Below, in pieces: positions 1-64,000 of a stretch of DNA of 64,000 nucleotides (position 1 is the stretch's first letter; each line of letters starts with the position of its first letter). The stretch covers positions 24,346,953 through 24,410,952 of the forward strand of contig NC_036445.1 in NCBI RefSeq assembly GCF_002775205.1, written 5' to 3'. Source of the stretch: Xiphophorus maculatus. Its lineage: Eukaryota > Chordata > Actinopteri > Cyprinodontiformes > Poeciliidae. Made by a program: the position numbers and the translations under genes. The notes beneath the pieces are model-generated. The model had not been told where the DNA came from, did not search any database, and was given only the letters and a program-made list of their open reading frames with translations.

Positions 1-116
1 CGTTGCCCATAATAATCCTTGGACATGTCCCAGACTCCTTGATAATGGAGGCAGGGACATGTCCCACTCTGTGTGGGCCATGTTCCACCCACTTCCTCCA
101 AAATGTGTCTAAAGCA

Positions 117-2192
117 CTATCTTTGTTGCTGGTCAGTTGTCACTTTGAGCCCTACACTGTATTCGTCCCGTCCTTCTGTGGCTTTTTCATAAATGTAGAT
201 ATACCCATTGCTGCAAACGTCAGCTCCACAGTCGGTATTCTCCAGTGATACCCGCTCATCCTCCGCCTTAAACACCAGTTCTCCACACACCAGATATGTA
301 TAAAAGTTACTGGTGTCAGAAGTTGTTTCCTGTCTCCGGCAAATGACGGAGGACAGATGATATAACTGTGTTCCATTTTTTACAGGAACCTCAAGGACTG
401 GGTCAGGTATCACAGGATTTCTGATATCGTCTGGACTGTCTGGCCATGGCAGAATCAGGGTCATCACATCAGTTTCATTAAAAAAGCAATCCCTCCTTTT
501 GTTGGACTTGCAGGTGTCGCAACTTTCTGACATTCCACTCCAATAATTCTCCAGAAGAGTTGATGTGGTGTCATTTTGTTGTTCCTTTGGCAGAGGAATG
601 ACAGGACCAAGGTTGCGAATAATTCTTGAACACTTCTGACATTGTTCACAGTAGTCAGTTGTATACAGCTTAGAGTTTGTGTAGATGTCACACTGGGCCA
701 GATAGTGCAACATATAAAACAAAAGGACTCCTGGCTTGTCCTGATGTTTAACATCCTTAATCTTCAAAGTTTCAACGAGTTCATTCTGAACAGCAAAGAT
801 CTCATGTGGAGGAAAGTCTCTTCCTGGATGGTACATTGCTGTAAAGAAACACCTCGCAAACAATGGTGTCTCTGCAAAAAGTTCCGAAATCTCCTCAGGA
901 TACTGAGCCACAAACCTTCTGACAATAGTCAAGTTCATGGTGCTTTGTGTTGTGGCATTCATCCAGCTGTTAAAAAAGGAGTTGGAGAATTTGCAAAAGT
1001 ACATTCCTGGGTAAATATTTACATCCATGGGGTCGAAATCATCGGTGTCGTTCTGATTTCCATCTTCTGAGTTTTCTTCTTCAGAAGACGATTCCTCTGA
1101 AGAAGAAAACTTATACACTTCTCCAAACTCTGTCCACATATCCTCTGCATTTGGGCTTCCAGAACAAATTTCCTCATCCTTAGTGGAAGCATCAACGTCC
1201 TTAGCGTAAATGCTATTGTAATGGTCAGGGTCATTTTCAGTGTCATCTACAGAGCTTTCTTCATCTGAAGACCATTCTTCTGATGAAGAATACTCAGACA
1301 CTTCATCAATATGTAACACAACATTTGCAGCATTTCTGCTTCCAGAGTCAACTTCCTTGGGTGAATCATCCATATCTTTAGTGTCCAGGTTCTCAAAGTG
1401 GTCTGTGTAATGGTCTGTTGATGGATTTTCAAAGACTTTTTCAAAATTCATCAGATTTTCCTTGCTGTCACAACTTTCTTTCACAGCCATTTGTTCAACA
1501 AAATTGTCAAAGTATTCTGGGGTGTCATCAATGTTCATTTCTGTGTCCCCAGAGTAGATTTCAAATTCCAGCTCCATTTTGATATCTGGAAGACAGACGT
1601 TTTCCAAAGCAGCAATGTCTCCAGATGTGTTGACTGTCAAATGCGTATTGATGGCAACTTCCTCAACTTTAGAGGAAGCATCAATGTCCTTCTGACGTTC
1701 AGGAAAAATGTCGAAACCCAAGTACTTTCCTGTCTTATCCTCTTTGAATTCTCCTGAAATTCCATCGTCTTTTACATTGTCTTCTGCAACAATGTCCAAT
1801 CCAGAGTACTTAAATTCTTCATCTTCCGATGAGCTCTCTGCTGAGGCATCACTTTGTTTTACATTGTCTTCTGCGACAATGTCAAAACTAGAGTACTGAA
1901 ATTCTTCATCTTCCGATGAGCTCTCTGCTGAAACAACACGGTGTTTTACACAGTCTTCAAAGAAATCTTCAAATCCAAAATACTTGTGTCGTTCATCTTC
2001 AGCTGATCTCTCTGCTGAAACATCACTTTGTCTTACATTGTCTTTGGCGACAATGTCTAAATCAAGGTGTTTTGAACTTTCGTCACTTGAGCTCTCTGCT
2101 GAAATGTCTTCATCTTTAATCCGATATCCCAGCAACTTCTCTACTCCCTTCGTGACAAGAAACCCAAGGCCCCAACCGATAGTTAAAATCAT
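117..2192 (-). CDS. Intronless acidic protein with a C-terminal USP-like (probably inactive deubiquitinase) domain, copy 1
   Basis: I do not recognise a named gene. One exon encodes 691 residues from the first in-frame ATG at 2192 (A at -3). The frame is open for 48 more codons upstream, to a TGA, without an ATG. Residues 1-13 are hydrophobic (MILTIGWGLGFLV), possibly a membrane anchor or short signal. Residues ~30-160 hold imperfect repeats built on AESSSEDEE and DIVAEDNVK. The middle is very acidic with SSSEE runs that look like casein kinase 2 targets. The last ~300 residues read like a USP fold: a degenerate Cys-box region (FSNSFFNSWMNATTQ), two CxxC pairs as in USP zinc fingers (CEQC, CDTC), LILPWP, and a YHLSSVICRR...FYTYLV...YIYIYEK end. 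The expected catalytic Cys and the His of the HY box are not seen, so a pseudoenzyme or scaffold is inferred. A near-identical copy lies 5044 bp away. The frame is confident; the family call is moderate. Confidence 0.7.
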   Translation of the reverse strand: MILTIGWGLGFLVTKGVEKLLGYRIKDEDISAESSSDESSKHLDLDIVAKDNVRQSDVSAERSAEDERHKYFGFEDFFEDCVKHRVVSAESSSEDEEFQYSSFDIVAEDNVKQSDASAESSSEDEEFKYSGLDIVAEDNVKDDGISGEFKEDKTGKYLGFDIFPERQKDIDASSKVEEVAINTHLTVNTSGDIAALENVCLPDIKMELEFEIYSGDTEMNIDDTPEYFDNFVEQMAVKESCDSKENLMNFEKVFENPSTDHYTDHFENLDTKDMDDSPKEVDSGSRNAANVVLHIDEVSEYSSSEEWSSDEESSVDDTENDPDHYNSIYAKDVDASTKDEEICSGSPNAEDMWTEFGEVYKFSSSEESSSEEENSEDGNQNDTDDFDPMDVNIYPGMYFCKFSNSFFNSWMNATTQSTMNLTIVRRFVAQYPEEISELFAETPLFARCFFTAMYHPGRDFPPHEIFAVQNELVETLKIKDVKHQDKPGVLLFYMLHYLAQCDIYTNSKLYTTDYCEQCQKCSRIIRNLGPVIPLPKEQQNDTTSTLLENYWSGMSESCDTCKSNKRRDCFFNETDVMTLILPWPDSPDDIRNPVIPDPVLEVPVKNGTQLYHLSSVICRRQETTSDTSNFYTYLVCGELVFKAEDERVSLENTDCGADVCSNGYIYIYEKATEGRDEYSVGLKVTTDQQQR

Positions 2193-2331
2193 TTTGACTG
2201 CAGTTGAAATGGTTTCTAAAATCACTGTCCGAAATCGTCTCTCTATCAAAGTGTTGTACCTCCAACGACGTTGAAAAGCAAACTGAGAATTCTTGTATTC
2301 CAAATGATAATAATAATCATTTGAACCTTTA

Positions 2332-2414
2332 TGACATCATCGATGAGAACATCGATGACATGATGATGTCAAACGACCTGTCAGGTTCTTGTTTGTTTTA
2401 GTTGCTATGGAAAC
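2332..2414 (-). promoter_or_regulatory. Candidate promoter of USP-like copy 1: CRE-like inverted repeat plus RFX X-box
   Basis: About 140-220 bp upstream of the copy 1 ATG there is an inverted repeat with arms TGACATCAT (2332-2340) and ATGATGTCA (2363-2371), each close to a cAMP-response element. Next comes GTTGCTATGGAAAC at 2401-2414, a very good match to the X-box bound by RFX factors. No TATA box is obvious. The block is repeated in copy 2. Binding is inferred from motif only. Confidence 0.45.
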
Positions 2415-2539
2415 ACAAGGAGTTATGTATGAGCTAAGACTACTGTCAATTAAAAATGCATGCGTAGACATCTAAATTTGTGAATTTAAGTCAATAAATG
2501 CATAAATTTAAGTTTTGTATTTATTGACTTAAATTCACA

Positions 2540-2693
2540 AGGTGTTTGTCCTGTCTGTCTCTGTGTTGCCCTGCGACAGACTGACGACCTCCAGGGTGAA
2601 CCCCTGGAAAGGGTTTTCTCTCGCCTCTCACCTTAAAAGTTAGCTGGAGATAAGCACCAGCACCCCTCATGACCCCACTAGGGAAATCACAAT
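2540..2693 (+). mobile_element. Fish LINE/SINE 3' tail fragment
   Basis: It contains the strings TGTTGCCCTGCGACAGACTG, then GGTGAACCCCTGG and AGCACCCCTCATGACCCCA. I know this arrangement as a very common 3' tail of a fish non-LTR element. A second copy in the same orientation lies at 3385-3550. The exact family needs a repeat library. Confidence 0.55.
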
Positions 2694-4405
2694 TAAATCT
2701 GTGTTCTCCAAAAAAGTTACTCATAAATATGCTCATTTCCATGGACTTATTCAATTTGTAGTCCACCTGTATGTACGTCCAGATAACGTGTTTCACACAA
2801 CTGGAGGAAAAGCACAAAGTATCAAGTTCTACAGAAAAGATGCTTGGTGTTGCACAATCTGCAGCTCAGCATCAGGAAGAGGAAGCAGCTCAGTGTAAGA
2901 GACTAAAGGGAGGAGAAAACATCTTCTTAAGGATCAAGAGAAGATGAGCTGGCCACATCACACAAACGTTAACAAAACACAAAGGCAGAAGCTGTTTTTC
3001 TTCAGCAGCTATTATATTTTGTCATTGATTCAAAGCTGCTGACCAGAAGCTGGTGCATCATTCAGTGTTGCAACACGCTGCATCATAGCCTGTGCCACTT
3101 CCACGCCTATGAAATGAATATTTCCACTTCCAATGACTGGAAAAACTGTTTTTATTCAGCCACTGTTTTATGTGTTGAAATTAATTGTTTCTTTTCACAT
3201 TAAATTATGAACACTGTTGACAGTGATGTAGTTAGAGATGCAGTTTATTATTTTAATAACTAAATCATTGAAGTTCAGTCTGTCTATAAAGTCAATATAT
3301 GTAAATGTGTTGAGCAGTTAGCAGCTGCTTGGTTGCCTGTCAGGCTGACTTGTCTCTCTAAGTTCTCCCTAGGTGTGAGTGTGTGTGTGCATAGTTGTTT
3401 ATCCTGTCTGTGTCTGTGTTGCCCTGAGACAGACTGGTGACCTGTCCACGGTGAACCCCACCTCTCGCCCATTGACCGCTGGAGATAGGGACCAGCACCC
3501 CTCATGACCCCAACAGGGATAAACATGTAAGATCATCGAAGGATGGATGTTAAAATGTGAGCAAAAAGTAATAACTCTGAAACAGGAAGAACAGAGGAGT
3601 GAATGACAGCCTTTATTCATGCAACCCCTTCTGCAAAACACAAAGTATTTGCATCTCTTGACACAATAACAAAACAAAAAGAATAAGACACAGTGCCACA
3701 TGTCTTATTCTTTTCTGGGAGCTGATGGAAATAAGATGCAAAGGTTTGTATTTGACTGATGCATCTAAAAGTATTTCTATCAGGGAATATATCATAAGCA
3801 TCAGCTTGCAGCAAGGACCATCTGCTGAGTTTAGAGTGGGTATTACATAAACTGAGTTATTTTTTGTTTTGATGAAGGAGGATGCAGGATCCAGCGACAG
3901 TCACCTGTGTTAAGAGCAAATATTCTAACCCTTAAAATTTTTCCTAACCGAAAACAGTGTGAAGTCTTTTATTTGGTAAGCAGCTCACATCATTCACATC
4001 TAAGCTGGCACTGTTCATATACAATATTTAAATACTCCAGTAAAACAACCCAGCATCTTTAGTTTCACTGTGAGCTTATTCCAGCCTCACTTTGGGTTAA
4101 TCAGGTTCTTGCTTGAAATGTACCACCGGTATTGATGCAGAGGAAGTAGCAGACCCGCCTCTCCTTAAGAGGCGAGCCAATCTGGAGGAAAGATTTTTGA
4201 AACCTAATAGTATGACCTTACGATATTTTCATGAGCTGAAACCTGTAAGTGAGACAAACAGATTGGGATCCTGGATGCAACCGTCTGGGCTCTGATTTCT
4301 GATGTTACGATTGCTGCTGCATGTCCTCTCCCTCTATCTTTGCCCATTTCTTCTCTGCTTCCTGTCAAAAACAACAACAACAACAACAAAAAACTAGTAT
4401 GTACA
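2694..4405. other. Intergenic, no gene seen
   Basis: Apart from the LINE/SINE tail at 3385-3550 I see no conserved frame here. The short open frames are not supported by codon pattern, splice sites or similarity. A short (CAA)n-like run lies near 4370-4390. Confidence 0.5.
3385..3550 (+). mobile_element. Fish LINE/SINE 3' tail fragment, second copy
   Basis: Same family as 2540-2693: TGTTGCCCTGAGACAGACTG, GACCTGTCCACGGTGAACCC, CACCTCTCGCCCATTGACC, GCACCCCTCATGACCCCAAC. It ends near GGATGGATG, the usual terminal repeat of such elements. No reverse-transcriptase frame is present, so this is a 5'-truncated insertion. Confidence 0.6.
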
Positions 4406-4624
4406 ACCACCGGCCACTTTATTAGGTACACCTTGCCAGTACTGGGTTGAACCCACTTTTTCCTTCCACGAAGGATTTTGCCTTAATCCTTTGTGGTGTA
4501 GATCCAACAAGGTCCTGGAAACATTCCTCACAGAGCCTGGTCCTTGTGGACATGATAGCATCACACTGTTGCTGCAGCTCTGTTGGCTGCACATCCATGA
4601 TGCAAAACTCGCGTTCCACCACAT
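4406..4624 (+). mobile_element. Fragment of a CACCGGCCACTTTATTAGGTAC-type DNA element
   Basis: It starts with ACCACCGGCCACTTTATTAG, continues with ACTGGGTTGAACCCAC and a region ending CCATGATGCAAAACTCGCG, and breaks off into the minisatellite at about 4622. I know this as a widespread fish repeat with terminal inverted repeats. A shorter, degenerate but two-ended copy lies at 62928-63121. No transposase is coded here. Confidence 0.55.
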
Positions 4625-5036
4625 TAGTCCCATTATAATCCCTCCCAAATGTCCCATATTAATTCCTCCCAAATGTCCCATGATAATTCCTCACAAATGT
4701 CAGAATATAATTCCTCCCATATAAAATCCTCGCCAAGGAATTAATATGGGACATTTGGGAGGAATTACAATGGGAAATATGGGAAAAATCCTCCCAAATG
4801 TCCCATTGTAATTCCTCAAAAATGTCCCATTATAATTCCTCCCAAATGCCCCATATTAAATCTTCCCAAAGGAATTAATGTGGGACATTTGGGAGGAATT
4901 ATAATGGGACATTTGGGAAAATTCCTCCCAAATGTCCCATATTAATTTCTCCCAAATGTCCCATTATAATTCCTCAAAAATGTCCCATTATAATTCCTCC
5001 CATATGTCCCATTATAATTCCTCCTAAATGTCGAGC
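4622..5036. repeat. 24-bp minisatellite in both orientations
   Basis: Units of about 24 bp, roughly CCCATTATAATTCCTCCCAAATGT and variants, are repeated about 17 times. Some runs (about 4735-4795 and 4866-4922) read in the opposite orientation, GGGACATTTGGGAGGAATTA, so the array can fold into long hairpins. It sits exactly between the two duplicated gene units. The unit also resembles the gene's 3' flank (CCCATAATAATCCTTGGACA at 5050). Confidence 0.85.
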
Positions 5037-5160
5037 TGATCTAGCGTTGCCCATAATAATCCTTGGACATGTCCCAGACTCCTTGATAATGGAGGCAGGG
5101 ACATGTCCCACTCTGTGTGGGCCATGTTCCACCCACTTCCTCCAAAATGTGTCTAAAGCA

Positions 5161-7236
5161 CTATCTTTGTTGCTGGTCAGTTGTCACTCTGAGCCCTACA
5201 CTGTATTCGTCCCGTTTTTCTGTGGCTTTTTCATAAATGTAGATATACCCATTGCTGCAAACGTCAGCTCCACAGTCGATATTCTCCAGTGATACCCGCT
5301 CATCCTCCGCCTTAAACACCAGTTCTCCACACACCAGATATGTATAAAAGTTACTGGTGTCAGAAGTTGTTTCCTGTCTCCGGCAAATGACGGAGGACAG
5401 ATGATATAACTGTGTTCCATTTTTTACAGGAACCTCAAGGACTGGGTCAGGTATCACAGGATTTCTGATATCGTCTGGACTGTCTGGCCATGGCAGAATC
5501 AGGGTCATCACATCAGTTTCATTAAAAAAGCAATCCCTCCTTTTGTTGGACTTGCAGGTGTCGCAACTTTCTGACATTCCACTCCAATAATTCTCCAGAA
5601 GAGTTGATGTGGTGTCATTTTGTTGTTCCTTTGGCAGAGGAATGACAGGACCAAGGTTGTGAATAATTCGTGAACACGTCTGACATTGTTCACAGTAGTC
5701 AGTTGTATACAGCTTAGAGTTGGTGTAGATGTCACACTGGGCCAGATAGTGCAACATATAAAACAAAAGTACTCCTGGCTTGTCCTGATGTTTAACATCC
5801 TTAATCTTCAAAGTTTCAACGAGTTCATTCTGAACAGCAAAGATCTCATGTGGAGGAAAGTCTCTTCCTGGATGGTACATTGCTGTAAAGAAACACCTCG
5901 CAAACAATGGTGTCTCTGCAAAAAGTTCCGAAATCTCCTCAGGATACTGAGCCACAAACCTTCTGACAATAGTCAAGTTCATGGTGCTTTGTGTTGTGGC
6001 ATTCATCCAGCTGTTAAAAAAGGAGTTGGAGAATTTGCAAAAGTACATTCCTGGGTAAATATTTACATCCATGGGGTCGAAATCATCGGTGTCGTTCTGA
6101 TTTCCATCTTCTGAGTTTTCTTCTTCAGAAGACGATTCCTCTGAAGAAGAAAACTTATACACTTCTCCAAACTCTGTCCACATATCCTCTGCATTTGGGC
6201 TTCCAGAACAAACTTCCTCATCCTTAGTGGAAGCATCAACGTCCTTAGCGTAAATGCTATTGTAATGGTCAGGGTCATTTTCAGTGTCATCTACAGAGCT
6301 TTCTTCATCTGAAGACCATTCTTCTGATGAAGAATACTCAGACACTTCATCAATATGTAACACAACATTTGCAGCATTTCTGCTTCCAGAGTCAACTTCC
6401 TTGGGTGAATCATCCATATCTTTAGTGTCCAGGTTCTCAAAGTGGTCTGTGTAATGGTCTGTTGATGGATTTTCAAAGACTTTTTCAAAATTCATCAGAT
6501 TTTCCTTGCTGTCACAACTTTCTTTCACAGCCATTTGTTCAACAAAATTGTCAAAGTATTCTGGGGTGTCATCAATGTTCATTTCTGTGTCCCCAGAGTA
6601 GATTTCAAATTCCAGCTCCATTTTGATATCTGGAAGACAGACGTTTTCCAAAGCAGCAATGTCTCCAGATGTGTTGACTGTCAAATGCGTATTGATGTCA
6701 ACTTCCTCAACTTTAGAGGAAGCATCAATGTCCTTCTGACGTTCAGGAAAAATGTCGAAACCCAAGTACTTTCCTGTCTTATCCTCTTTGAATTCTCCTG
6801 AAATTCCATCGTCTTTTACATTGTCTTCTGCAACAATGTCCAATCCAGAGTACTTAAATTCTTCATCTTCCGATGAGCTCTCTGCTGAGGCATCACTTTG
6901 TTTTACATTGTCTTCTGCGACAATGTCAAAACTAGAGTACTGAAATTCTTCATCTTCCGATGAGCTCTCTGCTGAAACAACACGGTGTTTTACACAGTCT
7001 TCAAAGAAATCTTCGAATCCAAAGTATTTATCTCGTTCATCTTCAGCTGATCTCTCTGCTGAAACATCACTTTGTCTTACATTGTCTTTGGCGACAATGT
7101 CTAAATCAAGGTGTTTTGTACTTTCGTCACTTGAGCTCTCTGCTGAAATGTCTTCATCTTTAATTCGATATCCCAGCAACTTCTCTACTCCCTTCGTGAC
7201 AAGAAACCCAAGGCCCCAACCGATAGTTAAAATCAT
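5161..7236 (-). CDS. Intronless acidic protein with USP-like domain, copy 2 (tandem duplicate)
   Basis: Second intact copy of the 691-residue gene, at an exact offset of +5044. By eye the open frames differ at about ten amino-acid positions, with roughly eight silent changes. Both keep the full frame, the repeats, the acidic SSEE tracts, the CxxC pairs and the apparent lack of catalytic Cys and His. One replacement falls within the first cysteine cluster (CEQCQK against CEQCQT), without loss of a cysteine; another lies just after it (IIRN against IIHN). Flanks are duplicated too: about 116 bp of 3' sequence and about 330 bp upstream, with similarity ending near 7563. Mixed silent and replacement changes without a stop suggest both copies have been kept under some constraint, but they are too similar for a strong statement. 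A collapsed allele or assembly artefact is possible, yet the different downstream sequences (2520 onward against 7564 onward) argue for a real duplication. Confidence 0.7.
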   Translation of the reverse strand: MILTIGWGLGFLVTKGVEKLLGYRIKDEDISAESSSDESTKHLDLDIVAKDNVRQSDVSAERSAEDERDKYFGFEDFFEDCVKHRVVSAESSSEDEEFQYSSFDIVAEDNVKQSDASAESSSEDEEFKYSGLDIVAEDNVKDDGISGEFKEDKTGKYLGFDIFPERQKDIDASSKVEEVDINTHLTVNTSGDIAALENVCLPDIKMELEFEIYSGDTEMNIDDTPEYFDNFVEQMAVKESCDSKENLMNFEKVFENPSTDHYTDHFENLDTKDMDDSPKEVDSGSRNAANVVLHIDEVSEYSSSEEWSSDEESSVDDTENDPDHYNSIYAKDVDASTKDEEVCSGSPNAEDMWTEFGEVYKFSSSEESSSEEENSEDGNQNDTDDFDPMDVNIYPGMYFCKFSNSFFNSWMNATTQSTMNLTIVRRFVAQYPEEISELFAETPLFARCFFTAMYHPGRDFPPHEIFAVQNELVETLKIKDVKHQDKPGVLLFYMLHYLAQCDIYTNSKLYTTDYCEQCQTCSRIIHNLGPVIPLPKEQQNDTTSTLLENYWSGMSESCDTCKSNKRRDCFFNETDVMTLILPWPDSPDDIRNPVIPDPVLEVPVKNGTQLYHLSSVICRRQETTSDTSNFYTYLVCGELVFKAEDERVSLENIDCGADVCSNGYIYIYEKATEKRDEYSVGLRVTTDQQQR

Positions 7237-7375
7237 TTTGAATGCAGTTGAAATGGTTTCTAAAATCACTGTCCGAAATCGTCTCTCTATCAAAGTGTTG
7301 TACCTCCAACGACGTTGAAAAGCAAACTGAGAATTCTTGTATTCCAAATGATAATAATAATCATTTGAACCTTTA

Positions 7376-7458
7376 TGACATCATCGATGAGAACATCGAT
7401 GACATGATGATGTCAAATGACCTGTCAGGTTCTTGTTTGTTTCAGTTGCTATGGAAAC
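7376..7458 (-). promoter_or_regulatory. Candidate promoter of USP-like copy 2: CRE-like inverted repeat plus RFX X-box
   Basis: Duplicate of the block upstream of copy 1: TGACATCAT and ATGATGTCA arms followed by the X-box GTTGCTATGGAAAC at 7445-7458. The motifs are unchanged while flanking bases differ slightly (AAACGACC against AAATGACC). The same regulation is expected for both genes. Confidence 0.45.
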
Positions 7459-7714
7459 ACCAGGAGTTATGTATGAGATAAGACTACTGTCAATTAAAAA
7501 TGCATGTGTAGACATCTAAATTTGTGAATTTAAGTCAATAAATGCATAAATGTAAGTTTTGCATTTGTCCTGTTTTTCAACTCATACGTACGTGTAATTT
7601 TACCTATGAGAATACTCATAAACAAATAAATTAATACAAGTGTTTTTGATAGGTTTTATAGAGAGTAAGTATTTTTCTAGAAGTTAGACACACATCAGTC
7701 ACGTTTAGAAACTG

Positions 7715-8655
7715 GCTCTAAACCATCTGCTTGATCTATTTTGAACTGGGAGTGAGGAGGATCCTCTTCAACTTATCATGTCTTGCCTTAATTACTTGCT
7801 CTGTTCATAAGGAAAACATTTAACAACATCTAATAATTACATTATTTTTTTTACATTTGAACTCAGTGAAAAGGATGATTCACCAAACAGATCATCAGCC
7901 AAAGAACTTTATGTCTAATCTCACCTTATTTATTTATTTTTTACATTTTTCTCATTTTCTAACACCCCCATCTCAGCCTCTTCACTGTGTTTTTATGAAT
8001 CGCCCCTTTCAGAGATCTTCTGTTTACTCTTACCACTGCAGCATAAAGTGACACCCTACCCAAAACATTTGCAATGGAGATTTTATTCTTGAGTTTAGTT
8101 CTTTGGTTGCATTGCTAGACCAGTTAATGTGGTTCTTCCAGGATAGCTGCGTTTTGTCGCCCTCTCCTGGTCATTGTTGAGTAAATGAGTTTTTTTCTTC
8201 CGTGTTGTGTTATTAAGCATGTTGTAATAATAATAATAATAATAGTAATAAAAAAACATAATAAAAGTAGCAGCATATAATAACTGAACAGCTTGCCAGT
8301 AATTTGTGGCACTTCAGTTTAAGTTCAATTTAAATTAAGACCAGATCAGTTTTTGGTCCCTTGAACAGAAAAATATTTTTCATTTTCTTATCATAGGGTT
8401 TAATTTCCTTTTATGCCTTTTATGTCATGTCAATTTCATCTTCAAAAGATATTTACTTTGAAAGTTAGTGACGTGTTAACTTAATGTTAAATACTTTAGG
8501 CTATACGGATAATATCCAGTAAATTTTAATATTATTGAAGTTCATTTATTTCAGGAACTTTATCACTAATTGAACACATTATGTAGATTAATTACACATA
8601 TGGATGTTTGATATCCTTTATTTCTATTAAGTGTGATGATTTTCCTCTAACAGTT
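7715..8655. repeat. Interspersed repeat copy, inverted partner of 52690-53375
   Basis: The stretch matches the reverse complement of 52690-53375 over several hundred bases, with gaps. Examples are AACTTATCATGTCTTGCC against GGCAAGACATGATGTT, CCAGTAATTTGTGGCAC against GTGCCACAAATTACTGG, and ACATATGGATGTTTGATATC against ACATCAAACATCCATATGTG. No coding frame survives. It may be a non-autonomous transposon or part of a larger element. It also carries a (TAA)n run near 8227-8242. Confidence 0.75.
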
Positions 8656-10869
8656 CATGAAAACATGACATTTAAAATTAGATCATTGCCTCAGACCAAT
8701 GAAAGATTTTACGTTTAAAAAAGCAGAAATGTATGCCAAACAGCTACTTAAAGGTTATTATTTTCAAAAGGTACTTTCAATCTGACAAAACTCATCAAGA
8801 CATTCTTAATCACTGAGCATGATTGTCGCATCTGTGTTTTGAAAATGGCTGAGCAGACCAACTAAAACTGGGTGATTTTGAGAATATATTTTCAGGAACA
8901 TAAACGCAACATAGGAACATAAACAATGATAACTCAAAGTGCTTTTATGAAATGCTGAGTGAGGTTTCTGTGTAACGATAGGCTGCTATAACTAAATGTT
9001 GTATTTTTACACGAGAAAATGTCAACCATTCATTAATGCATTAGTTTGGATTATCAGTCATCAAGATTAAACCATCCTAATGCAGGGGTTGGTTGTGTCT
9101 GTAGCTGAACTGATGTTATTATTCCTGTGCTGCGGTTGTTACCACATCTTCATTTCTTGTTTTCTCATTTGGATTTCTTTTTGAGGTTGGGAAGTAGGAC
9201 ACGATTTGTTCAGATCCACATCTGGTTAGAGCTTAGTAATCATTTATTTAACTGATTTTATCTATTTCAAAGAGTCCAAACTCAAAGAAACAAACTTAAT
9301 TCATTGTTTATCCCAGTTTGTAAACAAGGACAAAGTTTAGTTTTAGGACAAAAAAAGTTAAGCATCAGTTTTTTCCTCAGGACATTCAAGGCTGTTGCTT
9401 CAAAAGACCAACATGAGCTCAGCGTGTTTGGAAAGAGGATTTTAAGTGTTTGTAGTTTATGTAAAATTGTGTCTCATCCACACCACCTTCGGCGCTACAA
9501 TCCAACTATGTATATTATACATATACTGCAACATTTTGCTAATTGTAGAAATGATTGCTTACTTTTGTTTCTGGTCAGCACAATGAGCCATGCACTGCCT
9601 TGCAGGAAACTGTTGTAACTTCAGTGTATTTATTTTAAATGCCACTCTGGCATAAAGCTGTGCACAACTGTGAAAATGAAGGAAAACTAACTCAGGGTTT
9701 GCAAACGTTTTACAAGCAAAAATCTAAAAACAAACTATTCAGCCCCCCTGAGACGATGCTTGAGCTGCCTGTGTCTGCAATCACAGCTGCAGGTTACGTC
9801 TGCCTTGCTCTCCTCAGTCTCACTAACTTTTCCTGGCCAGTAGAATCAAAATTATCCCCACATTATAGTGCTGCCACTGCCATGTTTCACTCAACACACT
9901 TTGTTTGTAGGGATAAAATACTGATTTAAAAAATGAAAGAAGAAAAAGGAAAAGATTTTCTTCACTTTTGATATTATTTGAATAAACATGCAGAAAACAT
10001 TCATATAATGGGCCATCAAGCTGTCTATGAAACACAAAAAATGTATACACAATGTACAGTGGTAAAACAAAAATAATAAAAACACTTTTAGAATAATTAA
10101 CAAGAAGAAAAGCTAAACACTGTTCTGTTGATTTGCTGATCTATTGTTGGTAATATTGCTGCATTGATAGAAAACAAAATACATTTTGTAAGTGGCTAAT
10201 TAAAACTTTTGAAGTTCTCTTTAACTACAAGTGTCAAACTTTCTGACTTTAAGACGTTTTTATAGAAAAGTGCTCAGCAGCACATCGAGGCAAGAAAGTT
10301 AAAGATGGTGTTGGACATGTCTAAACCCAAATAAAACAAATTAACTTCTATAAATGTAACATTAGAAAATAATAAATATTATCAGGAGTTTGTTTACATT
10401 CATTTTCAGTAGCATACAGTTAAATAATACGGTATTTAATCCATTCTGCTGACTCCTGCTGGACTCACCGACACGATGTTAGCAATAAAGAAGTTATCAA
10501 CGACAAAACGATAGTTCCGTCTGTGAAACTAATGAACATACAGTATGTTGTGCCAAGTAAATGCTACTGTTTTTCTTTCACAAACGCAGTTACAGCGATT
10601 GGACAGTAACAAAACTATTACCCTGTAAAACACAGACGTCATTATTACCCTGTTAAAGAACAAACAAGTGTAAAAACTGAGCCTAACAGCCAGGCTAACG
10701 GCACGTAGTGCAGGATGAGCTCAGTTTTATCACCATCAGTTCAAATCCGTCCATTTCCTCCTGAGTGCTTGACTTCTCCCACAGCAGCTGGGATCCACTG
10801 ACTTCTGCTCTGGATCTCTGTACAACATGTAGCAAACTTTTGTTTTTCTCTTCTTTAGTTTAGAAAGCC
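8656..10869. other. Intergenic AT-rich stretch, no gene seen
   Basis: No supportable exon. It lies beyond the 3' end of the NCAM-like gene, so part of 9000-10869 could be its 3' UTR. Several AATAAA-type strings are present on the minus strand, but none can be chosen from sequence alone. Confidence 0.4.
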
Positions 10870-13800
10870 TCACAGGTTAGCTGTGGGGTGTAATCTCCTG
10901 TGGATAAACAAAAAACAATAGCGTTTAAAGATAAAAAACAAAACACAATTTGAAATTGCAAAATGATTCCAATTTTTTTTCTGCTTTGTAGCCTGCAGTG
11001 CCAAGATATTTATACCTTTAACTTGTTCACATTTAAGCACATTACAATCACAAACTTCTAAGTATTTTTGATGGAATTCACTGTGATGGATTTAAAATGA
11101 TTGGTTGTTAAGTAGAGACAGAAAAAAAACTATTTTTAAAATTCAGTGCCACTAATTTAGTTTGGAATCACTTTCCTTTGTAATGGAATCACACTCAATA
11201 ACAAAATTTAAAAATACCAAAACGTTAAAAGATTATGAATACTTTTCATAACGTTCATACTGTATTTATGCAACTTGTTTGGGAGAACAAACTTACTCAT
11301 TTTTGGTGAGTGGAACTTTGTCGCAGGTGACCTCTGAGAGTTGACCGGCTTCTTTGCTGACCGTCTGAACCTCTGACTGCTGAATACTGTCTCTGGGTTT
11401 GGAGAGACCCTTCAGTGTTACATCTCTGCTGGCACAATATGCAGGAATATTTAGAAGAAGGTTCTTCGCAAAAGAGAATCTGTGAGATGGTTGTCGTCCA
11501 GACTGCTGCTCACCCGTTAGTTGTCCCCTCTCCTTCCTCGACCTTTTTGAGGCTTGGGTCTTTCCACCTGGACAGTTTCCCTGCGACGGCCATAAGCAGA
11601 CCACAGCGGTTTCTGTAGCAGCAGGTGGCATCCACTGCCAGGAACACCAGCAGGAAGATCAATATCACGATGCCAACCACAGTGCCTTTGGTCATCTTGC
11701 TGCTCACTGCGGGGACAAAGGAAAAACATTACAAAGATCAATTTAATTATTATCTTTAACTTAAAACGTGTGTCATGTAACGTAGAAAAAGAGAGGCAAC
11801 ACACCAGGCTGTTCTGCAATTGTGAAGTTGAGCATTGCAGGGACGGAGGAGCCATTAGAGTTGATGGCTCTAACTTCCAGGTGATAGTCTGAGCCGAAGG
11901 CGAGGTCTTTCAGGCTGACAGAATTAACATCAGAGGGAAGCTGCAGTGTTTCCCACTTACTCTCTTCTGTTTCCTGGATAAAAAGGGGCACAAGAAGCGA
12001 ATTAATGACAAGGACGAAAGGAAATAACACAGGTAGACTTGAGCTCCCATGGTCTCTCACCTGTTTGTATTGGACGTTGAAGTGCAGCAGAGGAGAGCCA
12101 CCGTTTTCAATTTGTTGAAGAGGAACAGAGAAGGAGTTTCCCTCCACTACTGCCTGACTTGTGGATAAAGCTGGACTGTCTGGTTCACCTAAAATCAGGA
12201 GGGGAAACCATTTAGCTGTAGCTTATAACAATTAACTCAAAACATTGGGATTTATATGATTAGAATATATTTCATTTGCAGGTTTTTATTTTTGTTAAAG
12301 AGCATGGGAGCTTTACCTTCTGCAAAGGGAGGACAGCAGATTAGGAGGTGATGTGAGCGGAATCAACGGGCGGCAGAGAATGACGATATGAAGATGTTAG
12401 GATGATGATTTCAATGAAAGATGGACATGAAGAACCAGGGATGGCAGATGAAAACGAAGATGAAACATTGCTGTTAGTAACATCGATTTTTTTATTTTTA
12501 TTTTTTTTATGTCCAAACACTAGCCAGCAAGCTACCAACTTTTTAACATGTTTTTTTCTCTATTTACTAATTAGGCGATTTCCGAAAACGACTTGCATTC
12601 AGGGTTATCAGAGTCAAGAGGATTTCTGGTGGCAATCCCATAAAATCCAATAAAAGTACATTGAAGTTGATGGCTGGTTGCAGTAGATTAAACTTACGTT
12701 TTCCCTCAGTGCGAACCGTGTTGTCCACTGAGAACTGCCCCTGTCCCACATCATTTAAGGCTGCCATACGAACTGTATACTTGGTGTACGGCTTGAGGTT
12801 GGTGATAGCCAAAATATCTACAAAAAGCACATAGAAGGTTCAGGATTATCTAGACAGCTAGATCACTACAGGTGAAACATGAATTACAACCACAAAACCT
12901 TAATAAAAGCATAAATTTTCACCTGAAGCTGCAACAATAGACTCCTCCCACTTATTCGTTTCACTTTTTTTCCACTGCAGAACAAAACTTTTGATCGGTG
13001 CTCCTCCGTTGATGGGGAAGGTTTTGAGTGTGAAGAGCACAGAGCTTGGACCCGGGGTGACCGTCAGGTAATGTGGCGGCCCGGGCTGGGCTGGAGGGCA
13101 AGCAGGAGGACAGGAAAACACAGAAATAATGTCAACTAGAGACACGTTGATCACCGAGAGGGAAACGTGCCCGAGTGAAGTGGAAACCTTACTCTGAATT
13201 ATGACATCTCTCGAAGCATTTCCAGAAATACCGACAGCCATGCAGGAGTAGCGTCCGCCATCAGCGGGCATCACTTCCTTAATCTCCAGCATGCCACCCA
13301 CTGCCTGGACACGACCAGTCGTATCCTGGCGGAGAGGGTTCAAACATTAAAAATACAGGTACTTAAAGGTGAGGAATTACAATAAATGGCAAAAACCTTT
13401 TTCAGTTTTTGCATGACGGTCAAATTGAAAAGTAACAAAGACCCTGGAAGGCATACAGTGGAAAAGTTTCTGAGATGTAAAATAGTGAGGCCATGGCAAA
13501 TGCTTTAATAAATTGTTTCTTACGGCATAATTGTACAGGACAATTATCCCGTACATTTTAAATGAAAAACAAACACATCTGTTTGAAGTGGGGGGGGGAA
13601 GTTAAACGTGGAATAGCTTGGCAGGGTATGGACATAACCTTAAACTAAAACGTTGTTACGGCAGTTTAGATTCAGTTTTTATTCTTTGGAACATCTTTGC
13701 AAACTACAGCTTAAGATAAAGGTTGCAAATGAGCAAATATCAGAAAAATGGACAGCTGAACTTTCGCTCAGGTTAATTTGATTAACTATAATGATGGTCG

Positions 13801-16800
13801 ATATGAACTGAAGAAGACTGAAATTAAATTTAACAACTGCGTCAACAAAATATTTGCTCAAGTTTGTGCATCGAGGGTTTTTAAGGACATCTTCTTTCCT
13901 GCTTGTTTTTCACCTGAACTATGTTTATGCAGAAAAAAAATCAAAAATTATTTATACATGTCTAATCTTTGCATCTCAAAACTTTGTATTGTATTGTGTA
14001 CGCAATTTAAGAGTCACTGTTTGAGCATCATTACCAGTTCTTCTCCGTTTTGCTTGTTGATCCAGTGCAGCTCAGGCTGCGGGTGACCAGTCACGTTACA
14101 GGACACAGAGACACGCTCACCCACATTCACACTGTGCTGATCTTCTGAGAGAAACACCTCTGGAGACTCTGTACGTAAAACAAGAATCATCATCTTGCTT
14201 CAGTACACTCTATAAGAATGGGAGAAACTAATTGACGGAATGTGAAAACCAACCAAAGACATGCAGCATGAACGTAGCGCTGCTCTCAGCGATCTTGTTT
14301 TTGGCCGTGCAGACGTACTCCCCGAAGTCGGCCCTGACGACGGACTGGATGGTGAGCTGGCTGCGGTCGGAGTTGAAGAGGTGGCGGGACGGATCGAACT
14401 CGAAAGGCCTTAGGATGAAAAATAAAAAAATGGTTTCATGTCCTGTTTGTGTGGAGTCAGTGACTGTAGGCGACAAGAAAACCAGCAGACGGAGGCAGAA
14501 AATTTGAGACAAAAGTAAATAATGACGCAGAATATTAACACAGAAAAACTGCCTTTTCTTTACTCGGCCCATCTTAACTTATGCTTTTTGTATCTTGTGT
14601 TGTGGCTGAGATGGAAGTTTCTTACACTGACCTGCCTTTTGTATGTTTTTAAGGCAAATGTTGATTTCAGTGCAACTGATAGTTTGCAATGGTTGAGGAA
14701 AAATGTCTCTTCCAAACATATCTTGTGAGCAGAAATCAGTGCGATGTTTGATAAAATGCATTTTCAGACATTTTGTTCGTACAATCTGACGAATTGTATG
14801 AACAAGAATCAAGAATCTGAGTCAAGAATTTAAATTGTTCTAACTTAAAATAAGTAATTAAGCCTAACTTGATCATGTGAGTGAGACTAACGCAGAAATT
14901 TGTACAAACGGTCTAAAACTGTTTCTATTGCAAGTAAATGTTCAAGGCTTCTAGTATTGTACATTTAAGATGGTGATTTTTGAAAAAAAAAAAAAAAGGT
15001 TTCACCTTACAAATAAAAGCAAATTGTTAGTAGAAATACATCAACTAGACATTTAAAAATGTCTACAATCTTGTAATCAAAGCCTTAGGCTTTTAAAGAA
15101 TTCATGTGAATTTCAAGTATTCAAAGTAATTTATATATAGTAATATAAGAAAATGGTGGCTTACAGAGTCCAAGTGATGTTGGGTTTTGGCAGACCATCA
15201 ACCAAACACAGCAATGACACATTGGTTTCAGGCCCAGCAATCACTTTCTTCACTTCTTCTCTGATATGCACAGTCGGAGGAGCTGCAGTGGGAGACATAT
15301 TGTTAAACGAAGTTACAAAAATTGAAAGAAAAATGAAATAGGACTGAGTTACTTGTAATGGTCCTGTATGCCTTTGGATACCATAAAGAAGTGACTAACC
15401 GTTGGCGACAACAGAAACAGGAAGCTGCTTGTAGATTGCTCTCCCTCTGATCTGGGCCTGGCAGATGTATGTCCCGGCATCGCTCCTTTTCACTTTCTCA
15501 ATATGAAGCGTGTTGTCGGACATCTTACGAACACGAACTCCAGCTGAAGAAAAGGAGCCAGACAAGATCACATTAGCAGCTTATTCACATCCTATTTTTA
15601 ATCACGTTACTGCAGCTGGTCAAAGTTGATCAGACTCTTCCTCTAGTAAGCAAAACAAAACTTCATACTTCAGTATGACTTATGAGTCTTAATGTAGCAC
15701 ACATCATTTTTAAGATAATATGAGAGATGGGAAGGTTTTCAGACACAACATTGTATATTCAGAAACATTCAATGGTGACTGATGCAAAAGGAAAAGGAAG
15801 TACTGAACAATGGCAGCAAGTTTTATTTTACCCCCAGTGCTAAACCTGCAACTGTCCTCGCATTTTACTTCCAACATAATGTAAACAGTTTCAAACAAAT
15901 TGCACTCCTCATTGATAATAATATCCACAAAAACATCTATTATTATAATTCGACTAAGGCCATAATAACATTTTCCAATATTCTCTAAAAAACAAACATA
16001 AAGTCTCTTTAAATATTCTCAGATGAGCCGGTCCGTGTCTGACAGAAACTCAAGTTTTTTATGCTAGGTGTCTTTAGCTTAAAGTTTCTTAAAAGTTTGA
16101 AACTAAACTGGAAAAACGTTCACATTTTTCATAAGATCAAAAATGATCCGTTTTTATTCTCTTCAGCTGCGTCTCTAAATAAAATGTGCACATTTTCTAG
16201 AGCACGGGTGCTTCATTTAAAGGTTTATGCTGTGTTGTGATACAAAAAAAAACCTCCAACCTTTAGGCATAAATGTGCCGATAGCTTGATTTATTGTTCA
16301 AAAGTGCTTTCAGAAGTTCAGAGCGCACTAATGTCTGTCATAGCACCCCCTACTGGTGAGTGGCATTGATTTTATTTTATTTTTCTACCTAAACAGTGGT
16401 ACATACAGTACAGACCAAAAGTTTGGACACACCTTCTCATTGAATTCAATGAGAAGGTGTGTCCAAACTTTTGGTCTGTACTGTATGTCATGCTGAAGTT
16501 ATGAGGAAAGTGTCATTTTTATTTTTAAGAAGAACAATGAGTTTCATCGCGAAAACTCATTTCCCTCCATGGGTTGGAGCCCCTGTTTAACAAACATGCT
16601 TGATGCTCTAGATTACTTGACTGAAGAGATTTTCAGGTTATGTTGCAAAAACAGCAGCATGGCAGTTAAAGAAATACAACAATTAAAGAAATTGATTAAA
16701 GAAATACAACAATAAGAGGATATTTTGAATTCTGAGTTGGTTGTAAATTACTAACCACAAGGCATATTTTTGGGGTGTAAAACGTTTTCTAGGTGATGGT

Positions 16801-17883
16801 CCTATAGATCTTACGTGTAGAAGGGATTAGTTCTCCGTCTTTAAGCCACGCAATGTCCACCGCTGGCTGCCCGGTCCCCAGACACGGCACCACCCCGTTT
16901 GCTCCCTCCAGAAACTCATGGTAGGTGGTGGTGCCATGGAATGACGGACCCTCTGAGAAAACACGTCACAGGTAAAGAAAAATACTCAATCTGAATGAAA
17001 TTAAACGCTGAAAATGCCACAAGGTCAAGCTTGTCGTGTGTGTGTGCAGCGACTTACCGTAGACATAGATAACTGACTGAGCATCCACCTTGTGCCCATC
17101 TTCAGACTCAAACATGCAGGTGTACGTGCCCCCATCAGACAGGCTGGCTTTCTTGATGAGCAGCTTGGAGGTGGTGTAGTCCAGCTTTGAGACGATGTCT
17201 TCATCATCAATCTCCTCTCCTCCCTTATGCCATGTCATGTCTCCCTCTTTTGTGGCTGCAGGAGACAGGATGGGACGACAGAAAAGAGCGGGTGAACATC
17301 TATTTTAAAAATGTATCAGGAGCTTTACGGCTGGACGGACGGATGGAAGTCTAATAAAGTTTCGCTTACCTTTACATACCAGCAACATCTCTTCCCCTAC
17401 CTGGAAGTCTTGCTTACTTAAAATGATTTCCAGTTTTGTAGCTTGACCTGAACACAAGAAAAGCATTGTTTTGTAGATTGAGTGTAAAAGTTTAAATAAA
17501 CTGAACTTAATAAAAAAAATAATTTTCCATCACACAAATTTACTCAAAACGAGTGATATCCTGACTCAATGAGTGAGACTGTTTAGCTCATCAAGAGTAG
17601 CACCCGTCTGGTGCGTTTAGCAGTCTTATCATTCACCGCTGTGTAATTACATATTGGATGTTTCCTGAATTATTTCCTGCTAACATGTATGACCTCCTCA
17701 TCCATCTAAACAATCAGTCTTTTAGGGGTCTGTTTCATGCCAAAACACATTAACACAACAGAAAAAGCGGTACTAAAGTCACAGCCAGTGATGCCTATGG
17801 TTCTTACCTGCGCTGTGCACCAGCGGCAAGAGCAGCAAGATGATGGCTAATTGGTTCAGCATCTTCTCCTGGTGGAAGCTCAT
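10870..17883 (-). CDS. NCAM-family cell adhesion molecule, four Ig + two FN3 domains, single membrane span
   Basis: Sixteen exons join in phase to 702 residues: 17808-17883, 17370-17447, 17058-17255, 16815-16952, 15400-15543, 15165-15282, 14254-14408, 14035-14168, 13193-13325, 12923-13090, 12698-12817, 12061-12188, 11805-11973, 11514-11706, 11297-11425, 10870-10897. Exon 1 gives a signal peptide ending LPLVHSA. Exon pairs 2+3, 4+5, 6+7 and 8+9 each form one Ig domain (GTYTC, GTYIC, GEYVC, GRYSC near the second cysteine). Exons 10+11 and 12+13 give two FN3 domains. Exon 14 carries the span (VVGIVILIFLLVFLAV) and the NCAM-like juxtamembrane RNRCGLLM; exons 15-16 give a short tail. NCAM1 and NCAM2 have five Ig domains; the fourth or fifth is missing here. 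Role inferred: cell-surface adhesion. Start: ATG at 17883 or 17862 (the latter has A at -3). The last exon is the least certain. Confidence 0.85.
16343..16358 (-). promoter_or_regulatory. Possible CTCF-type motif
   Basis: The minus strand reads CACCAGTAGGGGGTGC, close to the CTCF core (CCASYAGRKGGC). It lies in an intron of the NCAM-like gene, next to the 88-bp palindrome. Motif match only. Confidence 0.3.
16401..16488. mobile_element. Perfect 88-bp palindrome, foldback MITE with Tc1-like end
   Basis: The arms ACATACAGTACAGACCAAAA and their exact reverse complement meet at TGAATTCA, with no mismatch over 44 bp. The string CAGACCAAAAGTTTGGACAC is known to me as a terminal repeat of a widespread vertebrate DNA transposon. 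It lies in the intron between exons 5 and 4 of the NCAM-like gene. Confidence 0.8.
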
Positions 17884-18023
17884 CAGTCCAGCACTCCAAC
17901 TGGATATAAAAACTAACTCAAACAAGTGAAGCTCAAATATTGGTGCCGCAAAGGCAGAGAGATAGCTGCAGTTTCCTGTGCTGCTGCACACAACTTTGAC
18001 TGAGGCATGGTCTGTGTCAGAGG

Positions 18024-18030
18024 TTATATA
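18024..18030 (-). promoter_or_regulatory. TATA box of the NCAM-like gene
   Basis: On the minus strand the sequence reads CCCCTATATAACCTC. A start site 25-30 bases further would fall near 17995-18000. The first ATG after it is then the in-frame one at 17883, which supports the chosen start. There is no ATG in any frame between the two points. Confidence 0.65.
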
Positions 18031-19084
18031 GGGGCACTGGGGCAGATGAAAAGGGAGGAAATGGGAAAGGGAGGGGGCAAGTAGAAAGCATGCTCTTGTC
18101 TCTCATCCTATCTTACAACCCAAAGTTCTGATGCTCATTCATGAAGCACGGCGTCATCTCTTACTCGTTTCATTCCTACATCTTTTTTTTGTCTTTATGT
18201 CTTCCTATTCACTATATGCTTCCAAGTACGTTTTTGCTACTTTCACCATTTTTTGGCATCATCTTCACCCCTTCCTTTCTTCCTCTTTGTCCCTTCCTGA
18301 GTTTCTTACCCCCAGGCTTCCGGATGAAAGCAGGGGCAGGCAGCTCTCAAGGGAAAGGAGAGATGGCGAAAGATGCTTTTTTTTTTCCTGTTTCATTTAA
18401 AAGGTAGAAAATCCGCTTGAACACGTGTAGCTGAGCGCGCAGAGAGTATGCCAAAACTGCCACGTTGCTCCCAAATGTTGGCAATCTGCTGGGAAACTTC
18501 AGTGATTTCCCCCTAAGAAATGCAGGAGACGATTTCAAACAGCTGTAACCGTGAAACTGAAATCAAATCAAAGCAGGAGTCAGAATTGAGATCGCCTTTT
18601 AGTTGAAGTTTTAAATTTAGGAAAACTAAATCTGAATATTGCACTTTTTTTCTAGTTTGAATTCACATTGTACAGAAATAAATGTCTTTGTTTTATACTT
18701 TATACTGAACAAAATCGGCAGCAGAGCTTAATTCAGCAAATGCATTTTTCTCACCACAAACAAATAATGGTGCCATAACTCAAGATTTTTCCTCTGCAAA
18801 CAAAGCTTACTGCTCTGTGACGTTCTCAGAGGTTGTTCCCCTTTTATCAGTACTAAAGAAGGTTTAATCTGTTTTATGTTTTTTTTCATCTTTTATTCTT
18901 ATGGTACAAAATGTTTTAGCAGTGCATAACCTGATGTACTTAGCTATGACCTCTGACCTAGCTGTAATATATGACACCGTTATGACTCTGGGATGTGTCT
19001 CAGCACCACTGCTGTACAAAAATAAATATAGAGTTTCTTTCGTGTTGCAGCATCTAAAAAAATTTACACACATCTAACAAACAG

Positions 19085-19205
19085 TGTAGTACCTTGCAAA
19101 TGCGTTCAATCCAATTAAGTATTTATTTAAACAGTTTGATGATACTTCTTCTGAATGGAGTGTATTTTATAGGGATTTTATGTGACAGACCAAGACAAAG
19201 TCTCC
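19085..19205. repeat. Degenerate interspersed repeat (GGGATTTTATGTGACAGACC family)
   Basis: It shares ACCTTGCAAATGCGTTCA followed by GGGATTTTATGTGACAGACC with a common fish DNA-repeat family. A related copy lies at 20396-20560 (GGGATTTAATGTGACAGACC), and weaker similarity is seen at 10990-11110. Old and non-coding. Confidence 0.45.
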
Positions 19206-20395
19206 ACTGAGTCAGCTGCCAGTCTCCTGGGGTTTATCAGCCAGCTTTATACATCTAGAAATTTATTTTTCCCCCCATTCTTCCTTTCAAAATAGGTCAT
19301 AAAGAGCATCTATAAACTTATCGTGCTCAGTTGGGTTTTGGTCTAAGTCTTGTGTTGGATGGAGAATCATGAACTTTAAGCTTTTGTGCTTTGAGAGCTG
19401 TGGACTCATTTAGAAAGGGGAGCTCTGAGCAGTCTGAACTTTGGTAACTTAAAGTACAAGTGGACAAGACATTCTTTGTGTAATGCTGATGAGAAAGTAA
19501 AACTTCTCCTTATGCTGGAAGACATAAAGAGTCTGTTTTCTCTGCTTAAGCTCACTCTCAGTTCCTGAGAGGCTTAAAAACGCTGTGTTGGCCTTTTGAA
19601 TAAAATAATAAAATAAAGCATTTTGTTATTAATTGTTTCAGCTGTCTCATCCTAAGCAGGATGATTTATATCCATATCAGCGTTGAACGGTCCATGCTAA
19701 CACATGAAGACGTTTTGGTCTAAACCACTCCATCGCAGCTCCTGCTGTTTTTGTTTAGGTTTGTTGTTTGTTTCTAAGACAAATCTCCACCTGTTCTCAT
19801 TTTTTATTGGACACTTTCACCAGTTTTGCATCAGCTAGAACGGCTCCTTCCTTTCTAGACAACAACAAAAACAATCTCCACCTTATGGTCCCATCACTAT
19901 GCTCCTCAGAGGTCCAGTGTTAAGGTTGCTGACACAGAATTATGTTGACCTTTAATGCTAAAGAAATACGTCTTATAAAAAGACCAATCAGTTGCTCTGA
20001 CAATGTTTATACACCCGAACACACCCTTACTCACACAGTGTACGTCATTAGTCTTTCATCTCTGTGGCAGAAAAATGCCCGCTGTCAGTCTGTTTCATTC
20101 CTCTGGGTCGTACCACTTCCATTGGCCAGCGGCCAGCCTGCCCAGCCCACCCTCCCTCTGATGGCCTATCAGTCTCTGCACACCACCGTTCAGGCAGCCA
20201 ATCAAAGGTTGGCGAGTCCAAAGAGGCCACCTATCATGGTGTTATCAGGGGGTGTTATTATGGCTCATTAGATTGGAGTGTGCTCATAATGAGGACGATT
20301 AACGAGGGTGGGCACACTCTGACAGAAGCCCTATATTCGTAGGATTTCCTTTTCCAATCGGATCAGAAGCCCTACAAAGAGTACACACACACACA

Positions 20396-20560
20396 GTGTC
20401 TGGAGAAATTATTCACACTCGGTTTTTATTTTTCCAAATTTATCACAATGCATCCAGTAATTTCAATTTATTTAATTGGGATTTAATGTGACAGACCAAT
20501 GCGTGACTGTGAAGTGATGATTCGAAAGATTTTTCAAGCTGAGTAAAAATTATATTGTTT
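20396..20560. repeat. Degenerate interspersed repeat, second copy
   Basis: Same family as 19085-19205: it begins GTGTCTGGAGAAATTATTCA and contains GGGATTTAATGTGACAGACC and GACTGTGAAGTGATGATTC. Non-coding. Confidence 0.45.
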
Positions 20561-23500
20561 TGTTGGCTTTGGTGAGTATGATAAGTTTGCTACTTGGCCA
20601 CCTAAACACGCTCAAAAACTCAAGATTTTGATAACTTTTAATCCCTCATCCCTTACCTACATGCTGACCGAAGATGAAGCCGATAGCTGAAAATCCCTAG
20701 GAGGAGTTTGTTAAGGTTCAATGTGTGTAAACAGCAAAAATGGTCAAAATTTGCCCTTTGACCCAAAGTTGCAGCGTCCCTGTACACTTCAGGACATTAC
20801 CTCTTGGTTTGGGGAGGGGCGTGTGTATCTACATAGCAAGTTTCTAATCTCTACAGAGTGCAGTTTGTCCTGTCTGTCATTAGGAGGTGCTGTAGAGCTG
20901 TTTGGCCCCACCCATTTTTGATTCCACGTTTAATTTCACACAGGGGATAATTTTGGGTGAAGTTTGGTGAGTTTCTGAACATGTTTAGGCCCCCAAATTT
21001 GTGTTTCAAGGCAGAAAAGAATAACAAGAAATCCTATAGATACCACTGGCCTTTGCAGCGTTTTTGCTCTTCATGCCTAAATATGCAGCACTTCAAAAAG
21101 AGAAAAGTCAATGTTTAGAGGTCCCAAGTTCTGTTGTTAGAAAAAAGGCGCTTATCTCAACATCTTTGGTTCAGTGTATCTTCTCACATTGATTTTATCT
21201 ACCTAAACTGATTTAACTATTACATAACTCATAAAATGAATTATACATTCCCTTCCTGTAAGGAAACATAGTTTAGAAGACTTGCTGCTATTTAGGGACA
21301 TACAGATAAAATGAACAGAAACATTTGTTTAAGCAACAATAACAGGCAGAGAGTATAGAATATAAGCACATAATACACATTCTTCATATACTTTGTGTAT
21401 GAGAACATACTATACACACAGATTGACAGAAACAATGATGTGTCAGCTGAAGACATGAGGACGAGACAAGCAGGAAGGAGTGAGAGACAGAGAGACTCTG
21501 GTGACTGGATGAGACACACCCTCAGTTTCTATACAGAGTGACCAAAACAGTCCTGTGTGCGTGTTTCCACAAGTGTCTCACTACACTGATAAGTGCAGCT
21601 TGAGGTTCATTTAGCTGAAACAAATCGGAAGAGTTATTGAACAACATTTCTGTGAGGTGTGTTGAAACGAAAAAGCAAAATATAAAATGTCTGTATTGTC
21701 TTTTTTCCTGTTTTATGCTCAGAGCGATTTACGCTGGGTTCCTCGGAGTCAGGGGGAAAAGCTCAAGGGTTATCTTGACTGCATAAGTGAAAATATTGTA
21801 AATTATGTAAATAGCTTCATGAATATCATCTGACTGCAGGATCTAACTGTGAGATGTTTTGTCACTGAATCAGTAATAGATTCTGTTCTTCGAGATTCAA
21901 TGCATCTTTTGGAACCAATCAAATTTGTATTTGGAGGTTTCACAGTATTAAAAGACAAAAATCATACATTTCATCCTAAATTGTGTATTAATTGCTCAGC
22001 ATTCCAGGTTATGTTAGACTACTGGCCCATTTTCAATTTTCCAATTTTTAGTAACATTTTTGTTACATCTGAGCGTTGTGAGGTAGCTCACCTACTTAAA
22101 GGAAGCATGGCAATTTTTCTCCTCACTTCTATCAGGTAATGTACAACATATATTCCCCACCACACACTAAAGTTGAGTTATTCTACATGGAATATCCAGC
22201 ATTACTCTTTATTGAGGGTCATATCTATTTGAATGACCCAGCAACACAGGAGCAATCTGTACTCATATGGTACAATTTGCTGTTTGTCACACGTAGTCGT
22301 GTGTTTTGAGCCGTCTGTCTGTATAATCACTGTTACAAAAATAACAACTGTCCAGCTCTCAACAAAAGGGACACTTCCTGTCCCGTCTATTCTGTAAATG
22401 CGGTAGCGTATGGCTGCTTGCGCTATATTTATCCTGCCGATATTTACTCGCAGACAAGACGTTGTAAGAGAGATGGCCCAAGGTCGTCAAGACCTGTTTA
22501 CGCCAACCATTGTTGTCACATAAATAACCAATAAACAGACTCTGCAGATTGTTCGGCCTCTGCGCATCACGTCACGGTTGTTGCGTGTGGCCATTGTGGT
22601 CAGCATTTTGCCTGACCCCTGACCCACACATCTTCAGTAAATATCACCTGGGGGAGTTTCCTGCCTGCTGCTCCTCTCTTCCTGTGTGAAAGGACACGTC
22701 CCTCTGCTTTCCAGTAGCTCTTTAGGTTTTAGTAGCTGAATCGGAAGTCGAGAAGACAGCTTTAATTCATTTTTGATATAGTCGACTCAAAATGTGCAGT
22801 GAAAACATGCAGAATAAAGAAAACAGCATGTAGATCAGATTAAAACACACCTAATCTTATATTCTGAGTAGCACCAAGGCATACATATAAAATAAAACAT
22901 ATATAATCAAATTCAAGTAATCATCCACAACAGAAGTGTGACAAACTTAAATATCCCCAAAAAATGCCTTATTTGGTGTTGCATGTGTGGAACAAAGTGC
23001 AGATCTGAGTCAGGAAGACGAAATAACACAAGTCCAAAAACTCTGCAGAAGACACAAAAAGATTATCTCAGAAACCAGAATAACAAACAGAAGAGCAGAT
23101 GAAGGCTTTAATGAAGAAAACTAACTGGCTTATAATGGCTAGAGAGGTGATTAGCCACATACAAACCAGGTGAGTTAATCAACTGGATGCAGTGCAGCTG
23201 AGTGTGAAAGTGAAGGAAAGACAGTAATCAATACAATAAAACACAGAGATCTACACATAAAACAATCTAACACTTAAAAATTAATTTAAACCAGCATACT
23301 GTTAAATGAACATTTGCACAACAAGAAATAGAAAATCATGAATGTAATACGACAGATAAAGAAATAAGAAATAAAAGGGGTTAGAAAATGACTTTTCTTT
23401 CTGGGACCCATTTCACAACAGTATAATCAGAAAAGCATTGTTATTCGTAAACTCTTTGTGGTTATGATATTTTACTCAGGGAAAATGTGCTCTTTGTGTT

Positions 23501-24873
23501 TCCAAAACCCACAGACACTTTTCATTTAATCTTACATTTATACACCAATATCATTTTTCTCATTTTACTTAAGGCCACGACAGGTGGAAATGCTCCGTTA
23601 GAAAACTGGGGAAGTGTAAACAAAGAGCAGTGAGATGATGAGAGTGGGTTTCAGAGCCACGTCCCTCTTCAAACAGCTGCACAGTCTAAACAATCCTAAT
23701 GTCGCCACCAAGTCTCTCACCAGATCTTTCATCTGAGAATCCAAACCCAATCTGGAAGATTCGGCTGCCGATGGGAACAAAGGACAGCAGAACATTCTGA
23801 AAGAATGACATAATTTGACAGCAATGTGGGAACAAGCTGGCCCCGCTCATTGCAACGAATCTTGGTGATTTGTGAAAATATAAACAGTTTTTTAAAAAGA
23901 GCTATTTTGCAACCAAATGTCATGCATGGAGTCTAAAAATGTAATCCATTTAATATGCCGCTCAGACAATCTCAAGATTCAAGTAGAAAATTGAACAATA
24001 GGAAAGACAGAGACTAAATGCTCCATGTTTTCTACCAGCTCAGAGAGAACCTCCTATCTGTACTTAGTATTTCCCAGCATTAAATAGATAACCAACAAAC
24101 AAACAACAAACTTCTCATGTGGTTTGTGGTGACAAGTTTTCTTTTTGACTTTCAGTTTTCTCCACAAAAAAAGCTACAAGTACAAAAACTCAACAATTTA
24201 GTAGTAACATACTCTAACTATAGGTATTAAATATGCCCTTAGATAAACAAGTGTTTGCTTCTTTGATTCTTACTGCAGTTGCAGTTCGCACCTCACCAAA
24301 CCAATCAGACGTTCCCAACAAGCTAGTGTTTGATGTAACTGGACTGGTATAACTGGACCCTAAATGTCTAATAAGATGTTTGACAGCCAATTGTATTACA
24401 CACTGTGTAAAATATTATCTATTTTATATATTTTTAGACTTTATGACTAATTCTTTGGTCAAAGTGTGAAACAGCTAACACTAGCTTGCGCTAACTACTT
24501 AGAAAGTGAAAGGTCAACGTTTACTTAGTAAACAAACACATTTTATGTGTTGAACTGTTAATGTAGATTAAAACTTTAATCTGAACTAGCGTCATTAACA
24601 CACTTAAACACAAATCATGTTACAATATTAGAAATTGTTATTTTATCCTGTGGAAGTGGTTCTGTGAAATCTGGTTCAAAATGGCCTCTGACCAGTGCTA
24701 ACTTGCAGTCTCTATGCTAGTTAGCACACTAGTAACATACTCTATGCAAGTATGTTGTAGCATACCAGTTAGAGACTACAAGTTTTGTTAACCCAACAGA
24801 CCAAGTCTAAATCTTTGACCAAATGTTTAGCTCAACCTCTGTCCCAACTATAAGCCAAACATTTGGGTCAGAT

Positions 24874-25242
24874 CAGTGGTTCCCAAAGTGTGGGGCGCGC
24901 CCCCTAGGGGGGCCGCAGTGCCATTGCAGGAGGGGGCTGGGGGATTCGGGAAGCGGTATGGATTAATGAAAAAAAAAAAAACAGTTACACAAAAGTGTTT
25001 CACTGTAAAGATGGTTTGTAGTTTGTTTTGTTGCAACCTGAAGTGTGAAATAAACTTCAGTGGAGTTTAAAAACAAAATATGTGTATAGGTTTATGTCTG
25101 GTTGAACGATGTGTGTAACCAGTTGGGTTTTTTTTCAACTTGGCACAGCTTTTTTTGGTATTGTACCACCTGGTGGGGCAGGTGGTACAATAAAACCCCC
25201 TATAATCCATAGGGGGTCCCAGAAAATCTTTGGGAACCACTG
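24874..25242. mobile_element. hAT-type MITE
   Basis: It begins CAGTGGTTCCCAAAGTGTGG and ends CTTTGGGAACCACTG, a terminal inverted repeat of about 14 bp. Imperfect 8-bp flanking repeats, GGTCAGAT and GGTTAGAA, match at six of eight positions, the length hAT elements produce. Just inside the ends are GCGCGCCCCCTAGGGGGGCC and CCTATAATCCATAGGGGG, also mirror-like. It has no transposase frame. Confidence 0.75.
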
Positions 25243-25250
25243 GGTTAGAA

Positions 25251-28200
25251 AATCATCCCAGCCATCTTTATGCAAATCTGGTTTATTTTACATTAATTCC
25301 TAGCTTAATGGTGATGTTCTTCTTTTAGTTTTATTTTTTTTATCAGTCTGTCATCAGCAGCCACACTGTGTAATTTTATCAGACTGTGGCTGGAACTGTC
25401 CCCGTTACTGTACGCCACTGAAATTCAAAATACAATCAGCAGCAACAATTGGAGGAAGACAGATGGAGGGCTGCACTGTAGTCAGCGCATCTAAATTTAA
25501 GTATCTCTCAATAAAGTATGTCTGTAGACTAAGCAAAAAATGTTTGCAGACATGCAGGGCAACGTAGTGAAAGAGCTTCTCTTCCCTGAAGCCTAGACCA
25601 TTTTACACTCAGTGGAGCTGCAAAACTTACAGATATTTATCACAACTAAAAAGAGATTATCTTAAATAACTAAATTTGTTTCCTCTTTAAAAGTGGCATT
25701 CTGTGTATTTTGTACAATTTAACTGAAATAAAAGAAATCATGTCAGAAAAATAAAGCATTTACAGGTGGCATGGCGAACGTGTGGCCAAACTGCTGAAGT
25801 ACCTTCTGAGTTAATTTAGTCTTCTTTGTTAAAATTTGTAAGGATCACACAAGTCGATCGGCAACATTGTGCTCATCATTCCTCGAAATCTGTTTTCCAG
25901 ATTCATCAGATTGTGAGATTGTCATCTCTTGTTCAAACCCCTTTCAGGTGACAAAACCCCCAGCTCCTTACAAATAAAGCTCTCCCCTTGATGATGATGT
26001 GCTTGCTGCCACATAAAAGCAATGCTCTGTGATTTTTGAACTCTTCTTGACTGACACCATGCTCCATGACTTTGAACAGTTCCTGCATGGATGGTGCTCT
26101 GGGTGAAGCCCTCCAGCAAAATGCCGCAAAATCTTGACGTGGGATAAAATGCAGTGCAGCCCCATTCAGAGGAAGTGAAATAATCTCCCCCATAGCCAGC
26201 AGCAAAATGTGTGCCAACTCCTCATTAATTGCAAAAAATGGCTGAAGACAATTTGTGCACAGTGATGAATAAATGATATTATCAGTCACGTTATAAACCC
26301 TTCTCTTTCTAATGTCACCCAGGGCAACTGCACACACGTCCTGCATCAGAAGCCGCCTCTGGCTTTAGCTAAATAATTCAGATGAGCAAATGTCAGACAA
26401 ACTCCAGAGTTAGACTTACTGGGAAAAGTTTAAATCCAGAACAGCTGAATGCTGAAACTAAATCAAGAGTGTTAGACTACAGGTGTATATACTTATGTAA
26501 CTGGGTTGCATACTTGCATTTTTGTCCTGGTCTTACATTTTCATGCCACAAAAGTCTGTCCTTGTACACTGGGGTTGTCTGTACTTCTGGGATCAATATA
26601 AAATCAAGATATTTGAGAAACCTTCTCTCCTTTCCACGTGGCTGAATTTTTTATATATATATTTTTTAACAACAGTGCATTTTGGTCGCAGCATTCACTG
26701 GACGACACGGGAGGTTGTTGACCCCGACCCGGTTCTTTTAATAACTTACCAGAACGGAGCTTTGTTTATTTATCCCGTAGTTCATTTTGCGTGCCATCAC
26801 ATGAGTGAATGAAAGTCCAAACACGGCAATGGGCTGCAAGCTCTTTGGCAGAAGTTTATATTTTTACTCAAATTTCCGCAGAGGATGTTGTCCTCCAAGC
26901 ACTTCCAGCAACCTCTCAATGATCTCTGACACAAAAAGAGTCGAGGATAACAATGATTCGTTTAAACGTCTGACATTTAGCCTGAGGAAACAACAGTGAG
27001 TGACAATGCGGGAGCTTTGCGAAGGTTAACTCAGATACCTCTGAGCTTCTAGTTGGAAAATACAGAACTTATCTTGCTGAAAAAGCAAAATGCTATTTTC
27101 CATGGAATTGTTAGATACTGCTGGGAAAGGTGTTTAGTGTCAAGCCTTATTGAAACGATGGGAAGCTGGCACGTATCCATGCGGTTTTACTGTAAGCTGT
27201 TAGTGGGGCTTATCTCAGCCTCCTTTGTAGACTGATGCTGCTGTTGGTGGGGGCGGGGGGGGGATTTAATACATAAACACATACGGTAACTCATCTACTT
27301 TATCAAGCACACACACACGCACACACACTAAACTTACCAGATCAGTCCAGATAGTAGTCATAGTCCATTTCACACGTCGGTTTTCCTGCTACAACAGATC
27401 AATGCAGCAGCTTCTCTCACTGTGTGACACAGATCTTTACACACAACGACACACAAAAATGTACTTCAACTATTTTTAGTTGTTTTTGAATAATGAGGCT
27501 CATGAACTATTATAATATGTCCTTTGAAGGTGTTAAAAAAGGTGCTTAAAGTACACTGGTTGTATCTGGCACTATAAGAAAAATAATTAAGCGGTTTTCC
27601 AAAGCCATCATTGTCGATGGTCTATATTTATGTTGTGGGTTTACATACCTGACTGACCCGCAGCTGACAAATAGTGTCCAGTTTGAAACCGACTAACTAC
27701 ATTTGAGAAAGAGGGTGGAAGTCAGGAGACTTCAGTCTGTCTCTGAGTGAAGTGATATCTGACCTAATGCAGGTTTCAAGTGCATCCCTGCGGCACGAAT
27801 TAAAAGAAGTGAGTTAAGAGGATATTATAACACTTGCACAATAGCTTCACCAGTTACTTAACTTTTGGCTTCAGTCAGTCGATTTTTCTGCTGTGATTAG
27901 GATAAGCAAGAAGAAGCTTCCAATGGAGGTAATGCAGTCGAGGACAAAACCGTAAACCATTCCTGCGACGGGAACGGCTCAAAGGAAGAAATGCATCAGC
28001 AGTGAATTGCCCATTTCCAAACAATTTTACTTGATCGTTGTACAGTGAGGAAGATTATTCACGAGTAAAACACTCACAGGGCAATTCCCATTGACCCAAA
28101 TGTCTGTATTTTTCTCCCCACGATCAGAATGTCCAATGAGTAAAGAAACAAAAGATCCATCGCAGATTCTGCAGACATCGGTTGGCATGGAAGCGAAACG

Positions 28201-31200
28201 AAAAGCAATCGTCAGAGAAGCAGCCAAGAGACGAAAGGTAACTTTGAAGGAGCTTCAAAGGTCCACTGCTCAGGTGGGAGAATCTGTCAACGGGACGACC
28301 AGCGATGCCATGTTTCACCGTGGTGACGGTGTCGTCACGGAGATGTGCTGTGTACGTTCTCAGTCATGCACAGCGTATTGCATGTAGCTCAGTAGTAAGA
28401 CCCTCATCTGACTATAGAGCAACTTTTTCCACGTTTTCTGTGTCCTCAACGTTTTACGGCAAACTGCAAACAGAACTTAATGTGACAGTTTTTTAATTGT
28501 GAGTATTTATATTGTAATTGAATTATGCACAGGTTTTTCTTTTTGCTAATGAGATTACTTTCAATAGCGACTGGTTGTATTTAGTCGTCCAAAAAGAGCT
28601 TAGAATAAACACACATCATACTATTCTGATTTTGATGTGTAAAAGCCATCCACCTCACAATCTAAGACATTTGTTATCCATGTGCACAGGCGCTAAGATG
28701 GCAGAGGGTTTTACTCTATTAGTTTGTTCCAGGTTGATTGTGAAGGACAGATGACTGGATTTTGGTGTCTGACTCATTTTCAGCTCTGGAGTTTTAGAGC
28801 AACAAACCAGTTGACCCATCAGGTTACGATGCATTCAGAAATGTTGTGTTATGCAAACCTTGACTGTTTGATTTTAACTAAACCAAATCAGTTAATTGTT
28901 TAAAATAAATCAAATGTGCACACTTTTATAAACACTAAATACATTGGTTAAAGAGCATTCAGAGATTCTGTGCATTTTTTGTATATTTTTGTTTAATTAG
29001 TATTGTGTCTTTGATCTTAGGCTTACAAGCGGTGCAAAAACAGGCACCATGACGGACATAAACATGGCAGAAATACAATCTCCCTGAGTCCTGCCCACTC
29101 TGAGCGCCCGCCAGTCGGCTGATGTGACCTGGAGCTGGTGAAACCTACGTGACTGCTGTTGTGTCTGAGAGGCATTCAGGGATTTCTGTTGTTTATTGTG
29201 TTTTGTCTTGTTCTTTTGGGCTTCCCTGACCACATCCTCTTACACTTTTCAGCACTACTCCTGCCGTCACTCCTGTGCTCTCTAACACACACACCCAGCT
29301 TACTCCCGAGGATGTGCTCGATTGTCGTACGCACAGGAAGAGAAACGTGCTGCAGGAACAATGAGAATCCATCGGAGCTGCAGCCAGGGGGAACGGGGGC
29401 GGCTGTCCGGCTGTCTATCACACAAGACAGCAACAGGAGACTCAGACGAGACGTCAGCTCAATGTCAGGCTGGTTTAGCTTGGCTTTAAAGACAAACTCT
29501 ACACTCCTTTGTTTCCTGAGATCTGACTTGTAAATGTGACATGGAGACGGCCAGATGTGCAACACAGATGTCCTCTCGGGCCATTTGCCCGAGGGCGTCA
29601 GGACTGGTCCACCTCCTCCTCTTCCTCCCCTTCCAGGCTCCCTGTCTGTGCCTCTACGTGACCGGTCCAGGGTCCGGCAGTGCCAGTGGAGGCCGCCACG
29701 GCAGCAGATAACGCTAACTAGCTTCCTGCTATTACGGCTAATTGCCCCACGGCCCGGAACTGTGCAGACACCCTGGGTGGGGCGTGACTGAGTGGCATGA
29801 GTCTCTGTGTGCCTCGGAGAAATTCAAATAATTAGGACAAAGTTGACCCTACCTATAAGATTCGAATGATGAATGAACAAGGAATGAAAGGTGTGGAAGA
29901 GAGCACAATGGCAGCAATTTGGTTCTGAAAGATTGTGCATCTTTTGTGATAGAACAACTTTTCCTGGTGTATTGCCTTATTGGAAGTACATGTGTAATTC
30001 TTTAAAGACACATATCATGTAGCTTACAGGTGAAATCAATTAATAGCTACTAAATAATAGCTACAGAAGTATTATTACTTTAACATTTAAGAAACACAGG
30101 CAAGCTCAAAATATTTAACAAGTACAGCAATGTTTACATAATCTAAAGGCTCAAAAAGATGCAGGTAGAGTGAAAACAACTCTGCGCTCAATTGAGTTGT
30201 GGACAAAATCCATCCAATGGCTTTTGTCAGAATCCATAATAAGGGTATAAAAACAGATGCAAAGTAATCTGTGAGATTAGATTAAAAATACCATTAAATC
30301 GTTTTTAAGCAGACTTGAACTCCATCTAACATGCCACATCCCATTTTGCAAAATCTACATAAAACGCACGCTAACATTATTCATGAAATACATTAGCATC
30401 ACAGCTAACATATACGGGTGTAACTCGCTCCAGGTAGGATTTTTCAGAAACATTTCATGTAAGTTACCAATTTAGACAGAACAGCAAAAACTAGAACACA
30501 TTTTGTTTTTGTTCTATTAGAACTGCTTTTCATAATGCAAATATAAAAGTCAGCAGAAGCTCGACTGGTTTCTTTGGTGAGGTTTTCTTTTTGCAATCCA
30601 TCCAACTACATATGTGTTTTTTTTTTACTTTTTTGTACAAATATTGACCAAACTTCAATATCCTGATACTAATAGCTATATTAAAGTAGGTTGGGAGTCA
30701 GGACAATTTGGACATAAGAGCTGACGGCTGACAAATCTGTAAGGTAAAGTTTGGCAAATAAATCCTGATTAAAGTTTGGAATAAAATTGAAATGAAATGC
30801 CTCTTTAGTTTTGAAGAATGCATTATTTTGTGTCAAAGATCTGACACAAAACAGCCCATTTCTTTTTGGCAGGAAGCCTGGGGAGGCTTTCACATCTGCC
30901 CATGCAACATATAAAGCCAGCGGACAGGGTGACAGTGAACAGCAACGCAGACACACAATGAAACAGAAATGTGGCACATAACGTCAGAGATTTGGACGGC
31001 AGTTTTGATAACTTATCAGCCAATTCCACACACTGCAGCAGATGAAAAAAACACACAAAAAAAACAGTTCCTGCCCTTATTGAAGCCAGATTCTGTAAAC
31101 GTGAGAATTGCTTTGGGCGGTGGAAGTCAGCAGACTTGAGAAGGTTTTGCTTGCTGATTGCCAGAATCTAAAGAAATAAGAAAAAGATTACAAGATCTTC
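25251..31200. other. Intergenic, no gene seen
   Basis: I found no exon set. A 137-codon open frame on the minus strand (25933-26346) has no motif I recognise and may be chance or an old transposon relic. The stretch 29050-29800 is GC-rich relative to its surroundings and could be regulatory. A short G-run lies near 27247-27262. Confidence 0.4.
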
Positions 31201-31238
31201 TGAGGGATTTCAGACTATCTTCTATAGTGTGTGTGCAG

Positions 31239-31240
<2 letters not shown>

Positions 31241-31292
<52 letters not shown>
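31241..31292. repeat. (GT)n microsatellite
   Basis: About 26 uninterrupted GT units. Open frames across it on both strands are artefacts. Confidence 0.95.
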
Positions 31293-31294
<2 letters not shown>

Positions 31295-32004
31295 TGATGA
31301 GGAAATCAAAGCAAGCGGGCATCCTGTGGGCAGCCCAGGGCAGGACCACTGGGTGCCAGGCGGTAGCGAGGTGGGTGTCCTGAAGAGCGTCGTCTGGCCT
31401 CACAAATACACACACACACACACACCCACACCCTCCTTTCAGTACAAAAGGCCAACATGTAATTGAAGTGGTGTCAGAACTCTGGGGGCCTCCACCCCTC
31501 CACCACCACCACCTCCTTAGGTAAACCCACCCACTGCCATGCTTTATTTTTGTATTTCTACTTTAGATGTCGGTTTCATCAACCATTATAATACGTGCAG
31601 CTGTATAATTTTTTTTATATTTTTTTCTTCTTTTTTGTTTAAATGCAGTGTTTAGGACTACTGGCACTCAAACATAAAATGACTCTAAACCCTGTCTGGC
31701 CCAGACATTAGAAAGCGCTCAAACTCAAGGCCCGCGGGCCACATGTGGCCCGCTACGTCATTTTATGTGGCCCTCTCCCCCCCACCACCGTTTTACAGCC
31801 CCATTGATTGACTTAAAATAGGTTTTGAGCATGAATTGACTACAAACTACATCTCCCATCATGCCTTCAGATTCTTACCAGCCAACATTACGGCTTCTCG
31901 CCACTAGAGTGCAGCAGAGTCACCTCAAGCTGATTATTAATTTTCCCAGCGAATAAAACTGAAACATCGACAAGCTAACAAGCTAAAGAGCGAAGTCCCG
32001 TGAT

Positions 32005-32210
32005 GTTTCAATCGAGGACTTTTACCGTCTCCTGCCCCCTGATTTGATGCCACAGCTTCGACTCCATGCAGCTCGTGTTTTTTGTCCATGTTTGGAAGCA
32101 CCTATCTGTGCGAACAGATGTTTTCAATAATGAATTTAAACAAGACCAAGACCAGATCGCGCATTACTGACGAAAACCTACACGCCGTTTTGCGGATCGC
32201 CACAGAATAG
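32005..32210 (+). pseudogene. hAT transposase C-terminal fragment, frameshifted
   Basis: From 32088 the frame reads [19 protein letters not shown], then KTRSRITDENLHAVLRIAT, then a TAG stop at 32208. This is the dimerisation end of hAT transposases of the kind captured in human GTF2IRD2. The preceding part ([20 protein letters not shown]) lies in another frame, so at least one frameshift separates them. The N-terminal and catalytic parts are absent. It is a relic of a mobile element, not a host gene. Confidence 0.7.
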
Positions 32211-32795
32211 AACTAAAACCAGACATGGACGAACTGACCAGGGGAAAACATTGGTAAGCACGAACAAACTAAATTGAAATAGAATGAATGTAAAACCAAA
32301 ACTCAGTATACTGGAATATGCATATAGTTTATTGATTTTGCTTGTTTTGTGTTTATTTACACAACACAATGAGGATGTGTGTGAGTTGGTGACAGGGTGA
32401 AGAGGATCAGCTTTGTGTTCAAGGACTGGCAGCATCACCTCATTGTTTTGTTCTTATGTGAAATACATGTTCGTTGTGTAATAAATAAGGAAAAGGTTTT
32501 GTGAATGAAGTTGAGAGTTAATATCAAAACTTGTTTTTATTCTTTGTCTGCTTATCTTTAAAGCAGACAAAGATTAATTTTCCCAGGGAATAAAACTGAA
32601 ACATCTACAAGCTAACAAGCTAAAGAACAAAGTTTAGCTGAGCAGTTTAAAAATACTGAGCATATTTTTAAACTGAGCAGTAATTTTGCATCCATGCAAA
32701 TGTAATATTTAAAACTTGATTACATAAAATCAGTTATTTAACAATATAAGGTGTTGTTTAATTTATTTTTAACATTGTATTTTAATACATTTATG

Positions 32796-33007
32796 CTAGG
32801 GTTGCCCAAGTCTAGTTTTCCAGACCTTTCACTCTGCAACTTTAGATGCGTTCTTTCTCTAACACACCTGGATCATTGACTCATTCATAGGCCTCTACAG
32901 AACTGAGTTGCTGCTAATGAGGGAAGTCAACTTTTTGTCTGGGGTATATTTTAGCAGGGACGCATCTAAAAGTTGCAGTCTGGAGGACTGCACTTGGGCA
33001 TTCCTGG
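32796..33007. mobile_element. Nested short MITE inside the hAT relic
   Basis: The ends CTAGGGTTGCCCAAGTCTAG and GCACTTGGGCATTCCTGG are inverted repeats built on TGCCCAAGT. Inner arms are also related (CAACTTTAGATGCGT and ACGCATCTAAAAGTTG). TTTATG and TTTATA flank the two ends. Non-coding. Confidence 0.6.
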
Positions 33008-34445
33008 TTTATACCGTCAATGTGGCCCTTTGAGGGTGGCCAATATGCTGAAGTGGCCCTTGGTGAAATTGAGTTTGACACCCCTGCTCTACGTGAAGTC
33101 ATAATAATGAATATGACTTAGAAAATGAAAAAATAAATTCATCTTGTTGGCATCTATCTTAAAAGTTGAGCTATTTTGATAAATATGATGCGACTGTGAC
33201 AGGCCACGTCACATTCTGTCACACTCTTAACTCATTGTTGTGTCAATGAGTTAAGCATCGGCTCCTGTTCTTCAGTTTGCAATGAAATCTATTCTTGCTG
33301 CTGCTCACAATGTTTTCATGCAGTTTGCATGTTTACGTGACTCGGCCACTGTAATGATTTGCGATATATTTCCATGCGGTTCCCATTTAATCTTCAGTAT
33401 ACAAAACTAGTGGAAAAAAGTCGTCCTTCAGCTCCATAAACTTAATGCTGGACACTGATGTGAAGACTCACGGTGGACCAACAACAAATATTGAGAGCTA
33501 GTTTACTCAAGGACACCAATTATTTGGAAAAAAATAAATATATATATATATATAGTTGATCAGATGCCAGGGATCTGATCAGGACATCTTTGGTTCAAAC
33601 TGCACCATTTTAAAAACAATTAATAAAAGCTTTAATCAAAAGGGTAAAAAAAATAAGGTTAACACAGACTATACAAGATTAGACAATATGTTGGATGAAT
33701 GTATGAATCCACTGAATTGGACTCACTTCAAAAATACACAAAAAATACCCAGTGAAATAAATATCATTTACAATATTAGGTTGTATAAACTCAAAAAATT
33801 AAATTCATTGTGTCTTTTGAAATCAGCAGATTTCATTTTATGTTCTTAGGATTAATCTTTCGTTTTCTCCATACTCACACCAAATCAAATTGATTTAATG
33901 TAAAAAATAAATAAATAAAATTAAAAACAAAACAAAAAAAAACTAGACATATGCTCTGTTTATTGGTTTTGATGAATGAAGTGTTTCTTGAAAATATGTG
34001 TTTTGGAAGCAATTTTGTTTAAAAAAAAAAAAAATTAAAAGCTTAAATAAAAATTATGTATTTACTCATTTTCGGTGGATTTCATGTCAAAATATGAAAG
34101 TACATGTTTCTTCTGTCTAAATGTTTTCATAAAAACTGCGCTATGTTTCTTCTGCTCATGAGTTGAACACATAGATAGAAGTTAGGTGAAAAAATCCTGC
34201 ACATTAAACCTAAAGACTGCTGGCATACGATTTGTTTAACGCCATCATGCAACAAACATGGGAAACAATAAGAAGTGTGTTAGGAGAAGCTGTCGCTGGG
34301 ACTCTTCCAACTTCCCAAATTAACACTTCCACAAATACGCTTTTTGAAATTTTAGAAAACTGCAAAAAGTGCAGCTTTTGTCTTTGACCTCGTCTGTTTC
34401 TGTAAGCTGAAAGGATCTGATTTGGAAAATCACCAATGTCGCTTT

Positions 34446-34462
34446 GCTGCCCTCTACTGGCC
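34446..34462 (-). promoter_or_regulatory. Candidate CTCF-binding motif
   Basis: The minus strand reads GGCCAGTAGAGGGCAGC, a close match to the CTCF core CCASYAGRKGGCRS. It lies in the gene-free interval between the NCAM-like and sulfotransferase genes. Motif only; such motifs are also carried by some repeats. Confidence 0.4.
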
Positions 34463-37400
34463 GCATTAGATTCATTCAGTGGACAGAAACGTGGCACACA
34501 GAAACAGACGACTGTCAGGTTGCTGCACTGAGAGAGTGGCGTAGATTGGCTTCGTTAAGTTCAGTAATTGTTTTGCGTGTTTCTGAATGCTGTCAGTTTC
34601 CTGCAGAGGGAAAATCTCCCCCCGCCGGCCTCCATTAGTCATCGACTTGTATGCAGAGGCATGTTTGTTTGGCTTTAGTTTCTGGGGCATGTTTTCTTTT
34701 TATTGTTTTTTTTTTTGTTTTGTTTGCTTTTGTTTTTTGAAGACCATAGCAATATGACAAGTAACAGCACGGTGTGTTGTTAATAGCATGCTGTACTACA
34801 GAATCATCTCCACTTTTTTCTAATATTAATCTTCAATACTGATGAATATTCTGGTAAACATCCTCCAATACAAATCTGGCATAAAATACTTAAGTATAAG
34901 AGCAACCTTTGAGCTGATTTCCAGCATATTTCCAAGCGACAGAATTACACTCTGAGTTTTTTTCCACCTGTCATTCTCACATATTTGTTATTTGATGGCC
35001 AGGATGAAGAATGCACATCTGCTTGTCTGAGCTTGTCTGGACAAACTGACGAGAGTAACTGTGAGACAAGTGAGCAGTGGAGGAAACATCATGACTCAAT
35101 GACACAGCGTACGAGGGCTGCAGCACGCCCATTGGCTTTTACGTTTCTGCAGCGATTAAAAAAAACCTAAATTCTCTATTTTCACCCCAATGTTTCAGTT
35201 TCAGTGTTGCAGAGATGTTACAGGCCCTTCCTGCTCTACAGTTTCCTTAATTGCATTTTTGGACGATGGCAAGCGGGAGATCTGCTTTTGGATCAAAGTT
35301 GATCTTTGCATCACTATTTTTTATTTTTTTGTGACAGGCGTGGTTGTAGACTGGGGAAACCATTGCAGCTCTAAGCAACTGGGCAATTTGACATGAGTGA
35401 TTCACACAGAGTTAAAGGGAGTGAACTTCTCTCTGCTGCACAGCTTGGATTAACCAACACACTAATAAAGAGAAGCATGAAGTTCAAATTAACATCTAAC
35501 TATATTCAACCAAATCTCTCACGTTACATAAATTAAGCTCTGTAATGTGGAATATTATAAAACCATCTTTCTGATTTTGCCGTTATGCTGTAATTTTCAT
35601 TTCTACTGGAAAAATGTAGGCAGAACTTCGATTCGTCGGACTAATTTAATCTTTCGTCTATCCAGAATGGAAGCATTACTTTACAGAGCAAAAATATACT
35701 CTAACTCTTAATTAGTAATATTTATTGAGTTGCAGTTATTTTGTCATCCAGTGATTGTAGAGAAGACATTTTTTTTTTACTTTGTTTAAATTTAAACCCA
35801 ATTTAAACAAAATGGGTTTAAATTTTTCCATTTTTTTAAAAAATTATTCTTCAAGCTTATGTATACAAATATGACAAATAATGCTTTGGAAACGTAAAGA
35901 TGCCAAGGTGCAGGCATTTTTTTTTTTACATTTTTATATAACTTGTTTCTGTAATCCAGAATGCAATCAGATCAGGATTCCTACATGTAAACAAACAAGT
36001 TCTTGTAGATCAAATGATAAAAATGTCTGGGAATATCAACTTTTCCACAGGGTGATATAGTCATAGCTACGCATTTATCTCCTGAACAGTCCTAAAGAAA
36101 TAGCCTCTGAATAAGTGTACACAAGTATTTGACTCCTTTGTCAATTTAATTGGTAGAAAAGCTGAGGACTCACCCAGTAAATCTGGCTGCTGTGGGTAAA
36201 TGGGAGATAACTTGCACTGCATCTGATTGGCCTGGTTTTCATTATCGATTATCACAACAATTTAAATGTTAAATGCTGATTATTTATTCGGTTCTTCTCA
36301 ATTTGTGATTGATCTATCCTCTCCTCTCTGCTTGTCTGGTTTAGTTGCTTTTTGCTCGGCAGAACCGACATTAAACGTTATTAAATGCTACGAAAATAAA
36401 GAAAAAAAAAATTATTTTGCTGACAGATTACCTCATCGGGCATTTTATTTGACTTGCCTCGTCACAAACATGACCCCTAAAAAAAGAAAACGTGTTACTT
36501 TCCATAAGCCAAATAAAAGAACTAAAATATCGAAGTATTTTACTGTTTGTGCAAAGAACATATTTGTGAGTTTCATATTCTATAAATGGGGACAAAAACA
36601 TTCAACTTTTTCATGCTGTTTGAAATTTTGGAGCTGTATTTGTAAACTGAATGTACACTTTGTATAAAATGCAGGTTCAAAGTTCCTTAGGGTTCATCCT
36701 GGTGTGAAAACATGTTGAGCATATTCCCATCAAACGCTCAGTCAGCTGCAGATGGCTTGTAATATTTATCAGTGAAGCTTGAAGTCTGAGATGCTTTTTC
36801 TTTTGCAGATTTATGTTCTGTGTGTTTCTGTGGATGAAAAGAGAAGCTCTGATCCAGTTTTAAACTGTTGTGATGATTTAAGACACAGATCAGATAAAAA
36901 GATATGCAGCACTCCTTTGAAGTTCCAGATGAACACTTTAAAAACCATGTTTGTTTGTTTGATCAGTTTTTGCTTTTTCCGTATCACTCTCAAAATGTTT
37001 TGCATCATTTACTCATTAGTTGTATCGTTCCGTTAAATTCTGCGTAAACAGCATGTATTTATTTGTGTACTGTTGTGGCCTGGGCAGATATTTACAACAA
37101 AACCAGGAATCTTTCCGACACATTTTATTTCAATATTTGAGATTTTGCGATTAATTAAAATATGTATACAAGACCAGACAGATATTTTTAGCCATTTACC
37201 AACTAATCAGACCAATAATGGATTCCAAATCTTTAATCAAGAAACCTCGTGGCTCAGGTTAAATTCACCTCACTTACCTTAGCAGGACGTTCCTCGCTCT
37301 AAGCTGATGTACGTTTGATCCCTCGCGCTCGGCAGCAGCTCAACATTTAATTAAATTCTGCGACAGCTACCGTGAGAAACACTAAATGTCACGTCCCGGC

Positions 37401-37752
37401 TCCACTTTCACAGCTTTTACGAATTCAAATTCACAATTTTAATCCAACTTGCATCAGTCATGAAGGAAACAAATGCACGTGTTGAACAATCGTCGTATTG
37501 TGATCTGCATGTTGCGATGCTCTTCTATCAGATGCAAATACATTCATGCATTTGGCTTCGTGCAGAAGCCTGAGAAAAGCTCTGCTCTCCCTGTTTGCTA
37601 ATAACCTGATCTGCTTGGTTTGGGAAAAGAGTCATACATTTTTTCAACCTTCATTCTGCAGAAACCAACATTATTTATGTCTTTGCACTGAATGGGAAAT
37701 GTGCAACAACCTTTGTAATTCTATCAAATTGTGCAGCATCTCCTTCATCCGG

Positions 37753-37817
37753 ATTATTATATTATATTATATTATATTATATTATATTATATTATATTAT
37801 ATTATATTATATTATAT
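37753..37817. repeat. (ATATT)n microsatellite
   Basis: About 13 pentanucleotide units, nearly perfect. Confidence 0.9.
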
Positions 37818-38119
37818 AGAAAACAACCAAACAACAGGGATCCATGCTCGTATGTAGAATACGGTTAGAAAAACACACACTGTCTTATCCCTAAATATTA
37901 TTTATGGAAACATTGCAAATAGGAAAGAATCTACAGTAATATAAATATTCAGATTCTACATACATCCAGTGATTAAATCCTGTAGTAGTAATTGTGTCTA
38001 GCCTTACTGACTTAAATACACTCCATAGGGCAAAGCACAATGTATGTGTAAAATACTTTATTATGTTATTCTGATAAAAACAGACAAAAGAGAGAAAAAA
38101 AATAAACACATTAAGTTTT

Positions 38120-38156
38120 CAGCTGTTTCTGTTTTCACATCAAACAGAAACAGCTG
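38120..38156. other. Perfect 15-bp stem hairpin
   Basis: The arms CAGCTGTTTCTGTTT and AAACAGAAACAGCTG flank a 7-base loop TCACATC. Origin unknown; it may be a small foldback or an end of a lost element. Confidence 0.6.
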
Positions 38157-38886
38157 ACGTGAAAGTTGACAAGAACTGTAAATGTCGATATTAATTTATT
38201 TGAAGTGAACCTTAACAGGACATTGTCAATAAAGGAAATTGAACAACATTAAAAACATGTAATAATTTTATTTCAGCCTGACTTTGTATGAGATTACACT
38301 TTTAATTTTTTTTATGTTAGTAGGTATGAACAACTTTCTTTCTATTTCGTCGAGGCCAAAATGATGAGACAAATATTTCCTTAAGAGGATGTACAGTATA
38401 TAAAAACTTTGGGCTTCAAATGAGAAATGCTTTAAGTTTTTGTTGACTTGAATACATTGTGTTTCCCTTACATTTTTTCTTTCATATATATATATATTAT
38501 TTGCACATTGTTAAATCTTAGTTACACTCTTGTCGTCACAGATAAAAATTTGCACTCAAAATGATGTAATTCTGCAGTTAGTTCAAAAGTAGGCGATCTA
38601 CACTACAAGACATTTTCTCATAGAGATGTCTGCTAATTATTCAGACTTTTTAAAAATATAATTTCATTTAGTAACCATTCTAAAGTTATAAAACTCTTCC
38701 AACAACCGATCAATAATTAAATACATGTAATGGCACAAGTTAATGAAATGTCTGAATCTTTCACATTAAATCTAAATAATTTTGAATTGTACAAAAAGCA
38801 CAAATGTCCCATTTGAAAAATAAAAAAAAAACTATCAGTAGATGCCTTGATTTTGTTTCTTCTTACTTGAATTTTGAATTTGCGGA

Positions 38887-41800
38887 TCAGTCCAAGCTCC
38901 ACGGCAGAGAGAAGTTCTCTCCCTCCAACTCTTTAGTGATCACAGACTTAAATCGGGCCAGTTGCTCTGAGTTGAAGTGGTTTTTCCAGTCTCCTGCGAT
39001 CCCTGTCGCAAGACAACGCATCGGTGAAATAGTGAAACAAACACCAACTCGTTGACAGGACAGCGAATCTCATGTCATCAGTAGTCAGACATGTAAAAAA
39101 CTCACCTTTCCTCAGGAAAGGAGACTTGTCGCTGTCCATGTACTCCTTTGGGCAGAGGCTGAAGTTGGACATGGCGTTGGCCTTCATGCTCTGGAAAGAG
39201 CAATGCTCCGCTATCTTCTGAATGACGTCTTCACTCAGGTTCCTGCGCAAGAAGTCAGAAATGCGCCTGATGGAAGCGGGCAGGTCCTGAACGAGAGACG
39301 ATACTTGATCACGAACACGCTTATGATAAAATATAGGTACAAACTCTATCCTCTTGTAATCTTTTTTTTACATTTTGCTTTTTATTTATTTATTTTTTGC
39401 TTCACATTTAGGCACAACTTTATGTTGGCCCAGCACATGTAACCCCAATAAAACGCATTGAAAATTGTGGCTTTAAAGTGACATGTGGAACAGTTTAAAA
39501 GATTTGCAAACATTTGTAAGGTGCATTAGGTTCATAATCACACACAGCATGAAGCCCAGCCGCCTCTGTTTAGTGTGTGTGAACAACAAAAAAGGAAGAG
39601 AGCCGGTTTCATCAGGATATACTTTAGTTTACACAAATAACATGCAACATGTTTCCGACTAGGAACTCGGAAACACGTTGGGAAGGCACATAAGCGTCTT
39701 CCCATGAGACACTTATGTGCCTCAAACACACAACGTACCTGACTTTTATTGTGAAGGGATTAAAAAAAAAAGCTACTGAAACTTATATAGATGGAAGAGA
39801 GTTACCACAAGTCAGTGCAACTATAAATGGTTTATGGGAAACCTATAAGTGTTTTTTCAGACCTTAGTTGATATTTATGAACAAAAATAGTTTTTCTGTA
39901 AAAGTGAAGGGGCAAAACAACTAACAGGAAGGCTAAAGATAGCACAACATACAAAAAAGTTTAAAACAGGAAGTCTAAACTAGCCAAAGATTACAAAAAA
40001 CTCTTAAAATTACCTGAACCATTTCCTCATAAGTGATGAAAAGTATCCTGTCTCCTAGCTCTGCATTTTTCCAACTCTTTACATGGTCTGTCCATTTCCC
40101 AAAGACAACTGCAGAAAAAAATACAGGATCGCAGAATAAAAATACATTATTGTTTGTGCAGCTTAAAACAGATGCAGCAGGACAAAAACACTCTGAAAAC
40201 CGTCTGGAAGACACTCTAGAAATGCATCATTCATCCTTTTGCTTTTGTTAAAATTTTATTATAAACATGTCATGTCAAACGTCATTTATAGCCATATTTA
40301 TACACCCACACATATAATCTAAACAGCTGAAGGTCATATAAATACAGTTTCCTATTTTATTGATGCCAGATGAAATCTTGATGTAGTAAAGCAGATCACA
40401 CCACTAGGATCACGAGAGCAAAACTACCTTGACGCCTAAACTGAGCAACTAGTTTAGATTGAAATACCAACACAGACTACATGGGAAAGAAAACCCCAAA
40501 CTCTTTCAGGAATATGAATTATGTTTGGATTCTCTGACCTCTACCATCCAGGAATATTTCCATGAACTCATCAAAAGTCCCTGGATCCTCCAGGAAGGCG
40601 GCCATCTGGTGGAAGTAATATGAAGACACCAGGACGTCTTTTGGGTTCCTCATGACATAGACTACCTGCAAGCGCAGAACACATGCAGTGCTGTCTGTAT
40701 TCTCGAGTAGAGCCTGGGAATGTCTGACCGAGTCTCCACCCACTTACTTTGGCTTTGGACGTGCGGAAGGAAGGCGGCATGAAGCTGTATTGAAAATGTG
40801 TGACGAGCGCACGTGGCGACGCCAGCTTATCCACAACCTGCGCCAGCCTCTTTTCCTCCAGCCACGGGACCCGGTCCCAGTTCACGACCGTTTGGATGGG
40901 AGTCAGATCTCCGCCACTAAGCACCAGCGGGAGGATCTCCTGCATCCAGATCGTCCCTACGAAGACGAAAGAGACACTTCAGCGCTGCTGGAAGTCAGGA
41001 TTTCCTTTTTTGTTGTTTTTGCTGCTGTTGGATCGTTTTTAACTGAGCATTGACTCGGAAATGAGTGTTGTTTTTTTTTACAAAACCACTTCCCACATTT
41101 TTTTTATACTTTCTGCATCAGTTTGGGGTCAAAGATCATACTAATGTGAACACACAATGGTAAAAAAGAAGCTGCACAAGTGCTCTCTTTTTCATTTGTT
41201 TTTTCTTTAACAAACTCTTAGTATTAACTAATAATTGTAGTCGTGTGATTTCCATCAAAGTAGAAATGTATTCCTTAGCCTAGATGCCGCTCTGTGGGTG
41301 CTTAAATGTCTTATAGATCCTCTAAGTGGAAATCTGAAACTTGTTTTTTTTTTCCATCTATAGATAACAACCATGTGTCAGAGAGGATGCACAAGGGAAA
41401 TCCTGAATCCATGTAGTATGAGGGGGGATTATCAGGTTACACTTCCCCAACATATTCCAATAAACATCTCATAATATATTTCTCAGTTTACATGCAATAA
41501 CATCAGAGGTGTTAGGTGAAGCACAGGCCTGAGGTTTATATCATAATGACAAGTAGAACTGCTGCAAAAAGGACAGCATAGGAATTATGGAAGGATCCTT
41601 ATGAGTCCCAATCTTTCAAAGTTTCACGTTGCTCCCTTTAGGGATTCCTGAAATGACTCAAATGAGTTGATTTAAAAATAAATACATCCTCAAGGCAAGC
41701 ATATTTTTGCTTCCGTACTTCATTAATTGCCATATAACTTCATACTGTTCAAGCACCTCGTTTTATTCCAGCATGCAGTGACAGGATTTTATTGCCGTTG

Positions 41801-42885
41801 TGAAGCAACAACTTGCTTCGCTTTAAGTTACATTGAGATGCTGGTTCTTGTTCCAGTATTACCCGGTATTTATCCATTATTGCATCTATTCAAACCAGCT
41901 GCCCAGTCAGCGCTCTTGAAAAGGATCCCAGCAGCATGGCACCGCCACCAGGATGTTACAGGGCGATGTGCAGTCATCATTTCAGCCCAGATTCTGGGAG
42001 TCCTGCCAGCTGGTGTCCTGTCAGACACCAGCTGGCAGGACTCAAAGAATCCTTTTCCCTTTTTAGATAACTTGCTGCCAGGTTTTTTTTTCTCCACTTA
42101 GTCCAGATTTGTACAGAACACAATGTCAGATTCTCCCACCTGAGATGGGGATCTCAGCAATCTCTTCCAGAGTTACAGTATCTTAACCTGAACATCAACA
42201 GCAAAAAGCATATCAGTATAAAAGCACTTACTGCAACTTAGGTGACGTCTAAAGGCGATTGGTTTAATTTGATTTTATTTAGGGATATTCGACAAATAAT
42301 ATACTTTTCAGCTTATTATTTACACAAAATGATTAAAGCCGTACATAAGTTTCACTTCCACTTCACATGACCTGCTATGTGTTGGTTTATCGCATAAAGG
42401 ATCCCAATAAAATACTCAAGTTTGTGTAGACAACTTGGAAAAAATGCGTAAAATTCGGCTCTTTACTGGGAATGACACGTCGTATTGTAAAAGTAGGTCT
42501 ATTGCAACACTGTCGCTGTTGCAGACTTACAATGCAAAATTTGTGTCGTTCAAAGAAGCAAAGTCCATTTTTATTCGGGCTTAATATGAGAGCAGACTTG
42601 GTCATTAATGCATTCTCGGTGCTGTCGGAGCATGCGTAGTTACTAATGATATTTGGAACAGGTTATCTCGGTGTGTTTTCGCGTTAGTTTCAGTAATGGA
42701 TCCACCCGTGAGGGAGGAAAAAAAGTGTCATCTTTAAACTGACCTGACTTCGGGTACGTAACCGCGAGAACATCATCATCTTTCAGAGCGAATTCCTGCG
42801 CAAACTTCAAGCTCTCTGCAGAGTGAGTCTCTCTGGGAAGCAGAAGTCCCTGGTACTCCAGGGAAAGCTCCTCGGAAGAAGGCAT
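38887..42885 (-). CDS. Cytosolic sulfotransferase, SULT2-like
   Basis: Six exons, 42744-42885, 40748-40956, 40539-40665, 40014-40108, 39106-39286 and 38887-39002, join in phase to 289 residues. Sizes 209, 127, 95 and 181 for the inner exons are as in vertebrate SULT genes. The enzyme should transfer sulfate from PAPS to a hydroxyl on a small molecule in the cytosol. The PAPS 5'-phosphosulfate loop TYPKSGT spans the exon 1/2 junction. The catalytic His is in VTHFQYSF, the RNPKDVLVSSY segment contacts the 3'-phosphate, and RKGIAGDWKNHF near the end is the second PAPS signature. WMQEILPLVLSGGD resembles SULT2-type enzymes, so sterol or other hydrophobic alcohols are plausible substrates, not proven. 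Start: ATG at 42885, with no earlier in-frame ATG needed. Exon 1 may alternate with an exon at 44835-44970. Confidence 0.88.
39684..39722. other. Stem-loop in sulfotransferase intron 4/5 region
   Basis: AGGCACATAAGCGTCT and AGACACTTATGTGCCT pair with one mismatch around the loop TCCCATG. A smaller hairpin (GTTTCCGA/TCGGAAAC) lies just before it. At 39 bases it is too short to be a typical microRNA precursor. Confidence 0.5.
42001..42040. other. 17-bp perfect stem-loop in sulfotransferase intron 1
   Basis: TCCTGCCAGCTGGTGTC and GACACCAGCTGGCAGGA are exact reverse complements around the loop CTGTCA. The surrounding 41730-42200 looks like an old interspersed repeat, so this may be a transposon-derived foldback. 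Confidence 0.65.
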
Positions 42886-42889
42886 TCTG

Positions 42890-44834
42890 CTGCAGAAACG
42901 GAGTTACTGCCAGATGGTACAGAGCAGGGAACTGACCGAGAAGCGCTCGCCTGTCCTGCCGAGACTTCCAAGCACCTCTCGCGGGAACATGAAGCTCCGC
43001 GAAGGCAACCTGGCCCGCTTCGATTTTCTATATAACAAGTTGTGTTTTTACCATTTACTTCGCTGTTGCACATTTCTCAAATATTTATTTTCTACGTATA
43101 AAACGTTTTTGTCCTGAAAAATAATAGCGCGGGAATAATAAAGTTGTTGAAATGTTGTTTCGGACATAATGAAACTTTGAGGATTTCCGGCAATTTATTT
43201 TTGCTGCATCTGCAAAAAAATCACATTCAAATGTTTTAAAGTCGCAGTAAAAAAACAAGAGGTTGCAGAATGAATAATTAGGAGAGGCAGAGCAAAAATG
43301 CAATTGAGACCTCACTGAATGATTTTCACTTAGTTGAGCTTTTCTACTATTTTTTAAAAAGTCAGCTACTTTGAACGTTGCATGTTGAACTTTTTTTACC
43401 TTGACTAAAAATTAACTTATCGTTTCTTCATGGTCTTCTTCTGTGATTAGCCTTTATTCAGCATTCCATGCTTCAAGCTGGGTTTCCAGAATGCAATAGT
43501 GTTATTCACTCCACATGACTCCAATGTGACTTTTTTTTTTTTTTTTTTTTTTTTTTAGCAATTATTCAAAATTGCTGCATTCCAGCCTGCTGAGTATTTA
43601 ATATCTCATAATCTAATAATCCTAATTACTCTAACTGGTGAAGATTTGTTGGAATGTGAATCTCAACATATAACAATTGACAGTTTTAGTAGCTATTCAA
43701 ACGGAGAGCGCATCAGCAGAGGGACACATATTTCAACGAGTTAAAGGAGATTGATGTTTTCCAAAATCAACTTCATTTCCTCACGTTTAGATGTGCATGA
43801 CATAAAATGAATATGATAACATGTTGCAAAATAGGAAACACTGCGACTGGATCATCCCCATTGAGGAGACATCTGGGAATAGAAACACTGAATTTATTTT
43901 CACAGAATATATAGTTTGTGTCTGATCCCAACATCAGCTGGTATCATGACAATCTGAAAGGCGAAACTGCGTTGAATGAGGGGAGTGATGGAGTGACTGA
44001 TTTTCAAAACAGACAAACTGTTATGGAAACAGGTATAACCGGTATCTGCTCAGAGAAAAACAAATGCATTCAAATACAAACACACAAACACTAAGCCGAC
44101 ATCTTCTGATTGTCCCAGACTCTTCAGTCAAGCAGAGTTTTATGGTTTCCCAAAAAGGCAACAGCAGCTAAACTCAAAAATGCAGCTTTGAAAAAAAAAG
44201 ACTTGGGAGAATGCAAAAATAAGATTACAATTCATGCTTTAATGAAAACCCACTGTGTTTAAGCATAAAGGGCTTTGAACTGTGGCTGAGAAAACTGTAC
44301 ATTCATCAAGGAAGCAAAGGTGTCAGGTTGCATTAGGAGCTCAAACACAAGAAAGCTAATAAAATTCCTTAAAATGGGAATGGAGTCTATTTTGTCATTG
44401 GTGAAAATAATTAATAAACCAAAGTGTACTCCTTTGTCACTAGTGAACATTGGGTTTGCCCAGAATCCTCGATGCATTTATATGTTGCAGATGTAAATAT
44501 TGTCTTGCATTTCAGGCGTAGGAAGAAAAAAAGATCTTTGTTAAAACAGCAGGAAAAAAGGCAATTCAATCTTCTGTTGTCTGAACTCGACAAGCCACAA
44601 AATGGTGTTTTAAAAGTTTTACTTGTAACCTTGGAACCTGAAACTTCATAGGAAGAATGGAATCATGTTTTCTGAGAATTAGCGTGTTAGGAAAAACAAA
44701 CATAAAAGCTACTCTAGCTCTGATTTGGCATCTTACTTCATAAATGATATTTATTTATATATAATGCAGTGGAGCACTGACTACACCTAAGATTTAAGCA
44801 TATATGGGAAGATACAAGAACTGGTTTACTTTAC
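42890..44834. other. Interval between the two SULT first exons
   Basis: I see no further exon. It holds a 26-base T-run at 43531-43556, the possible TATA box at 43028-43036 and otherwise AT-rich sequence. Confidence 0.4.
43028..43036 (-). promoter_or_regulatory. Possible TATA box of the sulfotransferase gene
   Basis: The minus strand reads GTTATATAG about 145 bases upstream of the ATG at 42885, followed by a GC-richer leader. A start site near 43000 would leave a 5' UTR of about 115 bases. Motif and position only. Confidence 0.45.
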
Positions 44835-44970
44835 CTGACTTGGGATATGTCACCCCAAACACATCAGAGTCTTCCACTGAAAAGTTTTGGGCAAACTCCA
44901 GGCTCTCAGCAGTGTGGGCCCCGGGGGGCAGGAAAAGGCCTCGGTACTCAACATACATGGACGATGACAT
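44835..44970 (-). CDS. Alternative or orphan first coding exon of a SULT2-like gene
   Basis: Forty-five codons plus one base, starting at ATG 44970 with MSSSMYVEYRGLFLPPG and ending TYPKSG at a clean GTAAAG donor. The phase is the same as that of exon 1 at 42744-42885, so it could splice to exon 2 at 40956 and give a 287-residue enzyme. It is similar to exon 1 residue by residue (FAQNFSVEDSDVFGVTYPKS against FAQEFALKDDDVLAVTYPKS) but clearly diverged. No further SULT exons lie between the two. It is either an alternative first exon, as known for mammalian SULT2B1, or the remnant of a tandem gene. No stop or frameshift is present. Confidence 0.7.
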
Positions 44971-46016
44971 GAGGACTGATCCCAGGGAGCCGATGGCTTA
45001 CAGGCTGCAGGTACCCGCTCCGTCTGGAGGTGGTTTTTGTCTCTGGTCTCTCTCCTGGTCTGTACTCATGATCTGCAGAGGGAGGGCAGAGCCTCTATTT
45101 TTTCTTCTCTAGCGTTCTGAATGGCGGCCCTGTGGTCATTAGCTTCTCTAATTTAAGGATTGGACCTATGATGGGTTCATCCTGTTTAGAAAGATGATTT
45201 GCTCAAGTTCTCCTGTTACTTCAGCAAATCGATTTAGCTTTTTGGTTCAAGGCAAAATGCCAGTGACAGCGAAAGGTCTGATTAGGACCCACAATACTTC
45301 TCTAGTCAATGTGTCAGAGATCACAAACATGACTCAATCAATGCATTTTTGTTAAAGGCTAAATGTGTCTTAGGCATTTTAATTCTTGATTTATTATTAT
45401 TTTCTTTTTGTAAATTTGATTCTTAGTCTTTTATTTCTGGCCAGTGTTCACTCATTTGTTTGTTCACTATTCTTTTCACACCCGTATTTCCCATTTGCTT
45501 TGTCCTTTATTTCTTTTATTCATTCATCCTTTTAGTCCCTCCCAAGACAAAGTCTGCTTAGATCAGCTTGATCTGTTCTTTTAGACTCTGTGGTACTAAA
45601 AGACGATAAGTTAATAGCTGATCAAAGCACAAACCGGAGAACAGGATTAAAATATTTTTTTTATTATTAAGTGTTAATTCATTTGTAGTTACAGCAATAC
45701 AAAATTCACATCATTAAAAAAAAAAAAAAAGACAGTCACTGAAGAAGTATCCTGATGTTAATGTTCGTCCTTTGCTTCAAATAATTAACTGAAAACTTGG
45801 GTAGAAATGTTACCCAGAGAACGCTCTTTTTCCTCATGGACTCATAACCGATGAATCAAACTGGAAGCTGAACCAGTTGGTGGATCATGTCAGTCAACAC
45901 CAATCGTTTTTAAGCCCTCCTTTAAAGCTTCACAGCTCAGACTGACTTGAAAACCTTTCCTCCAGTTTGAGCCAAGACTGTCGAGGGTTTGTTTTTTACG
46001 GCCTGCTGCTTCTTCT
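44971..46016. other. Intergenic between tmem147 and the SULT alternative exon
   Basis: Probably tmem147 3' UTR on the right and the upstream region of the exon at 44835-44970 on the left. An A-run lies at 45716-45731. No other gene is seen. Confidence 0.4.
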
Positions 46017-49000
46017 TCAGTTGCTGTGAACCAGAGTGACAAACAGGAAAAGTGAGCAGAGAGAGACGGCGCCAGTCAGGACGGCTTTCACCAGCAACAC
46101 CGTCCAGCTGCCCAGCATGAAGACATGGACAAACAACCTGGGGACACGAGAGAGAGGAGAGGGACATTACTGACAAAATAATTTATTACAATAAGAGTTT
46201 GGCTGAAACATTTTTTAAATAATTGAGAAATATGGGGAAAAAAAAGAGAGAGAAAAACAAAATAACCATAAAATGATAATGCTACACGGTGGTCAACAAA
46301 CAACCAAGACAGAAGCTACAAACCCTTGAGTCATTGCATTGTTATATATTTTATGTGGATTCTTTCAATCTAAGGATGTGAAAATACATTCCTCTCATGA
46401 GACATGATCGTGGTTTTGTAAGAACAAGGCAGGTAATTAGCTAAATTTGGAGAAAATTAAAAATCCCCACTTTTCTGCTCACATTAATAGAATTAAGGTT
46501 TCCCAAATCAAAGAATTTGTAATCAAACTATGACTCAGTCCAGGTTTGAAGACTGTGGACTCTCAGTATTCACAAGAGTTAGGGACCACATGATTAGCTG
46601 AAATCTGTAAATACTTGAAAGCATTTCAAAAAGCATGTATAGTTGCCAATTTTAGTAGTCTTAACCCAACACATACCCTAAGATGCATGAATATGTACAG
46701 TGGAAATCTTGACTCTATCAATGTTCTGCTAATAATTTTGAGTTACGTTCCACAGAAAAATCCACAGGTAGGTTCCACTAAGGTCCACTGTAACTAGGTT
46801 TCTCTAATTCTCCAGCAGGGCTAATGCCTAAAAGACAGGGCTTCATCCATGCTGTTGTAACAAGGGCTATCAGCCAGATTTATGTGCAGTGTGAGCAGAA
46901 TGTGTAAATAAAACACATCAAAGTAGGAAGTTTTTCTTTTTAGTTTCAAAATAAGAGTCCCAAACATACATGACAGAGTTTCAACCTAAAACTTTTTTTT
47001 AAAAACTCCTTCCTACATAGGACTCTTACACTTTATCGAGCAAGGTTCATTTTGACAGACTTCACATCACAAACTTTATGTCAACAAGAACATATTGTGG
47101 TGTTCTGACATCCCTATTTTAAACTGAATCAAAGTTCCACTAAAACATCTACTCAGTACACCGTATGTCTGTTTCTTTTGAGATGTTTAGGTCTTCGTTC
47201 TAGTAACATGTCTATCTGCAAGCTTTGAAGAGAATAACCACGCTGAGTTATGGAACAAAAAGAAAAACACTAAAGCCATGCAGTATGTTAATCTTTCTGA
47301 TTTTAATCCTTTTTCAGTTTTCCTAAGTATATTCTATTCTAAACGTTAAACCTAATAGTTTTAATGATGATGTAGTTGCTTCCCAACCATCTGAAATGCT
47401 GACATTTTCAATGTGAGACTCACTCTATTAAAAAGGCTTTGTACACACACAGAGCCAGCAGCACAGTAACAGGCAGCCTGAAGGTCTTAGGGAGGTCGTA
47501 TCGAGTGAACATCCACACAACAGCTGCCATGGCGATGTAATGGACCTATGCATACAAACACACACTATTATTCAGGTGTATAATGTCTAAACAAACAAAC
47601 CCATTAAAAATGTGTGGGGAAAAAAATCACTCCATCATTATAAAAACCAAAGGAATTAGAAATATAAAAAGGCAATGAAGAGTTAAACTGTTTAAATAAA
47701 AAGAAATAAGACACAGCATGTAATTGTAAAGCTACTCACCAAACTAATGTTTGAGTCAAAGCTCATCTGGATGTACTTCCAATCAAACTCGATTCCTCTG
47801 GCGCCGACCCACAGGGGAAGAAACCTGAACAAACAACAAACACGGCAATTTTAACACAGCTGGGGTAATTTCACAGAAAAGTTTTCTTCACAGGAAAAGT
47901 CACTGCTAACCTCGACATCACAAGCTCTGCCGTCGCCCAGCCCATGGCAGCGACCATGATCTTATACTCTCCCTTCCCAGCGTTACGAGACATCACCAGA
48001 TGGAGACCCAGCAGGTCAGCCAGGTCCACTGTGGACTTCATGAACTCCTGAGAAACAAATAAACACGGCTCTATACCTAGACAAAAACCTCTTTCGGATC
48101 TGCACCACTTTACAATTTTGGGATTAAAGGACAAACCAAAATTACCAAGCGGGGCGTATATCATTTTGAGTTTCTCTTCTGATTTTAGTTCTGCAATAAT
48201 AGCTTTTGCTACTCACCCCTACAAAGTCATAAGCGCCGGCTCCTCCTTCCCAGGTTGGGAAAAATGTAGCAAGAAAAAGCATCTAAAAAGACAGAAGGAT
48301 AATGATGGCAAAAGAGTAATGTTGAAAAGTAAAGATGCACTGAGAAACCAGCCAGGAACTCAAAAACCCTGTTATCTGAATCAGTGAATGCAACATTCAA
48401 AATGGCTACCACCTCTTGCTGTTACTGAGAGAATAAACTATTTTCAGGATTTGTGAGGTGTGTGAAACAGAAATTATAGAGTAAGAACAGAGAGAGGCTG
48501 TTTTAAATGTAAGATGGATTGTCTATGACATCTCTAGACGTGTCTGCAGGTCTTCATGCTGCAAGAGACTTTCAGCTCGCAAACAGAGATGCTGAACAGG
48601 ACAGCCAAGTTGCTCTGTTTTGTTATATTTTCAACCCCAAGTATCAGCAATTGGCCAAAAAAATAAAAATCGACTGGCCCCTGTGTAAATGAAAGCAGAT
48701 AAGGAAAGCTTCTTTACTTTGCAAAGTTGGACAAACAGGTACGTTGCTCCTGCCTGGACGCATCTCCAGAAAGCATTGTACTCCGAGCTACGCATGGGAA
48801 ACACAAACAGAGTTAGGTGAATTAATTAGTTAGACCGAGAAAAACATTTTCACTTTATGACGCACTGCTTTACAACATACATGCTGTTAACTGTGGATAA
48901 TTTGAGAGCACAGCACATAAAAGGATTACAGGGCCCCTCTCCCAAAACCTGACGTTACTAAGAAGCTTATAAGAGACCGTAAGAGTCTCAGAGCATATGT

Positions 49001-49204
49001 TAGTGCTGCAGCTGAGGGGGGCATGAACCAGGAGTCTACTAATGAGTACACAAAGCAATGCAATTCTTATTTTTGTGACTTTAATCAAGCAGTTGAAAGC
49101 ATAGAGAATAATAAACGAGCTACTCACAGGCCGCTGCATTTGTATGTGATGAAGTAAGGGAAATAAGCCAGGGCAAAGCAGTTTCCAAAGTGAAAAAGCG
49201 TCAT
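46017..49204 (-). CDS. tmem147: Transmembrane protein 147 (ER translocon-associated)
   Basis: Seven coding exons, 49128-49204, 48718-48787, 48217-48282, 47911-48047, 47740-47824, 47424-47545 and 46017-46137, join in phase to 225 residues; mammalian TMEM147 has 224. Recognisable segments are [76 protein letters not shown] and SNISLVHYI. The protein is multi-spanning and hydrophobic throughout. TMEM147 is known as an ER membrane protein that joins the nicalin-NOMO complex, part of the multipass translocon. Here EGG is followed by AGA before YDF, a small insertion relative to the human protein as I remember it. Start: ATG at 49204 (MTLFHFG), the conserved N-terminus. Acceptor and donor sites are all GT-AG. 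Confidence 0.95.
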
Positions 49205-49790
49205 CGCGTCTGTCGGTGAAAATCAGCTTCCTGTACAGAGACAAAAATAAACGTAAGAAAATTACAAACACCCATCACAGCTTATCACAGGCCACCTTTC
49301 CACTTAAAACTCTAAGGTAGAGTAAAGACTCACTGTTACCTTATTATATTCGCAAATGATCAGATGGTTGAAACACTGAGTCTGGTCGAGGAATTGGTTT
49401 ATATACAGAGCAGAGTGAAAGACAGGCTTTTATCATTAATTGACATATTAATTATATTTTAATGCCCAGTCGATTACTTCTGAAAATACATGACAGTTGA
49501 TTTAAAAAAGGCTGCAACACGAAGGCCGCAGTTTCTACACTTGACGTGAAAACAACTGAAATGTCTTTCAAAGCTGGGGAAAGAAAAAAAACACAGAAAA
49601 TGCGTTGAAATGTCTCCAAAGTAAAGTAAAGGAAAATGTAGCTTTCCGCTAGGTAAGCTAGGCGAACAGGAAGCTCTTTAAATCTGCCATTCCTTTTTCT
49701 CAGATAAACACAAAGTTTCTTTCATTCACTAAACAGGTGGATATGCCACCTACACACAAAAACTATAAAATATTTAATATTTTAACTTAC

Positions 49791-49880
49791 TGAGATTCAA
49801 TAGCTGAGTAAATGCACAACGTCGAGCAGCTGAATGACAAGCGGAAGTCAGTTGATGTCACCCCAAACTACCTCCGACAG
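49791..49880 (-). promoter_or_regulatory. Likely non-coding first exon and core promoter of tmem147
   Basis: A CTCA|GTAAGT donor at 49790/49791 can splice to the acceptor CTGTACAG|GAAGC at 49231/49230, which lies 26 bases upstream of the ATG. An ETS-type GGAAGT occurs on the plus strand at 49852-49857, typical of housekeeping promoters. No TATA box is seen. The 5' limit is approximate. Confidence 0.5.
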
Positions 49881-51332
49881 TAAACTGTCGACCGAATGAA
49901 AGGTTCCGCATGAAGCCTTTATTTCTTCCAAGATTTTATGTTTTCACTATTGTCAACTTTTGGAGTTAACTAAGGCTGAGTTATGGCACCACATTACACC
50001 ACACACTATCAAAAAATGTGTATAAAGAGGAAACACATTTTCAACCTTAGACTTGCAAAAGTAATATTCAAAGATAGTTAAATTCTCTGTGCATCAATTT
50101 TTTGGCAACAAAATGCAACTAAATATTTTTTAAAGAATTTATACAATGTTGGTCAACTGGTCAAAATTTATTTTCATTTGTCAAATGCAGAACAGCAAAA
50201 CTGAAATGGGCTATGTTATGACCAACACTTAATAATTTCATTTTTGTACCTCTGTGACTGAATCACATCAACAGGAATTTCATATTTATTGCTATTTATT
50301 TATGTTTTTATTCTGTATGTGATGTTTTTGATTTAGTAATATGCCTAATGTAAAATTTTCACTGTTCCTTGTGGGGTTTTTTCCTTTAATACAATGGATT
50401 TGCCTGTATTTATTACATAAATGTTCTGTTAAAAATGTGTAACTCCAAAATACTTTAAAGAAAATTGATTATTAAATTGTCACCAGACTCACCCATCAGA
50501 AGGAACCTTCACATATCCCAGCTCATTCACAAGTATTACTCTATGCAACACTTTTGGAAGGGTTTATTTAAATTTTATCTTTCTTTCTTTTGTTTCATTT
50601 TTTCCCCACACACCAGCTTTTTTTTCTATCCACATCATTGATTTAGCTTCTGAGTTGAATGTTGACTTTTTAAATATCTTTAAAACTGTCCAGAAGCTTT
50701 TCTTGTCATGTGTGAATGGATAAATTAACACATTGTAGACAGCCGTTAAATATATTGCTAGAAACAATTAAAATACAACAATTACATTTCAAAGATTCTA
50801 CAGTACATCATAAAACATTAGTACATCACAAAGGAAATAAATCATGCTACTCCCAAGCAAGGAAAGGGCATATCATATTTTTAAATACAATATTTAAAAT
50901 GCAAGTTCAAAACTCTACAGTGCTAAGGGGAAGAAAGCTTCACGTTTTCTTCTTATGTATTTGTAATAGCAGATAAGGTTTCCTCTTTCTGAGCAGTCCC
51001 TGCTGGTCCAGTCAGCTGTGTTATATTTTAGCAACACAGTGTTTCCACTGGCTTAAGCAGCATAACTTTTCCCATTGGTCCAATTAAATCTTTAAGTCTT
51101 AAATTTCAAGTTTTCATCAGCCGTAAATCAAAATTGATAAAGGTATGAAAACTTTAGGACATGTGTAGTCAGACTACGTAATGCATTCTACTAAGCAAAC
51201 TGAGGTATTGAAATACAAGAACTTATCAAAAATATTCAGACTTTTTGGATATGACTGCTTACATCTCTAGGTGTACAGTACATATATACATGAACACAGA
51301 GAGAGCGCTAGTCATCATTCTGTTACTTCTTC
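49881..51332. other. Intergenic, no complete gene; lectin-like 3' remnant near 50985-51050
   Basis: Mostly AT-rich non-coding sequence. On the minus strand the part around 50985-51050 resembles the end of the lectin last exons: the plus strand reads TTTCTGAGCAGTCCCTGCTG, GTCCAGTCAGCTGTGTTATA and CACAGTGTTTCCACTGGC, as at 51375-51440. This looks like a fragment of a fourth lectin copy. No intact exon is left. Confidence 0.5.
50935..51055 (-). pseudogene. Truncated remnant of a lectin last exon
   Basis: Plus-strand GAGCAGTCCCTGCTGGTCCA, followed by GTCAGCTGTGTTATATTT and AACACAGTGTTTCCACTGGC, matches the 3' part of the final exons of the three lectin genes. Similarity stops after the CACTGGC, where the WWWSDGE-coding part should begin. 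The frame is not preserved. It is probably the leftover of a partial duplication in the same cluster. Confidence 0.55.
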
Positions 51333-52372
51333 CTATATGTATACTTTTTCATAATAGCAGATGAAGTTTCTTCTTTCTGAGCAGTCCCTGCTGGTCCAGT
51401 TAGTTGTGTCGTATTTGGAGACGGTCCCACAGTGTTGCCACTGACTCGGACAGTCTGGCAGCATCTCCTGTTGGTCCAACATCTCTCCGTCCGACCACCA
51501 CCACTCCCCTCCCAGAAAACGCAATCCTGTCCAAACCTGGTGGACACAAGGCAAATGAAACAAAGTTTACAATTCTGACCTTGTAGAACAAGAATAAATC
51601 TCTCGAGTGATTACCAGACCTCCTCGGTGGTGGCTCTGTAGATCCGATCTCTCACATAGCTCAGGTCAGATGAATATCTAACGCTCAAGAGGTCATACTT
51701 ATAGGTTGCATTTGTCATTTTCCTGCAGTGATTCAGAGCATCCTCCCATGTCTCGTTCTCAGTCACCAGCACCAGATTGTCTTCATAGCAGTTGAAGGGA
51801 AGCGGATGGGAGCAAGCTGTGCTGTACCACTTTCTATTTGAGATGTGATAATTGCAACAGCTGTCGTCAAATTGCTGACCAGAGGCCCAGTTCTTGCTCT
51901 GTGAGACGTCATCTCCCGTCAAGCCTTCACCAGTTCTGAAGCATACACACCAGCAGCTTAAATGTCTGAACTGAATTAATTGTTATGTTTAAATATGACA
52001 CCAGCTCACTCACTTCACATTGATCCACCTCCAGACTGACTCTTGCTCAGGATCCTTGTGTAAACCAATCCATACATTGTCGTAGCCGTTGTTCTTCAGC
52101 CACGTAGTCAGCAGATTCGGGTCTACTATGTGCCAGGTAACCATGTCTATGTGGTTCCTCTGGCAGTACTGTCGTGCTTCGTCCCATGGAAGTGCCTGAG
52201 ATTGAATAGTAATGAATATGATCAGCCTAGCTTCCAAACAAAACACAATCGTACAAAGGAGGAGTAGTGTAAGCTCAGGTTTATGGGAACACTGTGAACA
52301 ACAAGTCCTAAAACAAACGAACTCAACCAAATTCACCCCTGTGCCTGTCTGTAGAAGTCCGAGTTCCTTCAT
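51333..52372 (-). CDS. Double C-type-lectin-like domain protein A
   Basis: Three exons, 52014-52372, 51620-51935 and 51333-51536, join in phase to 292 residues. Exon 1 plus most of exon 2 gives the first CTLD (ALPWDEARQYCQRNHIDMVT, VWIGL, WRWINVK, LPFNCY). The rest of exon 2 plus exon 3 gives the second (TWEDALNHCRKM, VWTGLRFLGGEWWW, RRNFICYY). NET, NAT and NWT sequons suggest glycosylation. Neither domain shows EPN/QPD or WND, so calcium-dependent sugar binding is doubtful. Relative to B and C, the N-terminus is odd: the MGRxG start and the TATA promoter are missing. The only ATG is at 52372, which adds about 30 unrelated residues before the hydrophobic stretch TLLLLCTIVFCL. The gene may be expressed from a new start or be on its way to a pseudogene. 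Confidence 0.75.
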
Positions 52373-52454
52373 GTTTGATTCAAATGTTCTGCATTCAAAC
52401 TAGTCTCTGCTCTTATGGGCAGGGCAGGCTACATGTAAACGACTGAATTTGAAT
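52373..52454. repeat. Lectin-cluster upstream element, copy 1
   Basis: TTTGATTCAAATGTTCTGCA, then TTCAAACTAGTCTCTG, GGCAGGGCAGGCTACATGTA and AATTTGAAT. Copies lie at 57014-57100 and 61624-61710, about 4.6 kb apart each. In gene A this element touches the start codon; in B and C it lies 1.5-1.8 kb upstream. Confidence 0.7.
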
Positions 52455-52689
52455 CATGGTGCTATAGGATTGTGAGCCAATTATCTGTCAGGAAATCTAT
52501 GTGGGTCACCTTGCTTTTGTGTTAATTGGACTGAAATACTCCGAACTGCGCAGCAAGAGTACAAATTGAGGTGATAAAAGTTAAGTTAGCATGACTAACC
52601 TACTCTCCACGGCATTTTCTTTATAGTTTTTTAATTAAAGCTTTTTTACTGACCCGTGAAATGTGATCCCCTTAGACCTTGTTATCTGT

Positions 52690-53375
52690 TTTTGGAAAAT
52701 CATCACAGTTAATAGAAATAAAGGACATCAAACATCCATATGTGTAATTAATCTACATAATGTGTTCAATTAGTGATAAAGTTCCTGAAATAAATGAATT
52801 TACAGAATATTATCCGTGTAGCCTTAACAAGAATTTAACATGTCACCAATTTTCAAAATAAATATCTTTTATAGGTGAAATTGACATGACATTCTCTCAC
52901 TGAGTCCAGGCGTGAAAGAAAATCAAACCCTAGTTTTATGGTAGGAGGGTTAAAAAAAAAAAGTTCTGTTCAAGAGACCAAAAACCAAAATAAAGTGCCA
53001 CAAATTACTGGCAAGCTGTTCAGTTATTATATGCTGCTACTTTTATTATGTTTTTTTTTATTGCAACATGCTTAATGACACAATAGGGGGAAAAAACTCA
53101 TATACTCAAGAATGACCAGGAGAGGGCGACAAAACACAACTAAACTGAAAGAAGAACATTATCTGGTCTTGTAAATCAATCAAAAAAGCAAGCTCAAGAA
53201 CAAAAACTAATAATTAGATGTTGGATGTCTTAATTATTAGATGCTGTTAAATGTTTTCCTTATGAATGGATCAATCAATTAAGGCAAGACATGATGTTAT
53301 GTTTGCCAGCCTTAACAGGATCCTCCTCACCCACAGTTCAAAACAGATCAAGCTTAGACTTAAGGGGATAAAGAC
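52690..53375. repeat. Interspersed repeat copy, inverted partner of 7715-8655
   Basis: Reverse-complement match to 7715-8655 over most of its length, with insertions and deletions. It shares the motif CCAGGAGAGGGCGACAAAAC with its partner. It lies between lectin genes A and B. Confidence 0.75.
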
Positions 53376-54228
53376 ATTTCATCAGAAAACCAGCACCTAA
53401 AACCAGTTAAATACACATTTAATATCCTCTCAGCATGTTCAACAAAAGTTTGAAGTATGACGAGTAATAGTTATACCAAAAAGTGGAGAAGACGTTCAGG
53501 ATAGGAAATGTAATGAACTGCTCAGTCTTGCTGTTTTTATCTCGAGTTCTTGCTGGACTTTCTCATGTTGACAAGATGTTTTTACTAAATTGCAAACAGT
53601 TAATAAAGCCAAGAAACGGGTTACGTGGTGAGTAAATAAAACAAATTATTTCAAATCACTTTATTCTCGGGAGCAAAATGTAAAATGCCTCAAATCAATT
53701 CAGTCAGTACAAACGAACTAATTTAATTTGAAATAAAATAATTCTACGTGATAAAACACAACAAAGCAAAATACAAATTTAAAAGGGTGATTCTCCTAAA
53801 TCCTACGTCACAAATCCATGCAGAAGAAGCAGAGTGGTCCAAATCAAATCCAAAACATACAGTACATTTAGATTCAATTTCTCCATATTTAATGATTTGA
53901 GATTCAGACTCTCTGTTGCTCTGTTGGGAGTAATAACACCAACAGAGTCCATTCAACTAGCAAAAAATATTCATAGGAAGAATATGATGATTATTACCAT
54001 TTCCCAAATATTCTTACCCTATATTGTGGACAAGAAATCCTTTGCAATAACTGAGATTCAATATATTTAGCAGATGTATAGTCATATCCAACAAACTAGA
54101 ACAAGTGTTCATATTGTCTGTCATTATTATGGCACTTAGCTAGCAACTAGAAATAACTTTGGTGTCTCTAACTGACCTAAAGTACATAGAGAGACAAAGA
54201 GCTAGATTTTGTCTTGCTCTTTGGTAAT
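53376..54228. other. Intergenic between lectin genes A and B, no gene seen
   Basis: AT-rich, without splice-supported frames. The part near 54228 is probably the 3' UTR of gene B. Confidence 0.4.
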
Positions 54229-55211
54229 TTATTTCTGTAGTTTTACATAATTGCAGATGAAGTTTCTTCTTTCTGAGCAGTCGCTGCTGGTCCAGTTGGC
54301 TGTGTTGTACTTGGACAGCATGCCACAGTGTTGCCACTGGCTCGGACAGTCCGGCAGCATCTCCTGTTGGTCCAACGTCTCTCCGTCGGACCACCACCAC
54401 TCCCCTCCCAGGAACCGCAATCCTGTCCAAACCTGTTGGACGTGGGCCAAGATTTCAGCAGCAATATCAAAATAAATCCTCAACATATTTATGGTCTGGT
54501 TATTGCAGAAACAGCAAGTGACAAAATCAACCAAACCTCTTCACTGGTGGCTCTGTAGATCCGGTCTCTGACGTAGCTAAAGTCAGGTCTTGTAACGCTC
54601 AGGAGGTCGTACTTATAGGAGGCGGATGACATTTTCCTGCAGTGATCCAGGGCTTCCTCCCATGTCTTGTTCTCAGTCGACAGCACCAGATTGTCGCCAT
54701 AGCAGACAAATGGAAGAGTGTCGGAGCAAACACTGCTGAACCACTTTTTTCTTGAACTGTTATAAGAGCCACAGCTGTAGCTGTTTTTTGATTGTTCGGA
54801 CCAATAACTGCTCTCTGAAACATCCTCTCCTGTCAAACCTTCACCGGTTCTGAAAAAAAAAAAAAAAAAAAGATGTAAAATTAGTTTCTGTTATAAACAT
54901 AGAGATTGCACCAAAAAGGAAACTCACTTCACATTGATCCACCTCCAGACTGACTGTTGCTCAGGATCCTCGTGCAAACCAATCCAGACTGCAGTCAGTT
55001 CATCTTCCTGCAGCCACTTAGTCAGCTGGTTCGGGTCTACTATGTCCCAAGTAATCATGTCTATGTGGTTCTTCTGGCAGAACTGTCTTGCATCGGTCCA
55101 TGTCAGCTCCTGAGAAATCAAGTAAATGGTTTTTAGGAGTGTGGTTTCCATCAGAAGCGCGGCGTTAAAAAGGAGCAGCAGCATCAACTCAGGACGGCCG
55201 TTCCTCCCCAT
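54229..55211 (-). CDS. Double C-type-lectin-like domain protein B, secreted
   Basis: Three exons, 54928-55211, 54537-54849 and 54229-54432, join in phase to 266 residues. MGRNGRPELMLLLLFNAALL is a clear signal peptide. The first CTLD has LTWTDARQFCQKNHIDMITW, VWIGLHEDPE, VWRWINVK and LPFVCY. The second has TWEEALDHCRKM, YVRDRIYRATSEE, VWTGLRFLGGEWWW and RRNFICNY. With no membrane span it should be secreted. Canonical sugar-binding EPN/QPD and WND motifs are absent, so a protein or other ligand is likely. It is the middle gene of three tandem copies. Intron 1 ends in a long T-run before the acceptor (54851-54870 on the plus strand is A-rich). I cannot name an orthologue; teleost genomes hold many such lectin-like genes, often tied to immunity. 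Confidence 0.82.
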
Positions 55212-55270
55212 TTCCTGTCCCGTTGTCGCATCAAGTCCGATGTGTCGACAGCCGGAGAGAAAAATGTCAA

Positions 55271-55276
55271 TTTATA
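55271..55276 (-). promoter_or_regulatory. TATA box of lectin gene B
   Basis: Minus strand CTGGTATAAATTGACA, 60 bases upstream of the ATG at 55211. The same layout is present upstream of gene C, and the surrounding ~120 bp are conserved between the two genes. Confidence 0.65.
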
Positions 55277-55931
55277 CCAGTGTAGAGGTCAGCGTCACTC
55301 AGACACGCCTCAGTGAATCCAGCTGACCAGCAGAAACATTTCCCTACCTGCTGTTGGAGAAATTTAACTAACACTTGGGTCAGACGTTCCTGCTGTGCAC
55401 CAAACACGACATTCTGAATATATTCATTTATAATTTGCTTAATTAATCTGGTAGAGTTTCAAGAAGAACAATTTACAAACTAAGAAAATATCTTTTTTGA
55501 CAAATATTTCAGTTTGACGTTTTATTAAGCCCGTTGCCTTTTTGGCTGTCTTTATTTGTCTTCATTCTCTGTAACGCCACACATTTTCAGCAAATTGTTT
55601 CGGTTCGTATTCAAATCCGTTTCAGTCACTCAGGAGCAGAAACCACATCAACACGAGTTGATTTGTGAGAAACACTAATGGAGGGATTGTACATAATCAA
55701 TCCTATTAATAATTTAGCTTTTATATGTGAACATGATGTCAAATAAACAAATAAAACAGATCCAAATGCAGTCATGCATGTTTCAGTAGCTGTTCATTTC
55801 ATTGGTTTGGTGACTTATTCAAATTGTCCTCATTTACAAAGCATGGCTGGTAGGAAAATCTGCCTCCAGGTAAATGATCCAATTTGACATGCTAATTAGC
55901 TCAGCCTTATTTGATATAATAAAAACAGGTA

Positions 55932-56067
<136 letters not shown>

Positions 56068-56400
56068 ATACACACACGTTTGTATTTTTATCCATAGTAG
56101 AACTTTGCATTGACTTCCATTCTTTGTATCAGCTGCATTTGGGCTTAACCTGACTTTTTCCCTAAGTCCAATAGTTGATTGTTTGATTGTTGATTGTAGT
56201 CTTTTCCTGACCCTAACCTTCACCAAAACCTAATTTACACCATATCTCTAAACCCCTGACCTTTAACCTTTAACCTTTAACCCTAAACAAGGAGGGCTAC
56301 CATATTAGGGCCAGGCTTTGGTCGGCTATAAGGCCCATCGGTCTCCAGAAGGTTAGTAAAAGTGGCAGAAGTGATACTAAATATGATAGCTAGAGAAGAA

Positions 56401-56474
56401 CACACACACACACGCACACACACACACACACACGCACACACACACACACGCACACACACACACACACACACACA
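56401..56474. repeat. (CA)n microsatellite with CG interruptions
   Basis: A run of CA units with several CACG variants. The CVCVCV open frame on the minus strand is an artefact. Confidence 0.95.
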
Positions 56475-57013
56475 TGCACAAAGCAACATCATTTAAGGTT
56501 TTGTATCCTTAAATGAAATGATTATTTTCAGAAGGATTTCAGCCATTATATAATATATAATTTGGATATTTAAGTTGTTTATTTATTTGGATGGTTTGTC
56601 AATTTAAAGTTGCAGTTGAGACTGTGGTAACTTCTGATTGCAACCAAAATATTGTTCAGATGAAACCATCACTGATGCACTAAGTCAATTGGCCAATTTT
56701 CTTTGACAGGCTCTGATTAACAGCAGATCAAATGCTGAAATAAAAAAATCTGACTATGTTTCTCAATCTGTAAAGACACAAAAATGCTCTTTGATTGGCT
56801 CATTTGGGACCGGTTAAAATCACAGAGAAGCTCCCAGAACTATCACAGGCAGAAAAGCAGTAATTGTAACTACAATGAAATCCAGTCCATGATTTTCTGT
56901 CATGCTGTGCAACAACAGCAGAGACACTTAAAATATCTAACTAAATACAAAAAATCCAGATCCCAGCCATAGGCCATGTTCTGTCTGACAGTCGAAGTCA
57001 TTTTTTTGCGCAG

Positions 57014-57100
57014 TATTTAATTCAAATTTTCTACATTCAAAATAGTCTTTGGGCTTGTGCGGCAGAGATCGGGCTACATGTAAAACACTTCATTTGACTC
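57014..57100. repeat. Lectin-cluster upstream element, copy 2
   Basis: TATTTAATTCAAATTTTCTA, then CATTCAAAATAGTCTTTGGG, GATCGGGCTACATGTAAAAC. Collinear with copies 1 and 3. It lies upstream of gene B. Confidence 0.7.
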
Positions 57101-57389
57101 TTTGAAAGAGATGCCGATGAGGAAATGAGAAAGTAATTCTCATTTACTTGTAAAAATGTTAAATTAATGTGTCTTTAACAAACCAAACAAAAATCGATTA
57201 AAATGTCAACGTTGGTCTGAATCCTCAAAAATCAATCCAAAATAAACGTTACTGGACATAAATGTAAGTGTAGTAAACAAAATTTGTCAAAGGCGGATCA
57301 TTTAAAGAGACGCGCCGAACGCTTCTTCTCACTGCTGGGATTGTTTATTGTTTCAACATTTCTGAAATCCTCATGAGCCGAATAATACA

Positions 57390-57760
57390 GCCTTAAAAAT
57401 GTACATACACCCCCATTAATATTTGGTTGTGTGTCCCTTACAACCTGCCTACTGTAACAGTAAAGAAAGTTGTAGCAGAAATTTGACCTGAATTAGTACG
57501 GCTTGTTTTAATAAATGGATTGGCAGAGGTGGATCTGGCTTTCATGACTTATGGGCTTATCCTGATGGAGAAATGCACATTTAAAACGTTTTACTCAGGA
57601 AAACTTTCTCCAGATGATTCTTAGATTTTCCAGTGTGGCTATAATATCTTTGTAGTGGCTTTGCAAGCTCTGATTAGTTTAGCACACTGAGGAGCTACAC
57701 CTGTGGATGTATTTAAAGGCAATTCTTCAAACATGTCACCACTATTAGTGCCTCACAAAT
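57390..57760. repeat. Probable old DNA-transposon-derived repeat
   Basis: It begins GTACATACACCCCCATTAAT and ends with GAGCTACACCTGTGGATGTA and AACATGTCACCACTATTAG. Similar strings occur in Tc1-like fish repeats I know. It is degenerate and non-coding, so the family is uncertain. Confidence 0.35.
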
Positions 57761-58736
57761 GTTGATAAATTGAGCTAGAAATTGTAGACTTAGATGTCCA
57801 AAACTATCATATTCAAAATACGTCCTAATTATTGCGCTTTTCTGGGTTTCATCTTCCTGCCTCCCAGTTCAAATTTGTCTGCTTGATCTCATTTTGATGT
57901 CTGATTGATCTCAAGATACACAAGCAACATAGGACACATTGTTGGGTTTCTTCTTTAATTCAGTCAAAATTACAGCTACCGTATATCTAATTATCACACT
58001 AATATTATAAGAATACAGTGCATGCAAAAAAATAAAATAAAAAATAGGTAAACTGAAGATTCAAGACCAAGTTACAAACTTTGGTTTAGTGCTAAACGTA
58101 CATTCATACAATTTTAATTCGGTTTAGTTGAATTCAAATAAACTCTGTTGATTTCAGTCCAGCTCTATTCAAATCATTTCCCTTCAGGTCATTTTACTTT
58201 AGATTAATAACAAAAAAAAATAGCTTTCATTAATTCAGTTCAGTTCAAATCAGACTGATTCGGTTCAGCTCAGATGAACTCAACGGGTTTCGATTCAGTG
58301 TAGTCAAACTAAATGAAACTTAACTGAGTTGCATGTAATAAAGCTGAAATCTGCACACAATAGAAACAGCCACGCTCACTCGAGAGAGACCAAGTCACCC
58401 AACATGCACATATCAGTGTCCTTTGAGGACGCATGCTGGAAGAACATGAAAAGTTATTGTTGCATAAAGTCTTAACCATTGTGCCTCTGTGCGGCCACAC
58501 GAAAGAAACCAACGGGTCAAATTTAATGACATACGTCAAGCTTGTTCCCAATGAATGTTCATCCTAATCATGCTTCTCAGCCCTGAAATCAGCCGTAATA
58601 CATGCAGGTGACATAACATCTCTGATCTCCCCGTGCGAGTTAAGAAAATGGCATTTTGGACATTCCTGAACTTTTCTAATAAATACGATTCGTCTATCAG
58701 AACAAAAGCCTGCGTGTGCAGAAAGCAAGCATGGAC
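57761..58736. other. Intergenic between lectin genes B and C, no gene seen
   Basis: No exon is supported. It contains repeated TTCAGTTCAG/ATTCGGTTCAG-like strings near 58090-58300, a low-complexity patch. Confidence 0.4.
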
Positions 58737-60100
58737 CTATTCATTTCTAGAGGGCAAATCATCCTCATTTACAACTTCTTCATAATAGCAGATGAAGTTT
58801 CTTCTTTCTGAGCAGTCCCTGCTGGTCCAGTTAGTTGTGTTATATTTGGAGACGGTCCCGCAGTGTTGCCACTGGCTCGGACAGTCCGGCAGCATCTCCT
58901 GTTGGTCCGACGTGTCTCCGTCGGACCACCACCACTCCCCTCCCAGGAAACGCAATCCTGTCCAAACCTGGTGGACACAAGGCAAGAGTTGGAGAATATT
59001 AAAATGAAGTAGTAAGACCAAGTATTTTTGGTCTAGTTTTTAGCGCAAATGTCTTAGTATACTCGAAATAAGACAAAACTAACTTACATTTTTCAGCAAG
59101 AAGTAGTAGCTTGTTTTAAGTCGATCATTTTGTAATGTTGAAAAAAAAGTACTAGTTTCACCGGCAGATAATTTCACTTACTATGTAGGAAAAATGTCTT
59201 GTTATAAGTGAAAGAATCTGCCAGTGGAACCAGTTCTTTTTGTCATCAATATTAAATTGACTTAAAACAGACTCCTATATCTTACTGAAAAGTTACTTTT
59301 AAGTTAGTTTTGTATTATTTTAAGTGTACTAAGATATTTGACCTTGAATCTAGACCAGCGTAGCTACTCATGTTCAGGTTGAAAATGTTGCGCTTTTGCG
59401 TAAGAAGTCTCAGACCTCGTCGGTGGTGGCTCTGTAGATCCGATCGCTGACGTAGCCGTAGTCAGACGAGTTGGTAATGCTCAGGAGGTCGTATTTGAAG
59501 GACGCGTTTGTCATTTCCCTGCAGCGATTCAGAGCCTCCTCCCAGGTTCTGTTCTCAGTCACTACAACCAGGTTGTCAGCGTAGCAGATGAAGGACCGCT
59601 CTAAAGAGCAGAGGGAGCTTTCCCACTTTTTGGTGAGGCTGTTGTAGGAGCCACAGCTGGCGCCGAATGCCTGTCCCAAGACCCAGTTCCTGCTGCCAGA
59701 GACGTCGCCACCAGTCAAGCCTTCACCAGTTCTGAAGAAAACCACAGAAATGGTGCGAGAGTTATCTTCAGCATTTCATCACAGTGGACATTTTATGTCA
59801 TTGAATGGAAACTCACTTCACATTGATCCACCTCCAGACCAATAACTCCTCAGGATCCTGGCGTAAACCAATCCAGACATTAGTGAAGCCCTCTTTCAGC
59901 AGCAGCGTCGTCAGCAGGTCTGGGTCCATCGTGTCCCAGGTGACCATGTCTATGTAGTACTTCTGGCAGTACTGTCTTGCTTTCTCCCATGGCAGCTTCT
60001 GAGACGGAAAGAAAATTGTTTTTTGAACCTCAGCTTCCATCCAGGCCACAACGTTAAAGAGGAGGAGAAGCACGAGCGCAGAGCAGCCTTTCCTCCCCAT
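58737..60100 (-). CDS. Double C-type-lectin-like domain protein C, secreted
   Basis: Three exons, 59817-60100, 59416-59731 and 58737-58967, join in phase to 276 residues. Start: ATG at 60100 (MGRKGCSALVLLLLFNVVAW, signal peptide), matching gene B. The first CTLD has KLPWEKARQYCQKYYIDMVT, VWIGLRQDPEE, WRWINVK and RSFICY. The second has TWEEALNRCREM, YVSDRIYRATTDE, VWTGLRFLGGEWWW and RRNFICYY. Its C-terminus is nine residues longer than that of B (NEDDLPSRNE). No EPN/QPD or WND motif is seen. Exon sizes (284, 316) equal or nearly equal those of B (284, 313), which fits tandem duplication. Probable secreted lectin-like protein of unknown ligand. Confidence 0.82.
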
Positions 60101-60161
60101 CTTTGCTCCTGTTGTCACGTCAAGTCAGATGTGTCGGTGCTGGAGAGAAGCCTGGTGTCGT

Positions 60162-60167
60162 TTTATA
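60162..60167 (-). promoter_or_regulatory. TATA box of lectin gene C
   Basis: Minus strand CTGGTATAAAACGACACC, about 62 bases upstream of the ATG at 60100. It lies within a block conserved with gene B (GTCAGTGTCACTTAGACACA against GTCAGCGTCACTCAGACACG on the plus strand). Confidence 0.65.
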
Positions 60168-61623
60168 CCAGCGTACAGGTCAGTGTCACTTAGACACACC
60201 TCAGTGCATCCAGCAGACCAGTGGCACCGCATCCCGGACTGCTTTTGGAGGGAAATCACGACACAAGCAACATTTACATGGGCGTGAGTTTTGGCTTTAG
60301 GAGGACGGCGCGGATTATAATTTGACCCTTCTTCAGATTTCACCGGTGCATTTCTAAATGAATGAATAAACACGGCAGCGAACAGCAGTGTTTATGGTCA
60401 GCGTGAGCCGCTTTGATCGATTTGGTTTTGCCACCGTGCTGGTGGAGCATAACCAGGATTAAACAGACTTGGTTTAGATTTTGAAATAAATAAATACAAA
60501 TTTATTTCAATCCAGTTGTAATGTGGTCTCGCAAGATTGTTAGATCTGATGTTATTGCATTTTATTCAAATTGTCCTAATTAAAAATCGTTTGTGTGAGA
60601 TGATGTACAAATGTGCTGTTAAAAGCTTCACTAGCTTTATTAGAGTTTGTCACAAACCACTCAAGATGATTATTATTATCATTCATAAGATTGAGCAACA
60701 CAAATGAGTGCAAACCTGTAAGGTGGATGGAGAAGGAAACATGGCAACTTTTTGATGCAGCCAAAGATGTAGTTTTTTGGGGGGTTTATGTCTGTAACAG
60801 CTTTATAATTATACGGGTTATATATATATTTTTTGCCAATTAGCTCAAGATCAGTGAGTCTGCATGGAGGGTTGTCTGTGGACATCAGATTCTAATTTGG
60901 ACTTAGCACTTTAACTGGGCCCTTCTAACACATGAATGTGGTCTGAACCGTGCCATTGCAGCTGATGTTCCTGTGGGAAGGTGAACTTTCCCCTCAGTCT
61001 CAAGTCCTTTTTTAACATGGTAACGAGTTCACTATAAAAGAGTCTTCGCAAGGCAACTGGTCACACTCCGTTTTATTCAGAGGTCTGAATAGAAATTCAA
61101 TTTGCCTCTTTTGTGAGCCTGTCAGATAAAATCCCAATAAAACCAGAGATTTGTGAAATTTGTGGTGTGATGTGACAAAAATGTGAAAGAAAAGAAAACG
61201 CTCTGGCAGCACTGAAACCTTGCCACTGTAAATAAACAGTATGTCATGAACGACGTCTGGGTAACTAACTCAACCATAATGTCATCTAGATGACAAACAA
61301 TTCAAAGACATATTTTACAATGATTTTATTCTTTGAATTGGCTAAAACAATCAAAGTGATGACAGACTCTGGTCCTTCTGATCACAAAGATGGTCAGCAG
61401 CACTGGAATTAAAAAGCATCAGAGGTTTTTTACTTCAATACAATAATATTGTATTTGCCAATACAGCAGGTGGACACTGTACATCTATTATAATCCAACT
61501 TGTGCATTAGTAGCACAGCAGAGAGATTATAGAGCTTAGCATGTAAACAGCAACGTCTATAATAGGCAAAGAGAAGTTAAGCCAATCAAATCTTGAGCAT
61601 TTGGTAAAACTTTGTCTTCCTCC

Positions 61624-61710
61624 ATATTTGATTCAAATTTACCGAATTTCGACATAGTCTTGGAGATCTGACGGCGATATCAGGCTATATGTAAAGCACA
61701 GGATTTGAAT
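61624..61710. repeat. Lectin-cluster upstream element, copy 3
   Basis: ATATTTGATTCAAATTTACC, then ACATAGTCTTGGAGATCTG, CAGGCTATATGTAAAGCAC and GGATTTGAAT. It lies upstream of gene C. Confidence 0.65.
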
Positions 61711-62927
61711 TTTTCAGAAGGATGATCGAGTGCCTCATTTGCTTTTAGTGTAATCAGGAAGTTTAGATTGCACTAAAATGTTGTAGGAAGTACGAGTATA
61801 AGTGAACTGTTTACCAAAGAACTGTTGCAATAAATAAATTAAACAATTTGTGCTTTTAAATTTCATATGGTGTGTGTATAGTGGTGTTTGTCGTTTTGGA
61901 CATCTCTGTCAAAATTCTATGATAAAAAAAACAACACATTTTTTATTGTAAGTAGGGAAAATACACCTAATTAAAGTCTTTGTAAAAAATAAAATGCTAG
62001 TACCCTCTCATTAGTACAAATAGGACCAGTAGTTTATATATATTGATAATTACCCTTTAAGCTTGTGTGATCTGTGCAGAAACATAAAGGCCAGGCACAT
62101 ATTTCTGATGCTACCAGCTTAGTCAGCTGTTTGATGGCAATACCTTCTTCATCCAGCAGGTGTCGCACTGCAGCGAGGGTGGTTCTGTTGGTCACAAACG
62201 GCACCTTCTTGTCTCATATAGCCTGCTGTCTGGGGGCGAACATCCACCTCCTACATGACAGAGGATGCACTGCATTGCAATACTTGTTCCAGTGAGGACA
62301 CGGTGCCCTCACTACCACTGCATCCACCAAAAGCAGCTTTGTATTTGTTTCCGTGGACAAAATTCACATTCTCAACTCTGCTCCTCAAACCATTAATGCA
62401 TTTTCCTTACAAATCTAAGATTTAAGACCAAAACACAAGCATCTAAGGGGAATAAAGTAAAGAGGCTTTCCATTGGGTTGGAGTCCTCACCAGGAAGTAT
62501 AGTCAGAAAAGAAAAAAATTAATTAAACAAAGCAAGTACCCTTTGTTTTTGTAGTCTTGTAGTCAATATAAACATTTTCTAAGTATATATTGAGATATTG
62601 AATTTTTTTTTTGGGGGGGGGGGGGGGATTATGCTATATTTGATGATGAGAGTTACAACATGGCCCTAAAATATATTTATTCATGAAAAGGTCCACTGTT
62701 TATAAAGGTAAATCTAGGTATTTGATCTTTAAGGTCAAAACAAAACTTTCCAATTATTGCATAAAACAGATGCAACTGGTTTGTATGTATCAGCTACCGC
62801 AGTTAGAGGAACTTTTCTTGGGTCAGTGGGTTTACACACAGAAGGATTTTGGCTCCACCTGTTGGTGTTTCTCTAGTATTACAATTTTAAACTCTTGATC
62901 AAAGGTGAGGAACCAAAATAAATCCAT

Positions 62928-63121
62928 TCACCGGGCACTTATTTGGGTACAACTAGCAAGTAGAGGGTTAGACCCGCTGTTTCCTTCAGAACTGCTTTGG
63001 TACTTTGCGGTGTGGAGAATCTGAGCTTCGTGTTATGATCTATAATCATAACCGGAAGTAGCCAGCTGAAGATGGGTTAGTGTTAACAAGTATGGAGAGG
63101 AGCACCTAATGAAGTGAGTGT
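62928..63121. mobile_element. Short CACCGGCCACTTTATTAGGTAC-type MITE, two-ended
   Basis: The left end CACCGGGCACTTATTTGGGT and the right end GAGCACCTAATGAAGTGAGTG are degenerate inverted repeats of the same family as 4406-4624. The string GTTAGACCCGCTGTTTCCTT matches the family's left part. About 194 bp, no transposase. Confidence 0.55.
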
Positions 63122-64000
63122 GCAGGCTGTGGAGAAATTAAGTACGATAATTACCTTATAAAACATATTCAGCTGTTTGAGTTTCAGAGGTTAGACTATT
63201 GGTTTTTTTAAACATCTTTCTGGTGTGTAGGTGTGTAATTTAAAAAAAAAAAAAAAAAAAGTAAGCCATACGTTGCAATCAAACTGTTACTTTTGCAAAG
63301 GTTTACAGTTTTAAAATACTTTTGAAAGAGTGCTTTTTACTTCTACCTGATGTTTATGCCCACGGTATTTTAAGAATGAGCTATTCTCTATCAAATGTAT
63401 CCTCTCTTAGCTGATTGGCTGGCCAGAAAATGAAAGCCTGAAGGAACAACTTAGCACTTTGACCAAATCGTTGCTGCTTTATCCTGTTCATTTCGTCCAG
63501 GACTGGTTTCTCCTCTTGTTTTATGTGTGAACAAAGATGTGATTAAAGCCCAGTTCATCTACTGTCACTGGATTTCAAATGGTACTAGCCAATCCAGCTA
63601 CTGTGATTTGTGGTTCTGAAGTATTAATATTTTGAAGCAATACTCGTAAACATCATCTTTAAGCTTTCCTGGATTTGTTTGGTGTATTTAGGCATTCAGC
63701 CACAAAATTTACTTTAAAATCTGCATCTTTTAGCCCTTTCAGTCAATTTTACACACAAACTAAACGTAAATTTAAAATATGACCGATTGTTTTCCTCACC
63801 TAAATTCTCAGAAAGTTCATATGACATCAAACTACACATTTAATCCATTCTAAAGAAATGAAGCTGGACCATGAAAGAGGAGTTAAGGGTTTTTTCAAAC
63901 TTTATTTTTTCCAACTCTTGAGTCATAATTACAGTAGGTCTGCCGCTCAGGTTCCTCCTTTCTCTGGTGACAAAGCTTTTAAAATCACACTAACAGTGAG

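Follow-up and report, generated by a model that had tools for sequence, protein, structure and literature searches.

Two nearly identical intronless genes lie head to tail at the left end of a 64-kb stretch of the Xiphophorus maculatus genome (C3:24346953-24410952; hereafter the window), which contains no N. Both are on the minus strand, copy 1 at 117..2192 and copy 2 at 5161..7236, and each is a single open frame of 691 codons, whereas base shuffling of the coding sequence, repeated 500 times, gave no stop-free stretch longer than 162 codons. The two ORFs are offset by exactly 5,044 bp. Positions 1-2522 align with 5045-7566 without a gap, 2,496 of the 2,522 bases being identical (98.97%). Eighteen of the 26 differences fall in the coding sequence, where they affect 16 codons (nine amino-acid and seven synonymous changes); the 330 bases upstream contain eight and the 116 bases downstream none. 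An earlier reading made from the sequence only had described two intact, intronless frames of this length at this offset, differing by eye at about ten amino acids and about eight silent sites. The ORF coordinates and the ungapped alignment bear out the frames, and the counts come close to the estimates.

The encoded protein consists of an acidic N-terminal part (residues 1-392) and a domain resembling ubiquitin-specific proteases (USPs; residues 393-691). The former includes 87-bp (29-residue) acidic Ser/Glu repeats, located at 1770..2061 in copy 1 and at 6814..7105 in copy 2 (minus strand). Differences between the copies are clustered: five of the 26 lie within 18 bp (P 0.0006), at codons 69-74 of copy 2 inside these repeats, and four of the five copy-2 letters are common with another family copy, C3x1.

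The 5′ flanks (2193..2522 and 7237..7566, minus strand) have both kept the promoter motifs ascribed to them: an RFX-type X-box (GTTTCCATAGCAAC; 2401-2414 and 7445-7458), which begins 222 bases upstream of the ATG, and a pair of TGATGTCA-type sites on that same side, at distances of 179 and 147 bases. The X-box pattern occurs only at these two places in the 64-kb window (mean 0.16 in 50 shuffles), and the exact 14-mer is present in 14 of the 31 family loci scanned, several of which are without the promoter region. We discarded the possibility of an MHC-type SXY promoter: a CCAAT box is absent and the TGATGTCA-type site does not adjoin the X-box. Because RFX2 has been described to act through X-boxes in mouse spermiogenesis (PMC4498915), the window genes could perhaps be expressed from their own RFX-type promoter, maybe in the male germ line or in ciliated cells.

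Nine of the ten neighbouring frames scanned match Ig domains (a cell-adhesion-type gene), C-type lectin domains or DUF2053, the last of which we take to be TMEM147. A C-type lectin exon cluster at 51300-60250 contains three repeats with 72-95% DNA identity, and a perfect 88-bp palindrome at 16401-16488 looks like a miniature inverted-repeat element. Rfam gave no matches in the 64-kb window.

Flanks, junction scar and mosaic copies

The block shared by both copies measures just 2,634 bp. On the right it occupies 4933..7566, with 98.6% identity to -111..2522; the left block (1..2522) extends outside the window to about -111, in agreement with the earlier remark that the window starts inside the left unit. 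Leftward agreement ends at about -111 and 4933, inside a 24-bp satellite that contains inverted segments and lies downstream of copy 2 (4627..5032). Further left, the flank of copy 1 matches that of the copy C14a (91% over 921 bp), and the flank of copy 2 matches C20 (96.4% over 2,062 bp). The spacer (2541..4626) includes two copies of a dispersed repeat and is common to C20, over those same 2,062 bp, to a second C3 array (98.3% over 1,605 bp) and to C18 (97.5% over 277 bp). Beyond 7566, copy 2 has the flank common in the family, seen also at C2, C3x3, C6 and C14b. Since the left flanks differ, one clean 5-kb tandem duplication fails to explain the locus: the head-to-tail pair proposed in the sequence-only reading is real, but it probably did not arise by simple duplication of one unit. 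A C20 locus (C20:10247436-10250666; L010) contains the spacer and satellite followed by the flank of window 8107-8222, the gene itself being missing; by its sequence it resembles a unit from which the gene has been lost.

A junction scar (2478..2540) lies at the 5′ side of copy 1. Homology stops at 2522, and the next 18 nucleotides (2523-2540) are the reverse complement of 2478-2495, a fold-back insertion within a 22-nt perfect inverted repeat (2478-2499 and 2519-2540), after which the dispersed repeat begins. A 44-mer across the scar is found with zero mismatch at eight places in the genome, spread over three chromosomes and always next to a member of the family: window copy 1, C3 at 24.678 and 24.684 Mb, C14:27154407 and all four C18 copies. 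The same 44-mer written backward, as a control, has no genome match. Both unrearranged sides are also present, the left one (native repeat before GGTGTTTGTCC) on C20 and the right one (ATTTGTCCTGTTTTTC) in window copy 2, C3x3 and C2. By these sequence matches, the C3 and C18 arrays and one C14 copy share a single end-joining scar. In both C3 arrays the ordinary 5′ flank is found only in the rightmost copy (window copy 2; C3:24688142), as head-to-tail duplication predicts. Short complementary insertions copied from the flank, called snap-back insertions, have been described for polymerase-theta end joining (PMC4912351), and in Caenorhabditis elegans tandem duplications have been attributed to this pathway (PMC7368036). 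The window junction likewise has a short complementary insertion copied from its flank, although here the event is known from its scar alone and the enzyme is presumed.

The junction is common to copies whose gene bodies (C3x1, C14a and C18a) are 2-5% away from those of the window copies, which points to an arrangement older than the 99% identity suggests and to gene bodies that have probably been homogenised by exchange between copies. The term "recent" in the earlier reading thus suits the sequence identity but not the junction shared by C3, C14 and C18. At many of the 26 differing sites C3x1 or C3x3 carries the letter of copy 2, at several C3x1 carries that of copy 1, and in the tree of the USP-like domain copy 2 clusters with C3x1 and apart from copy 1 (99/80). 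A four-combination test on seven copies was positive for 730 of the 2,145 pairs of 66 informative sites (Rm 25), counts that can be raised by parallel change. Judged by these patterns the copies are mosaics, and we infer that gene conversion and unequal exchange have produced the mosaicism.

The family across the genome

A search of the 704-Mb assembly (101 contigs) gave 146 matches at the DNA level and 94 at the protein level. A hand count of the protein matches, which is a lower bound, places the family at about 56 or more places on 14 contigs, so that a multiplying gene family, as had been proposed, is indeed present. Near copies on C3 comprise the window pair and three others at 24.675-24.690 Mb, beyond the right end of the window by about 265-280 kb; elsewhere they occur on C2, C18 (four in tandem), C14 (two), C15, C4 and C6. 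The sequence-only reading had supposed that more copies may lie to the left: none was found in roughly 10 kb leftward, and the further copies are to the right and on other contigs. Copies within arrays are offset by 5,044 bp (window), 5,994 and 6,455 bp (second C3 array) and 5,567-5,864 bp (C18), the recurring element being an intronless USP-like ORF in a head-to-tail unit of about 5 kb.

C6 contains about 14 near copies, five of which are N-terminal parts only; several C6 copies and the C15 copy are broken. In two C6 frames (L020:7830-9821 and L022:3238-4869) the N-terminal part is followed in frame by unrelated repetitive C-terminal sequence of the GSLEGTLGSSEGK type, and these are possible gene fusions. 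On C5 about 11 places hold diverged relatives, most of them interrupted by stops; the mostly broken relatives at C5:30.46-31.23 Mb include five in near-identical places, some of them 3,085 bp apart. Distant relatives with 33-48% identity and open frames of 664-1,232 codons occupy 17 places on C11, C19, C24, C9, C21, C23, C18 and C14. At C11:4365157-4368489 (L029:555-4250), a single open frame of 1,232 codons contains three USP repeats. Neither the whole protein nor its USP-like part found a relative in scans of viral contigs, and thus no viral origin is indicated there.

USP membership, catalytic sites and selection

The window domain alone matches the Pfam UCH/USP family PF00443 with E 0.02 and 15.0 bits, below the cut-off of 23.9. 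Five of ten paralogs pass this cut-off (C11 with 99.2 bits, C19 with 31.6, C24 with 41.8 and two on C23 with 37.6 and 39.4), and the best match is that of the C11 protein with its three repeats (3.9e-28). C14b does not pass (15.6 bits, E 0.013), and the C9, C21, C18b and C14c paralogs gave no UCH row in a Pfam scan at E up to 1. Through the five paralogs the family is assigned by sequence to the USPs, and the label "USP-like" given earlier is therefore right. Against a profile of six USPs, of which five sequences are provisional, residues 410-537 and 606-670 of the window protein aligned in order with 5.4 bits in total, a score attained by one of the 778 shuffles reported (1,000 were made, 222 being unreported). 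In this weak match the Cys, QQD and His boxes are collinear, and the alignment of paralogs agrees. Comparison of the window domain with the six-USP alignment by hhalign gave a probability of 1.1% (E 0.048); against the profile, the score of the full-length protein was -1.7 bits. Both copies also have two CxxC zinc-finger pairs, C515/C518 and C558/C561, a predicted metal site. The whole window protein had no match among solved structures, and the hits that its USP-like part gave to CSF-1 and cadherin-3 structures (E 0.21-0.47) were dismissed as chance level. With just two near-identical rows as input, structure prediction gave a model too poor to use (pLDDT 37, pTM 0.34); a fold search with it found nothing at E ≤ 0.001.

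Both window copies have Ser409 at the site of the catalytic Cys and Asn629 at that of the catalytic His. Among 30 aligned domains (a 31st row, the 26% relative L013_3933, was dropped before the tree was made), the Cys site holds Cys in 18 and the His site holds His in 8. The clade defined by Ser409 comprises both window copies, C3x1, C3x3, C18a, C2 and C14a; it has support of 99/98 in a tree whose deep joins involve long branches, and its seven rows all show Ser at the Cys site and Asn or Ser at the His site. Twelve other near copies have Cys at the Cys site and never His at the His site. Both residues are kept in six distant domains (C11 repeats 1 and 2, C19, C24 and two on C23), and the remaining pairs are Ser/Gly (C9, C21 and C18b), Ser/His (C11 repeat 3) and Gly/His (C14c). 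Because these combinations differ between branches, the catalytic residues of the family have probably been lost more than once. The presence of Ser409 and Asn629 where the six distant domains keep Cys and His leads to the prediction that the window copies are pseudo-deubiquitinases.

The earlier reading had recommended a dN/dS comparison of the two frames. Over the whole frame, the Nei-Gojobori method gave dN 0.0061 and dS 0.0195, and thus dN/dS 0.31 (Fisher P 0.016; one-sided binomial P 0.017); in the USP-like part alone, the value for the window pair was 0.53 and not significant (P 0.29). Pairwise comparison was extended to 11 copies picked as intact or complete, the pairs not being independent of one another. 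In the USP-like part of the Ser409 clade, eight of nine pairs had dN/dS values of 0.13-0.26, the most significant being C18a versus C14a (P 4.8e-8). C14b against window copy 2, C4 and one C6 copy gave 0.23-0.29 in this part, the C14b-C4 and C14b-C6 pairs having by coincidence the same counts although the sequences differ, and a C6 pair gave 0.53 (P 0.085). The N-terminal part ranged from 0.19 to 0.77 across all 13 pairs. By these ratios, the USP-like part of the Ser409 clade is under purifying selection in most pairs.

Origin of the pair and known counterparts

We consider it reasonably probable that the pair belongs to a large intronless USP family dispersed over the genome, within which it forms a small head-to-tail array, born with the scar, then spread and homogenised, and that it encodes a pseudo-deubiquitinase. 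Breakage at a unit's 5′ end would have been followed, after fold-back (snap-back) synthesis such as that by polymerase theta, by joining to a dispersed repeat 3′ of a unit. Unequal and ectopic recombination would then have enlarged the array and carried copies elsewhere, with gene conversion keeping neighbouring copies alike. The protein may act by binding rather than cutting, its ligand being ubiquitin, a ubiquitin-like protein or a partner, and the acidic N-terminal part would possibly serve as a tether; USPs with Cys changed to Ser are standard substrate traps at the bench.

Other histories can be imagined for the locus. One recent, simple tandem duplication of the 5,044-bp unit, with 1% divergence since, would account for the exact offset and for 26 mismatches in 2,522 ungapped bases, but it is unlikely: the junction of copy 1 is also found at C14, at C18 (four) and in the other C3 array (two), the scar-bearing gene bodies compared (C3x1, C14a and C18a) are 2-5% from the window copies, the left flanks differ, and the USP-like domain of copy 2 groups with that of C3x1. 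About 1% divergence also falls in the range of fish heterozygosity, and the pair would then be two haplotypes of one gene set in tandem by the assembly. Such false heterotype duplication is described as a frequent assembly error (PMC8081667), but it is hardly credible here, because the specific end-joining scar recurs at seven other places, making eight on three chromosomes, beside family copies; moreover, the window is free of N and the two copies carry different flanks. The gene may have been carried as cargo by a spreading mobile element, as relatives on 14 contigs and the dispersed repeats and satellites flanking the copies might suggest. This, too, is unlikely: no common element ends were seen, the shared 5′ flank stopping at 7609 (C4), 7823 (C2) and 10193 (C14b) in window coordinates, and ATG-initiated ORFs of at least 100 codons in window 1-8000 are only the two genes, their antisense frames and a 100-codon frame at 3399-3701.

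As for the protein, USP39 has been proposed, and USP52/PAN2 reported, to work as a deubiquitinase with other residues (PMC10919355). A deubiquitinase working in this manner would be compatible with the conservation of the USP-like part in most pairs and with the 13 Cys found past residue 390 in copy 2, but both the Cys and the His site are replaced in all seven rows of the clade, and we regard it as very improbable. That the copies are decaying, functionless by-products is decidedly unlikely: the broken relatives on C5 and several on C6 and the fast-evolving N-terminal part point in this direction, but most pairs of the 11 copies, chosen as intact, show purifying selection on the USP-like part.

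The nearest analogue of the window pair, which we put forward as a pseudo-deubiquitinase array, would be the human RS447/USP17 megasatellite. RS447 is described as a 4,746-bp tandem unit with a 1,593-bp USP17 ORF in arrays on chromosomes 4 and 8; RS447/USP17 (DUB-3) has rodent relatives (mouse and rat DUB genes) and many intact ORFs, and its copies are more alike within species than between (PMC2874809). The window gene is likewise one ORF in a tandem unit of about 5 kb with arrays on more than one chromosome. However, USP17 is described as a deubiquitinating enzyme whereas the window copies are without the catalytic Cys and His, the arrays here are short (two, three and four copies) and the window protein has a long acidic N-terminal part. 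The similarity of the window domain to USP17 is also at noise level (29%, E 0.66). Orthology with USP17 finds no backing in the six USPs compared by BLASTP, five of them with provisional sequences, none of which is consistently nearest: the best match is USP17 for the window (at that E value) and for C19 (1e-6), USP7 for C11 and USP2 for C24. USP39/Sad1 and USP52/PAN2 are similar in that their USP domain is without canonical catalytic residues and has other roles (PMC10919355). Those proteins work in splicing and mRNA deadenylation, whereas the window family is multicopy and intronless, with catalytic residues that vary between branches. USP39/Sad1 and USP52/PAN2 are single old genes.

A teleost intronless USP family was not found in print in the open-access (PMC) literature, to which the search was confined. 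More speculatively, the family might be a fish counterpart of RS447/USP17, in which catalysis was lost several times (Cys/His to Ser/Asn, to Ser/Gly and by single losses) and in which germ-line expression or genetic conflict drove the multiplication and conservation of copies that bind ubiquitin but no longer cut; this is a tentative idea, more doubtful than probable. If the conserved, multiplying copies are pseudo-deubiquitinases, they would be natural experiments on the USP fold without catalysis, in several branches within one genome, and would add to RS447/USP17 a further vertebrate example of an intronless USP gene in tandem arrays. The shared end-joining scar permits the birth, spread and homogenisation of the arrays to be traced base by base.
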